A stretch of 64,000 bases of DNA, from positions 372,001 through 436,000 of the forward strand of contig JAUIHP010000002.1 in NCBI GenBank assembly GCA_030431975.1. The letters are read 5' to 3'. Positions 1-64,000 of this stretch are shown here, piece by piece. Numbering within the stretch: position 1 is the first letter of the stretch; every line of letters begins with the position of its first letter. Made by a program: the position numbers and the translations under genes. Source of the stretch: a bacterium (lineage in GTDB: Bacteria; Eisenbacteria; RBG-16-71-46; CAIMUX01). The notes below the pieces were generated by a model that saw nothing but the letters and a program-made list of their open reading frames with translations, searched no databases and had not been told where the DNA came from.

Positions 1-698
1 TCGGTTCCAACCTCGAGTCGCACCAAATCGGGATTCCCACTGGCGAACGTCGTGAACGCAAGTCCCTTTCCGTTGGGAGACCAGGCCGGTGAGAGCGAGA
101 TCGATCCCAGAGTTGTGACACGCGAAAGGCGCGCTCCGTCATAGTCGATCAGATAAATTTCTTTCGAGCCCGTGGCCGTGCCGACAAATGAGATCCGCGT
201 CGATGCCACGCCCCGCTCCCCCGTCAGATATAGAACGATGTCATCGGAGAAAGCGTGGAGAGCCCAGCGGTCCGGAGGGTCTCCGAGCGGGTACTCGTTC
301 TCGTAGATGAGGTCGCCAGTCTCCGAATCCACGAGCTGTCCCTGAAGGACGACCTTTCCGAAACGTTCGACGACACGCCCCCAGACGACCGCGTCGACGT
401 TGGAGATGCGACTGCCGTATCCCTCCCGACCGACTTCGAAGAAGTCGCTGAACTCGAGGTCCTGGACGATGATCTCTTCCGGCGCCTCTCCCCGGGTCAG
501 GAGCTTCCGCGGCGTCCCCTGGTAGGTGAAGTCGCGAACCAGGATGGGCGTCTTGTCCGCCGCTTCCCGGAGGATCTGGATGTCGAATTCCTTCGGCCCC
601 GTGTCACCGGAGTTCGAGCCGTCCTGCGCCCGAACCGAACCGACACCGGCCAGGCCGACGACGCAAAGAAACGCGAATGTGCGAAGAAAAGGGATCAT
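1..698 (-). CDS. tolB: TolB, N-terminal part (runs off window)
   Basis: Periplasmic Tol-Pal component that links Pal and the Tol inner-membrane complex for outer-membrane integrity. Reading the minus strand from ATG at 698 gives a signal peptide (MIPFLRTFAFLCVVGLAGV...VRAQ). A TolB_N-like alpha/beta domain follows, with the series IIVQDLEFSDFF, VDAVVWGRVVE and ISFVGTATG. The first beta-propeller blade begins at KEIYLIDYDG and SLSPAWSPNGK, which is the WD40-like TolB signature. Only about 232 of the usual 420-440 residues are inside the window. Its ATG overlaps the stop of the TonB-like gene upstream by four bases (ATGA), so the two are translationally coupled. A Pal gene would be expected beyond position 1. 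Identification is firm. Confidence 0.9.
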   Translation of the reverse strand, partial: MIPFLRTFAFLCVVGLAGVGSVRAQDGSNSGDTGPKEFDIQILREAADKTPILVRDFTYQGTPRKLLTRGEAPEEIIVQDLEFSDFFEVGREGYGSRISNVDAVVWGRVVERFGKVVLQGQLVDSETGDLIYENEYPLGDPPDRWALHAFSDDIVLYLTGERGVASTRISFVGTATGSKEIYLIDYDGARLSRVTTLGSISLSPAWSPNGKGLAFTTFASGNPDLVRLEVGT

Positions 699-1423
699 GG
701 AACCTCGACGAAACTAAGATGAATGCCAAGCCACTCGTGCTCATACTTGGCTGGTAGCGGCGGCAACGGTGAAGCCTTTTCCAAGGCCCGGAGTGCGGCT
801 TGGTCAAACAAGAATGACCCGGAGCCGGATTCGACCCGGGCATCGACGATACGTCCCCCCCGCTGCACGCGGAAGTAGACCTTGGCTTTCGTTTCCGTTC
901 CCGGCAACAGCGAGTTGGGAGGCGGAGCCCACTTCGACGAGATCTTTCGACGAAGCTGTTTCAGATAGTAGGCGTACTCGAAAGGCGGACCTTCGATCTC
1001 GATCATGACGTCGTCGCCAAGGGTCGGTCGCTCAGGGGCCTTCTTCGGAATGACTTCCGGCTCGACCGCACCGACTTTTTCCGGCTCGACTTCCGGCGGC
1101 GGAGGTTCCGGTTCCTTCTTCTTCACCGGCGGAGGCGGCTCCTCGACCTTGGGCTCCGGGGGCTTGGGCTTGAACTCTTCGACCTTCTGGAGCGGATCAG
1201 GAACATCCGGCTCGACTTTGGGGTCGACGACTTTCTTCGGGACATCCGGAATGGGGACGGGGACCGGGGCCAAGTCGGCAAACACCTGGACGGGTAGGAG
1301 TTCCTCCTCCGGAGGCTTGAAACGCGGAGTCGCGAAGACGGCGGCGCCGAACACGCCGATGACGTGGAGCGCAGCCGAGAGATAAATGGCGCGCCGAAGG
1401 GTCCAGGGCGAGCGCTTACGCAC
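695..1423 (-). CDS. TonB/TolA-like energy transducer
   Basis: A 242-residue inner-membrane-anchored periplasmic transducer. It has one N-terminal membrane segment (about residues 12-32, AIYLSAALHVIGVFGAAVF). A long Pro/Glu/Lys-rich rod follows (about 40-135, many PEPPPPEVEPEK-like stretches), then a C-terminal TonB_C fold (about 150-242) with the YYLKQLRRKISSKWAPP helix and VYFRVQRGGRIVDARV strands. Because tolB follows with an ATGA overlap, it most likely plays the TolA role, coupling proton motive force to the outer membrane. No TolQ or TolR genes are adjacent in the window, so the motor proteins must lie elsewhere. The start is GTG with only a weak ribosome site. TonB and TolA cannot be separated from sequence alone. 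Confidence 0.8.
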   Translation of the reverse strand: MRKRSPWTLRRAIYLSAALHVIGVFGAAVFATPRFKPPEEELLPVQVFADLAPVPVPIPDVPKKVVDPKVEPDVPDPLQKVEEFKPKPPEPKVEEPPPPVKKKEPEPPPPEVEPEKVGAVEPEVIPKKAPERPTLGDDVMIEIEGPPFEYAYYLKQLRRKISSKWAPPPNSLLPGTETKAKVYFRVQRGGRIVDARVESGSGSFLFDQAALRALEKASPLPPLPAKYEHEWLGIHLSFVEVP

Positions 1424-1482
1424 GTTCAGCCGCAGCCCCGCCGACTCGAGGATCTGCCGCTCGCCTCTGTCGAGTGTTCAGG

Positions 1483-1587
1483 ATTGGGTCGTCCAGCATC
1501 AGGTCGTCCTGCATCGCGTCTTCTTGCGTCGCGTCGTGTCGAATTGCGTCGTGTTGCATTGCGTCGTCTTGCATTGCGTCGTTCACT
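1483..1587. repeat. Seven tandem 15-bp units
   Basis: Seven contiguous 15-bp copies with consensus ATTGCGTCGTSTTGC; the inner copies at 1543-1572 are nearly identical. They lie in the gap between the ABC-class ATPase stop (1601) and the TonB-like start (1423). Read on the minus strand they would encode DAMQD-type pentapeptides in a short frame, but that frame overlaps both neighbours and has no support as a gene. The rest of the gap shows nothing else. Confidence 0.9.
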
Positions 1588-1600
1588 CGGTTGCGGGTCA

Positions 1601-3388
1601 CTACTCGGGCTCCAAACCCCAATCGACCCTGGGTGCGGGCCGGGACCGGAGTCGATCAAACGTCCCGGCCACCTCCAACCAACGGACTGCCGCCACGTCG
1701 ACGGCTGGCTCTGGTCCGAAACCGTCGAGTCCGGCCCGGGACCATTCAGCCTCTACTGCTCCTTTCAGAGCAAGCACATCCCTCATCTCACCCGAACGCG
1801 TGCCGGAAAGTTCCCGCTGCCTCCAGGAGACGATCCGACTCAAGAACCGGCTCGAGGCGATATCCCGAAGCGACTCCATTCCATGAAGTTGCACTTCCAC
1901 CCTTTCGACGGTGATCCGGTCCGGAGCCAGGGCCTTGACCCGCGATCCTCGCGGACCGTTCGCTTTGGGTCCCGAGCTGAAACTTCGGGCCGTTTCCATG
2001 GCCTCGCGAAAGCGACCGGCTTCCGTATCGTCGGGATTCAGCGGGTCGCGTTCCCTCGCAATCTCCCGCGCACGGTGAGTCTCGTCAATTGGGCGGTATG
2101 TGTCCAGCACCAGAACGCGGTCGGCGACTCGGAAGTACTCCCCGGATCCGCCGACGACGAGCACCAGCGAGACCCCAAGCTTCTCGAAGAGGGTCCGCGC
2201 CTGGTGCAGCAGGGGCTGGATCGGCTCGCGATCCCGGGCCAGGAGCCGTTCCATCAACGGATCCCGGATCATGAAGTTGGTCGCCGAGGTGTCCTCATCG
2301 ATCAGGAGGAATCGGCTTCCGGCCTGCATCGCTTCCAGGATGGCGGCGGCCTGCGAGGTCGACCCGCTGGCATTTTCCGTGGTCAGGCTCCCCGTCGAGC
2401 GGCCCAGCGGGAGATCCCGAAGGAAAGGACGTAGGTCCATCTCGTGTATGGCCCGTCCGTCTTCGGCGCGCACGGACTGAGCATCCGGGCGGACCGCCAC
2501 CCGTTCGCGGCCGTCTCCCGGAACGTGCGGAACGATGGCCGACGAGAGAGCCCGAAGAAGCGTGCTCTTGCCGTGAAAACCGCCGCCACAGAGCAGCGTG
2601 ACCCCGGGCTCCAGCGCCATGCCCGTCGTCGGCCCTGCATGCGGAAGCTCGACCGTCTGGCGCATGGAGATCGGAGACTCGAAGAGAACGACATCCTCAC
2701 CGAGCAGCGGCCGCTCGTCGTTCCCCGCTCTTCTCGCCAACGAGGAACCGTCCGCAACGAAACCGATCCACCCCTCGTCCTCGAGTCGCGATTGTAGGAA
2801 AGCGAAGTCCTCGCAGGCCGCGACGTGACGTTCCAGAGCGTCCAACCGGACCCCGTCCGCGAAGACGCGAGCGACGAGATCCTCGGGGAAATCGATCAGG
2901 AGCTCATGGGCCAGCCTCCCGAGAATCCGACGTCCGCGCGCGGGCAGGTCCAGGGTCAAACGAACCTCGACGGCATCTTCGTGAAGAAGGACGGCAGTCC
3001 GGTCGAGGATTTCCTGACCATGCGGCATCATTCGGGCCAGAGAGCGGCCGTTGGTTTGTCTGGGGCTGTGCTTTTCCAGCCACGCACCGACCGTCCGTCC
3101 CAAGAAGTCCCGCACGGCAACGGCTCGCGCCGACTCGACGTCGATTCGTCCCATCTGTCGACAGCCCTGAGCCCCGAGCCGGGTTCCGTCGGCGGGATTC
3201 AGGCTCGTTTGCGACCAGGGAATCCACAGCCGAGCCTTGGATGGGGATGCGAACGGGTCGCCCTGCACCCGAAGGATCTCCAGGTCGACTCCGTCCAGCG
3301 CCCAACGACCCCGGAGATCGCGGTAGGCGGGATACGGCCCTCCGTCTCGTCGGCGGCAGAACTCTTCCAGGTGCTCCCGTAGCTGCAT
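1601..3388 (-). CDS. ABC-class ATPase (ABC_ATPase, PF09818-like)
   Basis: A 595-residue soluble protein of the 'predicted ATPase of the ABC class' family; biological role unknown. The P-loop is GGGFHGKSTLLRALS (about residue 275). A signature-like stretch TENASGSTSQAAAI follows, then a Walker B-like strand FLLIDEDTSATNFMIRD. A D-loop/H-loop region ends in LVLVVGGSGEYFRVADRVLVLD. The N-terminal 200 residues (YRDLRGRW...LRVQGDPFASPSKARLW) and the QTVELPHAG segment are characteristic of this family, which lacks membrane segments and is not a transporter. Length is near the family norm of 550-600. It precedes the TonB-like/tolB pair on the same strand but is separated by 177 bp containing a minisatellite, so co-transcription is uncertain. 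Confidence 0.85.
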   Translation of the reverse strand: MQLREHLEEFCRRRDGGPYPAYRDLRGRWALDGVDLEILRVQGDPFASPSKARLWIPWSQTSLNPADGTRLGAQGCRQMGRIDVESARAVAVRDFLGRTVGAWLEKHSPRQTNGRSLARMMPHGQEILDRTAVLLHEDAVEVRLTLDLPARGRRILGRLAHELLIDFPEDLVARVFADGVRLDALERHVAACEDFAFLQSRLEDEGWIGFVADGSSLARRAGNDERPLLGEDVVLFESPISMRQTVELPHAGPTTGMALEPGVTLLCGGGFHGKSTLLRALSSAIVPHVPGDGRERVAVRPDAQSVRAEDGRAIHEMDLRPFLRDLPLGRSTGSLTTENASGSTSQAAAILEAMQAGSRFLLIDEDTSATNFMIRDPLMERLLARDREPIQPLLHQARTLFEKLGVSLVLVVGGSGEYFRVADRVLVLDTYRPIDETHRAREIARERDPLNPDDTEAGRFREAMETARSFSSGPKANGPRGSRVKALAPDRITVERVEVQLHGMESLRDIASSRFLSRIVSWRQRELSGTRSGEMRDVLALKGAVEAEWSRAGLDGFGPEPAVDVAAVRWLEVAGTFDRLRSRPAPRVDWGLEPE

Positions 3389-3487
3389 GGTGAGGAAGCT
3401 ACCCGAACTCCATAACTGCTGCAGGATCCCACGCCCCTATTCGGGATCCCGATTCAGCCGGGCTGAGCCGGGGCCTTGCCGGCCTGC

Positions 3488-3515
3488 CCTATCGGTGCCT
3501 GCCTATCGGTGCCTC
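3488..3515. repeat. Direct 14-bp duplication
   Basis: Two adjacent copies of CCTATCGGTGCCT(G/C) lie in the 197-bp gap between the divergent ABC-class ATPase and the Gfo/Idh/MocA gene. It may be slippage or a tandem operator. Downstream, GGCTATCCT at 3534-3542 resembles a -10 element for the rightward gene. Confidence 0.6.
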
Positions 3516-3585
3516 CCCCGACATCACGGGTTCGGCTATCCTCCGCGGATGCCCGCGAGGGCAGTCTCTTTCGAAAGGAGTTGGC

Positions 3586-4662
3586 ATGGCAGAGCTTCGG
3601 GTCGCTTTCCTCGGAAACGGTTTCTCGCGCAAGGTCATGCTTCCCTGTCTGCGCCACGTGGAGGGGATGCGAGCCGTCGGATTGGCAAGCCCCAACCTGG
3701 CCCGAGCCCGGGAGACAGCCGCTCTCTTCGAGATCGAGCACGTCTTCGCCGACCATCGCGAACTGCTGAACACCGCACGACCAGACCTGGTCTTCGTTGT
3801 CACTCCGCCCCATCGCCATCTGGAGCAGACACTGGACGCGATGCGCCTGGGTTGCCACGTCGTCTGCGAGAAACCGACGGCCCTTCACGGCGGCCAGTCG
3901 GCCGAGATGCTGCGGGAGCACGAACTGCGCCCGGGTCAGCTTTGTCTCATCGACCACGAACTTCGGATGGACCCGCGGCGGCGACAGATGCGGGAATGGA
4001 TTGAAGCAGGCAGACTGGGCGCCCCCTATCGCGCCAGCTACATCGTCCAGTCGCCAGGGCGATCGGACCCGAGCGCTCCGTGGACCTGGTGGAGCGATGC
4101 GTCCCAGGGGGGCGGCGCGTTGGGCGCGCTCGGATCGCATGCCGTCGACTCTTTGCGATCATGCCTGGGCGAGGTGGTGGCGGTGAAGGGAATGCTCGAC
4201 ACGTTCATCAAGAGCCGCCTCGAACCCGAATCCGGAAAGGAACGCGCCGTCACGTCCGATGATTTCGCCGGAGCCTGGATTCGGTTTGCGTCCGGCGCTC
4301 TCGCCACGATGGAGGTCTCCGTCGCCGAGGTCGAGCGTCGTCACGAGTTTTCCGTGACCGGCTCGAAAGGCGCCGTCCAGGTCACCGAGCAGGGGCCGCT
4401 TCGGGCCGAGTTTCCGCGAGGCGCAGGCATGGAGCCTGTCGACATTGAGGACGATCTACCCCCCAACCGAGAACTCGACATTCCGGATACCGATTGGGCT
4501 CGAAGCTTCCTGCGACTCTGCCGCCACATCGTCGCCGCTCTGGGTGAGGGCCGGATTTCGGTCGAGGGAGCGGCCGACATTGTCGATGGACACAGGAACC
4601 AGCTCGTGCTCGACGCCATCCGGAAGTCACACGAGAGCAAGGACTGGGTCCACCTTGACTGA
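3586..4662 (+). CDS. Gfo/Idh/MocA-family NAD(P)-dependent oxidoreductase
   Basis: A 358-residue cytosolic dehydrogenase. The N-terminal Rossmann fold opens with LRVAFLGNGFSRKVMLPCL and continues to DLVFVVTPPHRHLEQTLDAM. The family lysine motif is present as HVVCEKPTAL (about residues 93-102). The C-terminal alpha/beta domain (about 125-340) carries GGGALGALGSHAVDSLRSCLG, whose His lies at the usual catalytic position. The substrate is probably a sugar or cyclitol derivative, but the exact reaction cannot be read from sequence. ATG 3586 is preceded by GAAAGGAG at good spacing. It is followed by trkA after 99 bp on the same strand. Confidence 0.85.
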   Translation: MAELRVAFLGNGFSRKVMLPCLRHVEGMRAVGLASPNLARARETAALFEIEHVFADHRELLNTARPDLVFVVTPPHRHLEQTLDAMRLGCHVVCEKPTALHGGQSAEMLREHELRPGQLCLIDHELRMDPRRRQMREWIEAGRLGAPYRASYIVQSPGRSDPSAPWTWWSDASQGGGALGALGSHAVDSLRSCLGEVVAVKGMLDTFIKSRLEPESGKERAVTSDDFAGAWIRFASGALATMEVSVAEVERRHEFSVTGSKGAVQVTEQGPLRAEFPRGAGMEPVDIEDDLPPNRELDIPDTDWARSFLRLCRHIVAALGEGRISVEGAADIVDGHRNQLVLDAIRKSHESKDWVHLD

Positions 4663-4761
4663 TCGCGAACTCTTCTTCCCGTCGGGGTTGTCTTCGCCGT
4701 CGGAGTCGTGTTCACTGCCGCGATCACTCTCTTGGTCGCCGCCACGGAAGGAGTTCCGAAC

Positions 4762-6108
4762 ATGAAGATCGTCGTCGTCGGGGCCGGCGAGGTGGGTACG
4801 CACATCACCTCCCACCTCTCCTCGGAAGGACACGATGTCATCCTCGTCGACAACGATGCGGGTCGTCTGCAAAAGGCGGAGAACGACCTCGACGCACTGA
4901 CCGTCCAAGGCAACGGAGCCAGCCTTGCCGTCCTCGAAAGGGCCGGGGGCGGCAGCGCGGATATGATCATCGCGGTGACCAACGTCGATGAGATCAACAT
5001 CGTCGCCTGCGTCACCGGGAAAGCCCTGGGAATCAAGCGACGCGTGGCCCGCGTCAAGGACGTCGACTACTTCGCGGAGCGGGCCGGCCGCTCCATGCAG
5101 AAGGCCGGCGTCGACCTCATGGTCAACCCCGATCTCGAGGCGGCCCTCGACATCGAGCGGCTGGTTTCCCTGCCGGGTGCCACCGACGTGACCGACTTCG
5201 GCGAGGCTCGCGCCCGTATGGTCGGCCTCTACGTCGCCGAGAACAGCGAGGTCATCGGAACTCCGCTACGTGAACTCGATCGCAAGTTCGGGCCGCTTCC
5301 TGTGACGATCGTGGCCATCCTCCGCAACGAGGAGACGATGATCCCGGACGGTGAAACCAAACTCCAACCCGGCGACCACGTCTTCGTCATCGGAGAGAGT
5401 TGGCTCATGCCGGATGTCATGGGACTCATCGGCGAGGACATCGAACCGGTTCACAACGTCATGGTCGTGGGTGCAGGTCCCGTTTCCCGACATCTCGCCC
5501 GTTACCTCGTGCGTCACAAGATCAAGGTGAAGATCATCGAAGAGAACGCGGAGAAAGCGCGACGCGTGGCTGCCGAACTCGATCACGTCATGCTTCTTCA
5601 CGGCGACGGAACGGACGTCGAACTCCTGGACGCCGAAGACGTCGGCCAGATGGACGCCTTCATCGCGGCCAGCAACGACGAAGAGACGAACATCATGTCC
5701 TGTGTTCTCGCGAGGCACCTGGGAGCAAAGAAAACGATCTCGCTCATTCGTCGTTCCAACTACGTTCCCCTGATGCACGCGGTCGGAATCGACGCGGCCG
5801 TTTCCGTTCGACTCAGTACGGCTACCGCCATCATGAAGCACTTCCGAAAAGGTGAGATCCTAAGCTTCGCGCAACTGAAGGAAAGCGACGCGGAAGCCCT
5901 TGAGTTCCTGGCCCAACCCGGGTGTCGCGCGGTGAAGAAACCGCTGCTCAAGCTGAGTATTCCGAGGAACGCGGTCGTCGGGGCCGTCATTCGCGGCACG
6001 CAGGTCATCGTTCCCCGCGGTGATACACAAATCATGGACGGCGATCGTGTCGTCGTCTTCGCGCTTCACGACGCGATCGAGGGAGTGGAGAAGATCTTCA
6101 GCTGCTAG
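4762..6108 (+). CDS. trkA: Trk potassium uptake regulatory subunit TrkA
   Basis: Cytosolic NAD-binding gating subunit of Trk/Ktr potassium transporters. It has the two-fold architecture: RCK_N with MKIVVVGAGEVGTHI and acidic strand end VILVDND, then RCK_C (about 140-220), then a second RCK_N beginning NVMVVGAGPVSRHLARYL with VKIIEENAEKA, then a second RCK_C to the end. The start is set at ATG 4762 because the nucleotide fold begins there and AAGGAG lies nine bases upstream; a longer frame from 4708 adds 18 unsupported residues. The resulting 448 residues match the family. No trkH/trkG partner is adjacent. The window has a second TrkA-like protein at 61983. Confidence 0.93.
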   Translation: MKIVVVGAGEVGTHITSHLSSEGHDVILVDNDAGRLQKAENDLDALTVQGNGASLAVLERAGGGSADMIIAVTNVDEINIVACVTGKALGIKRRVARVKDVDYFAERAGRSMQKAGVDLMVNPDLEAALDIERLVSLPGATDVTDFGEARARMVGLYVAENSEVIGTPLRELDRKFGPLPVTIVAILRNEETMIPDGETKLQPGDHVFVIGESWLMPDVMGLIGEDIEPVHNVMVVGAGPVSRHLARYLVRHKIKVKIIEENAEKARRVAAELDHVMLLHGDGTDVELLDAEDVGQMDAFIAASNDEETNIMSCVLARHLGAKKTISLIRRSNYVPLMHAVGIDAAVSVRLSTATAIMKHFRKGEILSFAQLKESDAEALEFLAQPGCRAVKKPLLKLSIPRNAVVGAVIRGTQVIVPRGDTQIMDGDRVVVFALHDAIEGVEKIFSC

Positions 6109-6131
6109 CCGGGAGTGTCTCCGGAGCCCGG

Positions 6132-7142
6132 TTAACGCAGCCGCTCCACGATGGCGTCGGTAAACGACTGAGTCTTGGCGTCCCCACCCAGGTCCGGCGT
6201 ACGAATGTCTCCCGCAGCCAGGGTATCCTCGATGGCCTTGCGTAGAGCGTTCCCTTCAGTCTCAAAGCCCAGGTGGTCGAGCATGAAGCCGCCGGCGAGC
6301 ATCACGGCAAGAGGGTTGGCAATCCCGCGACCTGCAATGTCGGGCGCACTACCATGAACCGCTTCGAAGATGGCGTACTCGTCCCCGAGGTTCTCCCCTG
6401 CCGCGACCCCCAGCCCGCCAACCAGTCCGGCGGTCAGATCGCTGAGAATGTCGCCGAAGAGATTCGTGGTCACGAGCACGTCGAAGTCGCTGGGTCGGCG
6501 AACGAGTCGCATGCAGCAAGCATCGACGATGACGTCGTGGAACTCGACGTCGGGAAACTCTTCCGCCACTTCGCGACCGACTTCGAGGAACAGGCCGCTG
6601 GTGGCTTTGAGAATGTTCGCCTTGTGAACGACGTGCAGCCGTTTGGCCGGTCGCGAGCGGGCAATCTCGAAGGCGCGACGAATGACGCGCTCACTTCCCT
6701 TTCGGGTGATGATGGCCCGACTCTCGGCAATGTTCTTTTCCCGATCGAGCCAGGCTTCGAGGCCCGAGTAGAGGCCTTCGGTGTTCTCGCGGACGACGAC
6801 CAGATCCACGTCGTCGAACGGAACCTGGATTCCCGGAAGAATGCTGGCCGGTCGGATGTTGGCGTAGAGGTCGAACTCGGCCCGCAAAGCCACATTGATG
6901 CTTCGAAACCCCTTGCCGACCGGTGTCGTCAGCGGGCCCTTCAGGGCCACCCGGTTTTCCTTGATCGACTCGATCGTCTGTTCGGGAAGCGGGGTGCCGT
7001 GCTCTTCGGCGCAGGCTTCGCCGGCCGGCCTCTCCTCCCATTCGATCGAAGCCCCCGTCGCCTCGACAGCCCGGACGGTGGCGCGAACGATTTCCGGTCC
7101 GATCCCGTCTCCGTGGATGAGTGTGACTTTCTTGGCTGCCAT
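6132..7142 (-). CDS. Isocitrate dehydrogenase, probably NAD-dependent
   Basis: A 336-residue beta-decarboxylating dehydrogenase of the isocitrate/isopropylmalate family. It starts MAAKKVTLIHGDGIGPEIV at ATG 7142, with GGAGGG upstream; an in-frame extension to 7337 is not conserved-looking. The substrate loop reads GKGFRSINVALRAEFDLYAN. Ser and Asn at these positions are the isocitrate signature, whereas isopropylmalate enzymes differ here. The cofactor loop EAVHGSAPDIAGRGIANP has Asp-Ile where NADP enzymes carry Lys-Tyr, which suggests NAD. Mg-binding Asp lie in FDVLVTTNLFGDILSDL. It would serve the TCA cycle. It is convergent with trkA; the 23-bp gap holds a short CCGGG...CCCGG dyad. Confidence 0.87.
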   Translation of the reverse strand: MAAKKVTLIHGDGIGPEIVRATVRAVEATGASIEWEERPAGEACAEEHGTPLPEQTIESIKENRVALKGPLTTPVGKGFRSINVALRAEFDLYANIRPASILPGIQVPFDDVDLVVVRENTEGLYSGLEAWLDREKNIAESRAIITRKGSERVIRRAFEIARSRPAKRLHVVHKANILKATSGLFLEVGREVAEEFPDVEFHDVIVDACCMRLVRRPSDFDVLVTTNLFGDILSDLTAGLVGGLGVAAGENLGDEYAIFEAVHGSAPDIAGRGIANPLAVMLAGGFMLDHLGFETEGNALRKAIEDTLAAGDIRTPDLGGDAKTQSFTDAIVERLR

Positions 7143-7252
7143 GGACGAACGACCCTCCGTTGGTTGCAATGGAATGGGAGAGACTAACCGCTCGACTCGT
7201 ACATGAAAAGGACGGCTCGACTCGTCGATAAAAAGGAGGACGATTCCCGGAT

Positions 7253-8809
7253 CTATTCGGCGAAGAGGTTGCCTGGAGCGAGAATGCCCTTGGGATCGAG
7301 GGCGGCCTTGACGCCGCGCATGGCGTCGAGCTGCCACGTCGGGTAGAGATCCCGGAAGAGCTCGGCCTTGATCTTGCCGATCCCGTGCTCGGCGGAGATC
7401 GTCCCACCGAGTTCCAGGGCGCGCCGGCTCATGATGCGAATGGCGCGTCGGGCCGCCTCGAGATCCTCACCGTCGAGCGCGACGATGTTGAAGTGCGGAT
7501 GTCCGTTGCCGACGTGACCGTACGCGGTGACTGTCCCCCGGATCGATTCCTTGGCCCAGCCGTACATTTCGAACATCACGGTTTCGAGATGCGCCAACGG
7601 AACCGCAAAATCTGTCGACAACTTTCCGCCCCCGTCCGGAACTGCGCGATCGCCGGCTTCGTTCATTCGGGCGGGAATCGCATGCCTTACTTTTCGTAGG
7701 GTTTCATGCTCCAGGGGCGTTTGTGCGAGAAACGCCCGCGACGCGAGAGGTGTCGCTTCCTCCAGCGCGGCCGCCCACCTCTCGACCTTGTCCATGAGCC
7801 GCCCCGGCTCCGCTTCCTCTTCGAAGAGAAGGGCCGCGCCGGCTTCCTCGGGAATCGGTGGGCCGATGGGGTCCTTTCGAACCAGGTCCAACGCCGCACG
7901 GTCGAAGAGTTCCAGGCATCGCGGAGTGAGCGGATCCGCGGGGCCGGTGGTGGCCGACGAGATCCGCTCCGACGACACCCCCTCGGACGACATCCGTTGA
8001 GACGACATCGCCGGAGACGACTTCGCCCCATCGCGGCTTCCGACACCGGCGGCGAGCCAGTTCCCCCTCCCGGCGTGGCCGCGAAGAGTCGGGTCGTTGG
8101 CAACTACCGATCGAACGAAAGCCAGCGCCTCACGCCAATCTCGAAAGAAGGCCCAGCCGGCCAGGACTTCCGCGGGCAGCGGAAGCAACTGGATCTCGAT
8201 CTCGGTAACGAGACCCAACGTCCCCTCGCTTCCGATGAACGGGTCGACCGGATCCTGAAAACCGAAGTAGCCCGTCGCGTTCTTCGAGGCCTCGACCCGG
8301 CGCACCGCCCGCGCCTCTCCGCCTGCGGTAACGACGCGAAGAGCGCGAATCCAGTCGCGTGTCGGGCCGTAGCGATAGGTGCGGGAACCGCTGGCGTTCG
8401 TCGCCACCGTCCCGCCCAGACTGCATTCGTTTTCGCTCGTCGGGTCCGGCGGATAGAAAAGGCCCTTCTCCGCCAGGGTCCGTTTGAGGTGTCCGAGATT
8501 GATCCCCGGCTCCACCCGGGCGAATCGAAGGCCTTCGTCGATCTCGAGAATCCGGTCCATGGCCACCATCGAAAGTGCCAGACCGCGCGATACGACCGAG
8601 GACCCCGTCGTGCTGGAGAGAAGCCCCTGCGCGGTCAGGGGCTCGCCTGTCGAAGCGGCCAGCCGGACCAACTCCTGAACCTCCGCCTCGGATTGGGGAC
8701 GCGCCAAGCCGTCCGGCAGTCGCCGGAGTCCGGAGGCATCCTCGGCCACGGACGTCAACACGTCCGCGTCGCGAGTCACCCGCGGATGCTCGATCCGGGA
8801 ATCGATCAC
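7253..8809 (-). CDS. FAD-linked oxidase, glycolate oxidase GlcD / D-lactate dehydrogenase type
   Basis: A 518-residue flavoprotein that oxidises 2-hydroxy acids. The FAD_binding_4 (PCMH) domain (about 35-220) includes LTAQGLLSSTTGSSV, FARVEPGINLGHLKRTL, SLGGTVATNASGSRTYRYG and DPFIGSEGTLGLVTEIEIQLL. The C-terminal FAD-oxidase domain contains the metal/substrate histidines YGHVGNGHPHFNIV and ISAEHGIGKIK. Unusual: residues 263-287 are a low-complexity insert of pentapeptide repeats (MSSQR, MSSEG, VSSER type) encoded by 15-bp tandem repeats. Glycolate versus D-lactate cannot be decided, and no GlcE/GlcF partner is adjacent. The start is GTG with a weak ribosome site, 61 bp after era. Confidence 0.85.
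   Translation of the reverse strand: MIDSRIEHPRVTRDADVLTSVAEDASGLRRLPDGLARPQSEAEVQELVRLAASTGEPLTAQGLLSSTTGSSVVSRGLALSMVAMDRILEIDEGLRFARVEPGINLGHLKRTLAEKGLFYPPDPTSENECSLGGTVATNASGSRTYRYGPTRDWIRALRVVTAGGEARAVRRVEASKNATGYFGFQDPVDPFIGSEGTLGLVTEIEIQLLPLPAEVLAGWAFFRDWREALAFVRSVVANDPTLRGHAGRGNWLAAGVGSRDGAKSSPAMSSQRMSSEGVSSERISSATTGPADPLTPRCLELFDRAALDLVRKDPIGPPIPEEAGAALLFEEEAEPGRLMDKVERWAAALEEATPLASRAFLAQTPLEHETLRKVRHAIPARMNEAGDRAVPDGGGKLSTDFAVPLAHLETVMFEMYGWAKESIRGTVTAYGHVGNGHPHFNIVALDGEDLEAARRAIRIMSRRALELGGTISAEHGIGKIKAELFRDLYPTWQLDAMRGVKAALDPKGILAPGNLFAE
7949..8023. repeat. Five in-frame 15-bp tandem units inside the GlcD-like gene
   Basis: Five consecutive 15-bp units share GACGACAT-type ends (for example CCGTTGAGACGACAT). 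On the minus strand each codes for one (M/V/I)SSxx pentapeptide at residues 263-287, in a surface-loop region between the two FAD domains. Period and frame are preserved exactly. Confidence 0.85.
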
Positions 8810-8870
8810 AGTGGCGATCCCGACCGGCTTGCCATCCGAGCTACGTGCAGAAGGTCCATTCCGGCCTCGA

Positions 8871-10019
8871 TCACATCCGGTACCCCAGCTTCTTCAGGGC
8901 GCCCGCCTTCTTGCGCCATTTCGGCATCCGTTTTACGCGAAGACTAAGGAAAACCTCCCGGCCGAGAAAACTCTCGACCGCTTCCCGCGCGTCTTCACCG
9001 AGAACCCGAATCGCCCGTCCGCCTTTTCCGATAAGAATCGCCTTCTGCGAGTCCGACTCGACATAAACGACCGCTTCGATGAAGTCCTTCGCTTTCTTCC
9101 GTTCTTGAAACGTGTCGACGATGACTTCGGTCGAGTACGGAATCTCCTGGTCGTAGAGTTCGAAGATACGCTCGCGAACGATTTCGGCGACGAAGAATCT
9201 CTCCGGCTGCTCGGCGATCTGATCGGGCGGATAGAAGGGCGGCGCTTCCGGGAGTCGCGAAACCAGTTCTGACAGGAGTTTGTCGACGCCTTCGCCGCTC
9301 AGCGCAGAGATCGGAACGATCGCCTGAAAGTCAGCGAGCGCACCGTACTCCCCAAGAAGTGGAAGTAGGGCACCTTTGTCGCCGATTCGATCGACCTTGT
9401 TCAGCGCCAGGATCCTCGGCGCCGTCGATGCCGCCACAGCCGGCAACACTTCCGCCGGCGCCGACGCGTCGGCCAGAAAGACCACGATGTCCGCCTGATT
9501 CAGTGCATCGGTTGCTTCTCTGACCATTGCCTCATGGAGGTCATACCGAGGCTCCATGATCCCCGGAGTGTCGAGAAGAACGATCTGGTACTCCGAGCTG
9601 TTGAGAATGCCAAGCGTCTTGCGGCGGGTCGTTTGCGGCTTGGCGGTGACGATGGCCAACCGCTCCTTGAGGAAGCGATTCATCAAGGTCGACTTGCCGA
9701 CGTTGGGACGACCGATCAACGCAACATAGCCGGCGCGAAAGCCGGGGGTGTGCTGCGGAACGACCGACTCATCGTCGCCGAAGAAGTCGTCGAGGACCGA
9801 ACCCGTTGCCGAATCAGACTCGGAGATCTCCTCGACGATCTCCCCGCCGACCTCTCGAGCCGGTTCTTGGTCACTCCGTTCATCACGCGCTTCGTCAGCG
9901 GCTGCGTCAGCCGCTTCGTCACCTACGTCGTCACGAGCCTCGTCACGCGCTTCCTCGCGCACTTCGTCGCGGTTGTCCACTCGACCTCGATGTGTGTCGT
10001 CAGCGTCAGTCACGGCCAC
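8871..10019 (-). CDS. era: GTPase Era with an acidic N-terminal extension
   Basis: Ras-like GTPase with a KH domain that binds the 3' end of 16S rRNA and assists 30S maturation. G1 GRPNVGKST, G2-region KPQTTRRKT, G3 DTPG and G4 NKVD are all visible. The C-terminal KH domain carries the glycine loop AILIGKGGRAIRVLGEDAR. The last 300 residues match ordinary Era. The first 85-90 residues are an extra Asp/Glu/Arg/Ala-rich tail, including eight tetrapeptide repeats (RDEA/RDEV type, residues 17-48), before GYVALIGRP. GTG 10019 has GGAGGCGA upstream and overlaps the end of the protease gene by 14 bp. A start nearer the GTPase core is possible but would lack such a site. Confidence 0.9.
   Translation of the reverse strand: MAVTDADDTHRGRVDNRDEVREEARDEARDDVGDEAADAAADEARDERSDQEPAREVGGEIVEEISESDSATGSVLDDFFGDDESVVPQHTPGFRAGYVALIGRPNVGKSTLMNRFLKERLAIVTAKPQTTRRKTLGILNSSEYQIVLLDTPGIMEPRYDLHEAMVREATDALNQADIVVFLADASAPAEVLPAVAASTAPRILALNKVDRIGDKGALLPLLGEYGALADFQAIVPISALSGEGVDKLLSELVSRLPEAPPFYPPDQIAEQPERFFVAEIVRERIFELYDQEIPYSTEVIVDTFQERKKAKDFIEAVVYVESDSQKAILIGKGGRAIRVLGEDAREAVESFLGREVFLSLRVKRMPKWRKKAGALKKLGYRM
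9876..9971. repeat. Eight in-frame 12-bp units at the 5' end of era
   Basis: A degenerate 12-bp tandem array of the type CGCTTCGTCAGC, giving tetrapeptides RDEV, REEA, RDEA, RDDV, GDEA, ADAA, ADEA and RDER on the minus strand. It encodes most of the charged N-terminal tail of Era. Confidence 0.8.
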
Positions 10020-13000
10020 TCGCCTCCGGTCCCGAATGAAGGATCCACTTCAATGCCTCTTCGAGAGCGAAGTCTTCGCGCGGACGCAGCGGATTGGGAT
10101 CCTCCGCCACGACCCGGTCGGGACGCACCCCAAGCCCTTCCATGTTGTCTCCTTCCTTCGTGTACCACCCAACCTTGGGCACCCGGAGTTGGATCCCGTT
10201 TCCGAGGCGAACTTCGTCCGTGCCGATGACCGAGCCACTTGACGGGCTCCCGACGATGATAGCGCGATTCGCCTCCTGCAAACCCTGCGCGACGATCTCG
10301 GCGGCGGATCCGGTCTTGGGTCCGACCAACACTGCCACCCGCGCGGGCAGTTCGCCCCGGGGCACCGGGTGCCGACCCTCACCCCGCGGTTGTCGCCAAA
10401 GTACGGGAGCCGTCAGCAGCCGTCGCAGGAACTCTTCAGGGAGGTCCCCGCCGGGATTGTTGCGCAGGTCAAGAATGAGGCCGGCCCGATCCGGCTGAAG
10501 CGTGGAGATTTCGCGCTGGAGTCGGTCCAGGTTCGCACGGTCGATTCCCGAGAGAGCGACGTAGGCGACCTTTGCGTTCGAGTCATTTCGAACCGAGTCC
10601 TTGAGGATCCGCGAGCGGTTTTCGAACTCCAGGGCACGAATTGCAGCGTCGGGAACCGGACGCACGACCGCGCGCCTTTCTTCCACGGCTTGAAGTGGGT
10701 CGGCGTCCAAGTCCGAATCCGAGCCTCGCCCCGTGCGGCGGCCGCCCGGCGGCGATTGCCAAACGATCTCGACGAGCTCGCCCGGATGAAGGTCGACCTG
10801 GACTTCCAGGGCGCGTCCGGCATCGACGACCTCGCCATCCACGGCAAAGAGCGGATCACCAGGTCGAAGCCCGGCCAGATCCGCTGGTCCGCCAGCGAGA
10901 ACGCTGTGAACGACGAGGCGCCCGTCGACATCCGAGGTCTCCAGACCGAGACGTCCCACGGGAACCACCGGCTCTGGGCGAACACCGAGATGCGACGCGT
11001 TCAACTCCCCCATCATTTCTTCGATGAGCCGAGAGAGAGCGCCGGCGCTGTGTACGCCGGGCAGCCGTGCCACGAATCGCCCGCGAATCTCTTCCCAGTT
11101 GGCCAGGTGCAGGTGGTCGCTGTAGAACTGATCGCGCAAGACCGTCCAAGCCTCGAGTAGGACGCTCCGCCGCCTCTCGCGCTCATCCCGAATCCCCGTC
11201 GCGGACCAGTGCCACGGATGAACCACTCCGGACTCATCGATCCGGTGAACGCGAAGGTCACGGTCCAGCACCCAAAGCTCTCCGTCCGCCTCGACCATGT
11301 CGAGTGGTTCCATTTCCGGATCGACAAGGGACGGACGTCCCGTGTTCCAGTTCCACAACCGCGACGAGCCCAGAACATCACTGACGACGAACAGGTCGTC
11401 ATTCCGCAGGCTGTAGGCGCCTTCGTCTCCGTACATCGATGTGACCTGCTCCGCCCGAAGGGCGATTCCGGGGAGGTCGATCCCGATCCAACCGTCGTCC
11501 GCCGGTTCGGAGTTCGAGAGCGGAATGCGCCAAACATCCACGCTGCCGGCCCGGTCCGAGCGGAAGTAGAGCCACCTGCCGTCGTCCGACCACCTCGGGT
11601 CGAAGTCACGACCGGGATGAAGGGTCAGGTTGTAGGTTCCGCTCCCGAACATGGAAACGACCTGGATCTCCCAGTTCCCCTTCTCGTTCTTGAGAGCCGC
11701 AGCCAGCCAACGGCCATCGGGACTGAACCGATGCGCCCCGACCTCGCTCGTTCGAAGCAGTCGCATCGTTCGCTGTCCGGAAGTTTCGGCGAGATGCAGT
11801 TCTTCTCCCTCGAACCCTCGAACAAAAGAGACGAAACGGCCGTCGGCAGAAACTGACGGTCGCTCATCCGTCCAGGCGGACTCGCGAAAGAGTTGGATGT
11901 CGTCCCGATCGGATTCACCCGGAGTTCGCCAATAAAGATCGCGCTGCCCGTCTCGGTCACTGACGAACACGGCAAATCGTCCCTGGGGGTCGAGCGCAGG
12001 TTGTCCCTCCAGAAATCCGCTGAGCGCGATCGGACGGAGCCGTTGAAGTGAAGAATCGGTGTGCGCTGCGCCAAGAAAAAGGTCGCCGTCCACCTGCAGC
12101 CAAACTTGCTCTCCCGCCACGCGGATCGCGGCATCCTGGCTCCGTTGTGCTGGCGAAAGGATCCTGCCTCCAACCACCGATTGAATCGATTCGGGTGTCG
12201 AGGAGTGAGAGATGTGCCGCCAAGGATCGGGTATCGGAAGATCAATCGGGACCGGAACCGGCTCATCGATGTTCGGCCAGGCACTGCGTCGCCAAATCCG
12301 GCCGTCGACCTCATAGAAGACGAGCCGACCGTCGGCCGTCGACTTCGGAAACAGAATCGGAGCGTCCCTGTGAAGGGTGACCTGCTCACTTTCCTCCGAA
12401 TCCAAAGCTAGTTTCCAGAGATTCCGCTGATACGAGCTTTCCGACGCGTAGATGATCCCCCCGTCAACCGGGCATGCCCAGAGATCCGGTCCTTCGAAAC
12501 TTGTCAGCTGACGAGCCCGTGTCCTTTCCGCATTCACCAGGTAGAGGTCGGAACTTCCAGTTTGCCGAGCTCCACGGCGCCACCAGGGAAACTGACCGCT
12601 CGTGTAGACCATAGAGCCGTCTTCCAAAACGACCGCTTCTCGCGACGGCGCAGAGATCCACTCTTCGATCACTCCTCCCCGGGCGCCAACTCGATGGACT
12701 CTCTCCTCACCACTGCGCGATCCGTGGAAGAAGACGAACCTGCCGGATCGATCAAAGGCGGTGGGAGTTTCGTCCGCCGTGTGGCGCGTCAGACGATGCT
12801 CCTCGCCGGTGGCGATCTCGACCGTCCAGACGTCCGTCTGTCCGCCATCCCGTCGGGAAAAAGCAATGAGGTCTCCGCGCGGGGACCAGACCGGATTCGA
12901 ATCATCCCGGGCATCCACGGTCAGACGGGTGGGCACTCCCCCGAATCCTCCCACCGACCAGAGGTCACCGGCGTAGGAGAAGGCAATTCGATCCCCGCGG

Positions 13001-13242
13001 GGTGACGGCGCCGGCTCTGCGGCTCCGGGCCCGGGGGCCTCAACCGACTGCGAGCTCGAGACGGGCTGCGGGTTCGAGCCGGCCTGCGGTTCCGCGGCGG
13101 TACCCGAAGTGGCTGGAAACACGCACAAAAAGAAGATGAGGATGAGGAATCGGGAACCCAAACCACGCTCTCGGTATCGAAAGAGAAGACGGCGCCCTGT
13201 CCGCGCCGCCCGTGATTTCCTATACTGTTCTCTTACGCTCAT
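10006..13242 (-). CDS. Tricorn-like protease (beta-propeller, PDZ, S41 peptidase), exported
   Basis: A roughly 1,078-residue multidomain peptidase. After a hydrophobic signal (SRFLILIFFLCVFPATSGTAA) come two sets of propeller blades with TolB/tricorn WD motifs (PAPSPRGDRIAFSYAGDLW, NPVWSPRGDLIAFSRRDGG, FSPDGRWLAAAL, DPRWSDDGRWLYFRSDRAG). A tricorn C1 helical domain (LLEAWTVLRDQFYSDHLH), a PDZ domain (LAGLRPGDPLFAVDGEVV) and an S41 core follow. The core has LILDLRNNPGGDLPEEFLRRLL, the nucleophile region VAVLVGPKTGSAAEIVAQGL and VGSPSSGSVIGTDEVRLGNG. It probably degrades peptides in the periplasm. ATG 13242 lies only 16 bp from the divergent ispH start. TTG 13161, just before the signal peptide, is a realistic alternative and would leave room for a promoter. 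Confidence 0.85.
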   Translation of the reverse strand: MSVREQYRKSRAARTGRRLLFRYRERGLGSRFLILIFFLCVFPATSGTAAEPQAGSNPQPVSSSQSVEAPGPGAAEPAPSPRGDRIAFSYAGDLWSVGGFGGVPTRLTVDARDDSNPVWSPRGDLIAFSRRDGGQTDVWTVEIATGEEHRLTRHTADETPTAFDRSGRFVFFHGSRSGEERVHRVGARGGVIEEWISAPSREAVVLEDGSMVYTSGQFPWWRRGARQTGSSDLYLVNAERTRARQLTSFEGPDLWACPVDGGIIYASESSYQRNLWKLALDSEESEQVTLHRDAPILFPKSTADGRLVFYEVDGRIWRRSAWPNIDEPVPVPIDLPIPDPWRHISHSSTPESIQSVVGGRILSPAQRSQDAAIRVAGEQVWLQVDGDLFLGAAHTDSSLQRLRPIALSGFLEGQPALDPQGRFAVFVSDRDGQRDLYWRTPGESDRDDIQLFRESAWTDERPSVSADGRFVSFVRGFEGEELHLAETSGQRTMRLLRTSEVGAHRFSPDGRWLAAALKNEKGNWEIQVVSMFGSGTYNLTLHPGRDFDPRWSDDGRWLYFRSDRAGSVDVWRIPLSNSEPADDGWIGIDLPGIALRAEQVTSMYGDEGAYSLRNDDLFVVSDVLGSSRLWNWNTGRPSLVDPEMEPLDMVEADGELWVLDRDLRVHRIDESGVVHPWHWSATGIRDERERRRSVLLEAWTVLRDQFYSDHLHLANWEEIRGRFVARLPGVHSAGALSRLIEEMMGELNASHLGVRPEPVVPVGRLGLETSDVDGRLVVHSVLAGGPADLAGLRPGDPLFAVDGEVVDAGRALEVQVDLHPGELVEIVWQSPPGGRRTGRGSDSDLDADPLQAVEERRAVVRPVPDAAIRALEFENRSRILKDSVRNDSNAKVAYVALSGIDRANLDRLQREISTLQPDRAGLILDLRNNPGGDLPEEFLRRLLTAPVLWRQPRGEGRHPVPRGELPARVAVLVGPKTGSAAEIVAQGLQEANRAIIVGSPSSGSVIGTDEVRLGNGIQLRVPKVGWYTKEGDNMEGLGVRPDRVVAEDPNPLRPREDFALEEALKWILHSGPEASGRD
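13221..13226 (+). promoter_or_regulatory. Candidate -10 element for ispH
   Basis: TATACT lies 32 bp upstream of the ispH ATG and one base away from the TATAAT consensus. No convincing -35 hexamer sits 16-18 bp upstream. If real, it lies inside the longest version of the divergent protease gene, favouring the protease's downstream TTG start. Confidence 0.35.
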
Positions 13243-13258
13243 CTTCGCGGAGACCCTG

Positions 13259-14593
13259 ATGGCCAAGACACAGGACGGCAAGTACTTTCGGAAAGGCCTT
13301 GGCAACAAGGCGGCCGTCGCCCCCATGCTCCACGCCGACTACCACTCCGGCCTCGTCGAGTGGTTCAAACACTCCGGTTACCGCTTCGGACATGGCGAAA
13401 CCGAGGTCCGGCTGGCCAAGGAATTCGGCTTCTGTTACGGCGTGGACCGTGCCGTCGAGTATGCGTATGAATGCCGGGACCGGTTCCCCGACAAGAAGAT
13501 CTGGATCACCGGTGAGATCATCCACAACCCGTGGGTCAACCGCCGGCTGGAAGAGATGGGGATCCACTTCATTTCCCCGCCCAGCGGCGCCAAGACGGGC
13601 TCCCCCGGTGTCCTCAACACCAAGGAACGTCTGGATGCCGTGGCCAAGGACGATGTCGTTCTCATCCCTGCCTTCGGGATGGAACAGGAGGACTTCCTCC
13701 GGCTCCGGGACAAGGGGGTCATTCTCGTCGACACGACCTGCGGTTCGGTCCTCAGCGTTTGGAAGAGCGTCGAGCGGTACGCGAAGGAAGGCTTCACCGC
13801 CATCATTCACGGCAAGAGCGATCACGAAGAAACGCTGGCCACCTGTTCCCAGGTTCGCAAGTACGACGGAGCCCATTACCTCGTCCTTCGGGACGAAGAG
13901 CAAACTCATTGGGTCTGCGACTATATCGAAGGCAAGGTCGACTCGGAGTGGCTGATGCCGAAGCTCGAGGGCGCGTACTCCGACGGTTTCGATCCGGCCG
14001 AGCACCTGCAGCGGTTCGGGCTCGCCAACCAAACCACGATGCTCTCCTCGGAGTCCCTGGAAATCGCCCGCATGCTCCGGGACGCCATGGCTCGGGCCCA
14101 CGGTGAGGAACACCTGCTCGGTCACTACAAGAGCTTCGACACGATTTGCAGCGCGACGCAGGACCGGCAGGATGCGGTCAAGCAGTTGCTCGAAGAAGAG
14201 ATCGACCTCATGGTCATCATCGGCGGATTCAACAGCAGCAACACGACACACCTGCTGGAGATCTGTCTGCCCAGGACTCGAGCCTTCCACATCGAAGACG
14301 CGGACTGCCTGATCAGCCCGGTTTGGATTCGGCACAAACCTTTGGCCGATTCGAGTCCGGTTCTGGAAGATGGCTGGCTGACTCCGGAGGTCAAGCGGAT
14401 CGGCGTCACGGCCGGCGCTTCGACTCCCGACTCCGAGGTCGGCTCGGCGATCTCGCGAATCCTCGGCTTTCGCGGAGTCGATCCCGAAGCCGTTCGGGAG
14501 ATCGCAGCCCAGGGAAGCGAGATCGCTGAAGAGACCCGGGCGCGGAAGGGTAAGCCGACCGAGTTTCCCGTCAACCATCCGCACAAGAAATAG
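13259..14593 (+). CDS. ispH: 4-hydroxy-3-methylbut-2-enyl diphosphate reductase (IspH), long type
   Basis: Last enzyme of the MEP isoprenoid pathway; it reduces HMBPP to IPP and DMAPP with a [4Fe-4S] cluster. The 444 residues follow the long form known from cyanobacteria and plastids rather than the 315-residue E. coli form. The three cluster cysteines are C59 (EFGFCYGVDRAV), C161 (VDTTCGSV) and C297 (DTICSATQDRQDAV). Substrate-binding motifs GEIIHNPWVN, IIHGKSDHEET and GGFNSSNTTHL are present. ATG 13259 is preceded by GCGGAGA. The frame remains open 150 bp further upstream but shows no IspH-like sequence there. A lipoprotein gene is convergent, 27 bp downstream. Confidence 0.93.
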   Translation: MAKTQDGKYFRKGLGNKAAVAPMLHADYHSGLVEWFKHSGYRFGHGETEVRLAKEFGFCYGVDRAVEYAYECRDRFPDKKIWITGEIIHNPWVNRRLEEMGIHFISPPSGAKTGSPGVLNTKERLDAVAKDDVVLIPAFGMEQEDFLRLRDKGVILVDTTCGSVLSVWKSVERYAKEGFTAIIHGKSDHEETLATCSQVRKYDGAHYLVLRDEEQTHWVCDYIEGKVDSEWLMPKLEGAYSDGFDPAEHLQRFGLANQTTMLSSESLEIARMLRDAMARAHGEEHLLGHYKSFDTICSATQDRQDAVKQLLEEEIDLMVIIGGFNSSNTTHLLEICLPRTRAFHIEDADCLISPVWIRHKPLADSSPVLEDGWLTPEVKRIGVTAGASTPDSEVGSAISRILGFRGVDPEAVREIAAQGSEIAEETRARKGKPTEFPVNHPHKK

Positions 14594-14620
14594 ATTGTGG
14601 CCTGAGGATTGGTGACGCTT

Positions 14621-15265
14621 CTACTTGGTCAGTCGCGGCGGCTGGCCCGTCCGGACCGCTTCTTCGGTCTCCATGTGAACCGCATCGGCGTGATCGGTGG
14701 CGGAGCGGGCCATGCGCATGCTCTCGGCAAAGCGACCGCTTTCGATCATCCGCTCGATCTCGTCGGCACTGGACGCCAGCTCGTCGTTCTCTCTCCCCAA
14801 AGCCTCGAGAGCACGACCGACCCGCGGAGCGGTCAACAGATCCTGGCCCTTCTCCGACTGTAGCAGCGAACGCGTGTCTCCGACGCGGTCCCGAAGCTGC
14901 TGCAGGAGCTGGGCGGACTCTTCCCTAAGCTCATTCATCCTCGATTCCGCTTCCCGGCCGGCTTCCTCCGCCGCGGCCCGGGCTTCGGCAAGTAGCTGCT
15001 TGGCCGTCCCGTATCGGCGCGTCATCGACGACTTGCCGGACTGCGCATCCAGTTCAGCCTCCGCCGCGCTCATGGCGACCTGGGCCTTCGTCCAAAGTTC
15101 GGGTGCGTATTCTTCCGCACCCGACTGGCGAGCCGACGCGAAGACCGAGCGCGTCTCGTTGATCTCCTGTTCCGGAGCCTTGCCACAGCCCGCTATCGAT
15201 CCCGCGAAGAGGACGATTGCCCCGACCCAAATGAGAGTGGAGAAAGTGTTCTTGAACGCTCGCAT
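14621..15265 (-). CDS. DUF4398-like lipoprotein
   Basis: A 214-residue lipoprotein with signal MRAFKNTFSTLIWVGAIVLFAG and lipobox SIAGC (Cys about 25). The mature part is a long predicted helical coiled coil: YAPELWTKAQVAMSAAEAELDAQ matches the DUF4398 pattern, followed by AEARAAAEEAGREAESRMNELREESAQLLQQLRDRV. It may be a periplasmic or envelope spacer; no precise function is known. Start chosen at ATG 15265 because the signal peptide begins there and GGGAGGT sits just upstream. It is convergent with ispH and divergent from mutY. Confidence 0.75.
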   Translation of the reverse strand: MRAFKNTFSTLIWVGAIVLFAGSIAGCGKAPEQEINETRSVFASARQSGAEEYAPELWTKAQVAMSAAEAELDAQSGKSSMTRRYGTAKQLLAEARAAAEEAGREAESRMNELREESAQLLQQLRDRVGDTRSLLQSEKGQDLLTAPRVGRALEALGRENDELASSADEIERMIESGRFAESMRMARSATDHADAVHMETEEAVRTGQPPRLTK

Positions 15266-15294
15266 GAGGACCTCCCTGTACCTACCGCAACCCG

Positions 15295-15312
15295 CGACGG
15301 CCCACGCCGTCG
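15295..15312. promoter_or_regulatory. Perfect 7-bp dyad in divergent promoter region
   Basis: CGACGGC, a CCAC spacer, then GCCGTCG, between the lipoprotein start (15265) and the mutY start (15402). It could be an operator or a leader hairpin; no regulator is implied. Confidence 0.3.
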
Positions 15313-15401
15313 AGGCATCGTACCCGATACCCGCAGACAGGTTCTCGTGTAGGCTCTGGCCATCCAAAGAAACTGCGGAAGGTGCGGTACCAAAGACTGA
15401 C

Positions 15402-16622
15402 ATGAGCAAACGCGAGGCAAAGAAACCGTCGTACGGTCACGACCCTGCGAACGTCGACGAGAGCCTCTTCTCGCAAAGATTGGTCGACTGGTACCGCGAG
15501 CGGGCCCGCGATCTTCCCTGGCGACGCACCCGAGATCCCTATCCGATTTGGGTCTCGGAGATCATGCTCCAGCAAACCCGTGTCGAAACCGTCATCCCTT
15601 ACTTCGAACGATTCCTCGAAGAGTTTCCGACCCTGGAATCCCTCGCTTCTGCCGATTCGGACGACGTCGTCGCGCGTTGGTCCGGACTGGGCTACTACTC
15701 TCGGGCGAGGAATCTGCACAAAGGTGCGGGATTTGTCATGGAACGTCACGGCGGTCGCTTCCCCGAAACCCGTGAGGCAGCTTTGGAAGTCCCCGGGATC
15801 GGGCCCTACACCTCGGCCGCCATTCTCTCCATTGCGTACGGCAAGCCGCACGCGGTCGTGGACGGAAATGTCATCCGGGTACTGGCCCGGCTCTACCGGC
15901 TGGAACCGCCGGAGGACCGCCGGGTCCCGTCCCTCGAAACCCTGGCCGGTACTTTGATGGGCGACGCGCCCCCGGCAGACTTCAATCAAGCCATGATGGA
16001 ACTGGGAGCGACCGTCTGTCGTCCGCGACAACCGGAGTGTGGGATCTGCCCCGTGCGCGAGTTCTGCGAAGCACACAACACAGGCGACCCGGAACGTTTT
16101 CCGTTTCCGAAGAAGAAACCGGAGCTGGAATTCCTGGAGTTCGCCCTCTTTCTCGTTCGGTCGAAAGACAATCACTGGCTCCTGGAAAAGGGAGCCTGGC
16201 CCCACATCCCCCATCTTTGGCTGCCTCCGATTGTCACTGCGGGTGACACCGAAGAAGCGGGCGACGCAGCCTGGTCGCGGTGGTTGCGTTCTCGAAAGAC
16301 GGGCAGTCTCGGCTTGCTGAGTTGGGAGGAGCTGGGATCGTTCAAGCACAGCGTGACTCATCGGCGTATGACGTTTCGTGTCTTCGAAACGGTCTGTGAA
16401 GCTCACGACGATCGACTGACGCACCGGGCGACCTCGTCCCGCGTGCTCCAGGACCGCGCGGTGGAAGACCACACAGATGAAGTTGGTGCTCGTGAGGGCA
16501 TTTCACAGAAGTGGGTTCCGACCGACGCGATCGGAAGGATCGGCCACTCGTCGATCCTGAAGAAAGCGTTGTCGAAGCGGAACCAGTTGTCGCTCGGCTT
16601 GCCCCGGGGCGATCGCGGCTAG
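15402..16622 (+). CDS. mutY: Adenine DNA glycosylase MutY
   Basis: Base-excision enzyme that removes adenine mispaired with 8-oxoguanine. Over 406 residues it shows catalytic Glu53 in VSEIMLQQTRVETV, the helix-hairpin-helix LEVPGIGPYTSAAI with catalytic Asp154 in AVVDGNVIRV, and the iron-sulfur set C206-x6-C213-x2-C216-x5-C222 (CRPRQPECGICPVREFC). The C-terminal NUDIX-like domain (about 240-370) recognises 8-oxoG and contains FKHSVTHRRMTFRVFE, whose HSVTHR is typical of MutY. Start ATG 15402 was chosen because homology begins about there; a GGAAGG sequence is somewhat distant (19 bp). The TAG stop lies within the left arm of the inverted-repeat element at 16619. Confidence 0.93.
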   Translation: MSKREAKKPSYGHDPANVDESLFSQRLVDWYRERARDLPWRRTRDPYPIWVSEIMLQQTRVETVIPYFERFLEEFPTLESLASADSDDVVARWSGLGYYSRARNLHKGAGFVMERHGGRFPETREAALEVPGIGPYTSAAILSIAYGKPHAVVDGNVIRVLARLYRLEPPEDRRVPSLETLAGTLMGDAPPADFNQAMMELGATVCRPRQPECGICPVREFCEAHNTGDPERFPFPKKKPELEFLEFALFLVRSKDNHWLLEKGAWPHIPHLWLPPIVTAGDTEEAGDAAWSRWLRSRKTGSLGLLSWEELGSFKHSVTHRRMTFRVFETVCEAHDDRLTHRATSSRVLQDRAVEDHTDEVGAREGISQKWVPTDAIGRIGHSSILKKALSKRNQLSLGLPRGDRG

Positions 16623-16786
16623 TGGACCGTAACCGAGGAATCGGTAGTGATTGAGCGAGGGATTCTCGTTCTCAGCCAGGCGCGACGACGACGAATACCC
16701 AAGGCGGTATTCGGAGGAGAAGCAACGAAGCGGAGGGCGAGAAGAGCCGCTCAGACACTACCGATTCCTCGGTTGCGGTCCACTAG
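16619..16786. repeat. 168-bp element bounded by 31-bp inverted repeats
   Basis: Left arm 16619-16649 and right arm 16756-16786 are reverse complements with one mismatch in 31 bp, both ending in CTAG. The 106-bp centre contains a perfect internal hairpin, CGAATACC-(CAAGGC)-GGTATTCG. Partly complementary flanks (GAGCG..TTCTCG on each side) could extend the stem inward. Both convergent neighbours end exactly in the arms: the mutY stop TAG is 16620-16622 and the exported-protein stop TAG is 16785-16783, mirror-symmetric. No ORF of note lies inside. It could be a MITE/REP-type non-autonomous element or a large bidirectional terminator. Confidence 0.8.
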
Positions 16787-17469
16787 TACTCCTCCTCGAT
16801 CATTCGCTGAACCAACGCGTCCTCATCGATGTCACCGCTGGCGTACGCGCGGACGTCCCGCATTCGTGCTTTGAGGATGTAGCGGGAGATCCGCTCGTTC
16901 GTAAAGTACTCGGCGTTCCGGAGAAAGGCGGCGATGGCAACCCAGTGGTCGTCCTTGAGACGACTTAGCGTGTCACCGTAATCGATGATCGCTTCCCGCA
17001 TCTCCTGCTTACCGGCGCTGTAGAGCCGCGCTTCCCTCTTCTCCCGCCGGGACCGCCAGTTTCCGCCGTCGTCATCTTCATCGTCGAGGTCCATCTTGTC
17101 GCGCTGACGTTTCGGGATCACGATGACCTTCTGGCCGTCTTCGTCCTCGATTTCGTAGCCACCCCAATCCTCGAAGTCCCAGTCGAAATCACCGACGTCG
17201 ACGAGCGAGGCCTCGAATGTAAGGATGACGCCGAACTCTTCGATGAATACACCGCGCGCGTTTCGACCACCGGACACGAGAAAGTTGGGACTGTCGAGCA
17301 GGATCTGGTCGACGATCTTTTCCATGATCCCAACCTGGCGTGCGACTCGCTTTGACTGTTCATCCTGAGCCGAGACGCTCGATCCGAACAAACTGAGGAC
17401 CACTCCAGCGGCCAGCCCCAGTACGAGGGTTCTTTGTGGCGAGGTTATCAAGAGCCTACCTCCAATCAT
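16783..17469 (-). CDS. Exported protein of unknown function in a sigma-factor operon
   Basis: A 228-residue protein with a signal peptide (TLVLGLAAGVVLSLFGSSVSAQ). A predicted mixed fold follows (residues about 45-110, FLVSGGRNARGVFIEEFGVILTFEASL). A very acidic central part (KMDLDDEDDDGGNW) and a helical tail end in EEEY. The family was not recognised. ATG 17469 overlaps the anti-sigma gene end by 14 bp, so it is the third gene of the sigma/anti-sigma operon and may be a periplasmic sensor or target of that system. A longer frame to 17613 is Arg-rich, overlaps the anti-sigma gene and is rejected. Confidence 0.6.
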   Translation of the reverse strand: MIGGRLLITSPQRTLVLGLAAGVVLSLFGSSVSAQDEQSKRVARQVGIMEKIVDQILLDSPNFLVSGGRNARGVFIEEFGVILTFEASLVDVGDFDWDFEDWGGYEIEDEDGQKVIVIPKRQRDKMDLDDEDDDGGNWRSRREKREARLYSAGKQEMREAIIDYGDTLSRLKDDHWVAIAAFLRNAEYFTNERISRYILKARMRDVRAYASGDIDEDALVQRMIEEEY

Positions 17470-18334
17470 TGGTGCCGGTGTTCGCCGGGTCCGTCGGCGA
17501 ACCCTCATCCAAGCCCGGCGTACCCTGCGGCAGCGGCCCGCGGCTGCGGGGAGCCTGGTTCTCCTGCTCGAGGAACTCCGAGGGGAGTCCCTTGCCGGAC
17601 TCGATTTCTTCAAGGCCGTAGAGAATGTTCTCGATTCGCCCGCGAAGATCGTAATAGCTGTCCATCTGTCGTTCCTGCAGACCCTGGTAGGCGGTTCGCA
17701 CCGTTCCCGCCATCTGTTCCGTCTGGGCGCGATTGAATTCCGCCGTTCTGGCGAGGTCGGTCAGGGTCAAGGAAATGCCGCGCGTGTAATTCTCGAACTC
17801 TGCACGGGTCAGGTACGGAGTGTCCCCTCCTGCCGAGGCGTACTCCAAGGGGATGTGCGTGCCGAGAGAATCCTGCACGAAGGGAACCGCGTTCTCGCTG
17901 AGTTCCTGTGTCGTCGGCGGGCCGAACCGGAAAGCCACGGAACTGCCGTCAAAGTCGATGCGGAAGTTGGCCAGCGAAAGTAGGAGTAGGAAAGTCGCAA
18001 GTCCGGCCACGGCCCAGCCGAGCTGGCCGCGATCCTGAAAGACCTCTTTGATTCGTTCCCAGAATCGAGCACCGAACAATTCTCCCGACACTTTGGAAGA
18101 CGACTTGGCCGAAGCCGCCGGGTCGACGACGACAAAACTCGGCGGAGTTTCGTCCATCTCCCATGCCGCAAGAGCCGTCCTTGTTCCCTGCAGCTCTTCC
18201 CATTCGTGCCGCAACTCTTCGTCTTCACGAAGAAGACGGTCGAAGTGTTCGCGCTCGGCGTCGTCCAGTTCTCCGTAGAGAGCGGAGACCATCATGTCGA
18301 CACGTGGGTCCAGGGGGCCGTGTCTGTCCGTCAT
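17456..18334 (-). CDS. Membrane anti-sigma factor
   Basis: A 292-residue single-pass protein. The N-terminal cytosolic part (1-85) has the helical anti-sigma pattern MMVSALYGELDDAEREHFDRLLREDEELRHEWEEL. A membrane segment follows (about 105-125, QLGWAVAGLATFLLLLSLANF), then a periplasmic part with coiled-coil character (AEFNRAQTEQMAGTVRTAYQGLQERQ). No cysteines are seen, so it lacks the zinc-binding HxxxCxxC motif of ZAS anti-sigmas. Its ATG overlaps the sigma factor stop (ATGA), and the exported-protein gene starts within its end. It is expected to hold the ECF sigma inactive until an envelope signal. Confidence 0.75.
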   Translation of the reverse strand: MTDRHGPLDPRVDMMVSALYGELDDAEREHFDRLLREDEELRHEWEELQGTRTALAAWEMDETPPSFVVVDPAASAKSSSKVSGELFGARFWERIKEVFQDRGQLGWAVAGLATFLLLLSLANFRIDFDGSSVAFRFGPPTTQELSENAVPFVQDSLGTHIPLEYASAGGDTPYLTRAEFENYTRGISLTLTDLARTAEFNRAQTEQMAGTVRTAYQGLQERQMDSYYDLRGRIENILYGLEEIESGKGLPSEFLEQENQAPRSRGPLPQGTPGLDEGSPTDPANTGTNDWR

Positions 18335-18921
18335 CTTCCCTCCAAAAACTCGGTGCCGGTTACGCCGCGAGCTTCCAGCGATTTTCGAAGCGACTTCAAT
18401 CCGTAGAAGATTCGCGTTCGAACCGTCGCAGCTGGTACACCGGTTATCTCGGAAATCTCCTGAGAGCTGAACCCATGGTATTCCTTGAGAACGATCGCGT
18501 TCTTCTGGTCCGTAGGCAGGCTCTGCAGGGCATCGCCCAAAATCTCTGCCATCGTCGTCTTGGTGATCTCGATCTCGGGACTCCCGGCATCGGGAGCGTT
18601 CGAGGCAATGCGAAGGTCACCGGGCGAAACGTCGTCGATGGAGCGAATGTCGGCTTTCGACTTCGCGGAACGGAAGCGGTCACGACAGAGGTTCAGTGCG
18701 ATGTGGTGGATCCAGGACTTGAACTTCTCGCCTTCGCGAAGCCGTTCGATGTTCTGGTAGGCCTTGGTCAGTGCCTCCTGGCAGAGGTCTCTGGCCTCTT
18801 CCGGGTTTCCCACGGTCCGACGCACGAACTGGTAGAGCGAAGTCTCCCAGCGATGCGCCAGCTCATTGAAGGCCTGCACATCTCCGGACTGCGACTTGAG
18901 CACCAGCTGTTCGTCCGTCAT
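18331..18921 (-). CDS. ECF-family RNA polymerase sigma factor
   Basis: A 196-residue sigma-70 group 4 protein. Region 2 includes YQFVRRTVGNPEEARDLCQEALTKAYQNI and FKSWIHHIALNLCRDRFR. Region 4 is LPTDQKNAIVLKEYHGFSSQEISEITGVPAATVRTRIFYGLKSLRK, with a helix-turn-helix. ATG 18921 (MTDEQLVLKSQSGDVQAF) is the normal ECF N-terminus; an upstream TTG at 18999 would add 26 atypical residues. It is first in an operon with the anti-sigma factor, likely for envelope-stress gene control. No clear autoregulatory promoter was found in 18922-19130. Confidence 0.9.
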   Translation of the reverse strand: MTDEQLVLKSQSGDVQAFNELAHRWETSLYQFVRRTVGNPEEARDLCQEALTKAYQNIERLREGEKFKSWIHHIALNLCRDRFRSAKSKADIRSIDDVSPGDLRIASNAPDAGSPEIEITKTTMAEILGDALQSLPTDQKNAIVLKEYHGFSSQEISEITGVPAATVRTRIFYGLKSLRKSLEARGVTGTEFLEGR

Positions 18922-19130
18922 GCCCTGCAACCTGTCGTCCCCCAAGTATCCAGCTCCCCTTCCATGAGGATAGACGGGGTCCGAGGCCAGGCTGTTCAAT
19001 AGAGAAACACCCCGCCCCGACCCAGGACGAGCTAGGAGGGTAAGAGGTTGACGGGAAATAATCTACGGTGAGGATGAGATTCCCGTTTCCGAGAGCGCGT
19101 CAGGGGCCGGAGCCGGGAGGCCGAGCCGAA

Positions 19131-19178
19131 GTTGGAGTTGGAGTTGGAGTTGGAGTTGGAGTTGGAGTTGGAGCCGGA
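19131..19178. repeat. Hexanucleotide repeat (GTTGGA)7 plus one variant
   Basis: Seven perfect GTTGGA units and one GCCGGA, in the 274-bp non-coding gap between the sigma-factor start (18921) and the pdxT stop (19196). Nothing else is evident in this gap. Confidence 0.95.
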
Positions 19179-19195
19179 GTTACGGACACCCATCC

Positions 19196-19888
19196 TTACG
19201 CGGGGGCCGGGGAGGTTGCCGGATCCTCACCGGCTTGTGCGGAAGCCGACGACCGGGCCATCTCCCGAAGGAATCCGAGATGCAACGGTGCGCCGGGTGT
19301 CAGCTCCGGGTGAAACGTTGCACCGAAGACCCTCCCCTGCCGAACGAGAACGGGTTCACCCCTCCAGGCACCCAACACCTCGACCTCGGGTCCGACCTCG
19401 CGAATGCGCGGCGCCCGAATGAAGACCATCTCCACCTCGTTCGGATCTGACCCGGAATCGGCGGTTGGTGACGAGTCTGCGTCGGGGGCACTCGCGAATC
19501 GCGCGGAAACCTCTCCCGAGTCGATAAAGCTTTCCTTTTGGCGGCCGAAGCCGTTTCGCTCGACTTCGATGTCCAGAAGTCCCAGGCTTTCCTGCTCCGG
19601 ATTCGACACGCGCTTCGCCAGAAGGATGGTTCCCGCGCAGGTAGCGAAGATCCAACCACCCTCCCGTGCAAACTCGGTCAGCGCCTGACCCATCCCGATC
19701 GGTTTCATGAGCCGAAGCAGCGCCGAGCTTTCGCCGCCCGGCATCACGATCCCGTCCAGACCCTTCAGATGGTGAGGTCGTCGCACCTCGACGACCTCCG
19801 ACGCTTCGGCCAAAGCTGAGGCGGCCTGAACGAGAGCCTGGCGGTGGGCACTGAAGTCTCCCTGCAGTGCCAGTACACCGAGTTTCAT
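19196..19888 (-). CDS. pdxT: Pyridoxal 5'-phosphate synthase glutaminase subunit PdxT
   Basis: Class I glutamine amidotransferase that hydrolyses glutamine and channels ammonia to PdxS in DXP-independent vitamin B6 synthesis. It opens KLGVLALQGDFSAH, then LDGIVMPGGESSALLRLM with the oxyanion region, the nucleophile in FATCAGTILLAKR, and the His-Glu pair in FGATFHPEL. At 230 residues it is slightly long; an acidic Ser/Asp-rich loop (ASAPDADSSPTADSGSD) is inserted before the last strands, and the tail is Ala-rich. It starts 3 bp after the pdxS stop, forming a tight operon. Confidence 0.93.
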   Translation of the reverse strand: MKLGVLALQGDFSAHRQALVQAASALAEASEVVEVRRPHHLKGLDGIVMPGGESSALLRLMKPIGMGQALTEFAREGGWIFATCAGTILLAKRVSNPEQESLGLLDIEVERNGFGRQKESFIDSGEVSARFASAPDADSSPTADSGSDPNEVEMVFIRAPRIREVGPEVEVLGAWRGEPVLVRQGRVFGATFHPELTPGAPLHLGFLREMARSSASAQAGEDPATSPAPA

Positions 19889-19891
19889 CGC

Positions 19892-20773
19892 CTACCAGCC
19901 CCGCTTGGCCAGGAGTTCACCCTCCGGAAGTGCGTGACTGTCGATGCCGCGCATGGCGTCGCCGCACATCTCCGACATCTCGACCAGCACCTTCGGGTCT
20001 TCGAAATGGGTCACCGCCTGGACGATGGCCTTGGCCCGCGTCTCCGGATCCGAGGACTTGAAGATTCCCGAGCCGACGAAGACCGACTCGGCGCCCAGCT
20101 GCATCATGAGGGCTGCGTCGGCCGGAGTGGCCACGCCGCCGGCGCTGAAGTTGGGAACGGGTAGACGCCCTTCCTTGCCGACCCAACGAACGAGTTCGTA
20201 GGGAGCGCCCAATTCCTTCGCCGTCGTCATGAGCTCGGCATCTTCCTTCTGCGTAAGGGCACGGATACCGCCCCGCAGCGCACGCATGTGCGTGACGGCT
20301 TCGACGATGTCTCCGGTTCCGGCTTCACCCTTCGTGCGAATCATGGCCGCTCCTTCACCGATCCGGCGCAGCGCTTCGCCGAGGTTGCGGCAACCGCAGA
20401 CGAAGGGAACCTTGAAGGCGTGCTTGTCGACGTGATTGACCTCGTCGGCCGGAGTCAGGACTTCACTCTCATCAATGTAGTCGACGCCCATCTCCTGCAG
20501 GATCTGCGCTTCGACGAAGTGACCGATACGGCACTTGGCCATGACCGGAATGGAAACGGCCTCCATGATCTCGCGGATCATCTTGGGATTGGACATGCGG
20601 GCGACGCCGCCTTCCTTGCGGATGTCGGCCGGGACGCGTTCGAGGGCCATGACGGCCACCGCTCCCGCCTCTTCGGCGATCTTGGCCTGCGCCGCGTCGA
20701 CGACGTCCATGATGACGCCACCCTTGAGCATCTCCGCCAACCCGGTCTTGAGTCTCAGCGATCCGAGTTCCAT
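19892..20773 (-). CDS. pdxS: Pyridoxal 5'-phosphate synthase lyase subunit PdxS
   Basis: TIM-barrel synthase that makes PLP from ribose 5-phosphate, glyceraldehyde 3-phosphate and PdxT-derived ammonia; active as a dodecamer. Recognised from [39 protein letters not shown], the catalytic lysine in [14 protein letters not shown] and the second in [16 protein letters not shown]. At 293 residues it is full length, including the C-terminal [18 protein letters not shown] region. ATG 20773 has GAAGGAGA upstream. A tandem 13-bp repeat array lies 80-131 bp upstream, and a MocR-type regulator gene precedes it on the same strand. Confidence 0.96.
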
Positions 20774-20852
20774 TTCTTCATCTCCTTCTTTGCTTCATGG
20801 CGCGCGGTTCCCGACATCGCCTGCGGACACTTTCTATCGTTGGGTCCTGTTG

Positions 20853-20904
20853 TTGAGTTCTAGCGTTGAGTTCTAGCGTTGAGTTCTAGCGTTCAGTTCT
20901 AATC
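20853..20904. repeat. Four tandem 13-bp units upstream of pdxS
   Basis: Three perfect TTGAGTTCTAGCG units and one divergent copy (TTCAGTTCTAATC) between the pdxS start and the MocR-type gene. Position and the neighbouring PdxR-like regulator make an operator role possible, but slippage is an equal explanation. The rest of the 220-bp gap shows nothing. Confidence 0.9.
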
Positions 20905-20993
20905 TTGGTTTCTACTGCTCTCGTCTAGGTTGCCCCTGCGAGCATGGACGACATGTACCCTCGTCACGCGCGGCGAGAGCTTTCCTTGTTGGC

Positions 20994-22541
20994 TCAGACG
21001 AAAGGTTTGCTTGCCGCCCCCCGTCCCCGGTTCATTTCGTGTTCGACAGCGCGAGCCAACCGGCACACGCCTTCGACGATTCGTTCCTCCGACTCCCGGA
21101 GATAACCGATACGCAGGTTCTCCGTGCCTCCACCGTTGGCGAAGAAGAGCGGGCCGGGTGACACTTCGACTCCCTCCCGCCGGGCCGACTGGAAGAGCGA
21201 CAACGAGTCGCAACCTTTGGGTAGCGTCAGCCACAAAGTAAGACCGCCGCGAGGCCGGGTCCACGAAACGCCGTCGGGCATGTGAGCGTCCAGACTCTCC
21301 AGCAACACATCCAGCCGCCGGCCATTGATGGCGCGAACGCGGCTGAGATGCTCGTCGAGCAGTCCCCGTCGGCAGTACAGGTTCATCGCATGTTGAACAA
21401 GCAGGCCGGTCGAGAGATCGGCCATCTGCTTGGCTTCGACCATGGTGTCGATGGCCCCGCGGGGAAGAACGAGCCAACCCAGACGCAGACCGGGAAAGAG
21501 AATCTTGGAAAACGTCCCGAGGAGAATGACCTGTCCCCGCTCATCCTTTTCGTGAATCGGAGTTGGAAGAGGACCGTCGTAGACCAGGTCCGCATCGAAA
21601 TGGTCTTCGAGAATGGGAACGTCATGTTCGGCCGTCGCCTGCAGGATGGGTTCGATCCGGCTTTCGTCGAGAACCGTTCCTGTCGGATTCTGAAAGATCG
21701 GCATGAGGTAGGCGAGTTTGGCCGGGGCGTCGGCGAGCGTTCGCCGAAGACGGTCGACGCGGATCCCTCCCCCGTCCATGGCAACCCCGGCAATCTCGGC
21801 GCCGTGCGCCTGGAAGAGGCGGAATCCGTTGCTGTAGCTCGGCTCTTCGACAATGACCCGGTCACCGGGGCGCAGCAGTGCTCGCGCCACGACATCGAGT
21901 CCCTGCTGGGATCCGTTGACGATCATGACCTGGCTCGGATCGATCAACCGCCCCGGTCGGGAAAGCCGATGGGCCAACCACTCCCGCAGAGGAAGAAACC
22001 CGGCGGGAGGACCGTAGTCGAGAGCCGCGGTTCCGTTCTCACACAGGACTTCGTCAAAGATCTCGCGCAGGGTTTCGGTCGGGAAGTTCTCTGGATCGGC
22101 CGTCGCACCGTTCAGGCGAATCGTTCCCTCGGGCACCGGGTCGCGAAGGACGAAGTCCCAGATTTCGTCGTCGCGCCGTGTCAGGGACGCCGGAATCCGG
22201 CTCCAGTCGAAAGAACCCTCCGTCGGGTGGACAGGGTTGCGATTGGCCCCCGGTCCCTTGATGAAGGTCCCCTGCCCCACCCCGGCTTCGACCAGCCCAA
22301 GAGATTCCAGACGGCCGAAGGCTTGCACCACCGTCTTTCGGTGCACGCCAAGATGCTTCGCGAGATCTCGCGTCGACGGAAGTCGCGCTCCCTCCGGCAA
22401 GGCTCCGTTCAGGATCGAGCGCCGGAGTGCCGTCGCGATCTGCCGGTAAAGCGGCAGCTGCTCCTCCCGGTTCAGGAGGATCTCCAGTTCCTCGGCCCGA
22501 AGAACAGCGGGGGCCGGTGCAGGTACCATTCGCATCGCCAT
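20994..22541 (-). CDS. MocR/PdxR-type GntR-family regulator with aminotransferase domain
   Basis: A 515-residue transcription factor. The N-terminal GntR winged helix includes PLYRQIATALRRSILNGAL, ARLPSTRDLAKHLGVHRKTV and LVEAGVGQGTFI. A fold-type-I aminotransferase domain (about 110-515) follows, with ALDYGPPAGFLPLREWL, MIVNGSQQGLDVVARALL, YLMPIFQNPTGTVLD and the PLP lysine in LLGTFSKILFPGLRLGW. Such proteins sense PLP. Directly upstream of pdxST on the same strand, it is probably the B6 biosynthesis regulator (PdxR-like), which is inference. ATG 22541 was chosen; GTG 22559 is an alternative and neither has a strong ribosome site. Paired direct repeats lie just upstream. Confidence 0.88.
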   Translation of the reverse strand: MAMRMVPAPAPAVLRAEELEILLNREEQLPLYRQIATALRRSILNGALPEGARLPSTRDLAKHLGVHRKTVVQAFGRLESLGLVEAGVGQGTFIKGPGANRNPVHPTEGSFDWSRIPASLTRRDDEIWDFVLRDPVPEGTIRLNGATADPENFPTETLREIFDEVLCENGTAALDYGPPAGFLPLREWLAHRLSRPGRLIDPSQVMIVNGSQQGLDVVARALLRPGDRVIVEEPSYSNGFRLFQAHGAEIAGVAMDGGGIRVDRLRRTLADAPAKLAYLMPIFQNPTGTVLDESRIEPILQATAEHDVPILEDHFDADLVYDGPLPTPIHEKDERGQVILLGTFSKILFPGLRLGWLVLPRGAIDTMVEAKQMADLSTGLLVQHAMNLYCRRGLLDEHLSRVRAINGRRLDVLLESLDAHMPDGVSWTRPRGGLTLWLTLPKGCDSLSLFQSARREGVEVSPGPLFFANGGGTENLRIGYLRESEERIVEGVCRLARAVEHEMNRGRGAASKPFV

Positions 22542-22565
22542 AGGGATATTTGACGACACTCCGAT

Positions 22566-22619
22566 GGATCCATTCCAGTCAAATCACGCCTCTAGAGCAG
22601 ATTTCAGGATCCATTTCAG
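22566..22619. promoter_or_regulatory. Paired direct repeats, likely MocR-type operator
   Basis: GGATCCATTCCAG at 22566-22578 and GGATCCATTTCAG at 22607-22619, 12 of 13 identical, spaced 41 bp start to start (about four helical turns). A weaker ATTCCATTCAAT lies at about 22635. Dimeric MocR regulators (GabR, PdxR) bind two direct repeats near their own promoters, so autoregulation is plausible. Confidence 0.5.
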
Positions 22620-22701
22620 CCACGAGCGGGACCAATTCCATTCAATGGCCCCTATGCCTAACTATGTATCTGAGACTTGGTCCCTTGCGGGCATGTGCAC
22701 C

Positions 22702-24681
22702 CTACTTCGACGACGCTCCGGTCGAGTCAGGGGCGGGAATCTCCAGCCCCCCTCTGCCGGCAAACGCCAACGAGTGCGGCTGGTACCACGTCCGGTCGGC
22801 CAGGTCTCCGCGCAGCGCCCCTTCCGACCAGCGTAGAGGCCGGTAGAGGGTCGCCACGGCCACGCCGTCGATCCGCGTCTCGTGAACGATCTCGAGATCC
22901 CCGGCCTCGACCAACCGGTCCAGGACGTCGGCAAACTGCGCTGCAATCGTTCCCCGTCGGTAGAAGAAGAGAATTCCGTCGGGAGGCCGTAGGAAGGTCA
23001 GCCGCAACCACGGACCGACGGTTTGCTTGATCTCGGCCGTGATCCCCGGCGCGTAGAAGGCGGGAACGGCGTCGGCGGCGACCCCGCCGGTCCGGGACGC
23101 GAGTTCGGGAACCAGTCCCTGCCAGAGATCTTCGGCCTCAGTGAAGTAGTTCAACTTGGGGACGGAGTAGATGAGTGGAGGGATGTCCTCCGACTCACGA
23201 AGATCGTCGACGGCGCGCAACATCTCGGGCGTAATGGCCTCACCCCAGTAGCTGACCTCGAATCCTTTGTTCCACGCACCGGAGGTTCCCCCCATCCATT
23301 CCGCGCGATACCCGAGCCCCCACGGTTCCGACTGAAACGCGATGAAGAAGGAAGCCAACGGAAGTAGCAACGTTGCTGTCGCTCGTCCCCCCCAACGCTC
23401 GAACACCCACTGCGCAAACGTCGCCGCCAACAGTCCGACGGAAACGAAGACAAAGACGAACTGGCGCGTAATGTCATGATTGGGCGTGCTCGGCAGCCAG
23501 CCGGTGACGAGAGTGATTCCCAGTCCGGTGATTCCGAGGGCCGGAACCCAGTGCTGAAGCGCTTGCTGCCGCAACGATCTGAAGAAGGCAGCCAAACCGA
23601 AGCCGACCCCGGGTACGAACGAAACGAGTGTCGTTGTCGGCAAGGCCGCCGCCGTCTCCACGAGCCGGTAGTGCCAGGGCGGCCGAAAGCCCCAGTTCTC
23701 GCCCATGTAGTAGACGGCAATGGGAATCCAGTCACCGCGACTTCCGACCTGACCGAGATAGTCGACAAAGCGGCCCCATCCTCCCTGCCATGGCCAGAAG
23801 AAGGGGTCGAACAGGACCAGGGAGAGTGGAGCGGCAACCACACCAATTACACAGCTGATCCAAAAGCGCGGCATGCGCCAGCCGCCGAGAATGCCGGCGG
23901 TTCCCAGCGCCCATAGGATGGCCAACAGGTTCGTGAACTTGCCGGCAAACGCGGCCGAACACACGGCGAACCAAAAGACGAGCCAAGTCCAACGTCGTGC
24001 GCGCAGAGTTCGCAAGAGAACAAGCGGACACATGCACCAGAAGAAAAGCTGCATGGCCTCCGTCGCACCGAGGTGGGCGTGTCCCCAAACCGCGGGCACC
24101 CCCGCCAGAGTCAGCACTCCGAAGACGGCCGCAAACGGGCTGACCGACGTTCTGAGAAGAAAGTAGAACGCAGCCGCAGCGAAGGCAAAAAGTAGGGCCG
24201 TCACCGCACGGAACGCAATGAGGTCGTGGTCCGTGAAGGCTCGTACGAAGCTTCCCGCCACTCCCATCCACGTTTCGTTCAGCGGAGGATGGCCGTTTTG
24301 CCCGGGATGCTGCAGCCAGACTTCGCTGATGCGCTCCCGCGAGAACAGTTCGCCCTGCGAGTAATGTCCGCCCTCCGTCACGCCGACGATTTCACCAAGC
24401 CACTCGGATTGAAGACGGGCGAAACGAAAGTAGGTCGGCTCATCCCACGTCAGTCCATAGTCATCGAGTCCGGGAAGCGCCAGCAGAAAGAGGACAAGAG
24501 CTAGGGTCCACGGCAGCCAGCGATCAAAGAGGCTTGGCCCGCCCCAGGAATTCGCCCGGGCATCCCGGCTCGACCCCGAATCTCGTTTCGGTCCGGCATG
24601 GGGACTCCACCCAGCGTGGAGACTCCGGCCGGGCGGGTCTTCGCGATTCTTCAGGCCATTCACTTCAGAATGCAGGCTCAC
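22702..24681 (-). CDS. Polytopic GT-C / PMT-like glycosyltransferase
   Basis: A 659-residue membrane protein with about ten hydrophobic helices (first about 52-70, TLALVLFLLALPGL) and a C-terminal soluble domain (about 470-659). The first periplasmic loop carries YGLTWDEPTYFRFARL, where the Asp-Glu matches the catalytic acidic pair of the PMT/ArnT (GT39/GT83) class. It should transfer sugars from a lipid-phosphate donor at the periplasmic face; acceptor unknown. It starts with GTG in a GTGA overlap with the hflX stop, so it is the last gene of a GNAT-hflX-GT unit. A signal-like or charged N-terminal tail of about 45 residues precedes the first helix. Confidence 0.75.
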   Translation of the reverse strand: MSLHSEVNGLKNREDPPGRSLHAGWSPHAGPKRDSGSSRDARANSWGGPSLFDRWLPWTLALVLFLLALPGLDDYGLTWDEPTYFRFARLQSEWLGEIVGVTEGGHYSQGELFSRERISEVWLQHPGQNGHPPLNETWMGVAGSFVRAFTDHDLIAFRAVTALLFAFAAAAFYFLLRTSVSPFAAVFGVLTLAGVPAVWGHAHLGATEAMQLFFWCMCPLVLLRTLRARRWTWLVFWFAVCSAAFAGKFTNLLAILWALGTAGILGGWRMPRFWISCVIGVVAAPLSLVLFDPFFWPWQGGWGRFVDYLGQVGSRGDWIPIAVYYMGENWGFRPPWHYRLVETAAALPTTTLVSFVPGVGFGLAAFFRSLRQQALQHWVPALGITGLGITLVTGWLPSTPNHDITRQFVFVFVSVGLLAATFAQWVFERWGGRATATLLLPLASFFIAFQSEPWGLGYRAEWMGGTSGAWNKGFEVSYWGEAITPEMLRAVDDLRESEDIPPLIYSVPKLNYFTEAEDLWQGLVPELASRTGGVAADAVPAFYAPGITAEIKQTVGPWLRLTFLRPPDGILFFYRRGTIAAQFADVLDRLVEAGDLEIVHETRIDGVAVATLYRPLRWSEGALRGDLADRTWYQPHSLAFAGRGGLEIPAPDSTGASSK

Positions 24682-26033
24682 ACCTCAACGGTGTCGACCC
24701 GAAAACCGGCCCGTCGCAGTCCGACCACGTCTCCGGGATCCAGCCAGACCTCACTCCACACGGAGTCTTCGTGGAAGTTCTCACTCTTGGTTTCGCCGCG
24801 TTGGGTCAACGCTCGAAGCTGACCGAGTCGGCCGACGGCACATTCCACGCGGACCAGCGTTCGCAAATCCCGAATCGCTTCGGCGATCCCGACTCGCACG
24901 CGCTCGCGATCCTCCTGCTGTAGTGCCGAGATTCGGAGTGCGTTGGGAAACCCGACCCGGATTTCCTCATCACGACTTTCGCCGCCGTCGAAAGACTCGA
25001 ACTGGTCCGCCTTGTTGAAGACAAGAAGACGCGGCTTCTCTTCTTCCAGAATGGAATCCAGGACTTCGTCGACCGATCGCATGTGGCTGAGATAGGCCGG
25101 GTGACTTCCGTCGATGACATGAACGAGAAGGTCGGACGTCTCCACTTCGCGCAGCGTTGCTCGGAACGATGCCACCAGGTGATGGGGCAGCTTGCGGATG
25201 AACCCGACGGTGTCCGACAGCAACACCGAGTAGTGTCCGTCGAGGAACAGCTTTCGCGTCGTCGTGTCCAGAGTCGCGAAGAGCTTGTCCTCCTCGAGAA
25301 CTTCCGATTGCGTGAGGCGATTGAAGAGCGTCGACTTTCCCGCGTTGGTGTATCCGACCAGAGACGCACGGAACTCCCGCGTGCGACGCCGGGATTGAAT
25401 ATCTCTTTCCTTCGAGACCTTCTCCAGACGTCCTTCCAGAACCGAGATCTTTTTCCGCACGGCCCGGCGGTCGACCTCGAGCTGCGTTTCTCCCGGCCCC
25501 CTTGTGCCGATACCCCCACCGGTACGTGCGAGATGGCCCCACATTCCGACCAGGCGCGGAAGTAGATACTGCAGCTGGGCCAGTTCGACTTGAATGCGAG
25601 CCTCACGCGTCTGGGCTCTTTGCGCAAAGATGTCGAGAATGAGTTCACTGCGGTCGATGACCCGGACCTTGAGTTCCTTCTCGAGATTGCGGATCTGAGC
25701 CGGACTCAGGTCTTCGTCGCAGATGAGCAGATTGGCTTCGTGCTCTTCGACCAGGTCCTTCGCTTCAGTCTGCTTGCCGCGGCTGAGAAAAAAGCCGGGA
25801 TGAACACTGCTCTTGCGCTGATGAAGTCGACCGAGAACCGTGGCTCCAGCCGTCTCGGCGAGAAAGGCCAACTCCTCGAGCGTTTCCCGTGACTCATCGG
25901 CGCGATCGCCGAATCCGACGAGGACTGCGCGTTGCTCGGGCGTTCTGTCTTTCGTAATTAGCGTAGTCGTCCCCTTTGTTTCACTCGTCGAAGAAGAGAA
26001 CGAAGCTCTCTTCGTCGTGAGACTCACCGTCAA
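24678..26033 (-). CDS. hflX: Ribosome-associated GTPase HflX
   Basis: GTPase that splits stalled or stress-arrested 70S ribosomes. The HflX N-terminal domain (about 35-200) contains RKSSVHPGFFLSRGKQTE, LICDEDLSPAQIRNLE and RTGGGIGTRGPGETQLE, the family hallmark. The G domain has VGYTNAGKSTLFNRLT (G1), FATLDTTTR (G2), LSDTVGFIRKLPHHL (G3) and VFNKAD (G4). No ATG exists near the N-terminus: the listed start is TTG 26033 (GTG 26027 is also possible), 50 bp inside the GNAT gene. The purine-rich AAAGGGG near 25980 is followed only by a possible ATT codon. The first 20 residues are therefore doubtful. It is coupled to the downstream glycosyltransferase. Confidence 0.9.
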   Translation of the reverse strand: MTVSLTTKRASFSSSTSETKGTTTLITKDRTPEQRAVLVGFGDRADESRETLEELAFLAETAGATVLGRLHQRKSSVHPGFFLSRGKQTEAKDLVEEHEANLLICDEDLSPAQIRNLEKELKVRVIDRSELILDIFAQRAQTREARIQVELAQLQYLLPRLVGMWGHLARTGGGIGTRGPGETQLEVDRRAVRKKISVLEGRLEKVSKERDIQSRRRTREFRASLVGYTNAGKSTLFNRLTQSEVLEEDKLFATLDTTTRKLFLDGHYSVLLSDTVGFIRKLPHHLVASFRATLREVETSDLLVHVIDGSHPAYLSHMRSVDEVLDSILEEEKPRLLVFNKADQFESFDGGESRDEEIRVGFPNALRISALQQEDRERVRVGIAEAIRDLRTLVRVECAVGRLGQLRALTQRGETKSENFHEDSVWSEVWLDPGDVVGLRRAGFRVDTVEV

Positions 26034-26514
26034 TAATCTGGGCTCGCTTCTCGATACCGTAGGACTGGAAACCGTAGGAAGCGTAGAGTTCCCGTGCCGG
26101 CGTATTCGCCGCGTTCACGGTCAGTCGGACCTGTAGCACTCCGTCCAGTTCGCGGGCACGAGACACGACATCATCGAGAAGTTTGCGACCGAGTCCTGTT
26201 CCGCGGTGGGAACCCAGAACGTACATCGTCCAGACAACGGCTTGATGGCGTCGCCGCTCTCCCGACTCACGGAAGATACCGGCCATGCCGACGAGTTCCG
26301 AACCATCAAAAGCACCGACAACGAATCCGTGCTCACTCGGGCTGCAGCGTTTACGGAAGAAGTCCAGATCCTCAGCGCTTTCTCGGGCGTAAGTCGATCC
26401 GAAGGCGGACGGATCTGTGGTCAGCGCTTTCAGGCGAATCTTCCGGAAGGCCTCGGCATCCTCGCTGCCCAGCACCTGAAGGCGCGCCACTCTTTGTTGC
26501 TTCGCATCATTCAT
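25981..26514 (-). CDS. GNAT-family N-acetyltransferase
   Basis: A 177-residue acetyl-CoA-dependent acetyltransferase. Motif A is visible as VVWTMYVLGSHRGTGLGRKLLDDVVSRA, with the Q/R-x-x-G-x-G/A acetyl-CoA loop as HRGTGLG. Motif B is VRLTVNAANTPARELYASYGFQSYG. The N-terminus FRKIRLKALTTDPSAFGSTYARE is common in this subgroup. The substrate is unknown. It is first in the unit with hflX and the glycosyltransferase. The 210-bp gap to groEL holds the groEL terminator. Confidence 0.85.
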   Translation of the reverse strand: MNDAKQQRVARLQVLGSEDAEAFRKIRLKALTTDPSAFGSTYARESAEDLDFFRKRCSPSEHGFVVGAFDGSELVGMAGIFRESGERRRHQAVVWTMYVLGSHRGTGLGRKLLDDVVSRARELDGVLQVRLTVNAANTPARELYASYGFQSYGIEKRAQIIDGESHDEESFVLFFDE

Positions 26515-26607
26515 CCGGGAAGACTAGCCCGATCTATTCTTGAACGTCTACAGCGGTGGCGAATCCCCTGGCGCAGGGCGCGGCCGCAGCGCTTCGTTGT
26601 TTCGGAC

Positions 26608-26650
26608 AAAAAAGACGACACCCCGGCGCCAGTCGTGACCGATGCCGGGG
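26608..26650 (-). terminator. Rho-independent terminator of groESL
   Basis: On the minus strand, CCCCGGC (26650-26644) pairs with GCCGGGG (26627-26621). It is followed, after a short spacer, by a run of six T (26613-26608). It lies about 75 bp past the groEL stop. A second imperfect hairpin (26659-26695, GGATCCCA/TGGGATCC ends) sits between it and groEL. Confidence 0.75.
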
Positions 26651-26724
26651 ATGGCGTCGGATCCCACCGGTCCGCGAAGGACACGGATGGGATCCTATTG
26701 GAACTGTTTCAGGCTGCGATCGGC

Positions 26725-28368
26725 TTAGTACATACCGCCGAAGTCGCCGCCCATACCGCCGTGATCACCACCGGCCGGAGCCGCCGGCTTCTCCTCCGGA
26801 ATCTCTGCGATGAGAGCTTCCGTCGTGAGCATGAGACCCGCGATGGAGGCCGCGTTCTGCAGAGCAGAGCGGGTCACCTTGGTGGGGTCGATGATTCCAG
26901 CTTCGAACATGTCGACGTACTCGTCCTTGTCGACGTTGTAGCCGAGCGTCTTCTTACCGTTGCGAACCTCGGCCACGACAACCGAACCCTCGACACCGGC
27001 GTTGTTGGCCAGCGTGCGAAGCGGCTCCTCGATGGCGCGACGGAGAATCTGGACACCGATGGCCTCGTCACCGCCGATGCGCATGTTGTCGAGAGCAGCC
27101 TGGCAGCGGATGAGAGCCGTACCACCACCCGGGACGATGCCCTCTTCGACGGCAGCGCGGGTTGCGTGGAGCGCGTCCTCGACGCGAGCCTTCTTCTCCT
27201 TCATTTCGGTCTCGGTCGCGGCGCCGACGTTGATGACGGCAACACCACCGGCCAACTTGGCCAGACGCTCCTGCAGCTTCTCGCGGTCGTAGTCCGAGCT
27301 GGACTCCTCGATCTGCCGACGGATGGTCTCGCAGCGGCCCTTGATGTCAGAGGCCTTACCGCCACCCTCGATGATCGTCGTCGTCTCCTTGGAGATCGTG
27401 ACGCGCTTGGCCTTGCCGAGATCCTGCAGCTGAGCCGCTTCCAGCTTCTGGCCGAGCTCTTCGGAGATGGTCTGACCACCCGTGAGGATCGCGATGTCCT
27501 CAAGCATGGCCTTGCGACGATCGCCGAAGCCCGGAGCCTTGACCGCACAGATCTGGAGCGTACCGCGGAGCTTGTTCACGACGAGAGTCGCGAGAGCCTC
27601 ACCCTCGATGTCCTCGGCAATGATGAGGAGCGGACGACCGGCCTGGCTGATCTTCTCGAGGACCGGGAGGAGGTCCTTGAGGTTGGAGATCTTCTTGTCG
27701 TGGATGAGAATGTGCGCGTTCTCCATGACGACTTCCATCGTGTCCTTGTCCGTCACGAAGTACGGGGACAGGTAGCCGTTGTCGAACTGCATACCCTCGA
27801 CGAGATCGAGCGTGGTGTCGATGGAGCGGGCCTCTTCGACGGTGATCGTTCCGTCCTTGCCAACCTTGTCCATGGCCTCGGCGATGATGGCGCCGATTTC
27901 CTTGTCACCGTTGGCGGAGATCGTACCGACCTGCTTGATCTGGCTGTTGTCCTTCACGTTCTTGGAAAGACCACGGAGCTCTTCGATGATCTTCTCGACG
28001 CCCTTGTCGATGCCGCGCTTGAGGTGCATCGGGTTGGAGCCGGCCGTGACGTTGCGCAGACCCTCGCGGAAGATCGCTTCGGCGAGAACCGTAGCCGTCG
28101 TCGTACCGTCACCGGCGACGTCAGAGGTCTTGGAAGCGACCTCGCGGACCATCTGTGCACCCATGTTGCGGTACGGATCCTCGAGAGAGACTTCCTTGGC
28201 GACGGTGACACCGTCCTTGGTGATCGTGGGGGAACCCCACTTCTTTTCGAGGACGACGTTGCGACCCCGCGGTCCGAGCGTGACCTTGACGGCCTTGGCC
28301 AGCATCTCGACACCCTCGAGAATCTTCTGACGGGCTTCGGTCTTGAAGAGCAACTGCTTCGCAGACAT
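26725..28368 (-). CDS. groL: Chaperonin GroEL (60 kDa)
   Basis: ATP-driven 14-mer chaperonin that folds proteins with GroES. At 547 residues it is full length. It begins [44 protein letters not shown] and has the ATP-binding [13 protein letters not shown]. The apical-domain segments and the hinge near [22 protein letters not shown] are intact. The flexible tail ends in a [11 protein letters not shown]-type repeat. ATG 28368 is preceded by AGGAGGT. It follows groES after 152 bp holding two strong hairpins and is closed by a clear intrinsic terminator. Confidence 0.98.
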
Positions 28369-28449
28369 TCGTGTCTACCTCCTACTTGGAGTGATTCGTT
28401 CCGTACTTGAAATCTTCAGTTCGTGAGTTCTGTCGTAGTCCGGCACCAC

Positions 28450-28501
28450 CGGTCGGGGCCTCCCCGACCGCTCCGGAGGAAACGGGCGCAAGCCCGTTTC
28501 C
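28450..28501 (-). other. Two stem-loops between groES and groEL
   Basis: 28450-28470 is a perfect 9-bp stem CGGTCGGGG/CCCCGACCG with a 3-nt loop. 28478-28501 is a perfect 10-bp stem GGAAACGGGC/GCCCGTTTCC with a 4-nt loop. No T-run follows on the minus strand, so processing, attenuation or mRNA protection is more likely than full termination. Confidence 0.75.
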
Positions 28502-28520
28502 GCATCCACGTAGGACGCGA

Positions 28521-28826
28521 CTACTCGAGGACACCGAGGACGTCGTCCTCGCGCAGGATGAGGTACTCTTCGCCGTCGATCTTGACTTCGGTACCTGCGT
28601 ACTTGCTCATCAGGACCTTGTCGCCCTTGGCGACGTCCATCGGAACGAGCGAGCCGTCGTTCTTCTTCTTACCGGGGCCCACCGCGATGATCTCGCCCTG
28701 GGTCGGCTTTTCCTTGGCCGTGTCCGGGATGATGATGCCTCCCTGCATCGTCTCGGCTTCCTCGACTCGACGGACGAGAATGCGGTCGCCGAGCGGGCGG
28801 ATTTTCGAGGCAGTCTTCGTTGCCAT
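28521..28826 (-). CDS. groES: Co-chaperonin GroES (10 kDa)
   Basis: A 101-residue heptameric lid of GroEL. Recognised by [33 protein letters not shown], which contains the mobile loop, by [11 protein letters not shown], and by the C-terminal [34 protein letters not shown] 28826 has AGGAGGAAGCTCC upstream, a strong ribosome site. First gene of the groESL operon. No CIRCE/HrcA inverted repeat was found upstream. Confidence 0.97.
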
Positions 28827-29491
28827 CAGGAGCTTCCTCCTACCTTCTGGTCTTCAGTGTTTTGGTCATCGACAGGCGATGATCGGGATCATGGGGATGC
28901 CCCGTCCGGACGTCAAAGACGAGGAAGGAGCACCCGACCGTTTACTTCCGGGGTCCGTGATACAAGGCCCGTGCCAACAAAGCAATCGGGCGCCTAAACG
29001 ACTTTGTGACAACAGGTTACAGAAGAATGGGCTTTCGGTTGGCTTGGGGGCCGACCTCGAGCCTGCCGCGTCGTGTTTCGGAATGACACCGCTCGGTTAG
29101 AAAGCGAGGTCCATTGCAAACGGACCGAGATGGCCGTAACTCTTTGTGGTGCAACTGTCAAGCAGCCTACAGGGCAATCCTTTCCACGTGTCCCAGATTG
29201 AAACGGCCAGCAGATCGCGTTTCACAATGGAACGTTTTCTGGGCTGTCGCGCCAGGCTGCGGCGGCGGCGGGCCGAAATCCTCGCCGTCCACAACGCCCG
29301 GGCTCGAACTACGACGCGGCACGCTACTTTCGACGGAAATGGCTATGGAGGCCCGGGCGGGCCGTTCGACAGCGGAAGTCCTTCAGACCAGAAGACTTCC
29401 GATTCGTCGAGCGAGACAACCACAGCACGGGGACGTTGCCGGGTCGGTTCGGACCCTTGCAGATCGCCGCACCGCCCGGGAGAACATCGAG
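28827..29491. other. 665-bp divergent gap between groES and an unknown gene
   Basis: No convincing gene. The short frames here lack ribosome sites and coding character. It holds a sigma-54-like promoter pattern facing groES (28961-28977). It also holds a hairpin at 29374-29400 (GGAAGTC/GACTTCC, extendable with one bulge) upstream of the rightward gene. No tRNA fold and no CIRCE element were found. Confidence 0.5.
28961..28977 (-). promoter_or_regulatory. Candidate sigma-54 promoter upstream of groES
   Basis: Minus strand TTGGCACGGGCCTTGTA matches the RpoN consensus YTGGCACGRNNNTTGCW at every defined base but one (T for C in the -12 element). It lies about 135 bp upstream of the groES ATG, implying a 5' leader of about 120 nt. 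No RpoN activator gene is in the window. Confidence 0.4.
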
Positions 29492-30010
29492 ATGGAGAGA
29501 GCCACAGAGAAGCCGGGATCGGGAGATCGTTTCCTCGCCAACCTGGCCTACCTGGTCCCCGGATATCAGGGCTACCTGCACCAGGAGTCTCGACAAAGCG
29601 AGGACGCCCGGTTGCGTCACCGGGTCCTGGGTCGAATCGCCGAACTCATCGACATCCTGAACGACCGCGTCCGCATCATGCGGGACTGCACGCTCGACCG
29701 AGGTGCGGATCAACTGATGCAACGCATCGAGCGACTGGAGAGACTGGAAAAGGCCGTCCGCTACGCGCCCTATGGCTTCGTCGGTTTCTTCGACGCCCCG
29801 GAAGTGACCGAGACGTTCCTTGAAAGTCTGCTCGAGTTGGATCTTCTACTGTTTCAGGACCTGGACGAGGTGATCGAAAAGACGCGCGGCGCCAGCTTTC
29901 CGCCGGCGACCCGGTCGGGGTTCGAGCAGTTCTTTGCCGATGTCGACGCGGGCATCGAACGGATCGAAACTCGGCTCGTTCGGCGGGACAAGCTTCTGGG
30001 GAATTGCTGA
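29492..30010 (+). CDS. Conserved hypothetical protein (LVPGYQGY motif)
   Basis: A 172-residue soluble, largely helical protein. The N-terminus FLANLAYLVPGYQGYLHQESRQSEDARLRHRVLGRIAELIDILNDRV resembles small uncharacterised proteins with an IPGYxGY motif followed by charged helices, sometimes found near SPFH proteins (recollection of the pattern, not a search). The C-terminal half has an amphipathic stretch FLESLLELDLLLFQDLDEVIEKTR. No membrane segment or catalytic motif. ATG 29492 is chosen for GGGAGA upstream and the change to coherent sequence; the longer frame from 29114 is compositionally unlike a protein. It ends 3 bp before the convergent secreted-protein gene. Confidence 0.6.
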   Translation: MERATEKPGSGDRFLANLAYLVPGYQGYLHQESRQSEDARLRHRVLGRIAELIDILNDRVRIMRDCTLDRGADQLMQRIERLERLEKAVRYAPYGFVGFFDAPEVTETFLESLLELDLLLFQDLDEVIEKTRGASFPPATRSGFEQFFADVDAGIERIETRLVRRDKLLGNC

Positions 30011-30012
30011 GT

Positions 30013-32877
30013 TCAGCGAACCACATTCAAGCGTCGGGTCGCCGACTCCCCCGCGGCGGTGACGCGAACGAAGTAAATCCCGGCCGGCACCTTCCCACCC
30101 CGATCGTTGGAACCTTCCCAGAACAATGTGTGCGCACCTGCTGCCCCCGTCCCGTCCAATAGATGTCGGATGCGCCGCCCGCGTACGTCGAACACGGTGA
30201 CCTCGATCTCTCCTTCATAGGGAAGCCTGTACTCGAGTCGTACTCGATCTTGCATCGGGTTGGGTCCGAGTACGCGAAGTCCGAGGGCGTCCGGTCGAAG
30301 CCGGGTTTTCGTTTCGTCCTCCAACTCATCGGTTCGAGCAAGAAGGACTTCGAACTCTCGCTCCCGCGGTTCCAGAGCGGACTCGCCCGCCTCTTCCGAC
30401 CCTAGCACGCGAAGCGCGTCGCGGCTGAGTATCCGAATGGCCCAGCCGTCCGGGACGGTGCCGTCCGACGTCCACCGGAGCGTACAGTCGCGTTCGGCCG
30501 GCACCGAGGTCTTCAGTCTCCAAGACACGGTCGACGTGGGAAGCCCCCGAAGATCCTGGGTCCAGGGAATCTCTCCTTCCCGGTCCGAGAAGAAGGAGAT
30601 CGAGCCGCCGATCGCCCGCGGTTCGACGTAGTCAACTGCGTCCTTGCCGTCCGAGTGTTGAGGCCCGACGCCGACGACGACGTCATCCACCACACCTCCG
30701 CTCGTGATACTCAGTCTCAATCGCCACTCGGTCTCGGTCCCGGTCTCGGTCCCGGTTTCGGTCCCGGTTTCGGTTTCGGTCCCGGCTCCGGTATCGGTCC
30801 CGGAAGCGCGGGCGACACCCGGATTCGGTGCGGCCGGATCGATGCGAAGCCTCGCCGTAGTCGTCCCGGAGTTGAAGTAGCTGTAGCCACGCCAGGGCTG
30901 CAACCGGTTCGTCACGTCCGGCGCCCGCCACTGTCCGTCAAAAGCGTAGGGCCCGTCGGCCGCGCCCACCGTAACCGTCGCTGCCGTGGAAGGAAGCTCC
31001 TCCGCAAACGGATTCGCGATGTCATTCCAACCGGGTTCCAGTTCGATTTCGAACGGTTCCAACGCGCGCGACGAGAGCGTGGAGACGTCGAAGCTTCGAC
31101 CGGTCTCGAGGTGAAGTACCCAGTAGGCCTGCCCCGCCGCGAAACGGGACGCGGAAGCGGCGGGATACTCTTCGTAGTCAGAGTCGACGAACTTGAAGAA
31201 ACGCCAAACCGTGTCGGCGTACGCACCCAGGTCATCGAAGAGGACCGAGCTCACGTTGCGATCGCCGGTCTCGCCGGGGATGGAGATCATCCGGTATCCG
31301 GTTTGCTCGCCCCCGCCCGGTAGTTGAAAGGGAGCCACTGCGGTCGTCGACGAGGTCGTGACGGCAAAGACGTTGGCCGGCGCGTTTGCCGGCAAGGTCC
31401 CAATGAGGTCACCTTGTGAGAGTTCAAGGTAGTACTCCAGGCCGCCGAGCGTGACTTCGTTCCCGGGAATCTGGACGGTGTACGTCCCGAACTGCTCCGT
31501 GAAGCCGCGGGAAACCCAACGGAGGCCGTCCGCGCTCCACTCCCGGTGCCACAAGGTGAGCGCGGGTTTTCCGGGAGGCCCTTCTCCGTTCAGGGTCGTC
31601 GTCAAGGTCAGGGCCTGCCCCACTGCCGCGGTCGTCACCGCCGTGTGTTCGATCGCGGGAAGAGTAAAGACGACGCCCGTCCCGGTGGCTTCGATCGCGG
31701 TGCAAAGAGCGCCCGCGATCGACAGGTTGCAGCTTTGGGGACCCTTCGATTGAGGCCGGAAGCGGAGCGTCCGCTCGACCTGCGAGTCCGGTGCGACCGA
31801 GATGGATGATGTTCCGATCAGTTCAAAGTCGCCGCAGGAGAAAGAGACCTCGCCAACCAGGGCTTGGTCACCCAGGTTCGCGATCGTAAAGGGAAGATCG
31901 GCCGTCTCCCCCACTTCGACGTCGCCAAACTCGAGCGATGACACGGAGACTTGGCAAACGGGACCCGGCACTCTCTTTTCGATACGGATGTCGTCGAGGA
32001 AGACACCTCGACCGGTCAATCCATCGGTGTTGCTTTCAAAAACGAAGGCAAGGTAGAGCGACTCGGTGTTCCGGTAGTCGCTCATTCCGAGGGCCTCCCG
32101 CACTTCGAAGCGCCCCGACTCCCAAACTCCGCCGGCCCGACTGGCGCGCCATCCCAGGAAGTTGAACCCGTCCGTGGCCATACCAAAGTAAAGACTGTCT
32201 CCCGGTTGAGTATCGAACCAGGCGTCGAACTCGACGAAGACGGAGTCCGCATCGCGTGCATCGAACGGCCCCCAAACCATCCAGGAGGTCAGGTCATCGA
32301 CATAGTCGTCGTTGGCCGGATCCAACTGTGGAAACTCCGGCGAGCTTTCCGAGAAACCGACGCACCAGCCGGCCTTGCCTTTCACGAAGTCTTCCTCGTC
32401 CCAGCGGTACGGCGCAAAGTCCTCGTTGAAGAAAACGCGCCAATCGTTGGTAGCCGGAAAGCCGTTCTCGAATCCTTCTTCGAGAACCGTGACGTAGTTC
32501 GGGTCGTCGCCGCGGGAGCGGAAAGGCCGTGGTCCGGTCTCCAGGACTGTCTCCATGGCTGACTCGGAGTGGACAGAGAGCGATGTCCGCAGACTCTCGG
32601 CGGACACTTCTTTCGAGGACGCCCCCAACGTCAGAAAATGAAAGATGAGGACGACGCCGACAAACAACAACGCCGGGATGCGTCCGAGGGCATCGGCCAT
32701 CTTCCCAGTCCCAATGTTCGTCGCAGCCGCGACCTTCACAGCGACACTCTTCTTGGCGAGACGCTTCGTAGTGACGCTCTTCGTAGTGAAGCTCTTCGTA
32801 GCGACGCTCTTCACAGCGACGCTCTTCTTGGCGACTCTCCGCACAGCCGCACCCTTCGCACGACGATGAACGTTCAC
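30013..32877 (-). CDS. Large secreted protein with ASH-like and C-terminal FlgD-type Ig domains
   Basis: A 954-residue exported protein. After an unusual Lys-rich N-tail of seven pentapeptides (residues 15-49) comes a hydrophobic segment (IPALLFVGVVLIFHFLTLG, about 67-86). Then a jelly-roll-like module (EGFENGFPATNDWRVFF...FLDDIRIE) and an ASH/choice-of-anchor-D-like domain (LEFGDVEVGETADLPFTIANLGDQAL). A central beta-rich region is interrupted by TETG repeats (about 692-715). The C-terminus is an FlgD-type/T9SS-like sorting domain (EYRLPYEGEIEVTVFDVRGRRIRHLL...PAGIYFVRVTAAG). GTG 32877 overlaps the upstream stop as GTGA with GGAG six bases before it, supporting this start and the repeat as coding. 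Substrate or ligand unknown. Confidence 0.75.
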   Translation of the reverse strand: MNVHRRAKGAAVRRVAKKSVAVKSVATKSFTTKSVTTKRLAKKSVAVKVAAATNIGTGKMADALGRIPALLFVGVVLIFHFLTLGASSKEVSAESLRTSLSVHSESAMETVLETGPRPFRSRGDDPNYVTVLEEGFENGFPATNDWRVFFNEDFAPYRWDEEDFVKGKAGWCVGFSESSPEFPQLDPANDDYVDDLTSWMVWGPFDARDADSVFVEFDAWFDTQPGDSLYFGMATDGFNFLGWRASRAGGVWESGRFEVREALGMSDYRNTESLYLAFVFESNTDGLTGRGVFLDDIRIEKRVPGPVCQVSVSSLEFGDVEVGETADLPFTIANLGDQALVGEVSFSCGDFELIGTSSISVAPDSQVERTLRFRPQSKGPQSCNLSIAGALCTAIEATGTGVVFTLPAIEHTAVTTAAVGQALTLTTTLNGEGPPGKPALTLWHREWSADGLRWVSRGFTEQFGTYTVQIPGNEVTLGGLEYYLELSQGDLIGTLPANAPANVFAVTTSSTTAVAPFQLPGGGEQTGYRMISIPGETGDRNVSSVLFDDLGAYADTVWRFFKFVDSDYEEYPAASASRFAAGQAYWVLHLETGRSFDVSTLSSRALEPFEIELEPGWNDIANPFAEELPSTAATVTVGAADGPYAFDGQWRAPDVTNRLQPWRGYSYFNSGTTTARLRIDPAAPNPGVARASGTDTGAGTETETGTETGTETGTETEWRLRLSITSGGVVDDVVVGVGPQHSDGKDAVDYVEPRAIGGSISFFSDREGEIPWTQDLRGLPTSTVSWRLKTSVPAERDCTLRWTSDGTVPDGWAIRILSRDALRVLGSEEAGESALEPREREFEVLLARTDELEDETKTRLRPDALGLRVLGPNPMQDRVRLEYRLPYEGEIEVTVFDVRGRRIRHLLDGTGAAGAHTLFWEGSNDRGGKVPAGIYFVRVTAAGESATRRLNVVR
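30731..30802. repeat. Six in-frame 12-bp units in the large secreted protein gene
   Basis: Six units of GTCTCGGTCCCG type; the first two are identical. On the minus strand they code for TETG/TDTG-type tetrapeptides forming a Thr/Glu/Gly linker before the C-terminal domains. Confidence 0.9.
32731..32835. repeat. Seven in-frame 15-bp units at the 5' end of the secreted protein gene
   Basis: Seven pentapeptide-coding units (VAKKS, VAVKS, VATKS, FTTKS, VTTKR, LAKKS, VAVKV) precede the hydrophobic export segment. Same period and same copy number (7 x 15 bp = 105 bp) as the intergenic array at 1483-1587. Confidence 0.88.
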
Positions 32878-33977
32878 TGGTGCTCCGGAGGTTCGGGCAA
32901 GGTCTCCGCCCCTCCGCCTCCCGGACCGACGGGATCTCCACCTCCATCATCGCCGCCTCCGAAGAGAACTGCGGCCAACCCGCCGAGTGCAGCCACTCCC
33001 GCGCCAATCCAAAGCCAGCGACGTCTGGAACCTTCATCGCCATCTTCCGCCGAGGCCCGCTCCACGTTACTTCCCGTGTTGCGATCTCCGGCCGCGTTGC
33101 TCTGCTGACTTTGATCCGTCCCGCGCCCGCGGTCCCCGGAAGAACCGGGCGCTCTATCCGCCTGCCCTCTGCCACGGTCGCTGCCCGCGGTTTCACCGGA
33201 ACTGACCGGAGCTTCGCCGCTTCCCAAAGCTTCCACGGTCCACCATCCGGTCGAGGGATAGCGCGTCAGTTCGCGACCGTTGGCGTCGGTAACCCGCAGG
33301 TAGTAACGAACGCCCGCGGCCTGCATGGCGGAAGCGGGAATCTCCGACGAATAGGTGCTTCCGGATTCGGGCCGCAGTCGCGTGAAGCGCAGTCGCGAAC
33401 TTCCAACGACCTGAAACATCGCGTAGAGCTCGTCCCTCCCCAGCTCCGGAGCTTCGACGACGATCCGCACCGGACTTCCGACCGGTGCGGCAGTGACGGG
33501 TCGATGCTGCAGGTTCGGGGGCGCGCCTTCGGTGACGGGCAGGGCCAGAGTGGAAAGGAACTCGGCCACGAACTCTCCGCTGCGAACGAACAGATCGTCT
33601 TCGGAGGGAGCCCGTACTTCACGTTGCAGCACGTTGCGCGCCAATCCGACCTCGGCGACGAAGAGACGCAGGCGGTACTCCGCTTCCACTTCGTCGATGG
33701 TTCCCCAAACGACGCGGTCTGCTCCGATGCGACTTCCGCGGTCGACGACACAACCCAGCTCTCGGCACGGGTTCTTCTCGCGGATCAACTCGAGCCGTGA
33801 ATCATTCGCGACCTCCTGCCGCCAGAACTCGCCGAGAAACTCGGCCGTGGCTGCAGGAACGGCATCTCCGCTGGGATCGAGCACGGCGACCCGAGTCTTT
33901 CCCTGCGCCCAAACGAAACCGGGCGCGGGAAAGATCAGGAGGACGGAAAGAACGACTGTCAGCAGGCGCCGAAACAT
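32874..33977 (-). CDS. Exported CsgG/TolB-N-like domain protein with C-terminal membrane segment
   Basis: A 367-residue protein. Signal peptide MFRRLLTVVLSVLLIFPAPGFVWAQ. The first 150 mature residues (KTRVAVLDPSGDAVPAATAEFLGEF, LELIREKNPCRELGCVVDRGSRIGADRVVWGTIDEVEAEYRLRLFVAEV) have the alpha/beta layout of CsgG/TolB-N/LpoB-type proteins. A beta domain follows (about 165-245), then a Ser/Gly/Arg-rich disordered stretch. The tail is RRRWLWIGAGVAALGGLAAVLFGGGDDGGG, a membrane helix with a Gly/Asp-rich end. Function unknown; an envelope role is likely. It lies between aceE (5 bp gap) and the large secreted protein (GTGA overlap). Confidence 0.6.
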   Translation of the reverse strand: MFRRLLTVVLSVLLIFPAPGFVWAQGKTRVAVLDPSGDAVPAATAEFLGEFWRQEVANDSRLELIREKNPCRELGCVVDRGSRIGADRVVWGTIDEVEAEYRLRLFVAEVGLARNVLQREVRAPSEDDLFVRSGEFVAEFLSTLALPVTEGAPPNLQHRPVTAAPVGSPVRIVVEAPELGRDELYAMFQVVGSSRLRFTRLRPESGSTYSSEIPASAMQAAGVRYYLRVTDANGRELTRYPSTGWWTVEALGSGEAPVSSGETAGSDRGRGQADRAPGSSGDRGRGTDQSQQSNAAGDRNTGSNVERASAEDGDEGSRRRWLWIGAGVAALGGLAAVLFGGGDDGGGDPVGPGGGGAETLPEPPEHQ

Positions 33978-33982
33978 CGAAC

Positions 33983-36661
33983 TCAGGACTTGGGTACGGC
34001 GTCCAGGGCTCCGGGTTCGAGTCCCAGTTCCGAGATCCCCTCCCGCAAGGTTTCGGAATCGATTCCGCCTTCGCGGTAGAGAGCCACAAGAGCCGTCAGG
34101 GCTACGTGCTCGGCATCGATCTCGAAGAAGCGGCGCAGGGCTTCACGCGTATCCGAACGTCCGAATCCATCCGTTCCCAAAGAATGGAAGGCACCCGGAA
34201 CCCAGGGACGAATCATGTCCGGCACCGATTTCATGTAGTCGCTGACGGCGATGGTCGGGATCTCACCATCGAGCACGGTAGACACGTAGGGCCGCCGCTC
34301 GGCTTCGTCCCAGTTCAGACGGTTCTGACGTTCGACCTCCAGGGCTTCGCGACGGAGTTCGACGTAGCTGGTCACGCTCCACACTTCCGTCGGGATTCCC
34401 AGGGCCTCGAGCTTCTCCTGTGCAGCAAGAGCCTGCATCATGATCGACCCGCTTCCCAGAATCCGCGCCTTGGCCTTCTTCCGGCCGTCGGAGGGTCCAC
34501 GGAACTTGTAGATTCCTTTGAGAATCCCTTCCCGCACGTCCTCCTCGGGCATCGGCGGCATCTTGTAGTTCTCGTTGTAGACGGTCAGGTAGTAGATGAC
34601 GTCTTCACCGTTTTCGTACATCCGGTGCATTCCGTCTTCGATGATGACCGCAATCTCGTAGGCGAAGGCCGGGTCGTAAACGACGCAGGCCGGGTTGGTC
34701 GACGCCAGCACGATGCTGTGACCGTCCTGGTGCTGCAATCCTTCGCCGTTCAGTGTCGTCCGGCCCGCGGTGGCGCCCAGCATGAAGCCGCGAGCACGTG
34801 AGTCCGCAGCCGCCCAAACAAGGTCGCCGACACGTTGGAAGCCAAACATCGAGTAGAAGATGAAGAACGGAATCGTCGGGAAGTCCATCGTCGCATAGCT
34901 CGTCCCCGAGGCGGTGAAGCTGGCCATGGAGCCGGCCTCGGTGATGCCCTCTTCGAGGATCTGACCGTCCTTGGACTCGGAGTAGCTGAGCAGCATCTTG
35001 GCATCGAGCGGTTCGTACTTCTGACCGAGAGCGGCGTACAGTTTGAACTCCCGGAAGAGCCCTTCCATACCGAAGGTGCGGGCTTCATCAGGAACGATCG
35101 GCACGATGTGCTTGCCAAGTTCCTTGTCCTTGAGCAGCTTCCTGAGGAGCCGAACAAAGGCCATCGTCGTCGAGACCGCTGGGCCGTCACCGGTTCCGCC
35201 GTGGAACTCTTCGTAAAGACTACGCTGCGGCAACGGGATGTTCACCGTCGTCGTGCGTCGCTGCGGAAGGGTTCCGTGGAGCGCCTTGCGACGTTCGTGC
35301 AGATACTGGATCTCCGGGCTGTTCGGCCCCGGATGATGGTACGGCGGGATATCCTCGATCTGTTTGTCCGTGACCTCGAGTTCCAGGCGATCGCGGAACT
35401 TCTTCAGTTCCTCTTCGCTCATCTTCTTGATCTGATGCGTTGGATTGCGCCCTTCGAACTTCTCGCCGAGGGTCCATCCCTTGACCGTCTTGGCCAGAAT
35501 GCAGGTCGGCGCGTGTTTGTAGGAAACAGCCGCCGCGTAGGCGTTGTAGATCTTCCGAATGTCGTGTCCGCCGCGGCGAAGCTTTGGCAACTCTTCGTCG
35601 GGAAGATGGGAGACCAGAGCCTTGAGTTCCGGATCGTCGAAGAACTTCTCGCGAATGTAGTCCCCGGACTCGGCCGCGAGCCGCTGGAACTCACCGTCCA
35701 ACGTCTCGTTCATCTGGCGAACGAGGGCGCCTTCGTAGTCGCGTTTGAGGAGATCATCCCACTCCCGACCCCAGATGACCTTGATCACGTTCCAGCCCGC
35801 GCCCTTGAACGAGCCTTCGAGCTCCTGAATGATCTTGCCGTTCCCACGAACCGGTCCGTCCAACCTCTGCAGGTTGCAGTTGATGACGAAAATGAGGTTG
35901 TCGAGACCCTCGCGCGATGCGAGACCGATAGCACCCAACGACTCCGGTTCGTCGGTCTCGCCGTCTCCGAGGAAACACCAGACCTTCGCGTCACTCGGTT
36001 CGATGAGTCCGCGCGACTCCATGTAGCGAAGGAAGCGCGCGTGATAGATCGCGTTGATGGGTCCGAGCCCCATCGAGACCGTCGGGTACTCCCAGAACTC
36101 CGGCATGAGCCGCGGATGCGGATAACTCGACAGACCTTTGCCGGTCGATTCGCGACGGAAGTAGTCGAGTTGTTCCTGACCCAGGCGTCCTTCGAGGAAA
36201 GCGCGAGCATAGACGCCGGGAGCCCCGTGCCCCTGAATGTAGATGGCGTCGCCCGGTTGGTTTCCGTCCTTGCCCCGGAAGAAATGATTGAAACCGACTT
36301 CGTAGAGGCTGGCCGAGGAAGCGTAGGTCGACATGTGTCCACCCAATCCGTCGACGACGTGGTTGGCGCGCGTCACCATCACAGCGGCGTTCCAACGGAT
36401 GAGGCGCCGGATTCGTTTCTCCATGCGCTCGTCGCCCGGATAGTCGAGCTCCTGCTCGGGGCTGATCGTATTGATGTAGCGAGTCTGCGTGGTCGGGGGC
36501 AGTCCCACTCCCAGCATCCGCGCCCGCTTGAGAAGACGGTAGAAAATGAAGCGGGCGCGCTCCGGGCCCTGTCGCTCCACGACCTGGTCCAGGGCCTCGA
36601 CCCATTCCCCGGTCTCCTGCGCATCGACATCCGGTAGCTGCTGTTTGAACTGATCGAACAC
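33983..36661 (-). CDS. aceE: Pyruvate dehydrogenase E1 component, homodimeric type
   Basis: Thiamine-diphosphate enzyme that decarboxylates pyruvate and acetylates the lipoyl group of E2. The 892 residues match the homodimeric AceE length (about 887). Visible are GHMSTYASSASLYEVGFNHFF, DAIYIQGHGAPGVYARAFLEG, the ThDP/Mg motif WCFLGDGETDEPESLGAI...FVINCNLQRLDGPVRGNGKIIQELE, and the pyrimidine-domain part GITEAGSMASFTASGTSYA. Start chosen at GTG 36661 (FDQFKQQLPD), with AAAGGG upstream; the frame extends to 36757 without family-like sequence. E2 (aceF) and E3 (lpd) are not adjacent. Instead two exported proteins follow within 5 bp and a GTGA overlap. Confidence 0.95.
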   Translation of the reverse strand: MFDQFKQQLPDVDAQETGEWVEALDQVVERQGPERARFIFYRLLKRARMLGVGLPPTTQTRYINTISPEQELDYPGDERMEKRIRRLIRWNAAVMVTRANHVVDGLGGHMSTYASSASLYEVGFNHFFRGKDGNQPGDAIYIQGHGAPGVYARAFLEGRLGQEQLDYFRRESTGKGLSSYPHPRLMPEFWEYPTVSMGLGPINAIYHARFLRYMESRGLIEPSDAKVWCFLGDGETDEPESLGAIGLASREGLDNLIFVINCNLQRLDGPVRGNGKIIQELEGSFKGAGWNVIKVIWGREWDDLLKRDYEGALVRQMNETLDGEFQRLAAESGDYIREKFFDDPELKALVSHLPDEELPKLRRGGHDIRKIYNAYAAAVSYKHAPTCILAKTVKGWTLGEKFEGRNPTHQIKKMSEEELKKFRDRLELEVTDKQIEDIPPYHHPGPNSPEIQYLHERRKALHGTLPQRRTTTVNIPLPQRSLYEEFHGGTGDGPAVSTTMAFVRLLRKLLKDKELGKHIVPIVPDEARTFGMEGLFREFKLYAALGQKYEPLDAKMLLSYSESKDGQILEEGITEAGSMASFTASGTSYATMDFPTIPFFIFYSMFGFQRVGDLVWAAADSRARGFMLGATAGRTTLNGEGLQHQDGHSIVLASTNPACVVYDPAFAYEIAVIIEDGMHRMYENGEDVIYYLTVYNENYKMPPMPEEDVREGILKGIYKFRGPSDGRKKAKARILGSGSIMMQALAAQEKLEALGIPTEVWSVTSYVELRREALEVERQNRLNWDEAERRPYVSTVLDGEIPTIAVSDYMKSVPDMIRPWVPGAFHSLGTDGFGRSDTREALRRFFEIDAEHVALTALVALYREGGIDSETLREGISELGLEPGALDAVPKS

Positions 36662-36785
36662 GCTTTGCCCTTTCTCAGGAGGTCCAAACCTGTTTTCGGT
36701 CTCTGAGGACAGTAGGTGAGCCGGAAGATGGAAACAACCCGTCCCTGTGACGAACACCGGCAGCCGCCGGCGCAGTTAAGTCCTT

Positions 36786-37934
36786 CTACAACCCTGCATT
36801 CCAGTCGGCGAAGACGGTCCAGACTTCCGTCGGCGCCCCGCTGACGTCACCGAGGCCGCAGATCCGAAGCCAGTCGATGAGATCGCTGCGCGCTTTGGCG
36901 TCATCGGGGAAAATGCGATCCGCTCTGTCCTCGGCTTCGCTCTGAAAGAAGTCATAGAGCGCAAACCAGGTCACTTCTTCCAGGTGGTCGGGGGCGTCTT
37001 CGAGGTACTCCGTGAGCCGTTTCGCAAAGTCGGCGGCCTCGTTGACCGAATCCCGTCGAAACCCGGTCTCGACGATCGACACCGGCAGATCCGTCGATGC
37101 AGCGACGACTTCGGCGATTCGTGCCGTGAGCTCTTCCGAGGAGAGTTCCTGTTCGAACGAGTCATCGGTTCCGAGGATCGACCAACCGACACGGTCGAGT
37201 TCGGGTTCGAGATAGTCGACGAGGTCGGTGGGCACTTCGTCCCCCGCGGAGAAAATGGTTCCGACATCGGGCCCGCCGCCCGTGGAGAGAAGGGAGTCCT
37301 GCCCGGCCGCAACGGCGTTTCGAAAATCTTCACTCAAGGTTCCATCATCTTCGAGAAGCTCGTTGACGTTGCGACCGACCCAGATGTGGTCGATGGTTCC
37401 CCGTCCCCGATCGCGAAGGTCCCGGAGAAAGCGGGCGAAGCGAACCCGAACGTTGGCGGTTCCGAGCGCTTGCCCCCGCAGATCGTCCGGCAGTCGCCCC
37501 AGATGCTCCCCGTCGATCAGCGTCACGACGACGGACAGCGACACTCCCCAGGTCAGGCTTTGACGGACGTGATCATCGACCGGCTTCCAGTCGTAGTTTC
37601 CGATCGCCAACTCGACCGCTCCCCATTCGATTTCAAACTGTCCGTAGGAGAAGCCGGCTCGCCGAAGGTCGGTGTAAGCCTCGACGAAAAGTGGATCCCC
37701 TCCCGGGGCTCCGCGCTGCAGGACATGGACGCCAAGGGGCAGGCGTTCCGGAGGGGGTGGTTGGGTCGAGTCGCCGCCGCAGGACCAGAGTCCGAGACTG
37801 GCGACGAGAACCAGGATGGCAGAGCAAACGTTGTTCAACCGACGAGGCTCGGGGCCCGCAGAGGACGAACGATCGGAGACGTCCGAGGGGGGCGGGGACG
37901 GAGAAATGCAGTGCTTCGTGGGTAAGAGATCCAT
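36786..37934 (-). CDS. Putative lipoprotein with glycoside-hydrolase-like TIM barrel
   Basis: A 382-residue protein. The N-terminal export segment AILVLVASLGLWSC is followed by GGDSTQPPPP, giving a lipobox-like LWSC and a Pro linker. The rest looks like a clan GH-A barrel: GFSYGQFEIEWGAVELAIGNYDWKPVDDHV (strand 1-2), VSLSVVVTLIDGEH, IDHIWVGRNVNELL at the strand-4 position, and PVSIVETGF at the strand-7 position, where Glu is the usual nucleophile. The expected Asn-Glu acid/base pair on strand 4 reads Asn-Val, so activity is doubtful. ATG 37934 was chosen as nearest to the signal. It is divergent from the FG-GAP protein and ends about 125 bp before aceE. Confidence 0.55.
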   Translation of the reverse strand: MDLLPTKHCISPSPPPSDVSDRSSSAGPEPRRLNNVCSAILVLVASLGLWSCGGDSTQPPPPERLPLGVHVLQRGAPGGDPLFVEAYTDLRRAGFSYGQFEIEWGAVELAIGNYDWKPVDDHVRQSLTWGVSLSVVVTLIDGEHLGRLPDDLRGQALGTANVRVRFARFLRDLRDRGRGTIDHIWVGRNVNELLEDDGTLSEDFRNAVAAGQDSLLSTGGGPDVGTIFSAGDEVPTDLVDYLEPELDRVGWSILGTDDSFEQELSSEELTARIAEVVAASTDLPVSIVETGFRRDSVNEAADFAKRLTEYLEDAPDHLEEVTWFALYDFFQSEAEDRADRIFPDDAKARSDLIDWLRICGLGDVSGAPTEVWTVFADWNAGL

Positions 37935-38086
37935 GAGGTCATCATAGCGCCTGGCCGGACCGCGCGGCGAACGGTCGGTTCCGGCAAGCCGACCTCGGGG
38001 GGAGTGGGAGTTTGACGAAGAGGACCAGGCCTGTCTTTCGTTCGTGCTGCGTCGCGACGGCTGCAAACGGCTGCTATCCTCCCGCC

Positions 38087-40054
38087 GTGAAACGGCGTCC
38101 CGACGACATCCCAGTCTTCGTCTTGATGTGGGTCTTCGTGTTCGCCTTCGCCTTCATCCTCTGCGGATCCACTTCTGTTGTTGCGGAGCGCGTCACGTTG
38201 CCGCTGGACAAGTCCGTGCCCTACCAGGTTCGGTCGGGAGAGGCTCCCTATGATCTGGTGGACCGCCCGGTCGGGGTGTTTCTGATCCGAACGGAGACGG
38301 GACGTGTCCTGGCTCGACTTCCCCAACTCGACATCGATGACGTCCTGGAAGGGTTGAGCGGAGATCCGCTGAGCTCCCTGCCCGTTCCCAGTTCGCTTCC
38401 GCCCGGCGTCACTCCGGAGCCCGGCTGGCCGCTCGCGCTCCCGGCCGTGCCCGCCGGCTCGCCGGCCCACGCCGACTTTGACGGGGACGGATTCGCCGAG
38501 ATCATCGTCGCCCTGGTCGACGGTACGGTTCTGGCGCTGGACACGTCCGGCAACCCTCTTCCAGGTTGGCCGATGCAGCTCGGGGGCGCCATCCATCACG
38601 GTCCCCGCATCCTCGACATCGACGGAGACGGCAATCTGGAGATCCTGGTGGGGACGGACCTCGGCTTCGTCCACGCGCTTCGCATCGACGGCGTGACCTC
38701 TCCTCCCGGCTGGCCGGTCTGTCTCGATGCCCGCTCCCAGGTGGAACAGGTTTGGGCGGCGCCCGCTGTGGCCGACCTCCACTCGCACCGGGGACTGGAG
38801 ATCGCCGTCGTCGGCACGCAGGGGACCCTTCAGGTGTTTGGCTCGGACGGGGTCACCCTCCCCGGCTGGCCCATTCGGATCGCTCCGCTGCCCCAGGCCG
38901 AGCAACCGCCGGCGTCCTATGCCACACCCGCGGTGGGTGACCTCGATGCCGACGGGGACGTCGAGATCGTCGTCGGGTTCAATCATGGGGTCGTCGCATC
39001 CTTCGACCCGGACGGACGGCCGACCTTGGGGTGGCCACAGATCCTCCCCCACCTGGTTCGCGCGGGCTTCGGTCCGATTCAGGCGTTGGACTTGGACGGC
39101 GGAGGGGGACTCGAGGTCGTCCTGGCCACCGACCGAGGTTTGGCCGGACCTCCCGTTCTGTGTGTCCTTCGGCAGGACGGCCGGATCCTTCCGGGCTGGC
39201 CGCAGGATCTCGCCGAGCCGGTCAACGGCGGCGTCGCTCTCGCCGACCTGGACGGCGATGGCGCAAGAGAGATGATCTTTGCCTCCATCGGTGGAAACGG
39301 CCGGGTCGAAGTGCGGGATCTTCGCGGCGCCGCCAAGCCGGGTTGGCCCCGAGAGCTACCGGCGGTCTCCTTCGATCAGGGCGTCGTCGTTGCGGATCTC
39401 GATCCCACGCCCGGGTTGGAAATCGCAGTGCTGGGTAGCGCCGCAGACTACGGGGCCGCAAGTCTGCTCTACATCTTCCACGCTGACGGCCGGGTGATGG
39501 ATGGCTTCCCGTTGGGAGTCGGCGGTACCGACGCCTACGACGGCGGACTGACGGTCTGCGATCTGGACTCCGATGGGCGGAACGAGCTGTTGGTGGCCCG
39601 TGGCGGGACGGCACAGCTCGACCTCTACCGGTTCTCGTCGGGCGGTGAACGAGCCTGGAGCCGCTCCGACTTCGGACAGGAAGTCGTCGGAGAACGTCAG
39701 CCCGCGGAGGCAAGCCCAGTATCGATCGTCGGTCCCGTGGAGACCCAGCCGCTCTCCGTCGACGATGCCCGCGTCGACTCCGCAACCGAACTTCCGCCGG
39801 ACCTCGACCCGAACAAGACTTTCCGGTTCCTTCTGCGCAACGAGGTCCGAGTCGGCCTTCGCGTTCTGGACGTGCGAGGTCAGGAGGTTCGACGGCTCAT
39901 CGAGGATTCCCGACTACCGTTGGGTTTCTATGCGGTGGAGTGGGACGGACTTCTGCAGAGCGGAACTCCGGCGACGACCGGAGCCTACTTCTACGAGCTT
40001 TCGCTGAACGGGGTCCCGTCCCGAAAGCAACTCGTCGTTCTTCTTTCGCCGTAA
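38087..40054 (+). CDS. Secreted FG-GAP/VCBS-repeat beta-propeller with FlgD-type C-terminal domain
   Basis: A 655-residue exported protein. The signal is IPVFVLMWVFVFAFAFILCGSTSVVA. About seven FG-GAP-like blades follow (110-560), each with a calcium-binding DxDGDGxxE loop: HADFDGDGFAEIIVAL, ILDIDGDGNLEILVGTD, VGDLDADGDVEIVVGF, LADLDGDGAREMIFAS, VCDLDSDGRNELLVAR. Regular GWP turns (LPGWPMQL, LPGWPIRI, LGWPQIL, PGWPQDL) join them. The C-terminal 80 residues form an FlgD/T9SS-like Ig domain (VRVGLRVLDVRGQEVRRLIED...GAYFYELSLNG). GTG 38087 is chosen just before the signal; CTATCCT 8 bp upstream suggests a near-leaderless transcript. It probably binds surface or extracellular ligands. Confidence 0.78.
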   Translation: MKRRPDDIPVFVLMWVFVFAFAFILCGSTSVVAERVTLPLDKSVPYQVRSGEAPYDLVDRPVGVFLIRTETGRVLARLPQLDIDDVLEGLSGDPLSSLPVPSSLPPGVTPEPGWPLALPAVPAGSPAHADFDGDGFAEIIVALVDGTVLALDTSGNPLPGWPMQLGGAIHHGPRILDIDGDGNLEILVGTDLGFVHALRIDGVTSPPGWPVCLDARSQVEQVWAAPAVADLHSHRGLEIAVVGTQGTLQVFGSDGVTLPGWPIRIAPLPQAEQPPASYATPAVGDLDADGDVEIVVGFNHGVVASFDPDGRPTLGWPQILPHLVRAGFGPIQALDLDGGGGLEVVLATDRGLAGPPVLCVLRQDGRILPGWPQDLAEPVNGGVALADLDGDGAREMIFASIGGNGRVEVRDLRGAAKPGWPRELPAVSFDQGVVVADLDPTPGLEIAVLGSAADYGAASLLYIFHADGRVMDGFPLGVGGTDAYDGGLTVCDLDSDGRNELLVARGGTAQLDLYRFSSGGERAWSRSDFGQEVVGERQPAEASPVSIVGPVETQPLSVDDARVDSATELPPDLDPNKTFRFLLRNEVRVGLRVLDVRGQEVRRLIEDSRLPLGFYAVEWDGLLQSGTPATTGAYFYELSLNGVPSRKQLVVLLSP

Positions 40055-40088
40055 CGCGGCGAAACAGGTCCGCGGGAGCCCCGAGTCA

Positions 40089-40179
40089 AAGGGCCGGGGG
40101 CAGAGTTCCTCGGAAACCGGGCATCAGAAGGCCGGGCGCAGAGGGCCTCGGGAACCGGGTATCAGAAGGCCGGGGGCAG
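40089..40179. repeat. 38/39-bp duplication at the 3' end of a beta-barrel gene
   Basis: Copy 1 40089-40127 (39 bp), copy 2 40128-40165 (38 bp) and partial copy 3 40166-40179. Each begins AAGG(G)CCGGG and ends ATCAG. Copy 3 together with the end of copy 2 contains the last codons and stop of the leftward beta-barrel gene, so the tail of that gene appears to have been tandemly duplicated into the convergent spacer. Confidence 0.85.
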
Positions 40180-41388
40180 TTGCTGGAAGGTCACGCCGAC
40201 GCCCATCCGGAAGAACGTCTCACGAAGCCCGACCTCGTCCTTGTCACCGCGACGCCCGAACTCGACCAGTCCGTCGACGAAGCCCCGATCGAACTGCACG
40301 GGAATGCCGACACCGCCGGTCAGAGCCCACTCTTTGATGGGATCACCGGTCGGTGAAGGAAGTCCCAACTCGTCGTAGCGATAACCGAGGCGCCAAACCG
40401 TGCGGCGGGAAAGCCGGGAACGAATCGTCGCAGCAGGGTCGCTGAGCCGGCGGACTCCGATCCCGATGTGCACGCCGTCCTGGAAGTCGTTGAACGTCGA
40501 GGTGTTGTCGTCCAGCACTTCGGCGTCGCTCCACATCGTCGTCGAGTAGTCCGCGAGGACTTCCCAGCGCTTCGTCATCCGAAACGCTCCACCGATTCCC
40601 CACGTGCTCGGATAGTCGTACTTTCGGCGCTGTTCGGAGGTGACTCCCGAGTCGTTCTCGAGAAGCGACTTGAGACGCGCATTCGAGACCTGTCCGAAGT
40701 AGGCCCCCACGGAAACGCGCTCCACCGGACGCGCCTGGATTCCGAAGGCCGCCGACTTCGCATTCTCGACGCGTGTCCTCAGGACCGTCTCAGTGTCGGT
40801 CACATCGCCGTCGAAGAAGTCATCCTCGGACTGTTCCCGAAGCGTGCCACCGACCCAGCCGAACCGGGCGCCTACGGAAACGACGTCCGCGATGGGGACG
40901 GCAAACTCCGCATAGAGCTGTCCGATACTGCCTGCGCCGTGAATGGTCCGCGTGAACTCGTCGTCCGCCCCTTCGTTGAAGACGGACTCGATCGTGTAGC
41001 GACCGTCGGTAAGGTCGCGGAAACCGGCACCCCAGCGGAGGGAGCCCGGCCACGGTATGGCGAGCCGGATCCCGGGCAGCCTCGTACCGCCCACTCGGGT
41101 GCTGCCGTCGGAATCGCGAGTCGTGATCCAATTGTTCTCGGTGACGAGACCCGCCTGCACCTGCGGGCGAATGACCCAACCGATGGCGGCCGGGTTGTTC
41201 ACGCTCATCTGGTACGGGTCGACTGAACCGATCGACGTCCCGCCCGTTCCGCGTGCGGCAATGTCGTAGCCGTCCCGCGGGAGTCCCAGTCCTTCGCTGG
41301 CGAAGAGAGAGCCGGCTTCCGCGGACGGCGTGAAAACGGCGAGCGCAAGCGCACTGCAAAGGAGCGCCGGGATTCGCAAAGTGTTCAT
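40162..41388 (-). CDS. Outer-membrane beta-barrel, FadL/PorV-like
   Basis: A 408-residue protein with signal peptide IPALLCSALALAVFTPSAEA. The N-terminal region GYDIAARGTGGTSIGSVDPYQMSVNNPAAIGWV has the conserved NPA motif of FadL/PorV-type barrels. It continues with alternating strands (LRWGAGFRDLTDGRYTIES, VSVGAYFGQVSNARL, WEVLADYSTTMWSDAEVL, TVWRLGYRYDELGLPSPTG, FFRMGVGVTFQQL) and ends in Phe, typical of barrels recognised by BamA. It is coupled by ATGA to the lipoprotein gene upstream, suggesting a secreted lipoprotein-barrel pair. Cargo unknown. Confidence 0.75.
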   Translation of the reverse strand: MNTLRIPALLCSALALAVFTPSAEAGSLFASEGLGLPRDGYDIAARGTGGTSIGSVDPYQMSVNNPAAIGWVIRPQVQAGLVTENNWITTRDSDGSTRVGGTRLPGIRLAIPWPGSLRWGAGFRDLTDGRYTIESVFNEGADDEFTRTIHGAGSIGQLYAEFAVPIADVVSVGARFGWVGGTLREQSEDDFFDGDVTDTETVLRTRVENAKSAAFGIQARPVERVSVGAYFGQVSNARLKSLLENDSGVTSEQRRKYDYPSTWGIGGAFRMTKRWEVLADYSTTMWSDAEVLDDNTSTFNDFQDGVHIGIGVRRLSDPAATIRSRLSRRTVWRLGYRYDELGLPSPTGDPIKEWALTGGVGIPVQFDRGFVDGLVEFGRRGDKDEVGLRETFFRMGVGVTFQQLPPAF

Positions 41389-42659
41389 TGTCCCGAATCC
41401 TCCCAGCGCGGATCCAACGGCCTCGAGGCCACAACCTCGATGCGCGGCCGGAAGGCGGCGGAGTCCGCCTCGGAGGAGTAGACCTGCAACTTGGCCCGTT
41501 GCAGCCCCTCTCCCAGAATCCGGAGGGTCAATCCGTCGTTGTCTTCCTCACCATCAATCCAATCCTGCAGGGTCGTTCCGAAGTCGAGTCGGAGAACTTC
41601 TGTATCCTCCTCGACTTCGATCACGTCAGTGGCAAAGGCGGCTCGTGAAACCGTGTCCGGCTCGACGGCCTCGGTCCATGGCCCCCGGTTCGCATAGACG
41701 CCGACCGAGAACGGTTCGTCGGGACCGTATTCGTACGTACCCGGTACGATGCGAAGGAAGAGCTCAGCCCGGTGGATGGTGTCGCCCCGCTCCAAATCCA
41801 ACCCCGAAAGATCCGGTCGGATGAGAGCCCGGGACGCGATTTCCTGGTCGAGGAGCAACGTCGGAGCATCGCCGGGCTCTGGCGCCCGGTTGTCGAAAAT
41901 GAGGTACCCGTCCTGGACCGGCTCGAGGTTGAGCACGCCTTCGCCTTCATAGTCGATGGTCAACTCCGGAGTGATCGTGACCACGGCGTCATCGTCCACG
42001 GCCACCGCTTCGGATGAAAGCAGGACGATGCTGCCCATGTTGTCGGACTGGAGTTGCAGGCCGATTCCGCGATTCGTCTCCGGCTCTTCCAACCATCGTT
42101 CGATGAGAGAGACCGGAAAACTCAGAATGTCCGTCTTGAGCTGAACGAGAGCCGAGTCGGGATTATCCGGGTTGAACCCGACCGTATCGGTCTGCCGGGC
42201 AACCGGGTCGGCAAGGAGAGGGGGCCCCTCGAGGGGGATCTCGTTCTCCGTCCATTCCGGGATCGATGGGTCGACTTCGTGGGCATCGACCGCGACCTCA
42301 TCTCCGGTTCCGCCGGACAACCGCACCGAAAGGGAGACGCTGGTGATCACCCGGTCCTCATCGACGTTGTCCACGTCGAAGAGCATGTAGGCGACCGAGG
42401 AGTACTCCGGTTGGCGCAATAGGAGAAGCGAACTGCGTTGGCCGCTTTCCCCCTGGGACCGGTAGCTTCGGTCCTCGCCGATGGTCACCGTGTCGAGCGT
42501 ATCCAGAGGGGCATCCAGTCCGCGCGTCGAACCCGGATTGAAAAGATCGCTCTCGCCCTCACTGCAACCGGGCCCTGTGGCCAGCACACCGGCCGTCGCG
42601 CCGACCAGGGCCGCCACGGTCAGCCAGCGGCGACCCCATCTTTCAGTTTCTATAGTCAC
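41385..42659 (-). CDS. Putative lipoprotein with DNRLRE-like beta domains
   Basis: A 424-residue exported protein: GTG start, basic N-terminus, hydrophobic segment WLTVAALVGATAGVLATGPGC with a lipobox-like Cys 32. Two similar beta-rich modules follow: SSLLLLRQPEYSSVAYMLFDV...ITSVSLSVRL...SLIERWL, and LEPVQDGYLIFDNRAPEPGDAPTLLLDQEIASRALIRPDLSGL...IHRAELFLRI...LQDWIDGEEDNDGLTLRI. Such phasing is typical of DNRLRE/CBM-like domains on cell surfaces. No catalytic motif was found. It overlaps the barrel gene (ATGA). Family assignment is tentative. Confidence 0.55.
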   Translation of the reverse strand: MTIETERWGRRWLTVAALVGATAGVLATGPGCSEGESDLFNPGSTRGLDAPLDTLDTVTIGEDRSYRSQGESGQRSSLLLLRQPEYSSVAYMLFDVDNVDEDRVITSVSLSVRLSGGTGDEVAVDAHEVDPSIPEWTENEIPLEGPPLLADPVARQTDTVGFNPDNPDSALVQLKTDILSFPVSLIERWLEEPETNRGIGLQLQSDNMGSIVLLSSEAVAVDDDAVVTITPELTIDYEGEGVLNLEPVQDGYLIFDNRAPEPGDAPTLLLDQEIASRALIRPDLSGLDLERGDTIHRAELFLRIVPGTYEYGPDEPFSVGVYANRGPWTEAVEPDTVSRAAFATDVIEVEEDTEVLRLDFGTTLQDWIDGEEDNDGLTLRILGEGLQRAKLQVYSSEADSAAFRPRIEVVASRPLDPRWEDSGQ

Positions 42660-43278
42660 GGAGTCGCATCCTAGAGAGGCCGGTGAGGTAGGTCAATCGA
42701 GCCAATGAGTTGAATCGTCACAAACGAGGACACCCGGGCGGGGACGGCTGGGTTCCCGGCCGAACCGCCCAATTGGTCGATTCTCCCCCTTCGTCGGGCA
42801 AACCGCTGCCCCACAACCCCGTGACCGGCCCTCCAGGGCGACTCCTGTGCAGACCTCCTGCGACTTATGACGCGACACCCGCAACGCTCGTCGCGCCAAA
42901 CCGTTGGAAACACTTGGCGCGACCCGATTGGCACGGAGGTTGTTCCTTGGGTACCTGAGAACGAGATCGCGCCGGAAGCGGACCCGTCCCTTCCGCCTCG
43001 CGATCAAGGAACGCCGCCACTGGAGACACCGCTACTGGAGCGGACTCGGACAACGAAACCCTGAGTCGAAGGGAGGACGTATCGAAACGAACGAGCCCAA
43101 CGAGACATCCCCCCAAGCCCACTCATAGGTCGGCTACCCCTCCGGCCGTCCAGCGGCCGCCTTCCCCCCGAGGCGGCCGCTCTTGTTCGTCGCCGAGTGA
43201 TGGGCGTCACCAATCCTCGGGCAACAACTGCTAAGCTGAACTCGAGGATGGCACCGGCACGGCGACGGAGGAGATTCC
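42660..43278. other. 619-bp gap with strong hairpins, possible small RNA
   Basis: No supported protein gene; short frames such as 42904-43128 start at TTG without a ribosome site. It holds a perfect 10-bp stem at 42890-42923 (GTCGCGCCAA/TTGGCGCGAC, 14-nt loop), a short CCGCT/AGCGG stem near 43035, and a rightward terminator-like hairpin at 43153-43186. The last rightward gene before it ends at 40054, so that terminator may close an unannotated transcript. Confidence 0.4.
43153..43186 (+). terminator. Intrinsic-terminator-like hairpin
   Basis: Perfect 10-bp stem GCGGCCGCCT/AGGCGGCCGC with an 8-nt loop, followed by TCTTGTT. The T-rich tail is present only for rightward transcription. No rightward gene ends within 3 kb upstream. 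Confidence 0.55.
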
Positions 43279-44601
43279 TTGCTGCAATCGAACGAGGTCC
43301 GCGCACCTCGACTCGCGACAATTCCATTCCTGTTCTTCCTTCTCTTTTTCATCCAGCTCGATCTGAACGGAAACATGGCTCTCGGCCAGTCGTTTTCCGA
43401 TCTCCGGGAAATGGCCCGAAGCCGGGAACTGGGTCTGGAAGGTGACCCGGGTACCGCGCTGGAGCACCCGGTCGACCGGAGCGCGTATGAGCTCGTACCC
43501 GGTGACGTGGTCCTGGTTGGCGTCTGGGGTCCTCGCCCGGAAACGTTTCAGACCACGGTGACGCCGGACGGTCACCTGTTGATCCCCGACCTTCTGGGAA
43601 TCCCGGCCGCGGGTCTCACTCTGGAAGAAGCGGAAGAGGACGTGACCCGCGAACTGAGGCGCCTTTATCCGAGGGAGTCGATCCGTCTGCACCTGCTTCG
43701 GCTGGGTGCCTTTCGAGTGGCCATCACCGGGGCCGTGGTTTCTCCGGGGCTGTATGAAGTGACCGGGGCCAGCCGGCTCTCCGACCTGGTCGCGCTGGCC
43801 GGCGGGTTTCGGGCCGAAGCGGGATTCCGGCAGATCCGGATGGTTCGTCCTTCCAAATCCCTCGCAGCGAACCTCTCACCGGACATGAGGCCCGAGCCGC
43901 AAGTCCAAGAAATTGATCACCTTGACTGGCTACTGCATGCAGGCCCGGATGCCAACCCGGCTCTCGGGCCGGGAACCCGGATCGACGTCCCGTTTCGCGA
44001 AGACTACGTCGAGGTGGGAGGCGCTTTGGGCGGAAGGATCGGCGAACCGATGCCCGAAGGCGGCCCCATTCGGGCCAGCCGTGACGACCTCGAGCCTGCC
44101 ACCTGGGTCCGCATGGAGTGGAAGGATGGCGACAATGTCGGCGACCTCCTCGCTTTTGCCGGTGGCCCCGGGGAAGCCTCGACCGGACGGGCGGTCCTCT
44201 GGGAACCGGACGGGGACCGGCGGGATCTCGATCTCCGCAACCCGGTCGACCTCGCCGAGCCGTTGGAGCCATTCACCCGCATCGAGGTCGAGCACGCTGA
44301 GCGGTGGGTCTACGTCGTGGGTTCGGTCCGGGTTCCGGGGCGCTATCCCTACTACGCAGGCCTTTCGGCTGGGGACTATGTCCGCAGCGCCGGCGGCGAG
44401 TCGGACACCGGACGCGGATCGGGTTGGACCGTGACCCTGGCCGACGGCCGCACCTTTGATGCCGGTGACCAAAGCACTCCCGTCGAGCCGGGAGCGGAGC
44501 TTCGGGTGCCGGAGCGTCGGTCGGTGTGGTTGTCGCGCGTTCTCGCTCCGGTGACGAGCGCCGCAGCGCTCGTGATCTCGGTCGTGGCCATCAGTCGTTA
44601 G
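43279..44601 (+). CDS. Polysaccharide export (OPX/Wza-like) protein
   Basis: A 440-residue exporter. N-terminal signal or anchor TIPFLFFLLFFIQLDLNGN; no lipobox cysteine. The Poly_export domain (about 64-145) contains YELVPGDVVLVGVWGPRPETFQTTVTPDGHLLIPDLLGIPAAGLTLEEAE. An SLBB domain follows (RVAITGAVVSPGLYEVTGASRLSDLVALAGG), then a second SLBB-like module (WVYVVGSVRVPGRYPYYAGLSAGDYVRSAGG). The C-terminus is hydrophobic (LAPVTSAAALVISVVAIS) and may be a membrane helix. TTG 43279 is supported by GGAGGAG six bases upstream. It is convergent with, and overlaps by 11 bp, the glycosyltransferase of the Wzz-Wzy operon. It probably exports the polysaccharide made by that operon. Confidence 0.85.
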   Translation: MLQSNEVRAPRLATIPFLFFLLFFIQLDLNGNMALGQSFSDLREMARSRELGLEGDPGTALEHPVDRSAYELVPGDVVLVGVWGPRPETFQTTVTPDGHLLIPDLLGIPAAGLTLEEAEEDVTRELRRLYPRESIRLHLLRLGAFRVAITGAVVSPGLYEVTGASRLSDLVALAGGFRAEAGFRQIRMVRPSKSLAANLSPDMRPEPQVQEIDHLDWLLHAGPDANPALGPGTRIDVPFREDYVEVGGALGGRIGEPMPEGGPIRASRDDLEPATWVRMEWKDGDNVGDLLAFAGGPGEASTGRAVLWEPDGDRRDLDLRNPVDLAEPLEPFTRIEVEHAERWVYVVGSVRVPGRYPYYAGLSAGDYVRSAGGESDTGRGSGWTVTLADGRTFDAGDQSTPVEPGAELRVPERRSVWLSRVLAPVTSAAALVISVVAISR

Positions 44602-45787
44602 TGACGCGGGAGATGAGCTTCTCCCAGCAGGCCGCCGTGTGGTCCCAAGTACGGTGATTGCGAACCCACTCCGGACCCGGGCTCGGGCCACTCCAAGGCC
44701 AGTCGGCCGCAGGTGAGCCGTCCTCTTTCCAGCGACGGACCAACTCCTCCAGGCTCCTTCTCCACGCAGCGGGGTCCGAGGGTACGACCTGGCCGGCGCC
44801 GATCTTTTCCAACGGCGGATCACGAAAGACACCGCTGGCCAGGACGAACCGTCCACAGGCCATTCCGAATACGACCTTCATCGGGTCCCCGGCGATCGCG
44901 GAGAGCACCTCTTGCCGGTATGGCGCGACCACGCACTCGGCCGCCTGGAGTCGGCGCGCCGCCTCCGCCTCCGGAAGCGGTCCCAGGAAACGGACCCGGT
45001 CGCGTGCCGGACTCCGCTCTCCCCAGCCGCGCCAGTGGTTCGCATCCGGGCCGTCCCCAATCACCCAGAGGCGGGATTGGGGAACCGACTCGACAGCCTG
45101 AAGGACCCAGCGGAACTCGACGTGCCGGCTTGCGGTCCCGGCGTAGGCAACCAGGAAATCGTCCGGCCCCACGCCGCCGGCCTCCCGCAGTTGTCTGCGA
45201 GCGACAGGGTCGAGGCTCGGCGGCACCGGCGCCCCGTTCGGAACGACGCCGAACCTGGCCCCGTCCAGCCCGTGATTCTCCCGGTGACATTCGATCAACT
45301 CGGGCGTGACACATCCGACGACCGCCGCCCGCTCAAGCAGCCGCCGCTCAACGGAACGGGCCAAGGCCGCCCGCGGTCCGGACCGGCCGCGCAGATGCCC
45401 AGCCACCGAAGCGTTGGACTCCACGACAAGTGGCAGCCGTACTCGGGCGATCAGCGGAGCAAAGGAAAGGACGTCGCTTCGCGCCAGTAGCAGGTCCGGT
45501 TCGACCCTTCGGACAAGATCCTCGAGAACCCGAGAGCCGCGGATCTGGGTCAAGACCCAACCCAGCTTGGGCACCGAGGAGAGGGAAACGCGGGTCAGCT
45601 CGGGCCCGCTGCGATCCCACGACTGTCGCCCGTGAACCGATGTTCCCACGACCCACACGCGGTGCCCCCGCCTTTCCAACGCCTCGGTCAGTCGGCGAAC
45701 ATGCACACCGTGGCCTTCGTCGGAATCCGGATCGACCCCGACGTGGAAGAGGATTCTCCAATTGTTGGCTGACACCCGGGTCGTCAC
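44591..45787 (-). CDS. Glycosyltransferase, GT4-like (GT-B fold)
   Basis: A 398-residue cytosolic enzyme. The N-terminal acceptor domain begins ILFHVGVDPDSDEGHGVHVRRLTEALERRGHRVWVVG. The C-terminal donor domain includes FGVVPNGAPVPP, FLVAYAGTASRHVEFRWVLQAV, LWVIGDGPDANHWRGW, VRFLGPLPEAEAARRLQAAECVVAPYRQEVLS and the region PMKVVFGMACGRFVLASG. This replaces the usual EGFG motif with a PMKVVFGMACG stretch also seen in GT4 enzymes. It is last in the wzz-wzy-GT operon (GTGA overlap with wzy). Sugar specificity unknown. Confidence 0.82.
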   Translation of the reverse strand: MTTRVSANNWRILFHVGVDPDSDEGHGVHVRRLTEALERRGHRVWVVGTSVHGRQSWDRSGPELTRVSLSSVPKLGWVLTQIRGSRVLEDLVRRVEPDLLLARSDVLSFAPLIARVRLPLVVESNASVAGHLRGRSGPRAALARSVERRLLERAAVVGCVTPELIECHRENHGLDGARFGVVPNGAPVPPSLDPVARRQLREAGGVGPDDFLVAYAGTASRHVEFRWVLQAVESVPQSRLWVIGDGPDANHWRGWGERSPARDRVRFLGPLPEAEAARRLQAAECVVAPYRQEVLSAIAGDPMKVVFGMACGRFVLASGVFRDPPLEKIGAGQVVPSDPAAWRRSLEELVRRWKEDGSPAADWPWSGPSPGPEWVRNHRTWDHTAACWEKLISRVTND

Positions 45788-47223
45788 GCCGAGGCCGGAG
45801 GGTTCGGAGGCCGCTTCAGAGAACGCTGCGGAGGATTTTTCGGAGAACGAGAATGCGCCGGGCCATTGGCGGCAGCTTCACTCGCCCACGAGACGAGGAT
45901 CCCACCCCACGCCCAAAGAAGGTGGTTTGCAGGAAGGTCGCCACTGATCTGTACGTTGACGAAGAGGAACACGAAAACGACCGCTGCCAGTCGGACCTGG
46001 GGGAGATTCGCCCGCACTCCGGCCGCCGCCCGCCGGGCAACGAAAACGCACCAACCGACAAAGAGACCGACGCCGACAAGACCGTTCTCGACCCATAGCT
46101 CGAGAAAGATGTTGTGGGGGTAGAGCCGGACGTCTTCGAAACCGGCGACGACGCCGTAGCCTCCCGTCCCGACGCCGACGAGCCCGGGACTGCTGCCCAG
46201 ATCCCAGACGGCCTTTAGCAACATGACCCGGACGGCGTTGGAAACGTCGTGTCCGGTAAACGGAGAGGCGTCGGTCGCGCCCTGGATCTCGATCCAGGCA
46301 AAGCCCGCAAGAAACGCCAGCCCGAGAATGGACGCGATGGCGAACCGAAGCCGGAACCGGCCGCGAAGTGTCCACCAGAATCCGGCGGAGAGAACCAGCG
46401 CCAGGAGAGGCCCCCTCGATCCGGCCGAGTAGAAGACATACGCGAACAGGATGACGAGAGCGGTAGCCAACGTCCGCGGAACAACACGCTCACCGGCGGC
46501 CGCAATGGCCACGAGGATTCCAACACCGGCATATCGCGCAAGCCAGATCGGGTTCAGTCCCAACGCCTTCAGGCGCGTCTCGAATCCCCAGAACTCCGAG
46601 CGTAGATTCCAAAGGGCGACCAGGGAAATCAACGTGACGACGACGAGGACAGCCCGGTAGAAGTGCCTCCGCTGCTGAGTCTGGTGATCGAAACCAAGCC
46701 CCCGAAACGCGGCCACAGCCAACACGGTCAGTGGAACGTTCTCGAGCAGAAAGATGATCGTCTTGGACCGGCCGTAGCTGGGTCCGGGCGAACCCAACGT
46801 GCGGACGGCCAGCCAAATCCAGAGCGCCAAAGTCCAAAGGACCACCGGGTCTTCGGTGATGCGCCGGACGACGTTGCCGTACCGCGCCAGGCCGCGTCCG
46901 GAGTCTGTCCGAAAGCCCACCTCCCACAAGGCCCCCCAAACGATCCAGGCCACCGGGAGCGCCACGATCACCTGTTGCAGGAAGAGATCATTCCCTGTTG
47001 TCCCGGTGAAACGAAGCGGCCAAAAGATCGCCATCCCGTGGGCAGCTACGGCCAGGGCCACAGCCGGCCGGCGAACGATGAAGAGAAGAAAGGCGACTCC
47101 GAACACCGCCGTGACCACGAGCGGGGACCACGCGGTCAACGCCACGATGACGAGGTCGACGACGAGAATGATCGGGAGCAGCCGTCGCCACGACGGTGCG
47201 CCTTCCGCGACCGTCAAGGTCAC
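45784..47223 (-). CDS. O-antigen ligase/polymerase-like membrane protein
   Basis: A 479-residue protein with about 11-12 membrane helices (VVDLVIVALTAWSPLVVTAVFGVAFLLFIV onward). The Wzy_C/WaaL signature lies in the large periplasmic loop: GVGTGGYGVVAGFEDVRLYPHNIFLELWVENGLVGVGLFVGW, with PHNxFLE...NG typical of the family. It polymerises or ligates lipid-linked polysaccharide repeats at the periplasmic face. The Pro/Ser/Lys-rich tail is cytosolic. ATGA overlap with wzz upstream and GTGA with the glycosyltransferase downstream. Confidence 0.85.
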   Translation of the reverse strand: MTLTVAEGAPSWRRLLPIILVVDLVIVALTAWSPLVVTAVFGVAFLLFIVRRPAVALAVAAHGMAIFWPLRFTGTTGNDLFLQQVIVALPVAWIVWGALWEVGFRTDSGRGLARYGNVVRRITEDPVVLWTLALWIWLAVRTLGSPGPSYGRSKTIIFLLENVPLTVLAVAAFRGLGFDHQTQQRRHFYRAVLVVVTLISLVALWNLRSEFWGFETRLKALGLNPIWLARYAGVGILVAIAAAGERVVPRTLATALVILFAYVFYSAGSRGPLLALVLSAGFWWTLRGRFRLRFAIASILGLAFLAGFAWIEIQGATDASPFTGHDVSNAVRVMLLKAVWDLGSSPGLVGVGTGGYGVVAGFEDVRLYPHNIFLELWVENGLVGVGLFVGWCVFVARRAAAGVRANLPQVRLAAVVFVFLFVNVQISGDLPANHLLWAWGGILVSWASEAAANGPAHSRSPKNPPQRSLKRPPNPPASA

Positions 47224-48398
47224 GAAGCGGAGACCCGACGCAGCAGTCCGCGAAGTTTGAACTCAGCGGCCAACGTCTCGAGACGGGCAAACCGCTCGGG
47301 CTCGTTTTCCCGCATGCGGCGGAAGGCCTCGAACACGATGACCAGTGCCAATGACGCCAGAAATGCGAGAACGGTCGCCCCAATGCAAAGAATGGATCTC
47401 TTGGGACGGATCTTCTTCTCCGCAGGCCGCGCCGGGTCGAGGACGTAGATCGTCGGGGTGTCCCGCTCTTCCTGAATCCGGTAGCTCTCGTACTCCCGCC
47501 GCAGGAACTCGTCCAACGCCTGGTGAACCTGCACTTCACGAAAGGCCCGCAGGTAGTCCAGGGAGAGCTTGGGAAGCTCCCGCAATCCGGTGCGCTCCGC
47601 ATCCTCCCCCGTTTCCAGTTCACGCAACTTGGATCGCATTTCCGCGACCTCACGTTCGAGGCTCGCCCGGTCCGGGTGTCCCGGTCCCAAGCGGCTGGAG
47701 AGAATGTCCAGCTCCACTTCCTTGAGAACGATCTGCGTTTCGAGCTGGGTCAGGGCACGGACGGCCCCCCGAACCTGTTCCTCCGGATCCAGAATCCCCG
47801 TCGTCTCCTGCAGCGAGCGCAATGTCTCTTCGGCATCGACGAGGGCGGCTTGGGACGCTTGAAGACGATTGTCCAGGAACTTCCGGGCCTGGCCCGCGGC
47901 GGAAGTCCGTTTCGTCCGGTTGACCTTGTCGAGTTCCCGAACGAAGGCGTTGGCCATGGCTGCGGCCAGTTCCGGATCTTTGTTCTCGACGTGAATGAAG
48001 ATGATCCCGTGGCCCCCCACTCTGACCGTGACCTGGGCTCGGAGGATCTTCATCGCCACATCGAGGTTGTCGACCTTGTAGACCTCCATGAGGTCGAACT
48101 CGTCGATGATCGCCTCAACGACGGTTCGACTGCGTAGAATCGCCGCATAGACGTCCGAAGGGGACGCCCAGACCGGAAGGTGGTTGCGCCCGGCGCCCAA
48201 AGCGGAGACCGCAACCAGCGACGACAGGGATCCTAAGGCGAAGGATTCTTCCTCGGGTGGAAAGACCGAGGCCGTCGATCGATACCAGTTCGGTAACAGG
48301 AGTGAAACGGCTACAGCGAGGATGCCGACGACGAAGGTGTTGATGAAGATGAATCGTTTCCACCGAGCCAGCGCGAGCAGCTGGTCGATCCAGGGCAT
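47220..48398 (-). CDS. Polysaccharide chain-length determinant, Wzz family
   Basis: A 392-residue inner-membrane protein. The first helix is FIFINTFVVGILAVAVSLLLPNWY, followed by RSTASVFPPEEES (Wzz motif). A long periplasmic coiled coil follows (about 165-290, ARKFLDNRLQASQAALVDAEETLRSLQET), then the pre-helix motif TIYVLDPARPAEKKIRPKRSILCIGATVLAFLASLALVIVFEA with the second helix. No tyrosine-kinase domain is attached and none is adjacent. ATG 48398 has AGGAGGCGG upstream; the longer frame to 48557 is rejected. First gene of the operon, divergent from the amidase gene. Confidence 0.85.
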   Translation of the reverse strand: MPWIDQLLALARWKRFIFINTFVVGILAVAVSLLLPNWYRSTASVFPPEEESFALGSLSSLVAVSALGAGRNHLPVWASPSDVYAAILRSRTVVEAIIDEFDLMEVYKVDNLDVAMKILRAQVTVRVGGHGIIFIHVENKDPELAAAMANAFVRELDKVNRTKRTSAAGQARKFLDNRLQASQAALVDAEETLRSLQETTGILDPEEQVRGAVRALTQLETQIVLKEVELDILSSRLGPGHPDRASLEREVAEMRSKLRELETGEDAERTGLRELPKLSLDYLRAFREVQVHQALDEFLRREYESYRIQEERDTPTIYVLDPARPAEKKIRPKRSILCIGATVLAFLASLALVIVFEAFRRMRENEPERFARLETLAAEFKLRGLLRRVSAS

Positions 48399-48555
48399 TC
48401 CGCCTCCTGTTGCCTGGGAGATTTTCGCTCCGATCCGCCGGGGCCAATAGGTAGCATAGGACAGCTTTGGGTAGCGTCGCCACCGGTCGTCCGTCCCGGC
48501 TTTCGCGACCGTCCGTCGGCGGGAAGCACTCCAAGATGCGTTTGGGAGGCATTGC

Positions 48556-49350
48556 ATGCGAATCGGCTTCGCTCAAATCGAGCCACGAATCGGAGAGCCC
48601 GAACTCAACCGGGAACGCGCCCTCGAGGCCGTCCAGCAGGCTCGTCACGCCGACCTCCTGGTTCTGCCCGAGCTTTGCAACTCAGGCTATCGGTTCGAGA
48701 GTTCCAGCCAGGCCCGGGATCTGGCCGAAGACGTCAACGGTCCGTTCGTCCAGTCTTTGGCGGGCGCCTCCCGAGAGTATGGAACAACGCTCGTCGCCGG
48801 GTTCTGTGAGAAGGCAGAGGAAGGACTCTTCAACAGTGCGGTTCTGGTCACGCCGAACGGCCGGATCGGACTCTACCGAAAGCTTCATCTCTTCCTTGAC
48901 GAGAAGGATCATTTCCTGCCCGGAGACTTGGGCTTACCCGTCTTCGAAGTCCCTGACGGATCCGACGGCACCGTTCGCATCGGGATGCTCATCTGCTTCG
49001 ACTGGCAGTTCCCCGAGAGCTGGCGAACCTTGGCTTTGCGGGAAGCGGACATCGTCTGCCATCCATCCAATCTGGTGCTTCCGGGACTGGCCCAGCGTTG
49101 TGTCCCGGTCCACGCCCTCCTCAATCGACTCTTCGTCGTCACGTCGAACCGAGTCGGCGCGGAGAGCGATCTCACCTTCACCGGAGGGTCGCTGGTGGCT
49201 GCTCCCAAAGGGGAGGTCCTGGCCCACGCACCCGAGTCCGAAGTCGAGGTAACGGTCGTCGAGGTCGATCCGAAGGCGGCACGGGACAAGTCGGTCACAG
49301 CCAGAAATGATCTCTTGGCCGATCGCCGTCCCGAGATGTACGAGACCTAA
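48556..49350 (+). CDS. Carbon-nitrogen hydrolase (nitrilase superfamily)
   Basis: A 264-residue amidase. The Glu-Lys-Cys triad is E39 (LLVLPELCNSGY), K109 (IGLYRKLHLFLDE) and C147 (IGMLICFDWQFPESWRTLAL). It begins RIGFAQIEPRIGEPELNRERAL, as in family members acting on N-carbamoyl, omega-amide or similar small amides. The exact substrate cannot be told. ATG 48556 has TTTGGGAGG upstream. It stands alone between the polysaccharide and pilus regions. Confidence 0.87.
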   Translation: MRIGFAQIEPRIGEPELNRERALEAVQQARHADLLVLPELCNSGYRFESSSQARDLAEDVNGPFVQSLAGASREYGTTLVAGFCEKAEEGLFNSAVLVTPNGRIGLYRKLHLFLDEKDHFLPGDLGLPVFEVPDGSDGTVRIGMLICFDWQFPESWRTLALREADIVCHPSNLVLPGLAQRCVPVHALLNRLFVVTSNRVGAESDLTFTGGSLVAAPKGEVLAHAPESEVEVTVVEVDPKAARDKSVTARNDLLADRRPEMYET

Positions 49351-49616
49351 CCTCGATTCGACCCGACAGACTGATCAGGGAAGGCGAGCGGGTCGAGGGA
49401 AAACGCTCGCCCCAGCACCTTCCCGCCACCTACCCGGAACATTTTGCCCTTCTCCTTCAGTCGACCCCAGAGCCCGCGTCTCCCGCAAATCAATCTTCAA
49501 GTAGTCCGTCGAAATTGACGTTCCTTCTCTATGTGGAACGCCGAATTTTGGGGGAAGACCGACACCAGCGGACGTCTCTTCCCCAACGCTGACGACGACA
49601 AGTAGGAGGTTGAGCC

Positions 49617-50168
49617 GTGCGCAAGAATGATGGTTTCACGATGGTCGAAGTCATCGTGATCGTCGCCGTGATCGCCATTCTCGGTGGGATTCTGACCCCG
49701 ATGGTGATCAAGGAGATCGGCAAATCGAAGATGACCCGTGCCGGAGCCGACATGGCAGCCGTGGCGACGGCCTTCACGCAGTACTACGCGGACACGGGCT
49801 ACTGGCCGGAGCGGTATGACGGATCGAACGACCGCCGAACGACGCTCCGGAACTACGACTGTTTCTACGACAACACGCGCAACCTCTCGGGCTGGGACGG
49901 CCCCTACCTCGAGAAGGGCGCGGACAATGGCGGCGCCCGTGTCGCGGCGAATCGTACCGATGGAGTCTGGGACGGCGTCATCGATCCGTGGGGACGACCC
50001 TTTCGCGTCGTCTACGGCCGAGCCGGCGGCACCAGCGTCGGTGGTGGCATCGCCGTCGTTTCCTCAGGGCCGAATGGTCGTTTCGACACGGCCGACGCAG
50101 ACGCCCTGCTTGGAACGGCGACCGACGATGACCTGGTTCACATCGTGACCTCCCGCGTCGGACTCTAG
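49617..50168 (+). CDS. GspG-like major pseudopilin
   Basis: A 183-residue type IV pilin-like protein. Prepilin peptidase site G/FTMVE after a short RKND leader (residue 7), then the hydrophobic helix VEVIVIVAVIAILGGILTPMVI. The C-terminal domain shows the GspG calcium-site layout: WDGVIDPWGRPFRVVYG then VVSSGPNGRFDTADADALL...DDDLV. Start GTG 49617 with AGGAGG eight bases upstream. First gene of a seven-gene rightward pilus/secretion operon. The 266-bp gap before it has no clear gene; TTGACG near 49514 is a possible -35. Confidence 0.88.
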   Translation: MRKNDGFTMVEVIVIVAVIAILGGILTPMVIKEIGKSKMTRAGADMAAVATAFTQYYADTGYWPERYDGSNDRRTTLRNYDCFYDNTRNLSGWDGPYLEKGADNGGARVAANRTDGVWDGVIDPWGRPFRVVYGRAGGTSVGGGIAVVSSGPNGRFDTADADALLGTATDDDLVHIVTSRVGL

Positions 50169-50218
50169 TCAGCTCGAGGTTTGCACTGGGCTAGACGGCC
50201 CCAAAGATCGAGGCAAGG

Positions 50219-51412
50219 ATGCCACTGGTCGAGTACCGCGCCCGGGGTGAAGACGGACGTCTTCACACGGGCCGCACAGATCTAACCCGGATCACCTCTC
50301 TCCGCGAGGAGTTGCGGGAGCAGGGCATCTTCCTGGTGGAAACCAGGAAGATCGGCCCGGGTCGTTTCGTGCGTCGTAAGGTCACCCGTCGCGAGCTGAT
50401 CTTCATCGCCTACCACCTTCAAACCGTCGTCCGCGCCGGCATTCCGCTGATCGCGGGACTGCAGGACCTGAGCGAGCAGTCCCCCAACCGCTACCTGAAA
50501 AGCGTCCTCGACGATGTCGTCGACGCGTTGGGATCGGGCTCTTCCCTAAGCCAGGCGCTGGGCCGCCATCCCAACGTCTTCCCCGAAGAATTCGTCCAGA
50601 TGACGATGTCCGGAGAGGTCAGCGGCCAGCTCGACGAATCGCTCGACCGTTTGGTTCATCTCCTCGAGTGGCAGGAACAACTCGTGGCGCAGGTTCGCCA
50701 ACTCGTCGCCTACCCGATCATGGTTCTCATCGCGCTGGCCGGACTGCTCGTGCTTCTTCTGACCTTCGTCATCCCGCGCTTCGGAAGCATTCTCGATAAC
50801 CTCGATGTGGAGCTGCCTCTTCCGACCCGGGTCCTCATGACGATGAGCCAGTTCTGTCTCGACCACTGGCCGGCGTTGCTCGGTCTGACCATCGGCGCTG
50901 TGATCGCGGGCTTCCTTCTGCGTCGGTCCAGTGCGGTCCGCATCGCCGTCGATCGCTGGTCCCTTCGAATTCCCATGTACGGAAACCTTCGCCTGTCCCT
51001 CATTTCGAGTCAGGTCTCGCACTTTCTCGGCGCCTTCATCGATGCCGGCGTTCCCATCGGTGAAGGACTGAACATGATCGCGCGATTGAGCACCAACTTT
51101 CATGCACGCCGCGTTCTGGGTCGCATTCGTGACCGCGTCTTCGAAGGTGAAACTCTGACCGAAGCCTTCGCCGAGTCCGGTCTCTTTCCCCGACTGGTTC
51201 TGCGCATGATCTCGATCGGCGAAGAGTCGGGAACCCTTCCGGAGTCGCTGAAGAAGGCAGAGGACTACTACGACCGGGAAATCCCCAGACGCGTCAAGAC
51301 GCTGATGGACGTCGCCGCGCCGACACTGACCGTTGTCCTGGCCGCCGTTCTCTGCTTCGTCGTTTTGGCCGTGCTTCTGCCGGTCTACAAGATGTACGGA
51401 GCCCTGACATGA
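50219..51412 (+). CDS. GspF/PilC inner-membrane platform protein
   Basis: A 397-residue platform protein of type II secretion / type IV pili. It opens MPLVEYRARGEDGRLHTG, with two T2SSF cytosolic domains (RRELIFIAYHLQTVVRAGIPLIAGLQDLSEQ and LISSQVSHFLGAFIDAGVPIGEGLNMIARL). Three membrane helices lie at about 165-188, 215-237 and 370-392. The repeats each carry the GExSGxL-type motif (MSGEVSGQLDESL, SIGEESGTLPESL). It interacts with the PilB ATPase and the PilMN/PilOP proteins. It overlaps the next pseudopilin by 4 bp (ATGA). Confidence 0.93.
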   Translation: MPLVEYRARGEDGRLHTGRTDLTRITSLREELREQGIFLVETRKIGPGRFVRRKVTRRELIFIAYHLQTVVRAGIPLIAGLQDLSEQSPNRYLKSVLDDVVDALGSGSSLSQALGRHPNVFPEEFVQMTMSGEVSGQLDESLDRLVHLLEWQEQLVAQVRQLVAYPIMVLIALAGLLVLLLTFVIPRFGSILDNLDVELPLPTRVLMTMSQFCLDHWPALLGLTIGAVIAGFLLRRSSAVRIAVDRWSLRIPMYGNLRLSLISSQVSHFLGAFIDAGVPIGEGLNMIARLSTNFHARRVLGRIRDRVFEGETLTEAFAESGLFPRLVLRMISIGEESGTLPESLKKAEDYYDREIPRRVKTLMDVAAPTLTVVLAAVLCFVVLAVLLPVYKMYGALT

Positions 51413-51999
51413 GCCGGGCGTCCTGCAGAAACCGCCGGGGCCTGACCATGGCCGAACTGATCGTCGTGCTCGCGGTCATGGCCGTGCTGGCCGGTGTGGC
51501 GCTTCCGGTGACGATCCACCAAGTCGGAAAGGCCAAAGTCAGCTCGACCCGGCACGAGATCGCCGACCTCGCGGAATCGATTCGCGCCTACGCCAAGGAC
51601 GTCGGGTACGACCCGGCTCAGGTTCGCTGGGGCCGCTTCCCCGCGGAGGCTCCGGGAGCCGGTCGCTATCGCACGATCCTGGGTACGGATCTCGAAGAGA
51701 ATCTGACCGGCAGTGGTTGGAACGCAGCGTTACGGCGGGGTTGGAACGGTCCATACGTCAGTTCCGAGCGGACGCAGACCGACCCGGACGGCCGCGGCAC
51801 CGAAAGTGCGATCGAGGCCTATCGCGTCGACGGCTGGGGCCGGTACTACGTCTACATGAACCGAAACGCAACGGGCGGCCGTGTCCGCCTGACGGACTCT
51901 GAACGTGTCGTCACGCTGACCAGCGGCGGTCCGGACCGTGATCCGAGAACCGACGACGACAACATCAACGTGATCGTCTACCGCGGTCCGATCTACTGA
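51409..51999 (+). CDS. GspG-like pseudopilin 2
   Basis: A 196-residue prepilin-like protein. Leader MSRASCRNRRG then G/LTMAE cleavage site and helix LIVVLAVMAVLAGVALPVTI. The C-terminal part again has the GspG pattern: RVDGWGRYYVYM followed by VVTLTSGGPDRDPRTDDDNINV. It starts within the gspF stop (ATGA) and its stop overlaps the next ATG (TGATG). Likely a second major-type pseudopilin rather than a GspH/I/J minor pilin. Confidence 0.85.
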   Translation: MSRASCRNRRGLTMAELIVVLAVMAVLAGVALPVTIHQVGKAKVSSTRHEIADLAESIRAYAKDVGYDPAQVRWGRFPAEAPGAGRYRTILGTDLEENLTGSGWNAALRRGWNGPYVSSERTQTDPDGRGTESAIEAYRVDGWGRYYVYMNRNATGGRVRLTDSERVVTLTSGGPDRDPRTDDDNINVIVYRGPIY

Positions 52000-52721
52000 T
52001 GGGCCGCAAACCAATGAGCCCCAACCGAGGAATCGACAGGACGGAATCCGTGAGAAGGCAGTCCAACATCCGGTCCGCGCGACGGCGACTTACCGCAGGG
52101 TTCAGCCTGATCGAGATGATCGTCGTCATCGCGATCATGGCCGTGCTGGCCGGCGTCGCCGTTCCCACAGTGGACTTGTTGCAGACACGGACCCGGTCGA
52201 ATCGAACCGTCGACCAGATGGAGGTCCTCAAGTCTTCTCTGGACGAGTACTTCGTCGACCATCTCGGTTATCCCGCCCAACTCGACGACCTGGAGACGGA
52301 CGGCTACATCTCCAGTTCCTTCGGAGCGGGAGATGCGTTCCTCGACGGTTGGGGAAACGGCTTCACCTACGCCACGACAGGGACCTCGGCCGCGGTTTCG
52401 AGCCTCGGCCCCGACCAGGTCGCCTCGGCGGACGACATCGACCTCAACGTCGACGGCTCACCCATCCTCCGGACTCGGACCCGCGAAAACATGGCCACGA
52501 TCCATCTCGCTCTGCAGCGCTACGAGGACGCCCGCATCGACTCCGGCCTGCCGGTGCTTCCGTCCCAATGGTTCGACGCCAATCCCTTGGCCTGCGCTCT
52601 GGGACTTCTGGTCACCCACGGCTACATCGAGAACGACTCACGCTATCAGGCGGATGCCTGGGGCTCTGAGTTTGCCTTCACCGGTTCGCCCGACGTCCAC
52701 GTGGCGAGCGTGAACCTTTAG
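51999..52721 (+). CDS. GspG-like pseudopilin 3 with duplicated C-terminal module
   Basis: A 240-residue protein with a long basic leader (residues 1-34) before the cleavage site G/FSLIE and helix MIVVIAIMAVLAGVAVPTV. One GspG-type module FLDGWGNGFTYATTG...SSLGPDQVASADDIDLNVDG is followed by a second, shorter copy of the helix-plus-DAWG layout (MATIHLALQRYEDARIDSGLPVLP...YQADAWGSEFAFTGSPD). The duplication is unusual for a pseudopilin. The leader is longer than normal, so the true start could be an internal GTG. Confidence 0.82.
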   Translation: MGRKPMSPNRGIDRTESVRRQSNIRSARRRLTAGFSLIEMIVVIAIMAVLAGVAVPTVDLLQTRTRSNRTVDQMEVLKSSLDEYFVDHLGYPAQLDDLETDGYISSSFGAGDAFLDGWGNGFTYATTGTSAAVSSLGPDQVASADDIDLNVDGSPILRTRTRENMATIHLALQRYEDARIDSGLPVLPSQWFDANPLACALGLLVTHGYIENDSRYQADAWGSEFAFTGSPDVHVASVNL

Positions 52722-52728
52722 GGACGCT

Positions 52729-54258
52729 ATGCGCAGCTGCGGCATTGAAATCAATCCGACGAGCGTAAGGTACGTCGTACTCGATCGCGGTCGCAGAGGA
52801 ACACGCGCCGTTTGCAACGGTCGGGTGCCGGTCGACGCCGACCAGAGTCCGATTCACGTCCTCACGCAGCTCCGAAACTCCGGAGAGATTCCCCACCGCA
52901 TCCGTGTCGCCACGGGGCTGGAAAAGAGCCAACTAAAGTCTCTCATCCTCCCCCCCATGCCGCAGGACGAACTCGAGAAGGCCGTTCAGCACGAGATCTC
53001 CCGCGAGTTGGAGATGGTTGATGAGGAAATGGCCGTCGGGTATCAGGTCCTCGGCCGGGAGCCGGGCGGCAAACGTCGCATTCTCGTTGCGCAAACGCCG
53101 AAACGAAGCGTCCAAGGTCTCGAGCTGGAGCTGCATGAAGCCGGCTTCGAAGTCGAGGCTTTGACGACAAGTAGCGTCGCACTGCTGAGCTATGGCCTGA
53201 CCGAACTGGACCTTTCCAAAGAGCAGCAGGCCATCGCCGTCGTCCACATCGGACAGCAGCGAATGCTTCTAACCGTGCTGGAGCGCGGTCGCATTCGGCT
53301 CATGCGGGACCTGGGACTCGGTCTCGACATTTCTCTCTTTGGAAGCCTGAGCCTCGGCGCAACAGGAACGACTGGTGCTGCGGCGCCCGCCCTCGACGGC
53401 GACGACATCGACTGGGAACTGCTGGACAGCCTCAGCCGCGGCCTTTCCGAAGTCAATCAGGTCGCGGGGCAGATCCGTCGGACGCTCGAATATGACGCGA
53501 GCGAATCGCCGGATCTTCCGGTCGCCCGAATGCTTCTCGCCGGCGACGTGACCCGTGCCGAAGCGATGGTTCCCTTGATCTCGAACGAGATCTCTCTTCC
53601 CATCGAACTTCTGGATCCGACGGACGAGCTGGGACTGCAGGATGACACCGAGTTCGGTGGCGAAGGCCCCTCCTACGCCTTGCCGTTTGCCTTGGCCAAG
53701 CCGCGTCGCGCTGACGCCTTTCTACATCTCGGTCAGAGACCGCGAGCCAAGACCAAGGACCTGCGAGGGGCGGCGTCTTCTCTGGCGTTGGGATTCGGCG
53801 CCTTGGCCACCATCGTTTCGATGCAGTTCGGCGAAGACATCCGGCAACTCACCGAAGCGCGCGAGTCTCTCTACGATGATGTCGCGTCTCTCGAAGAACA
53901 GTTGGGCGCGAAAGGCCAAGGCCTCAGCTTCGCCGGACAATCGGCGTCCATGCGATCCATTCTCGAGAATGCGTATCCGCTCGAGGCCTGGGTATGGACG
54001 GCAAGCCGGGTTCCTCATCAGGAATCCATCGAGTCCCTCGTCCTGGAGCGAGTTGGTAGCGTTTGGTCGGCCCGACTCGAAGGCACTTTCCGGAGTCGCC
54101 CACTGCCGACCGGTGAGTTGGACTGGAGCCGGTTTCAACAAATGCTGGAGCAGGAGCCCCGGGTTCGGGATCTGACGGTTTTGCCCGTCGACGGCGCCTC
54201 GTCCGGATCGGGCATCCCGCTTTCCGTCACCTTTACCTGGGACGGGCAACCACAATGA
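52729..54258 (+). CDS. PilM-PilN fusion (GspL-like assembly protein)
   Basis: A 509-residue protein. Residues 1-330 are a PilM-like actin fold: CGIEINPTSVRYVVLDRGRRG, RVATGLEKSQLKSLILPPMPQDELEKAVQHEISRELE, AIAVVHIGQQRMLLTVLERGRIRLMRDLGLGLD, and MLLAGDVTRAEAMVPLI. A single membrane-like helix follows (about 355-372, AASSLALGFGALATIVSM), then a short coiled coil and a PilN-like periplasmic domain (about 405-509). In T4P systems PilM and PilN are separate; here they are one chain, as in GspL of type II secretion. Overlaps the next gene by 4 bp (ATGA). Confidence 0.82.
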   Translation: MRSCGIEINPTSVRYVVLDRGRRGTRAVCNGRVPVDADQSPIHVLTQLRNSGEIPHRIRVATGLEKSQLKSLILPPMPQDELEKAVQHEISRELEMVDEEMAVGYQVLGREPGGKRRILVAQTPKRSVQGLELELHEAGFEVEALTTSSVALLSYGLTELDLSKEQQAIAVVHIGQQRMLLTVLERGRIRLMRDLGLGLDISLFGSLSLGATGTTGAAAPALDGDDIDWELLDSLSRGLSEVNQVAGQIRRTLEYDASESPDLPVARMLLAGDVTRAEAMVPLISNEISLPIELLDPTDELGLQDDTEFGGEGPSYALPFALAKPRRADAFLHLGQRPRAKTKDLRGAASSLALGFGALATIVSMQFGEDIRQLTEARESLYDDVASLEEQLGAKGQGLSFAGQSASMRSILENAYPLEAWVWTASRVPHQESIESLVLERVGSVWSARLEGTFRSRPLPTGELDWSRFQQMLEQEPRVRDLTVLPVDGASSGSGIPLSVTFTWDGQPQ

Positions 54259-55259
54259 GAGCCCTCCTCGACCGAATCGAATTGTGGTGGTACGCGCGGC
54301 AGGCCGGTAGATCCCAACCGATCTGGCCCGTCGTTCTCATGCTCCTCGGTTTCGTCCTGTTTACGTTCGGCGCCGTCCGTACGGGGATGAGCCTTCGCGC
54401 GCGGGAAGTCCTCCGTAATGAGGTCGCCCGGCTCAGCGATGAGATCGTGGATCTGGAGGCGGCGGCTTCCATGCAGATCGGCGGTGGAAACCTTGCAACG
54501 AAGGAAGGCTACTTCGAGGGCGCCATCCCCTACGGCCGCGTTCCAGGTCCGATTCTTCAGGAGCTTCTGTCCAAACTGAAGGACGCCGGAGTCACCGACT
54601 ACGAGTATCGAATCCGGGAACCTCTGAAGACCTTGGATCCGCAAGCACGCGCCAACGATGAGTATGGCGACGAATTCGCCGACGACTACGGGAACGAGGA
54701 CGACGATCAGCTTTGGGACGAGGACGACTGGGAGTCCGACTCCAGCGGCGAGTCGCAATCCGCCGTAGCCGCTGCCACCTCAGACGTCATCGAAGTGACC
54801 CCGGGACTCACGCTGTTGCAATGGACCGTCGAAGTCTCGGTTCGCTCGAGCTACGCGAAGATCCTGCAGTTCGTCTCCGGCCTGGCCAAGGCCGAACGCC
54901 ACTGGCGCGTCTCCCATCTCGAAATCAGCCGAATGAGTCCGTACCTCGAAGCCAGCTTGGTACTCAAGACGTTCACCCGGGCTGACGGCAAGGAAGAGGC
55001 CGTCGAGACCCTGGGGCCGGTAGCGTTCCACAATCCGTTTGTCGTCGAAAGAAGAGAACAGGGAACCGGCCGAGCCTTGCCGCCGACTCCAAAACTGCGG
55101 GCCGTCCTTGCGGGATCACAACCGCGCGCCTGGCTTGGAGACCACATCGTCACGACCGGAGAGACCGTAGCGTCCTGGACCGTGGAGGAGATCGATGAAG
55201 AAGGAATCTGGATACGCCACGCCGGCGGACGCCGAATCCGCCTTGCTGTGGCAGGCTGA
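54255..55259 (+). CDS. PilO-PilP fusion (GspM/GspC-like)
   Basis: A 334-residue protein. N-terminal membrane helix (about 24-42, VVLMLLGFVLFTFGAVRTG), coiled coil (REVLRNEVARLSDEIVDLEAA) and a PilO-like ferredoxin fold split by a very acidic linker (about 136-160, many Asp/Glu). The C-terminus (about 280-334) is PilP/GspC-like: PKLRAVLAGSQPRAWLGDHIVTTGETVASWTVEEIDEEGIWIRHAGGRRIRL. Such a domain normally contacts the secretin N0 domain, so this fusion would bridge PilMN to the secretin next door. Confidence 0.75.
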   Translation: MRALLDRIELWWYARQAGRSQPIWPVVLMLLGFVLFTFGAVRTGMSLRAREVLRNEVARLSDEIVDLEAAASMQIGGGNLATKEGYFEGAIPYGRVPGPILQELLSKLKDAGVTDYEYRIREPLKTLDPQARANDEYGDEFADDYGNEDDDQLWDEDDWESDSSGESQSAVAAATSDVIEVTPGLTLLQWTVEVSVRSSYAKILQFVSGLAKAERHWRVSHLEISRMSPYLEASLVLKTFTRADGKEEAVETLGPVAFHNPFVVERREQGTGRALPPTPKLRAVLAGSQPRAWLGDHIVTTGETVASWTVEEIDEEGIWIRHAGGRRIRLAVAG

Positions 55260-55260
55260 C

Positions 55261-57192
55261 ATGATGGCCTCTTGCAACGGCCGGATGTCGCCGAAAGTTT
55301 CGCCCGTCGACGTCGCATCACCGCGAGGAGTCGCTTCGGTCGCGTTGGCCTTCGGAACCGCACTTGCCGCGCTCCTTCCGGGTGTCACAGCCGCGGAGTC
55401 CTGGTTCGTTATGGCTGACCGGATTCCTGTGTCCGAGGAACAGCGGCTGACCCTGTCCCAGACCGACCTCGACCTCGAGGAGACGTTGCGGCTTCTGCTC
55501 GACGAAAGCGGTTTGAGCCTGGTACTGGAAGGCCCTCTCCCGGACCGCACTCAGACCCGAATCTACGACGCCACGCTGGGAGAAGCCCTGGAGTCCCTGG
55601 CGAGGGCTCACGACTTTTCCTACCAGGTCGAAGGCAGCTCTCTCGTCGTCTCGACGACAGAGACGCACACCTTCCGCATCGACTATCTGGGAGATCCCGA
55701 TGCGAACTTCTGGGTCGATCTCGACGAGTCCATCGTCGCCCTGCTCGGAGATGACGGCAGCTTCAATGTCTCCCCAAGATCCGGAAGTGTCACCGTCATC
55801 TCGACGCCGTCCCGCGTTCGCGAGGTCGGTCGTTATCTCGAGGAACTCGAGACCATCCTTTCCGAGCAGGTTCACATCGAAGCCAAGATCATGGAGATCT
55901 CCCTCGATGATGCCCTTCGCATCGGCGTCGACTGGACCGGGTTCGAGGACAACTGGGAAAACTTCGAACCCAGTACATCTGCCGGAGGACTCCTTCAACT
56001 GCGTACGACGGAGGATCTGGGCGGCGTCTTCCAAATGGGACTGCTGCGCACGGACAAGCTCGACATTCTGATCGAGATGTTGGAACAGGAGGGCAACCTC
56101 GAGATTATCTCCCGTCCGCGCGTCGCCGCCATGGGCAACGAGCCTGCGACCTTTCGCATGACCGAAAACGTCCCCTACTACGAGATCGAAGTCATCACGA
56201 CCGAGGGAAGCGAGCCCTACGTCCAGTACGAAGTGGACTTCAAGGAAGCAGGGGTCGTCCTGGAAGTCTTCGCCCAGGTCGGCGACGACGAAATGGTCAT
56301 GCTGAAGGTTCATCCGACGGTGACCACGGTCACGGGATTCACCGAGTCGCTCCCCAACCTTCCCCCCCAACCGATCATCGACGTTCGCGAAACGGAGACC
56401 TCGGTTCGCCTTCGCGAAGATGAGACGCTGGTCGTCGGCGGAATGATTCAAACCCTGGAGTCGGAACAGATCGACGGGATTCCACTCATCTCCCGGCTCC
56501 CTCTGATCGGTGGGCTCTTCCGCCGAACGAACATCGAGGAGCAGCGCCGGGAGCTGGTCATCCTGCTGACTCCACGGCTCATCGGGGATGCGTTGACCGC
56601 AAGACTACGAGACTCCGGGACGGGGATCCGAATCGAACCCACATGGATGCCGTTGGAACCTCGTAGCGCCTTCGCAGCCCACGAGCACAATCGCGCCCTG
56701 GACGCCTTTGACGCGGGGGACGTTCCGCGGGCCGTGGATCATGCGCGTCGAGCTGTCGCCTTTGCCCCGGGTTCGGCCGAGGTCCGCACGAATCTCGCCT
56801 ACTTCCTGGCGCAGGCAGGTCGGATGGAGGAAGCCCGTGTCCAGTGGCAGAAGATCGCCGGTACGACCGGACGCGTCGTCGCCTGGTCCCGGACAAATCT
56901 GCTGGCGCTCGATGCAGCCCTGCGTCGGGATTCGCGTCGCCTTGACTGGATTCTGGAGAATGCAGACTCACCGCTCATCCGCGCCGCCGCGCTCGTCAAC
57001 GAAGGCATCCGCCTCAAAGACCAGGGACGGTCGGAGGAAGCCCTGGCCCTCCTCGAGCGAGCCAAGAGCGAGATCGAGGTTCCGGCCCTCCACAACGTGG
57101 TCGACGAACTGATCCTGAGCTGGGAACAGCCACGAACGCAGGCGCTCCCGGGATGGGAAGAGACGGAGAGCAAGGCCGCGGCAGGAGAGTAA
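55261..57192 (+). CDS. Secretin (PilQ/GspD) with C-terminal TPR domain
   Basis: A 643-residue outer-membrane channel subunit. Signal region VASVALAFGTALAALLPGVTAA. Short N0/STN-like domain (LDLEETLRLLLDESGLSLVL) and an N1-type domain (GSVTVISTPSRVREVGRYLEELE). The secretin core runs from QVHIEAKIMEISLDDALRIGVDW to LRRELVILLTP-type end, with VRLREDETLVVGGMIQ and IPLISRLPLIGGLFRR motifs. Residues about 505-620 form TPR-like helices (RAVDHARRAVAFAPGSAEVRTNLAYFLAQAGRMEEAR, GRSEEALALLERAKSE), an unusual tail on a secretin. ATG 55261 follows the upstream stop by one base. ATG 55195 with GGAGGAG upstream is an alternative. Confidence 0.88.
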   Translation: MMASCNGRMSPKVSPVDVASPRGVASVALAFGTALAALLPGVTAAESWFVMADRIPVSEEQRLTLSQTDLDLEETLRLLLDESGLSLVLEGPLPDRTQTRIYDATLGEALESLARAHDFSYQVEGSSLVVSTTETHTFRIDYLGDPDANFWVDLDESIVALLGDDGSFNVSPRSGSVTVISTPSRVREVGRYLEELETILSEQVHIEAKIMEISLDDALRIGVDWTGFEDNWENFEPSTSAGGLLQLRTTEDLGGVFQMGLLRTDKLDILIEMLEQEGNLEIISRPRVAAMGNEPATFRMTENVPYYEIEVITTEGSEPYVQYEVDFKEAGVVLEVFAQVGDDEMVMLKVHPTVTTVTGFTESLPNLPPQPIIDVRETETSVRLREDETLVVGGMIQTLESEQIDGIPLISRLPLIGGLFRRTNIEEQRRELVILLTPRLIGDALTARLRDSGTGIRIEPTWMPLEPRSAFAAHEHNRALDAFDAGDVPRAVDHARRAVAFAPGSAEVRTNLAYFLAQAGRMEEARVQWQKIAGTTGRVVAWSRTNLLALDAALRRDSRRLDWILENADSPLIRAAALVNEGIRLKDQGRSEEALALLERAKSEIEVPALHNVVDELILSWEQPRTQALPGWEETESKAAAGE

Positions 57193-57254
57193 CGACCTGA
57201 GGGGTTGGTCGGCTCAGTCAGGCCGGACGAGTCAGGCAAACTGAACGCATTGAG

Positions 57255-58850
57255 TCACGCTGCTTCGGCCGGTCGAACTGTGGGCGCTGCAGCCGGAGCG
57301 ACTTCGTCCGGCGTGTAGTCTCCGAGGACCCGCACCATCTCTTCGACCGTCGTCCACCCTTCGGCGACCCGCCGCGTGGCATGCATGCGCAACGTCTCGA
57401 AACCGTCGGCCTTCGCCGCTCGTTCGAGTTCCCGCACGCTCTTCCCCTCGACGAATCCCCTGCGCACGGTCTCGGACATCTCTAGGATTTCGAAGACCGC
57501 GAATCGCCCCTGATACCCCTGTCCTTCACACTCCGTACAACCGGCGCCGACTTGTAGATTCAGCGGTTGACCTTCGGGCCACTGCAACGCAGCACGTTCC
57601 TCCGGCGTGGCCGGACGGGCGTCACTGCAGAACTTGCAGTTCTTCCGCATGAGACGTTGCGCCATGATCCCGTTGATCGTCGTCGAAATGAGGAACGGCG
57701 GAATCCCCATGTCACGTAGCCGGGTCAGGGTCTCGACCGCCGTGTTCGTATGCAAAGTACTAAGAACGATGTGGCCTGTAAGAGAGGCTCGCATCGCGAT
57801 CTCCGCCGTTTCCTTGTCACGAATCTCACCGACAAGAATGATGTCCGGATCCTGTCGCATCAGGGCTCGCAGTCCGGAGGCAAATCCGAAACCAGCCTTC
57901 TCCGAGATCTGGGACTGGCGGATTCCGGCGAGGCGATACTCGACCGGATCCTCCAGGGTCATGATGTTCTGGCTCTCGGTATCGAAAAGCTGAAGTGCAC
58001 TGTACAAACTGGTCGTCTTACCCGAACCAGTCGGTCCGGTCACGAGGAGCATTCCGTGGGGACGCCGCACGATTGCCGCGATCGCCTTCTGGTCCTCCTC
58101 CTGAAATCCGAGTTCCGCGAACCCGATCTGGACGTTGCTGCGATCGAGAACACGCAGGACGACGTTCTCTCCATTGACAGTCGGCGTCGTCGACACGCGG
58201 AAGTCAATACTCTTGCCGTCGATCTGCACGTCGAACTTGCCGTCCTGGGGCAGGCGGCGGTCGGAGATGTCGAGACCGGCCAGGATCTTGATTCGCGTCG
58301 ACACCGGTTGATGAAGAGCAAAAGGAAGACGCTGCACCACCGCGAGAACCCCGTCTATACGGAAGCGAATGAGCAGTTCCGTTTCCTCCGGTTGGAGGTG
58401 GACGTCGGTGGCACGAACCCGGCGAGCTTCAAAGAGCAACTGATCGACGAGCTGGACGATCGGAAGTTCGGAACCGTCGGCGCCCTTCTTCGATATCCGC
58501 GTCGCCTCTGCGGCGACGGCCTCCAACTGATTCGATCCGCTCTGCCCACCGTAGACCCGATTGATGAGCTCACGAAGTCGGGCTTCCGGTAGTTTGACCG
58601 GTAAGGGCCGCTTCTTCGAGACCAGTTCAATGTAGTCCAAGGCCTCGAAGTCGCTTGGGTCTTTCATTGCGACTTTGATGTGCGGGCCCTCGACGGCAAT
58701 CGGCATGATCGTGAAGCGGACCGCGAGCTGGTATGGAATCAAAGCGGTCGCGTCGGCGTCGGGAACGAACGCTGAACTCTCGAGGTCGCTCTTGGGGGTC
58801 TGCGGTTGGTAGAGGCGGCGGGCCTCACCTGGGGAGTCGTCTCTCGCCAT
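57255..58850 (-). CDS. GspE/PilB assembly ATPase
   Basis: A 531-residue AAA-like hexameric motor. The N-terminal MshEN-like domain (about 30-100) includes ALIPYQLAVRFTIMPIAVEGPHIKVAMKDPSDFEALDYI. Walker A is TGPTGSGKTTS (271-281), the Asp box TLEDPVEYRL, Walker B DPDIILVGEIRD (334-345) and the His box GHIVLSTLHTN. A zinc site C405-x2-C408...C438-x2-C441 identifies the extension (PilB/GspE) type rather than PilT. It is on the strand opposite the pilus genes, convergent with the secretin, and begins directly after the receiver gene's stop. Confidence 0.95.
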   Translation of the reverse strand: MARDDSPGEARRLYQPQTPKSDLESSAFVPDADATALIPYQLAVRFTIMPIAVEGPHIKVAMKDPSDFEALDYIELVSKKRPLPVKLPEARLRELINRVYGGQSGSNQLEAVAAEATRISKKGADGSELPIVQLVDQLLFEARRVRATDVHLQPEETELLIRFRIDGVLAVVQRLPFALHQPVSTRIKILAGLDISDRRLPQDGKFDVQIDGKSIDFRVSTTPTVNGENVVLRVLDRSNVQIGFAELGFQEEDQKAIAAIVRRPHGMLLVTGPTGSGKTTSLYSALQLFDTESQNIMTLEDPVEYRLAGIRQSQISEKAGFGFASGLRALMRQDPDIILVGEIRDKETAEIAMRASLTGHIVLSTLHTNTAVETLTRLRDMGIPPFLISTTINGIMAQRLMRKNCKFCSDARPATPEERAALQWPEGQPLNLQVGAGCTECEGQGYQGRFAVFEILEMSETVRRGFVEGKSVRELERAAKADGFETLRMHATRRVAEGWTTVEEMVRVLGDYTPDEVAPAAAPTVRPAEAA

Positions 58851-59258
58851 CTAGGCCACCCTTCGGGAATCTGCTTCTGCATCATCCAAGCCCATGAGCC
58901 TCTTCACCGTTCCGTAGAGTTCGACGGACGAAAACGGTTTGGTCATGTGCGCATCGCTGTCCACCTTGGCCTGCTCCCAGCCCGGACCGACGGCGCGCCC
59001 CGTCAGAATGATCGTGGGAACCGATTTCCATGCTTCGGTTCTGCGGACGATTCGAACGAAGTCTCCACCCGACATGCGCGGCAGGTAGAAGTCGCACAAG
59101 ACGACCGCCGGCAGCGGCCCTTCTTTCAACAACTCGATCCCTTCCTCCGCCGACTCGACCGCTTGAGTACGGATCCCGGCCCGTTGGAGCACCGCGCTTG
59201 CAGTGCGGCGGATGACGACATCGTCGTCGATGATCAGGACCATTCCTTCCTCAATCAT
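58851..59258 (-). CDS. Stand-alone response-regulator receiver
   Basis: A 135-residue REC domain without output domain. Acidic pocket D11-D12-D13 (VLIIDDDVVIRR), phospho-acceptor D56 (VVLCDFYLPRMSGGDF), Thr switch in TIILTGRAVG, and Lys in AHMTKPFSSVELYG. It overlaps the phosphatase gene end by 8 bp and its stop abuts the PilB ATG, so it is co-transcribed between a signalling phosphatase and the pilus motor. ATG 59258 chosen; ATG 59243 is possible. No histidine kinase is adjacent. Confidence 0.88.
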   Translation of the reverse strand: MIEEGMVLIIDDDVVIRRTASAVLQRAGIRTQAVESAEEGIELLKEGPLPAVVLCDFYLPRMSGGDFVRIVRRTEAWKSVPTIILTGRAVGPGWEQAKVDSDAHMTKPFSSVELYGTVKRLMGLDDAEADSRRVA

Positions 59259-61359
59259 CTTTGGACCAGTTCCTTTCACAGTAGAGGACATTGGGTGGCC
59301 CAGGTTCGTAGCGGACCACGTCCGTCAGTTCATGCAGGAGAAAGATTCCGAATCCGCCCTCGGGCAGATCTTCAGGATCGGGCTTGTTCACGTCGACGGC
59401 CGTCATGTCAAAAGGAACTCCCGGGGCTTCGACCCGGCAGGCCAGACCTCCGCTCTGGAGGTTCCAACAAACCTTGATCTCCTCATCCTCGGAGAGGCCG
59501 CCGTGCTCGATGATGTTGGCCACGGCCTCATGGACGGCGAGCTTCAGGTCCGAAGCACATTCCGCCCTGTCGCTTTCCAGCGGGTGCGCCGCCAACAACT
59601 CGTCGAGCGCTCCGTTGACCCGTTGCATCTCTGAGACTTGGGCCAGAATGTTCACTTCGCACGACGGCGCGGACTCGGACTCGCACGCGGACTGCGCTGC
59701 GCTGGTTCCCAGTTGGTCAACCGGGTTGGCGCACAGGACCAGAATCGTCTGGTCGTCCGACTGCGGCGCTCCCTTGCTGTAGCTCTCAACGTCTTCGACA
59801 ATCAGTTTGCGTATGGTTTCCGCATCCGTGGCGGAAGAGGACGCAAACAACTCTTCCAGTCGCTCGTCCGTGTAGAAACCGTGCTCCGTGTTTCGGGCTT
59901 CCGTCACTCCGTCGCTGCACGCCAACAAGGTCGCCCCCGGCCCGAAAGGAAGGACGACCGGGTCCATCGCGTCAGGAGGAAAGACGCCGAGTGGTGCCTG
60001 CTCGGGATCGATGCGCATGAACGGTTCCGTCGGACCGGACCGGAACAAGACCGGCGAATGCCCCGCATTGGCCAAACGGAGTTCCGCTTTCTTCGGATCT
60101 AGGAAACCGAGAACCAAAGTCACGAACTTGCCGACTTCTTCCAAGTCGTCGTACAGCACCTTACTCAACCCTTGGAGCAGCGCATTGGGCATCTGGGACA
60201 ATGGAGTCAACGAACGAAAGACGGTCCGGGTCATCGCCATGATGAGCGCCGCCGGCACACCTTTCCCGGTGACGTCACCCAGGGCAAAGGCGATTCGACC
60301 GTCGTCGAGATGCTGCACGACGTAGAAATCTCCCCCAACGCTGGAAGCCGGGATGCACGACGCCGCTACCGTGTAGCCATCGACGGTCGGCACGCTTCGC
60401 GGCATGAGCATTTCCTGGATCTCACTCGCGATTTCGACTTCACGTTGCAGCTTGGTGTTGGCCACGACCTGACTCTGCAGACGATCTGTTTCCAGGAAGC
60501 CTGCGGCGATCTCGGCCAGCGTCTGCAGGTGTTTGACCTGACGGACTCCGAGTTCCATACCGGGAAGTTCCTGTGCCCCGCAAACCAACCACCCGATGAT
60601 TTCACCCTGAACGAAAAGTGGCGCCGCAACGAAGGTTTCCGGCTCGTAGCCAACGAAGGCTTCGTTGCGCCGAAAGCACCGCTCCTGGATCGAATCGGCT
60701 CGTTCCCGGTGATAGTCGTCCTCTACGGGCCACAGAATGAAGTGACTCGATCCGGACTCCTGGGCAGCAAAGAACGCGATGTCCGAAGCAAACTGCCGAC
60801 TCACCTCCTCGAGGAGGACGGTGATCTTCTCGTCAAGCGCCCACGTCCCGCTCGTTTGGCCGATGATCTGATAGAGGGAAACGAGCTGGTTGGTGTTTCC
60901 AATGTGATCCTGGACGACGCGGTCAAGTTCGTCTTCCGTCTCCATCGCCGCCTGCAGAAAGGAACCGAGGGCGCGGAGTGCCCCAGCGGCGGCCTTTCCG
61001 TCGGACGAAGAGTCACCTTCGATCTCGATGGCCCCGGTCTCGCCCATGGGAATGGTGCAGGTCGATTGGGCGCTCACCGCGGTCACAGCCGCACCCGTCG
61101 TCCCCTCAGCCACCGCCGGCACAGAGGACCACACGACGTCGCCGGCTCCGTTGCGAACTCGCCAGACCGCTTCCGCTCCCCCGATCTCGACCGCCATCCG
61201 GGAAAGAGTTGCCTCGTGCTTCCAAAGCAGCTGTCTCAGGGTGTCGTCAGACTTCAATGGATGCTCCAGAGTTGGATGTGAATCCCCCGGGGCGTTTTCG
61301 TGGGCCCCAGGCTTGTCCTCCGCCTCCTCGTCGGCCGGTCGAGGCGTCCTCAAAGTCAT
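59251..61359 (-). CDS. GAF / SpoIIE-type PP2C phosphatase with RsbW-like kinase domain
   Basis: A 702-residue soluble signalling protein. A GAF-like sensory domain (about 160-325) includes ITVLLEEVSRQFASDIAFFAA...ETFVAAPLFVQGEIIGWLVCG. The SpoIIE/RsbU phosphatase (about 345-555) has SSVGGDFYVVQHLDDGRIAFALGDVTGKGVPAALIMA, the NAGHSP motif, TLLACSDGVTEARN and SDDQTILVL. The C-terminal HATPase_c/RsbW-type domain (about 585-702) has N-box KLAVHEAVANIIEHG and GGFGIFLLHELTD. Phosphatase and anti-sigma-type kinase are thus on one chain, the two opposing enzymes of partner switching. ATG 61359 is chosen; the frame opens at 61458. Divergent from the STAS gene. Confidence 0.87.
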   Translation of the reverse strand: MTLRTPRPADEEAEDKPGAHENAPGDSHPTLEHPLKSDDTLRQLLWKHEATLSRMAVEIGGAEAVWRVRNGAGDVVWSSVPAVAEGTTGAAVTAVSAQSTCTIPMGETGAIEIEGDSSSDGKAAAGALRALGSFLQAAMETEDELDRVVQDHIGNTNQLVSLYQIIGQTSGTWALDEKITVLLEEVSRQFASDIAFFAAQESGSSHFILWPVEDDYHRERADSIQERCFRRNEAFVGYEPETFVAAPLFVQGEIIGWLVCGAQELPGMELGVRQVKHLQTLAEIAAGFLETDRLQSQVVANTKLQREVEIASEIQEMLMPRSVPTVDGYTVAASCIPASSVGGDFYVVQHLDDGRIAFALGDVTGKGVPAALIMAMTRTVFRSLTPLSQMPNALLQGLSKVLYDDLEEVGKFVTLVLGFLDPKKAELRLANAGHSPVLFRSGPTEPFMRIDPEQAPLGVFPPDAMDPVVLPFGPGATLLACSDGVTEARNTEHGFYTDERLEELFASSSATDAETIRKLIVEDVESYSKGAPQSDDQTILVLCANPVDQLGTSAAQSACESESAPSCEVNILAQVSEMQRVNGALDELLAAHPLESDRAECASDLKLAVHEAVANIIEHGGLSEDEEIKVCWNLQSGGLACRVEAPGVPFDMTAVDVNKPDPEDLPEGGFGIFLLHELTDVVRYEPGPPNVLYCERNWSKDD

Positions 61360-61534
61360 AATCGGAGGTCGATCCCCACATCTTGACGGCCAGCCCCCGA
61401 ACCTGGCTCCGCTTGGCGTCCTCCTCGAGGGTCTCTCCGAATCGCACTCCGGACGCACCCGAAGCTAAAGACGTCCCGCCGTCGGGCCGATTTTCACTTC
61501 GAAAGCGTTCACGGCATTGACCGGAGGAATTGAG

Positions 61535-61888
61535 ATGGATCTCCAGTTCGAGGATCACGGCGGCATCTGCGTCATCCGAACGCTCGAGACCGAGCTCGGC
61601 GCCGACAAGTCGGAGCAACTGCGCGAGCAGTTGTTGGCCAAGCTCGAAGAGAATCCGAATTGCGCTCTCGACCTGAGCCAGGTGGGCTTCATGGACAGCT
61701 CGGCTCTGGGAGCTCTCGTTGCGGGAATCAAGAGCGTTCGCGGTCGGGGGCACCTCCGCCTCTTCGGTCTGCAGCCGTCGATCGAGAACCTGTTCCGGCT
61801 CACCGGAATGAGTCGAATCTTCCCCTCGGATTCCGATCAGTCGAGCGCAGTCGAATCCATTCGCAAAGCCATGGAGGCCGCTGCCTAA
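61535..61888 (+). CDS. STAS-domain anti-sigma factor antagonist
   Basis: A 117-residue SpoIIAA/RsbV-like protein. The phosphorylatable serine motif is LSQVGFMDSSALGALVAG (Ser55/Ser56), with the usual preceding strand CALDL and C-terminal VESIRKAME helix. ATG 61535 follows GGAGGA by seven bases. As the neighbour of the phosphatase/kinase protein, it is the obvious substrate: phosphorylated by the RsbW-like domain, dephosphorylated by the SpoIIE-like domain (inference from family biochemistry). Its downstream partner is not identifiable in the window. Confidence 0.92.
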   Translation: MDLQFEDHGGICVIRTLETELGADKSEQLREQLLAKLEENPNCALDLSQVGFMDSSALGALVAGIKSVRGRGHLRLFGLQPSIENLFRLTGMSRIFPSDSDQSSAVESIRKAMEAAA

Positions 61889-61982
61889 GCGACCTCCTCG
61901 TCCGCCCCACCTAGCAAATCCAAGCCGGATCCCGCATTCTCCCCACGTCTCACTCTTTATCGAGCGGGACGGAAGGACTGGA

Positions 61983-63425
61983 ATGAAGGGCATTGTCGTC
62001 GGCGCCGGCGGAACCACCCGCGAGCTTCTTCGCCGCCTCAGCACCACCTGGGAAATCACCGTTGTCGAACAGGACCGGGCCAGTCTCGAGCTGGCTCGCA
62101 AGATTCGCCCGTTTCGCGCCGTTCTGGGGGACGGGTCGAGCCGCATCGTCCTGGAGCGCGCCGGCTTGGATACGGCCGATGCCCTGGTTGCAGCCACCAA
62201 CAACGATGACGTCAATCTGGAAGTCTGTCGCATCGGGAAGTCCGCGGGCCTGACCCGGATCGTTGCGATTTCTGCCGACCCGGAGCGCATCCCCGACTAC
62301 CGGGAACTTCAGATCCCCGCCTTCTCTCCCGACCAGCTTCTGGCACGCCGCCTCGAGGAAGGCTTGGAGTCCCGACGCGTCAGTTCCCAGTCGTTTGCCC
62401 GAGGGCGCGCGGAAGCCATCGAGTTCGAAGTCGCGGAAAGTTCATCCGTACGCGGTCGCGCCCTCAAGGACCTACGCGCACGTAGCTGGGTCGTCGGGAC
62501 CATTCTCCGCGATGACGAGCTCCTCATTCCGCATGGCGACACCCGCTTCCAGCCCGGCGACCTCGTTACGGTGGTCGGCGCGGGCGCGGACTTCGCGGAG
62601 ATTCTCCGCACGTTCACCGCGGGAGAGGCGCGTTTCCCTTTGGATCACGGAAAGAACCTCGCCGTGGCTCTGGAAGAGAAGGGACTGGAGCGCACGGTCG
62701 CGGAGACATCGCATCTGATCAAACACTCGCGGGCCACGTCTTTGCTGCTCATCCAAAAAGACCCGGATGTCATTCGTGACATTGACGAAAAGGCAAGACA
62801 AGACCGGCTGGTCGATATGGTCAACGCAAACTCGGACGGTGTGGAAACGTTGACCCGTCTCGTAAAGACGGGACCGGAACGGACACTCGAGCAGGTCACC
62901 CTGTCGGAGAGCATCGGAATCATCGTGCGCTCCGCCCCCGGAGGAGGCGCGGCCGGACTCTGGCGCGCCCGACGCATCGTCGCAATGGCCCGTAAGACCC
63001 GTCGGCCGGTTTTGATTTCCCGCGGGTCGCATCCCTACAACCGGATCCTCGTCACAGCTCGCCGAACCCGGGCCGGGCGCACCGCCGCACGGACGGCTAT
63101 CGACCTTGCCGTTCAGAACAAGTCGGAGCTCATGGCCCTTGCCACCGTCGATCCCGTTTTCCTGGCCGCTGCCGACGCTCCGCAGGAAGCCCGTCTCGCC
63201 ATCAGCTTCGTGCGTGAGGAAGCGGCCGTCCTCGGGCAACCCGTGAAGAGCCGGATCCGCCGAGGCAACCCCGTCCGAATCTTTCTGGAAACGGCGAGAG
63301 AGGAGTCGGACCTTCTGGTTTTGGGCGTCGATCCCGAAAGGAAGAATCGTTTTCAGATGGGAGTCGTCGAACACCTGGCCCACCGAGCCAAGGTTTCCGT
63401 CCTGCTCGTTCCATCTCGGGAGTAG
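61983..63425 (+). CDS. TrkA (RCK)-universal stress protein fusion
   Basis: A 480-residue protein. RCK_N (1-115) begins MKGIVVGAGGTTRELLRRL with WEITVVEQDRASLELA and DALVAATNNDDVNLEVC. RCK_C (about 140-210) includes VRGRALKDLRARSWVVGTIL and FQPGDLVTVVGAG. The remainder looks like two UspA-type domains; the second (about 352-480) is clear: YNRILVTARRTRAGRTAARTAIDLAV...ESDLLVLGVDPERKNRFQMGVVEHLAHRAKVSVLLVPS. The next gene, an antiporter, starts 2 bp later, so it likely gates that transporter in response to NAD(H) or ATP-type ligands. Confidence 0.85.
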   Translation: MKGIVVGAGGTTRELLRRLSTTWEITVVEQDRASLELARKIRPFRAVLGDGSSRIVLERAGLDTADALVAATNNDDVNLEVCRIGKSAGLTRIVAISADPERIPDYRELQIPAFSPDQLLARRLEEGLESRRVSSQSFARGRAEAIEFEVAESSSVRGRALKDLRARSWVVGTILRDDELLIPHGDTRFQPGDLVTVVGAGADFAEILRTFTAGEARFPLDHGKNLAVALEEKGLERTVAETSHLIKHSRATSLLLIQKDPDVIRDIDEKARQDRLVDMVNANSDGVETLTRLVKTGPERTLEQVTLSESIGIIVRSAPGGGAAGLWRARRIVAMARKTRRPVLISRGSHPYNRILVTARRTRAGRTAARTAIDLAVQNKSELMALATVDPVFLAAADAPQEARLAISFVREEAAVLGQPVKSRIRRGNPVRIFLETAREESDLLVLGVDPERKNRFQMGVVEHLAHRAKVSVLLVPSRE

Positions 63426-63427
63426 CC

Positions 63428-64000
63428 GTGCACGAGGCCACCACTCTCATTCTCATCGCCGCCGGCGCACTCGTGCTCCCACTTCTCGCCGGACGCCTGC
63501 TCGTCCCCGCCGTCGTTCTCGAGATTTTCTTCGGCGTGGCCATGGGACCGCACGGACTGGGTCTCATCGAACACTCGGAGTTGCTCGAATTCCTCGCGGA
63601 GTTCGGGTTCTTTCTGCTCATGTTTCTTTCGGGATTCGAGATCGACTTCGGCAAGCTGGGACGTCAGGGTCCCGGGCAAATCGCCACGGCACTACTCATC
63701 TTCGGGTCCACTCTGGGTTTGGCCTTCCTCTTCGCCCACCAGATGGGCTTTGGCCCCTTTGTCACCTTCCTTCTTGCAACGACTTCGATGGGCTTGGTCG
63801 TTCCGACACTGCGATCAACCCGGCGCACGCACACTCCATTGGGACAGTCGATTCTCATCTCCGCGGCCCTCGCCGACTTCCTCACCATGATCGGAGTCAC
63901 GCTCTTCGCGCTTGCCTACGAACACGGGGTCGGATGGCAACTGACGAAGGTCCCCGCGCTCTTTGCGATCATTGCTGTCATTCTCCTGGCGTTGAGGACA
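63428..64000 (+). CDS. CPA2-family cation:proton antiporter (partial)
   Basis: The first 191 residues of a Na_H_Exchanger/KefB-type membrane protein, cut by the window end. It starts with GTG two bases after the RCK-Usp stop. Hydrophobic helices follow one another: TTLILIAAGALVLPLLAG, RLLVPAVVLEIFFGVAMGPHGLGLI (typical second helix), LLEFLAEFGFFLLMFLSGFEIDF, ATALLIFGSTLGLAFLFA, FVTFLLATTSMGLVVPTL and LISAALADFLTMIGVTLFAL. The pattern ...LxxxxELGxxxLLFxxGxE is the CPA2 signature. Likely K+ or Na+/H+ exchange controlled by the upstream RCK protein. Confidence 0.88.
   Translation, partial: MHEATTLILIAAGALVLPLLAGRLLVPAVVLEIFFGVAMGPHGLGLIEHSELLEFLAEFGFFLLMFLSGFEIDFGKLGRQGPGQIATALLIFGSTLGLAFLFAHQMGFGPFVTFLLATTSMGLVVPTLRSTRRTHTPLGQSILISAALADFLTMIGVTLFALAYEHGVGWQLTKVPALFAIIAVILLALRT

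Follow-up and report, generated by a model that had tools for sequence, protein, structure and literature searches.

A second, intact type IV filament machine with fused envelope proteins encoded in an Eisenbacteria genome

The genome examined here encodes a second filament machine of the type IV pilus/type II secretion superfamily, which is intact and in which several envelope proteins are fused. The genes described in the original prediction lie at positions 49617 to 58850 of the window, the whole stretch of 64,000 nucleotides that was analyzed, and by sequence they encode an intact motor, a secretin, a platform with fused proteins and three class III signal peptides, in a locus that is conserved. 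A motor, a GspF/PilC protein, pilins with class III signal peptides and a secretin, the features by which the type IV filament superfamily is recognized, are all present. We consider the chances slightly better than even that this second machine is complete and functional, that its ancestry is closest to the MSH (mannose-sensitive haemagglutinin, MSHA) pilus branch and that it builds a short pseudopilus of GspG-like subunits. The proposal of a distinct secretion-type or short-pseudopilus machine is supported, and so are GspG-like subunits, a GspL-like topology of the PilM-PilN protein and the lack of signs of decay.

All genes named in the prediction were recovered where it had placed them, including the convergent motor gene on the minus strand. 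Its extent was too short, as it had missed signaling genes linked to the motor: comparison with G003, another genome of the same order, and Pfam searches extend the conserved unit to position 61888, adding a response regulator, a GAF-SpoIIE-HATPase gene and a STAS gene. G003 harbors an orthologous locus with every component (26 to 58% identity), and the locus is thus not a product of chance. There, the signaling and machine genes form one codirectional run, except for the flanking STAS and pil1 genes. No internal stops or frameshifts were seen, and GC3 is native (0.71 to 0.80). An exopolysaccharide-type cluster adjoins the locus in the window and is not adjacent to the ortholog in G003.

Contig C41 of the same genome carries a complete, separate type IVa pilus (T4aP) system with its own pilM-N-O-P-Q genes and PilT. 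It also carries the sole prepilin peptidase found (an A24 peptidase) in this 97%-complete assembly, in which only two secretins were found. G003 likewise has its own T4aP locus. The predicted lack of PilT and PilD holds for the locus itself, but a genome search placed both on C41, and their local absence therefore says little. The prediction was to be abandoned if complete, separate pilM-pilQ genes existed elsewhere and this locus was decayed; such genes do exist on C41, but the absence of stops, the native GC3 and the conserved ortholog speak against decay. Although a complete T4aP elsewhere in the genome would fit, a decaying or silent relic is highly improbable, as the frames are uninterrupted, the GC3 is native, the catalytic motifs are intact and the gene content is kept in G003; decay was rejected on these grounds. 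The locus might instead be an accessory of the T4aP, contributing additional pseudopilins and a variant form of the envelope complex to work with PilB, PilT and PilQ from C41, where a PilT and the only peptidase found are encoded. This is very unlikely, because motor, GspF, M-N-O-P domains and secretin are all encoded in the locus itself, a set kept in G003, which has a T4aP of its own, and because a T4aP grouping is rejected for motor, GspF and secretin alike.

Three pseudopilin genes lie on the plus strand. The first (pil1; 49617 to 50168, GTG start) encodes a GspG-like head with Pfam matches above cut-off to T2SSG (28.6 bits) and N_methyl (26.9 bits), has the cleavage motif NDG↓FTMVE and is 49% identical to its G003 ortholog. 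The second (pil2; 51409 to 51999) is also GspG-like, with N_methyl and T2SSG matches above cut-off and the motif RRG↓LTMAE, and at 58% identity to G003 it is the best conserved protein of the locus. The third (pil3; 51999 to 52721) is present as predicted but is not single-headed: one N-terminal helix is followed by two tandem GspG-like heads (T2SSG, 29.3 bits), the second of which (approximately 52443 to 52718) is a D-x-W-G head by alignment and is also found in the G003 ortholog. The GspG D-x-W-G motif occurs in all pseudopilin heads of the locus, and a D-x-W-G/Asp-rich loop is typical of T2SS pseudopilins. None of the locus proteins was assigned to GspH, GspI, GspJ or GspK with Pfam and NCBIfam, the pseudopilins being GspG-like only, and the locus showed no recognizable set of MSHA-type minor pilins. 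This bears on whether the machine is an MSHA-like surface pilus for adhesion or DNA uptake rather than secretion, with the filament exiting through the secretin. The closest relatives of the secretin and motor are MSH-type, and the exopolysaccharide-type cluster next to the locus, though not next to the G003 ortholog, would fit; with subunits that are all GspG-like and carry the Asp-rich loop, and with no recognized minor pilin set, we find a surface pilus possible but doubtful.

The inner-membrane platform includes a GspF/PilC-type protein (50219 to 51412, plus strand) that matches Pfam T2SSF with 170.7 bits and NCBIfam GspF with 296 bits, below the cut-off of 424. The platform also includes the PilM-PilN fusion (52729 to 54258, plus strand), in which an actin-like PilM part (approximately 52729 to 53703) precedes one transmembrane helix (approximately 53761 to 53829) and a coiled coil with a periplasmic PilN-like region (approximately 53830 to 54255). 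The PilM part was confirmed by Pfam PilM_2 (39.6 bits; cut-off, 27) and by hhalign to a PilM profile (98%). The PilN half was not detectable by sequence on its own (0.7 to 13% in hhalign), and a single-sequence AlphaFold2 model of the C terminus (pLDDT 50) gave no PilN-like match. The full-length protein, however, aligns over 455 columns (99%, P 3e-19) with PilM-PilN fusions from other genomes, whose C terminus is clearly PilN (98%, P 3e-14). Together with the single transmembrane helix after the PilM part, this indirectly identifies the C-terminal half as a putative PilN. The predicted fusion thus stands directly for PilM and indirectly for PilN, and its GspL-like topology is supported. PilM-PilN fusions recur within this phylum.

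The PilO-PilP fusion (54255 to 55259, plus strand) consists of a transmembrane segment (approximately 54321 to 54377), a PilO ferredoxin-like fold (approximately 54540 to 54986) and a PilP-like C-terminal domain (approximately 55017 to 55256). It has no Pfam match and was identified by hhalign to PilO and PilP sets and by its predicted structure. A C-terminal stretch of approximately 80 residues aligns with PilP profiles from related systems (94%, P 9e-8), and a PilO match covers residues approximately 181 to 247 (34 to 53%, P 1e-4 to 4e-4), with reversed-sequence controls at 0 to 1%. The predicted model of residues 96 to 244 matches the solved structure of PilO, 2RJZ, with a Z of 12.1 and an rmsd of 2.2 over 90. 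The predicted fusion is upheld by profile and fold for PilO and by profile for PilP, and it was seen in two orthologs only, here and in G003. Among the locus proteins there were no Pfam matches to the T2SSL, T2SSM and T2SSC families; PilM_2 was found instead. The platform had been called reduced, a description that does not fit, as the M, N, O and P domains all appear to be present and merely fused.

The secretin (Pfam Secretin, 139 bits; plus strand) probably starts at 55261, just past the PilO-PilP stop, and ends at 57192 (longest ORF from 55195). It has a signal peptide without a lipobox, N0/N1 domains, a secretin domain (approximately 56080 to 56583) and a TPR tail (approximately 56677 to 57114). 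Two Pfam models above cut-off, TPR_19 (31.3; cut-off, 25) and TPR_2 (27.2; cut-off, 27), confirm the TPR-like helices that had been noted after the channel. The top NCBIfam match is MshL (179.6 bits, below the cut-off of 250). In a tree with small reference sampling, the secretin forms a clade with MshL of Methylomonas and an MSH-like secretin from Oceanospirillaceae (support, 98 to 99), and grouping with either T2SS (p 0.007) or T4aP (p 0.041) is rejected; it thus lies on the MshL branch and not on the GspD branch. This does not support the view that the system is intermediate between T4P and T2SS. The G003 secretin lacks the tail, which is therefore lineage specific, and the tail was dropped as a defining feature of the machine. 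The TPR proteins TadD and PilF are pilotins, and TadD has a TPR homologue in MshN (PMC10499894; PMC6668835). Vibrio cholerae without mshN still produces MshA pili (PMC4624765); with the tail also missing in G003, a pilotin role is thus not needed in general.

The assembly motor ATPase of the GspE/PilB type (57255 to 58850, minus strand; Pfam T2SSE, 433 bits) scores below the NCBIfam cut-offs for both GspE (524; cut-off, 630) and PilB (515). Its Walker A, Walker B, His box and tetracysteine motifs are all intact; of the c-di-GMP-binding region, the N-terminal RLG-type half is missing. In a tree with small reference sampling (GspE references, Escherichia coli K-12 MG1655 genes), it groups with MSH-like Oceanospirillaceae/Zoogloeaceae motors of two genomes (support, 96 to 99); a T4aP grouping is rejected (p 0.001 and 0.006), a T2SS grouping is not (p 0.37), and neither is a single all-MSH motor clade (p 0.19), which is yet absent from the tree found. 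For GspF, with equally small reference sampling, T4aP is rejected (p 0.015), T2SS is not (p 0.09) and MSH is weakly so (p 0.042), and the tree does not place the protein with MshG. The phylogeny suggested in the original prediction therefore assigns the secretin to the MSH branch, whereas the motor excludes T4aP without deciding between T2SS and MSH. The failure of the motor and GspF trees to exclude T2SS, the weak rejection of an MSH grouping by GspF and the absence of mshM from the locus count against an MSH-related machine, and the lack of the TPR tail in G003 counts against a general pilotin role. The T2SS groupings left standing for motor and GspF would suit a divergent T2SS that exports folded proteins and acquired its secretin by horizontal transfer, as would T2SSG-family pseudopilins, the GspL-like PilM-PilN protein and model scores that, for motor and GspF, slightly favor GspE and GspF over PilB and PilC. 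We nevertheless judge a T2SS unlikely, since the secretin rejects it, no GspH, I, J, K, C, L or M was assigned among the locus proteins, and every NCBIfam T2SS equivalog score falls below its cut-off.

Adjoining the motor gene, at the same position as in G003, is a stand-alone response regulator receiver (58851 to 59291, minus strand; Pfam Response_reg, 59.5 bits). Next is a GAF-SpoIIE phosphatase with a C-terminal RsbW-like HATPase (59251 to 61458, minus strand; Pfam SpoIIE, 163 bits; HATPase_c_2, 65.6 bits), whose start is uncertain (approximately 61197 by codon use) and whose counterpart module in G003 is encoded as two ORFs. Divergent from it is a STAS anti-sigma-factor-antagonist-like protein (61535 to 61888, plus strand; Pfam STAS, 53.9 bits) with a DSS phosphosite motif and 43% identity to the G003 protein. 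A SpoIIE phosphatase, an RsbW-like ATPase and a STAS protein, the genes of a partner switch, are thus encoded together in both genomes, and we infer that this module gates the machine as a predicted partner switch. Among the open-license papers searched, none combined SpoIIE and STAS with type II secretion and pseudopilins, or SpoIIE with all of type IV pili, an anti-sigma factor antagonist and partner switching.

For the MSH-related machine that we favor, the following mechanism can be proposed. PilD of the C41 T4aP would mature the pseudopilins in trans, and the motor and GspF would then polymerize them. Like GspL in the T2SS, the PilM-PilN protein would form a covalent connection between the PilM ring in the cytoplasm and the platform in the periplasm. 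The PilO-PilP protein would supply the PilO scaffold and link to the secretin N0 through its PilP domain. Two-headed pil3 may replace the usual minor-pseudopilin tip complex, and the TPR tail may act as a built-in PilF/TadD/MshN-like pilotin that aids secretin assembly in this lineage. Timing of motor or locus activity would be controlled by the response regulator and the SpoIIE-HATPase/STAS switch. The machine would secrete proteins or form a short pilus for adhesion, in either case without a dedicated retraction ATPase; from these features, we infer a function in secretion, short pilus formation or adhesion. We raise only tentatively the idea of a previously undescribed type IV filament branch with an MSH-related secretin, GspG-type subunits only, multiheaded pseudopilins replacing the minor-pilin tip, a two-protein fused platform, a TPR-pilotin secretin in one lineage and a SpoIIE-STAS on/off switch encoded with the motor. 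The natural covalent fusions (PilM-PilN, PilO-PilP and secretin-TPR) join proteins whose interactions are a subject of research on T4P and T2SS, which makes their pairing and stoichiometry directly testable, and the locus connects the motor of a filament machine with a SpoIIE-STAS switch.

A sequence-pattern search with the secretin found no named relatives, and one with pil2 gave 14 weak pseudopilin matches with no orthologous locus in those inspected. A pil2 profile run against 392 Anammoxibacter-phylum genomes gave three weak matches, one of which led to a related but not orthologous planctomycete locus (L189 in G347). No plasmid record covered 80% of the secretin in tblastn. The compact system of G010 (L056 and L196) resembles the locus in its GspG-like pseudopilins, with three T2SSG stretches as heads on one protein (99.8 bits), its long PilM-type protein and its secretin of the same clade. 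The G347 system shares GspG-like pseudopilins, including a pil3-like one, and tandem heads, while its platform proteins have no clear profile match. Unlike the locus, the G010 and G347 systems have separate PilO and PilP, no TPR tail and no adjoining SpoIIE-STAS genes that could be seen; a general SpoIIE link was thus ruled out.

Like the T4aP of C41, the locus has PilM, PilN, PilO and PilP domains, a secretin and an assembly motor, but the separate pilM-N-O-P-Q genes and PilT of that system are not found in it. With the T2SS it shares a GspE/GspF-type motor and platform, GspG-like pseudopilins and PilM and PilN joined as in GspL; it differs in its MSH-like secretin, PilM_2 in place of T2SSL, fused PilO-PilP and the absence of the GspC, GspH-K and GspM families. 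The MSH branch has been described mainly from Proteobacteria. The published MSH model (PMC6668835) requires MshM, which is not encoded in the locus, and the only homologue in the genome lies inside an exopolysaccharide-type cluster on contig C49. Further differences from MSH are the fused platform proteins, the GspG-like pseudopilins in place of MshA/B/C/D-type pilins, the SpoIIE-STAS-response regulator module and a GspF that is not placed with MshG. Both, however, are compact loci with the prepilin peptidase outside, both tie a TPR protein to the secretin (MshN in MSH, a fused tail here), and their secretins share a clade, with the motor near MSH-like motors. The locus thus points to relatives of the MSH branch in a further phylum.

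All of the genes named in the original prediction are present and intact in the window, which spans C10:372001-436000, and the source genome (6.19 Mb in 59 contigs, 97% complete) belongs to a phylum represented by 47 genomes in the collection searched. The plus strand carries pil1, GspF, pil2, pil3, PilMN, PilOP, and secretin genes, in that order, with short gaps or overlaps, and the motor gene (57255-58850) is convergent to this run. The secretin open reading frame begins at 55195; judged from the sequence, a likelier start is the ATG at 55261, directly past the PilOP stop and preceding a plain signal peptide. Immediately upstream of the locus lie exopolysaccharide-type genes (43279-48398; chain-length regulator-like and O-antigen polymerase/ligase-like), followed before pil1 by a nitrilase-family amidohydrolase (48556-49350).

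A full-length PilMN ortholog was found in only 1 of the 47 genomes, G003, from the same order (29-32% identity). Its locus (L053) harbors STAS, GAF-SpoIIE, HATPase, response regulator, motor, GspF, pil2, pil3, PilMN, PilOP, and secretin genes, co-directional from SpoIIE through the secretin, with pil1 behind; no exopolysaccharide-type genes adjoin it. The corresponding signalling genes of the window (58851-61458) precede the motor on the same strand, with the STAS gene (61535-61888) divergent from them. This linkage, common to two diverged loci, is our chief addition to the original prediction.

The PilM domain has a Pfam match in both genomes. The PilN half of PilMN was not recognizable when compared alone; the second half is nevertheless likely PilN-like, as supported by the single transmembrane helix after the PilM domain and by a full-length hhalign alignment (99%, P 3e-19) with PilMN fusions from other genomes, in which the C terminus is PilN (98%, P 3e-14). 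Because a family search gave no match for PilOP, profiles were made from neighboring pilus systems of the phylum. The C-terminal 80 residues matched the PilP profile of short-secretin systems (94%, P 9e-8) and that of T4aP (42%, P 3e-4), and an inner stretch matched PilO profiles (53% and 34%); reversed-profile controls gave 0-1%. The AlphaFold2 model, predicted from the single sequence, has low overall confidence (pLDDT 50), and its residues 96-244 resemble solved PilO 2RJZ (Z 12.1, rmsd 2.2 over 90) and also Amuc_1100, PulM, EpsL, and EpsM, which independently points to a PilO fold.

Elsewhere in the phylum we found T4aP, a short-secretin system in which PilM, N, O, and P are separate (L058, L059, L173), and a system with fused PilMN but separate PilO and PilP (L055, L164-L166). 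PilM-PilN fusion is thus common here, whereas PilO-PilP fusion was seen in the two orthologs only. G010, of the same order, has pil1, motor, GspF, a three-headed pseudopilin, a long PilM-type protein, PilO-like and PilP-like proteins, and a secretin, in that order, assuming adjacency of contigs C26 and C104, across whose ends the motor is split.

In all three window pseudopilins the cleavage motif carries Glu at position 5 and the heads are of GspG type, sharing an invariant D-x-W-G motif; pil3 bears two heads on one N-terminal helix. The G010 protein (L056, C104, 7610-8767) carries three tandem GspG-like heads (T2SSG 99.8 bits, three stretches), and a 273-aa pseudopilin of the planctomycete G347 aligns to pil3 across almost its full length. 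That related locus (L189) also encodes pil1-like pseudopilins (38% identity), GspF, a motor, a secretin with a lipoprotein-like N-terminal start, and platform-like proteins of 479, 225, and 261 aa without clear profile match.

The original prediction noted the lack of PilT and a prepilin peptidase near the locus. This holds locally but says nothing on function, since both are encoded on contig C41 of the same genome, in a complete T4aP cluster (PilA, PilS-PilR-like genes, PilC, PilT, PilB, PilD, and separate PilM, N, O, P, and Q) with the sole prepilin peptidase found in the genome and the only secretin found besides the window's. The simplest reading is that the window locus shares this PilD; a prepilin peptidase is likewise missing from published MSH loci (PMC6668835). 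Several further PilT-like ATPases are encoded outside the T4aP cluster, at C41:112270, C41:127755, C49:116869, C50:59212, and C50:60380, and one of them may serve retraction. The genome also encodes a 745-aa GspE-like motor whose neighbors are a lone pseudopilin and a small membrane protein and which has no secretin near it (C22, L016:7061-9734), an orphan 723-aa GspE-like motor on a very long tree branch, in surroundings without pilus genes (C7, L017:6917-9088), and, inside an exopolysaccharide-type cluster, its sole MshM/ExeA-like ATPase (C49, L185:7838-8689).

We infer a mechanism in which PilMN would connect PilM covalently to the periplasm, as GspL does in T2SS, and PilOP would unite scaffold and secretin contact in one protein. 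The tandem pseudopilin heads may substitute for a tip complex, and the SpoIIE-HATPase/STAS switch and receiver would probably gate the motor or expression of the locus. Known TPR pilotins include TadD and PilF, and TadD has a TPR homologue in MshN (PMC10499894), so the secretin TPR tail may, by analogy, be a built-in pilotin. This role is weakened because Vibrio cholerae lacking mshN still makes pili (PMC4624765) and the secretin of G003 lacks the tail.

Reference sequences in the trees were labelled by NCBIfam scores and neighboring genes. The window and G003 secretins cluster with Methylomonas MshL, an Oceanospirillaceae MSH-like secretin, and G010 (support 98-99); grouping with T2SS (p 0.007), T4aP (p 0.041), or either of the two other systems of the phylum (p 0.008 and 0.027) was rejected. 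The motor clusters (support 96-99) with MSH-like motors of one Oceanospirillaceae and one Zoogloeaceae genome, the latter labelled without own-locus context; grouping with T4aP was rejected (p 0.001 and 0.006) and with T2SS was not (p 0.37). For GspF, T4aP was rejected (p 0.015), and MSH and T2SS gave p 0.042 and 0.09. These sequence relationships indicate that the system is MSH-related in its secretin; unlike MSH, it has no mshM and is therefore not classed as MSH.
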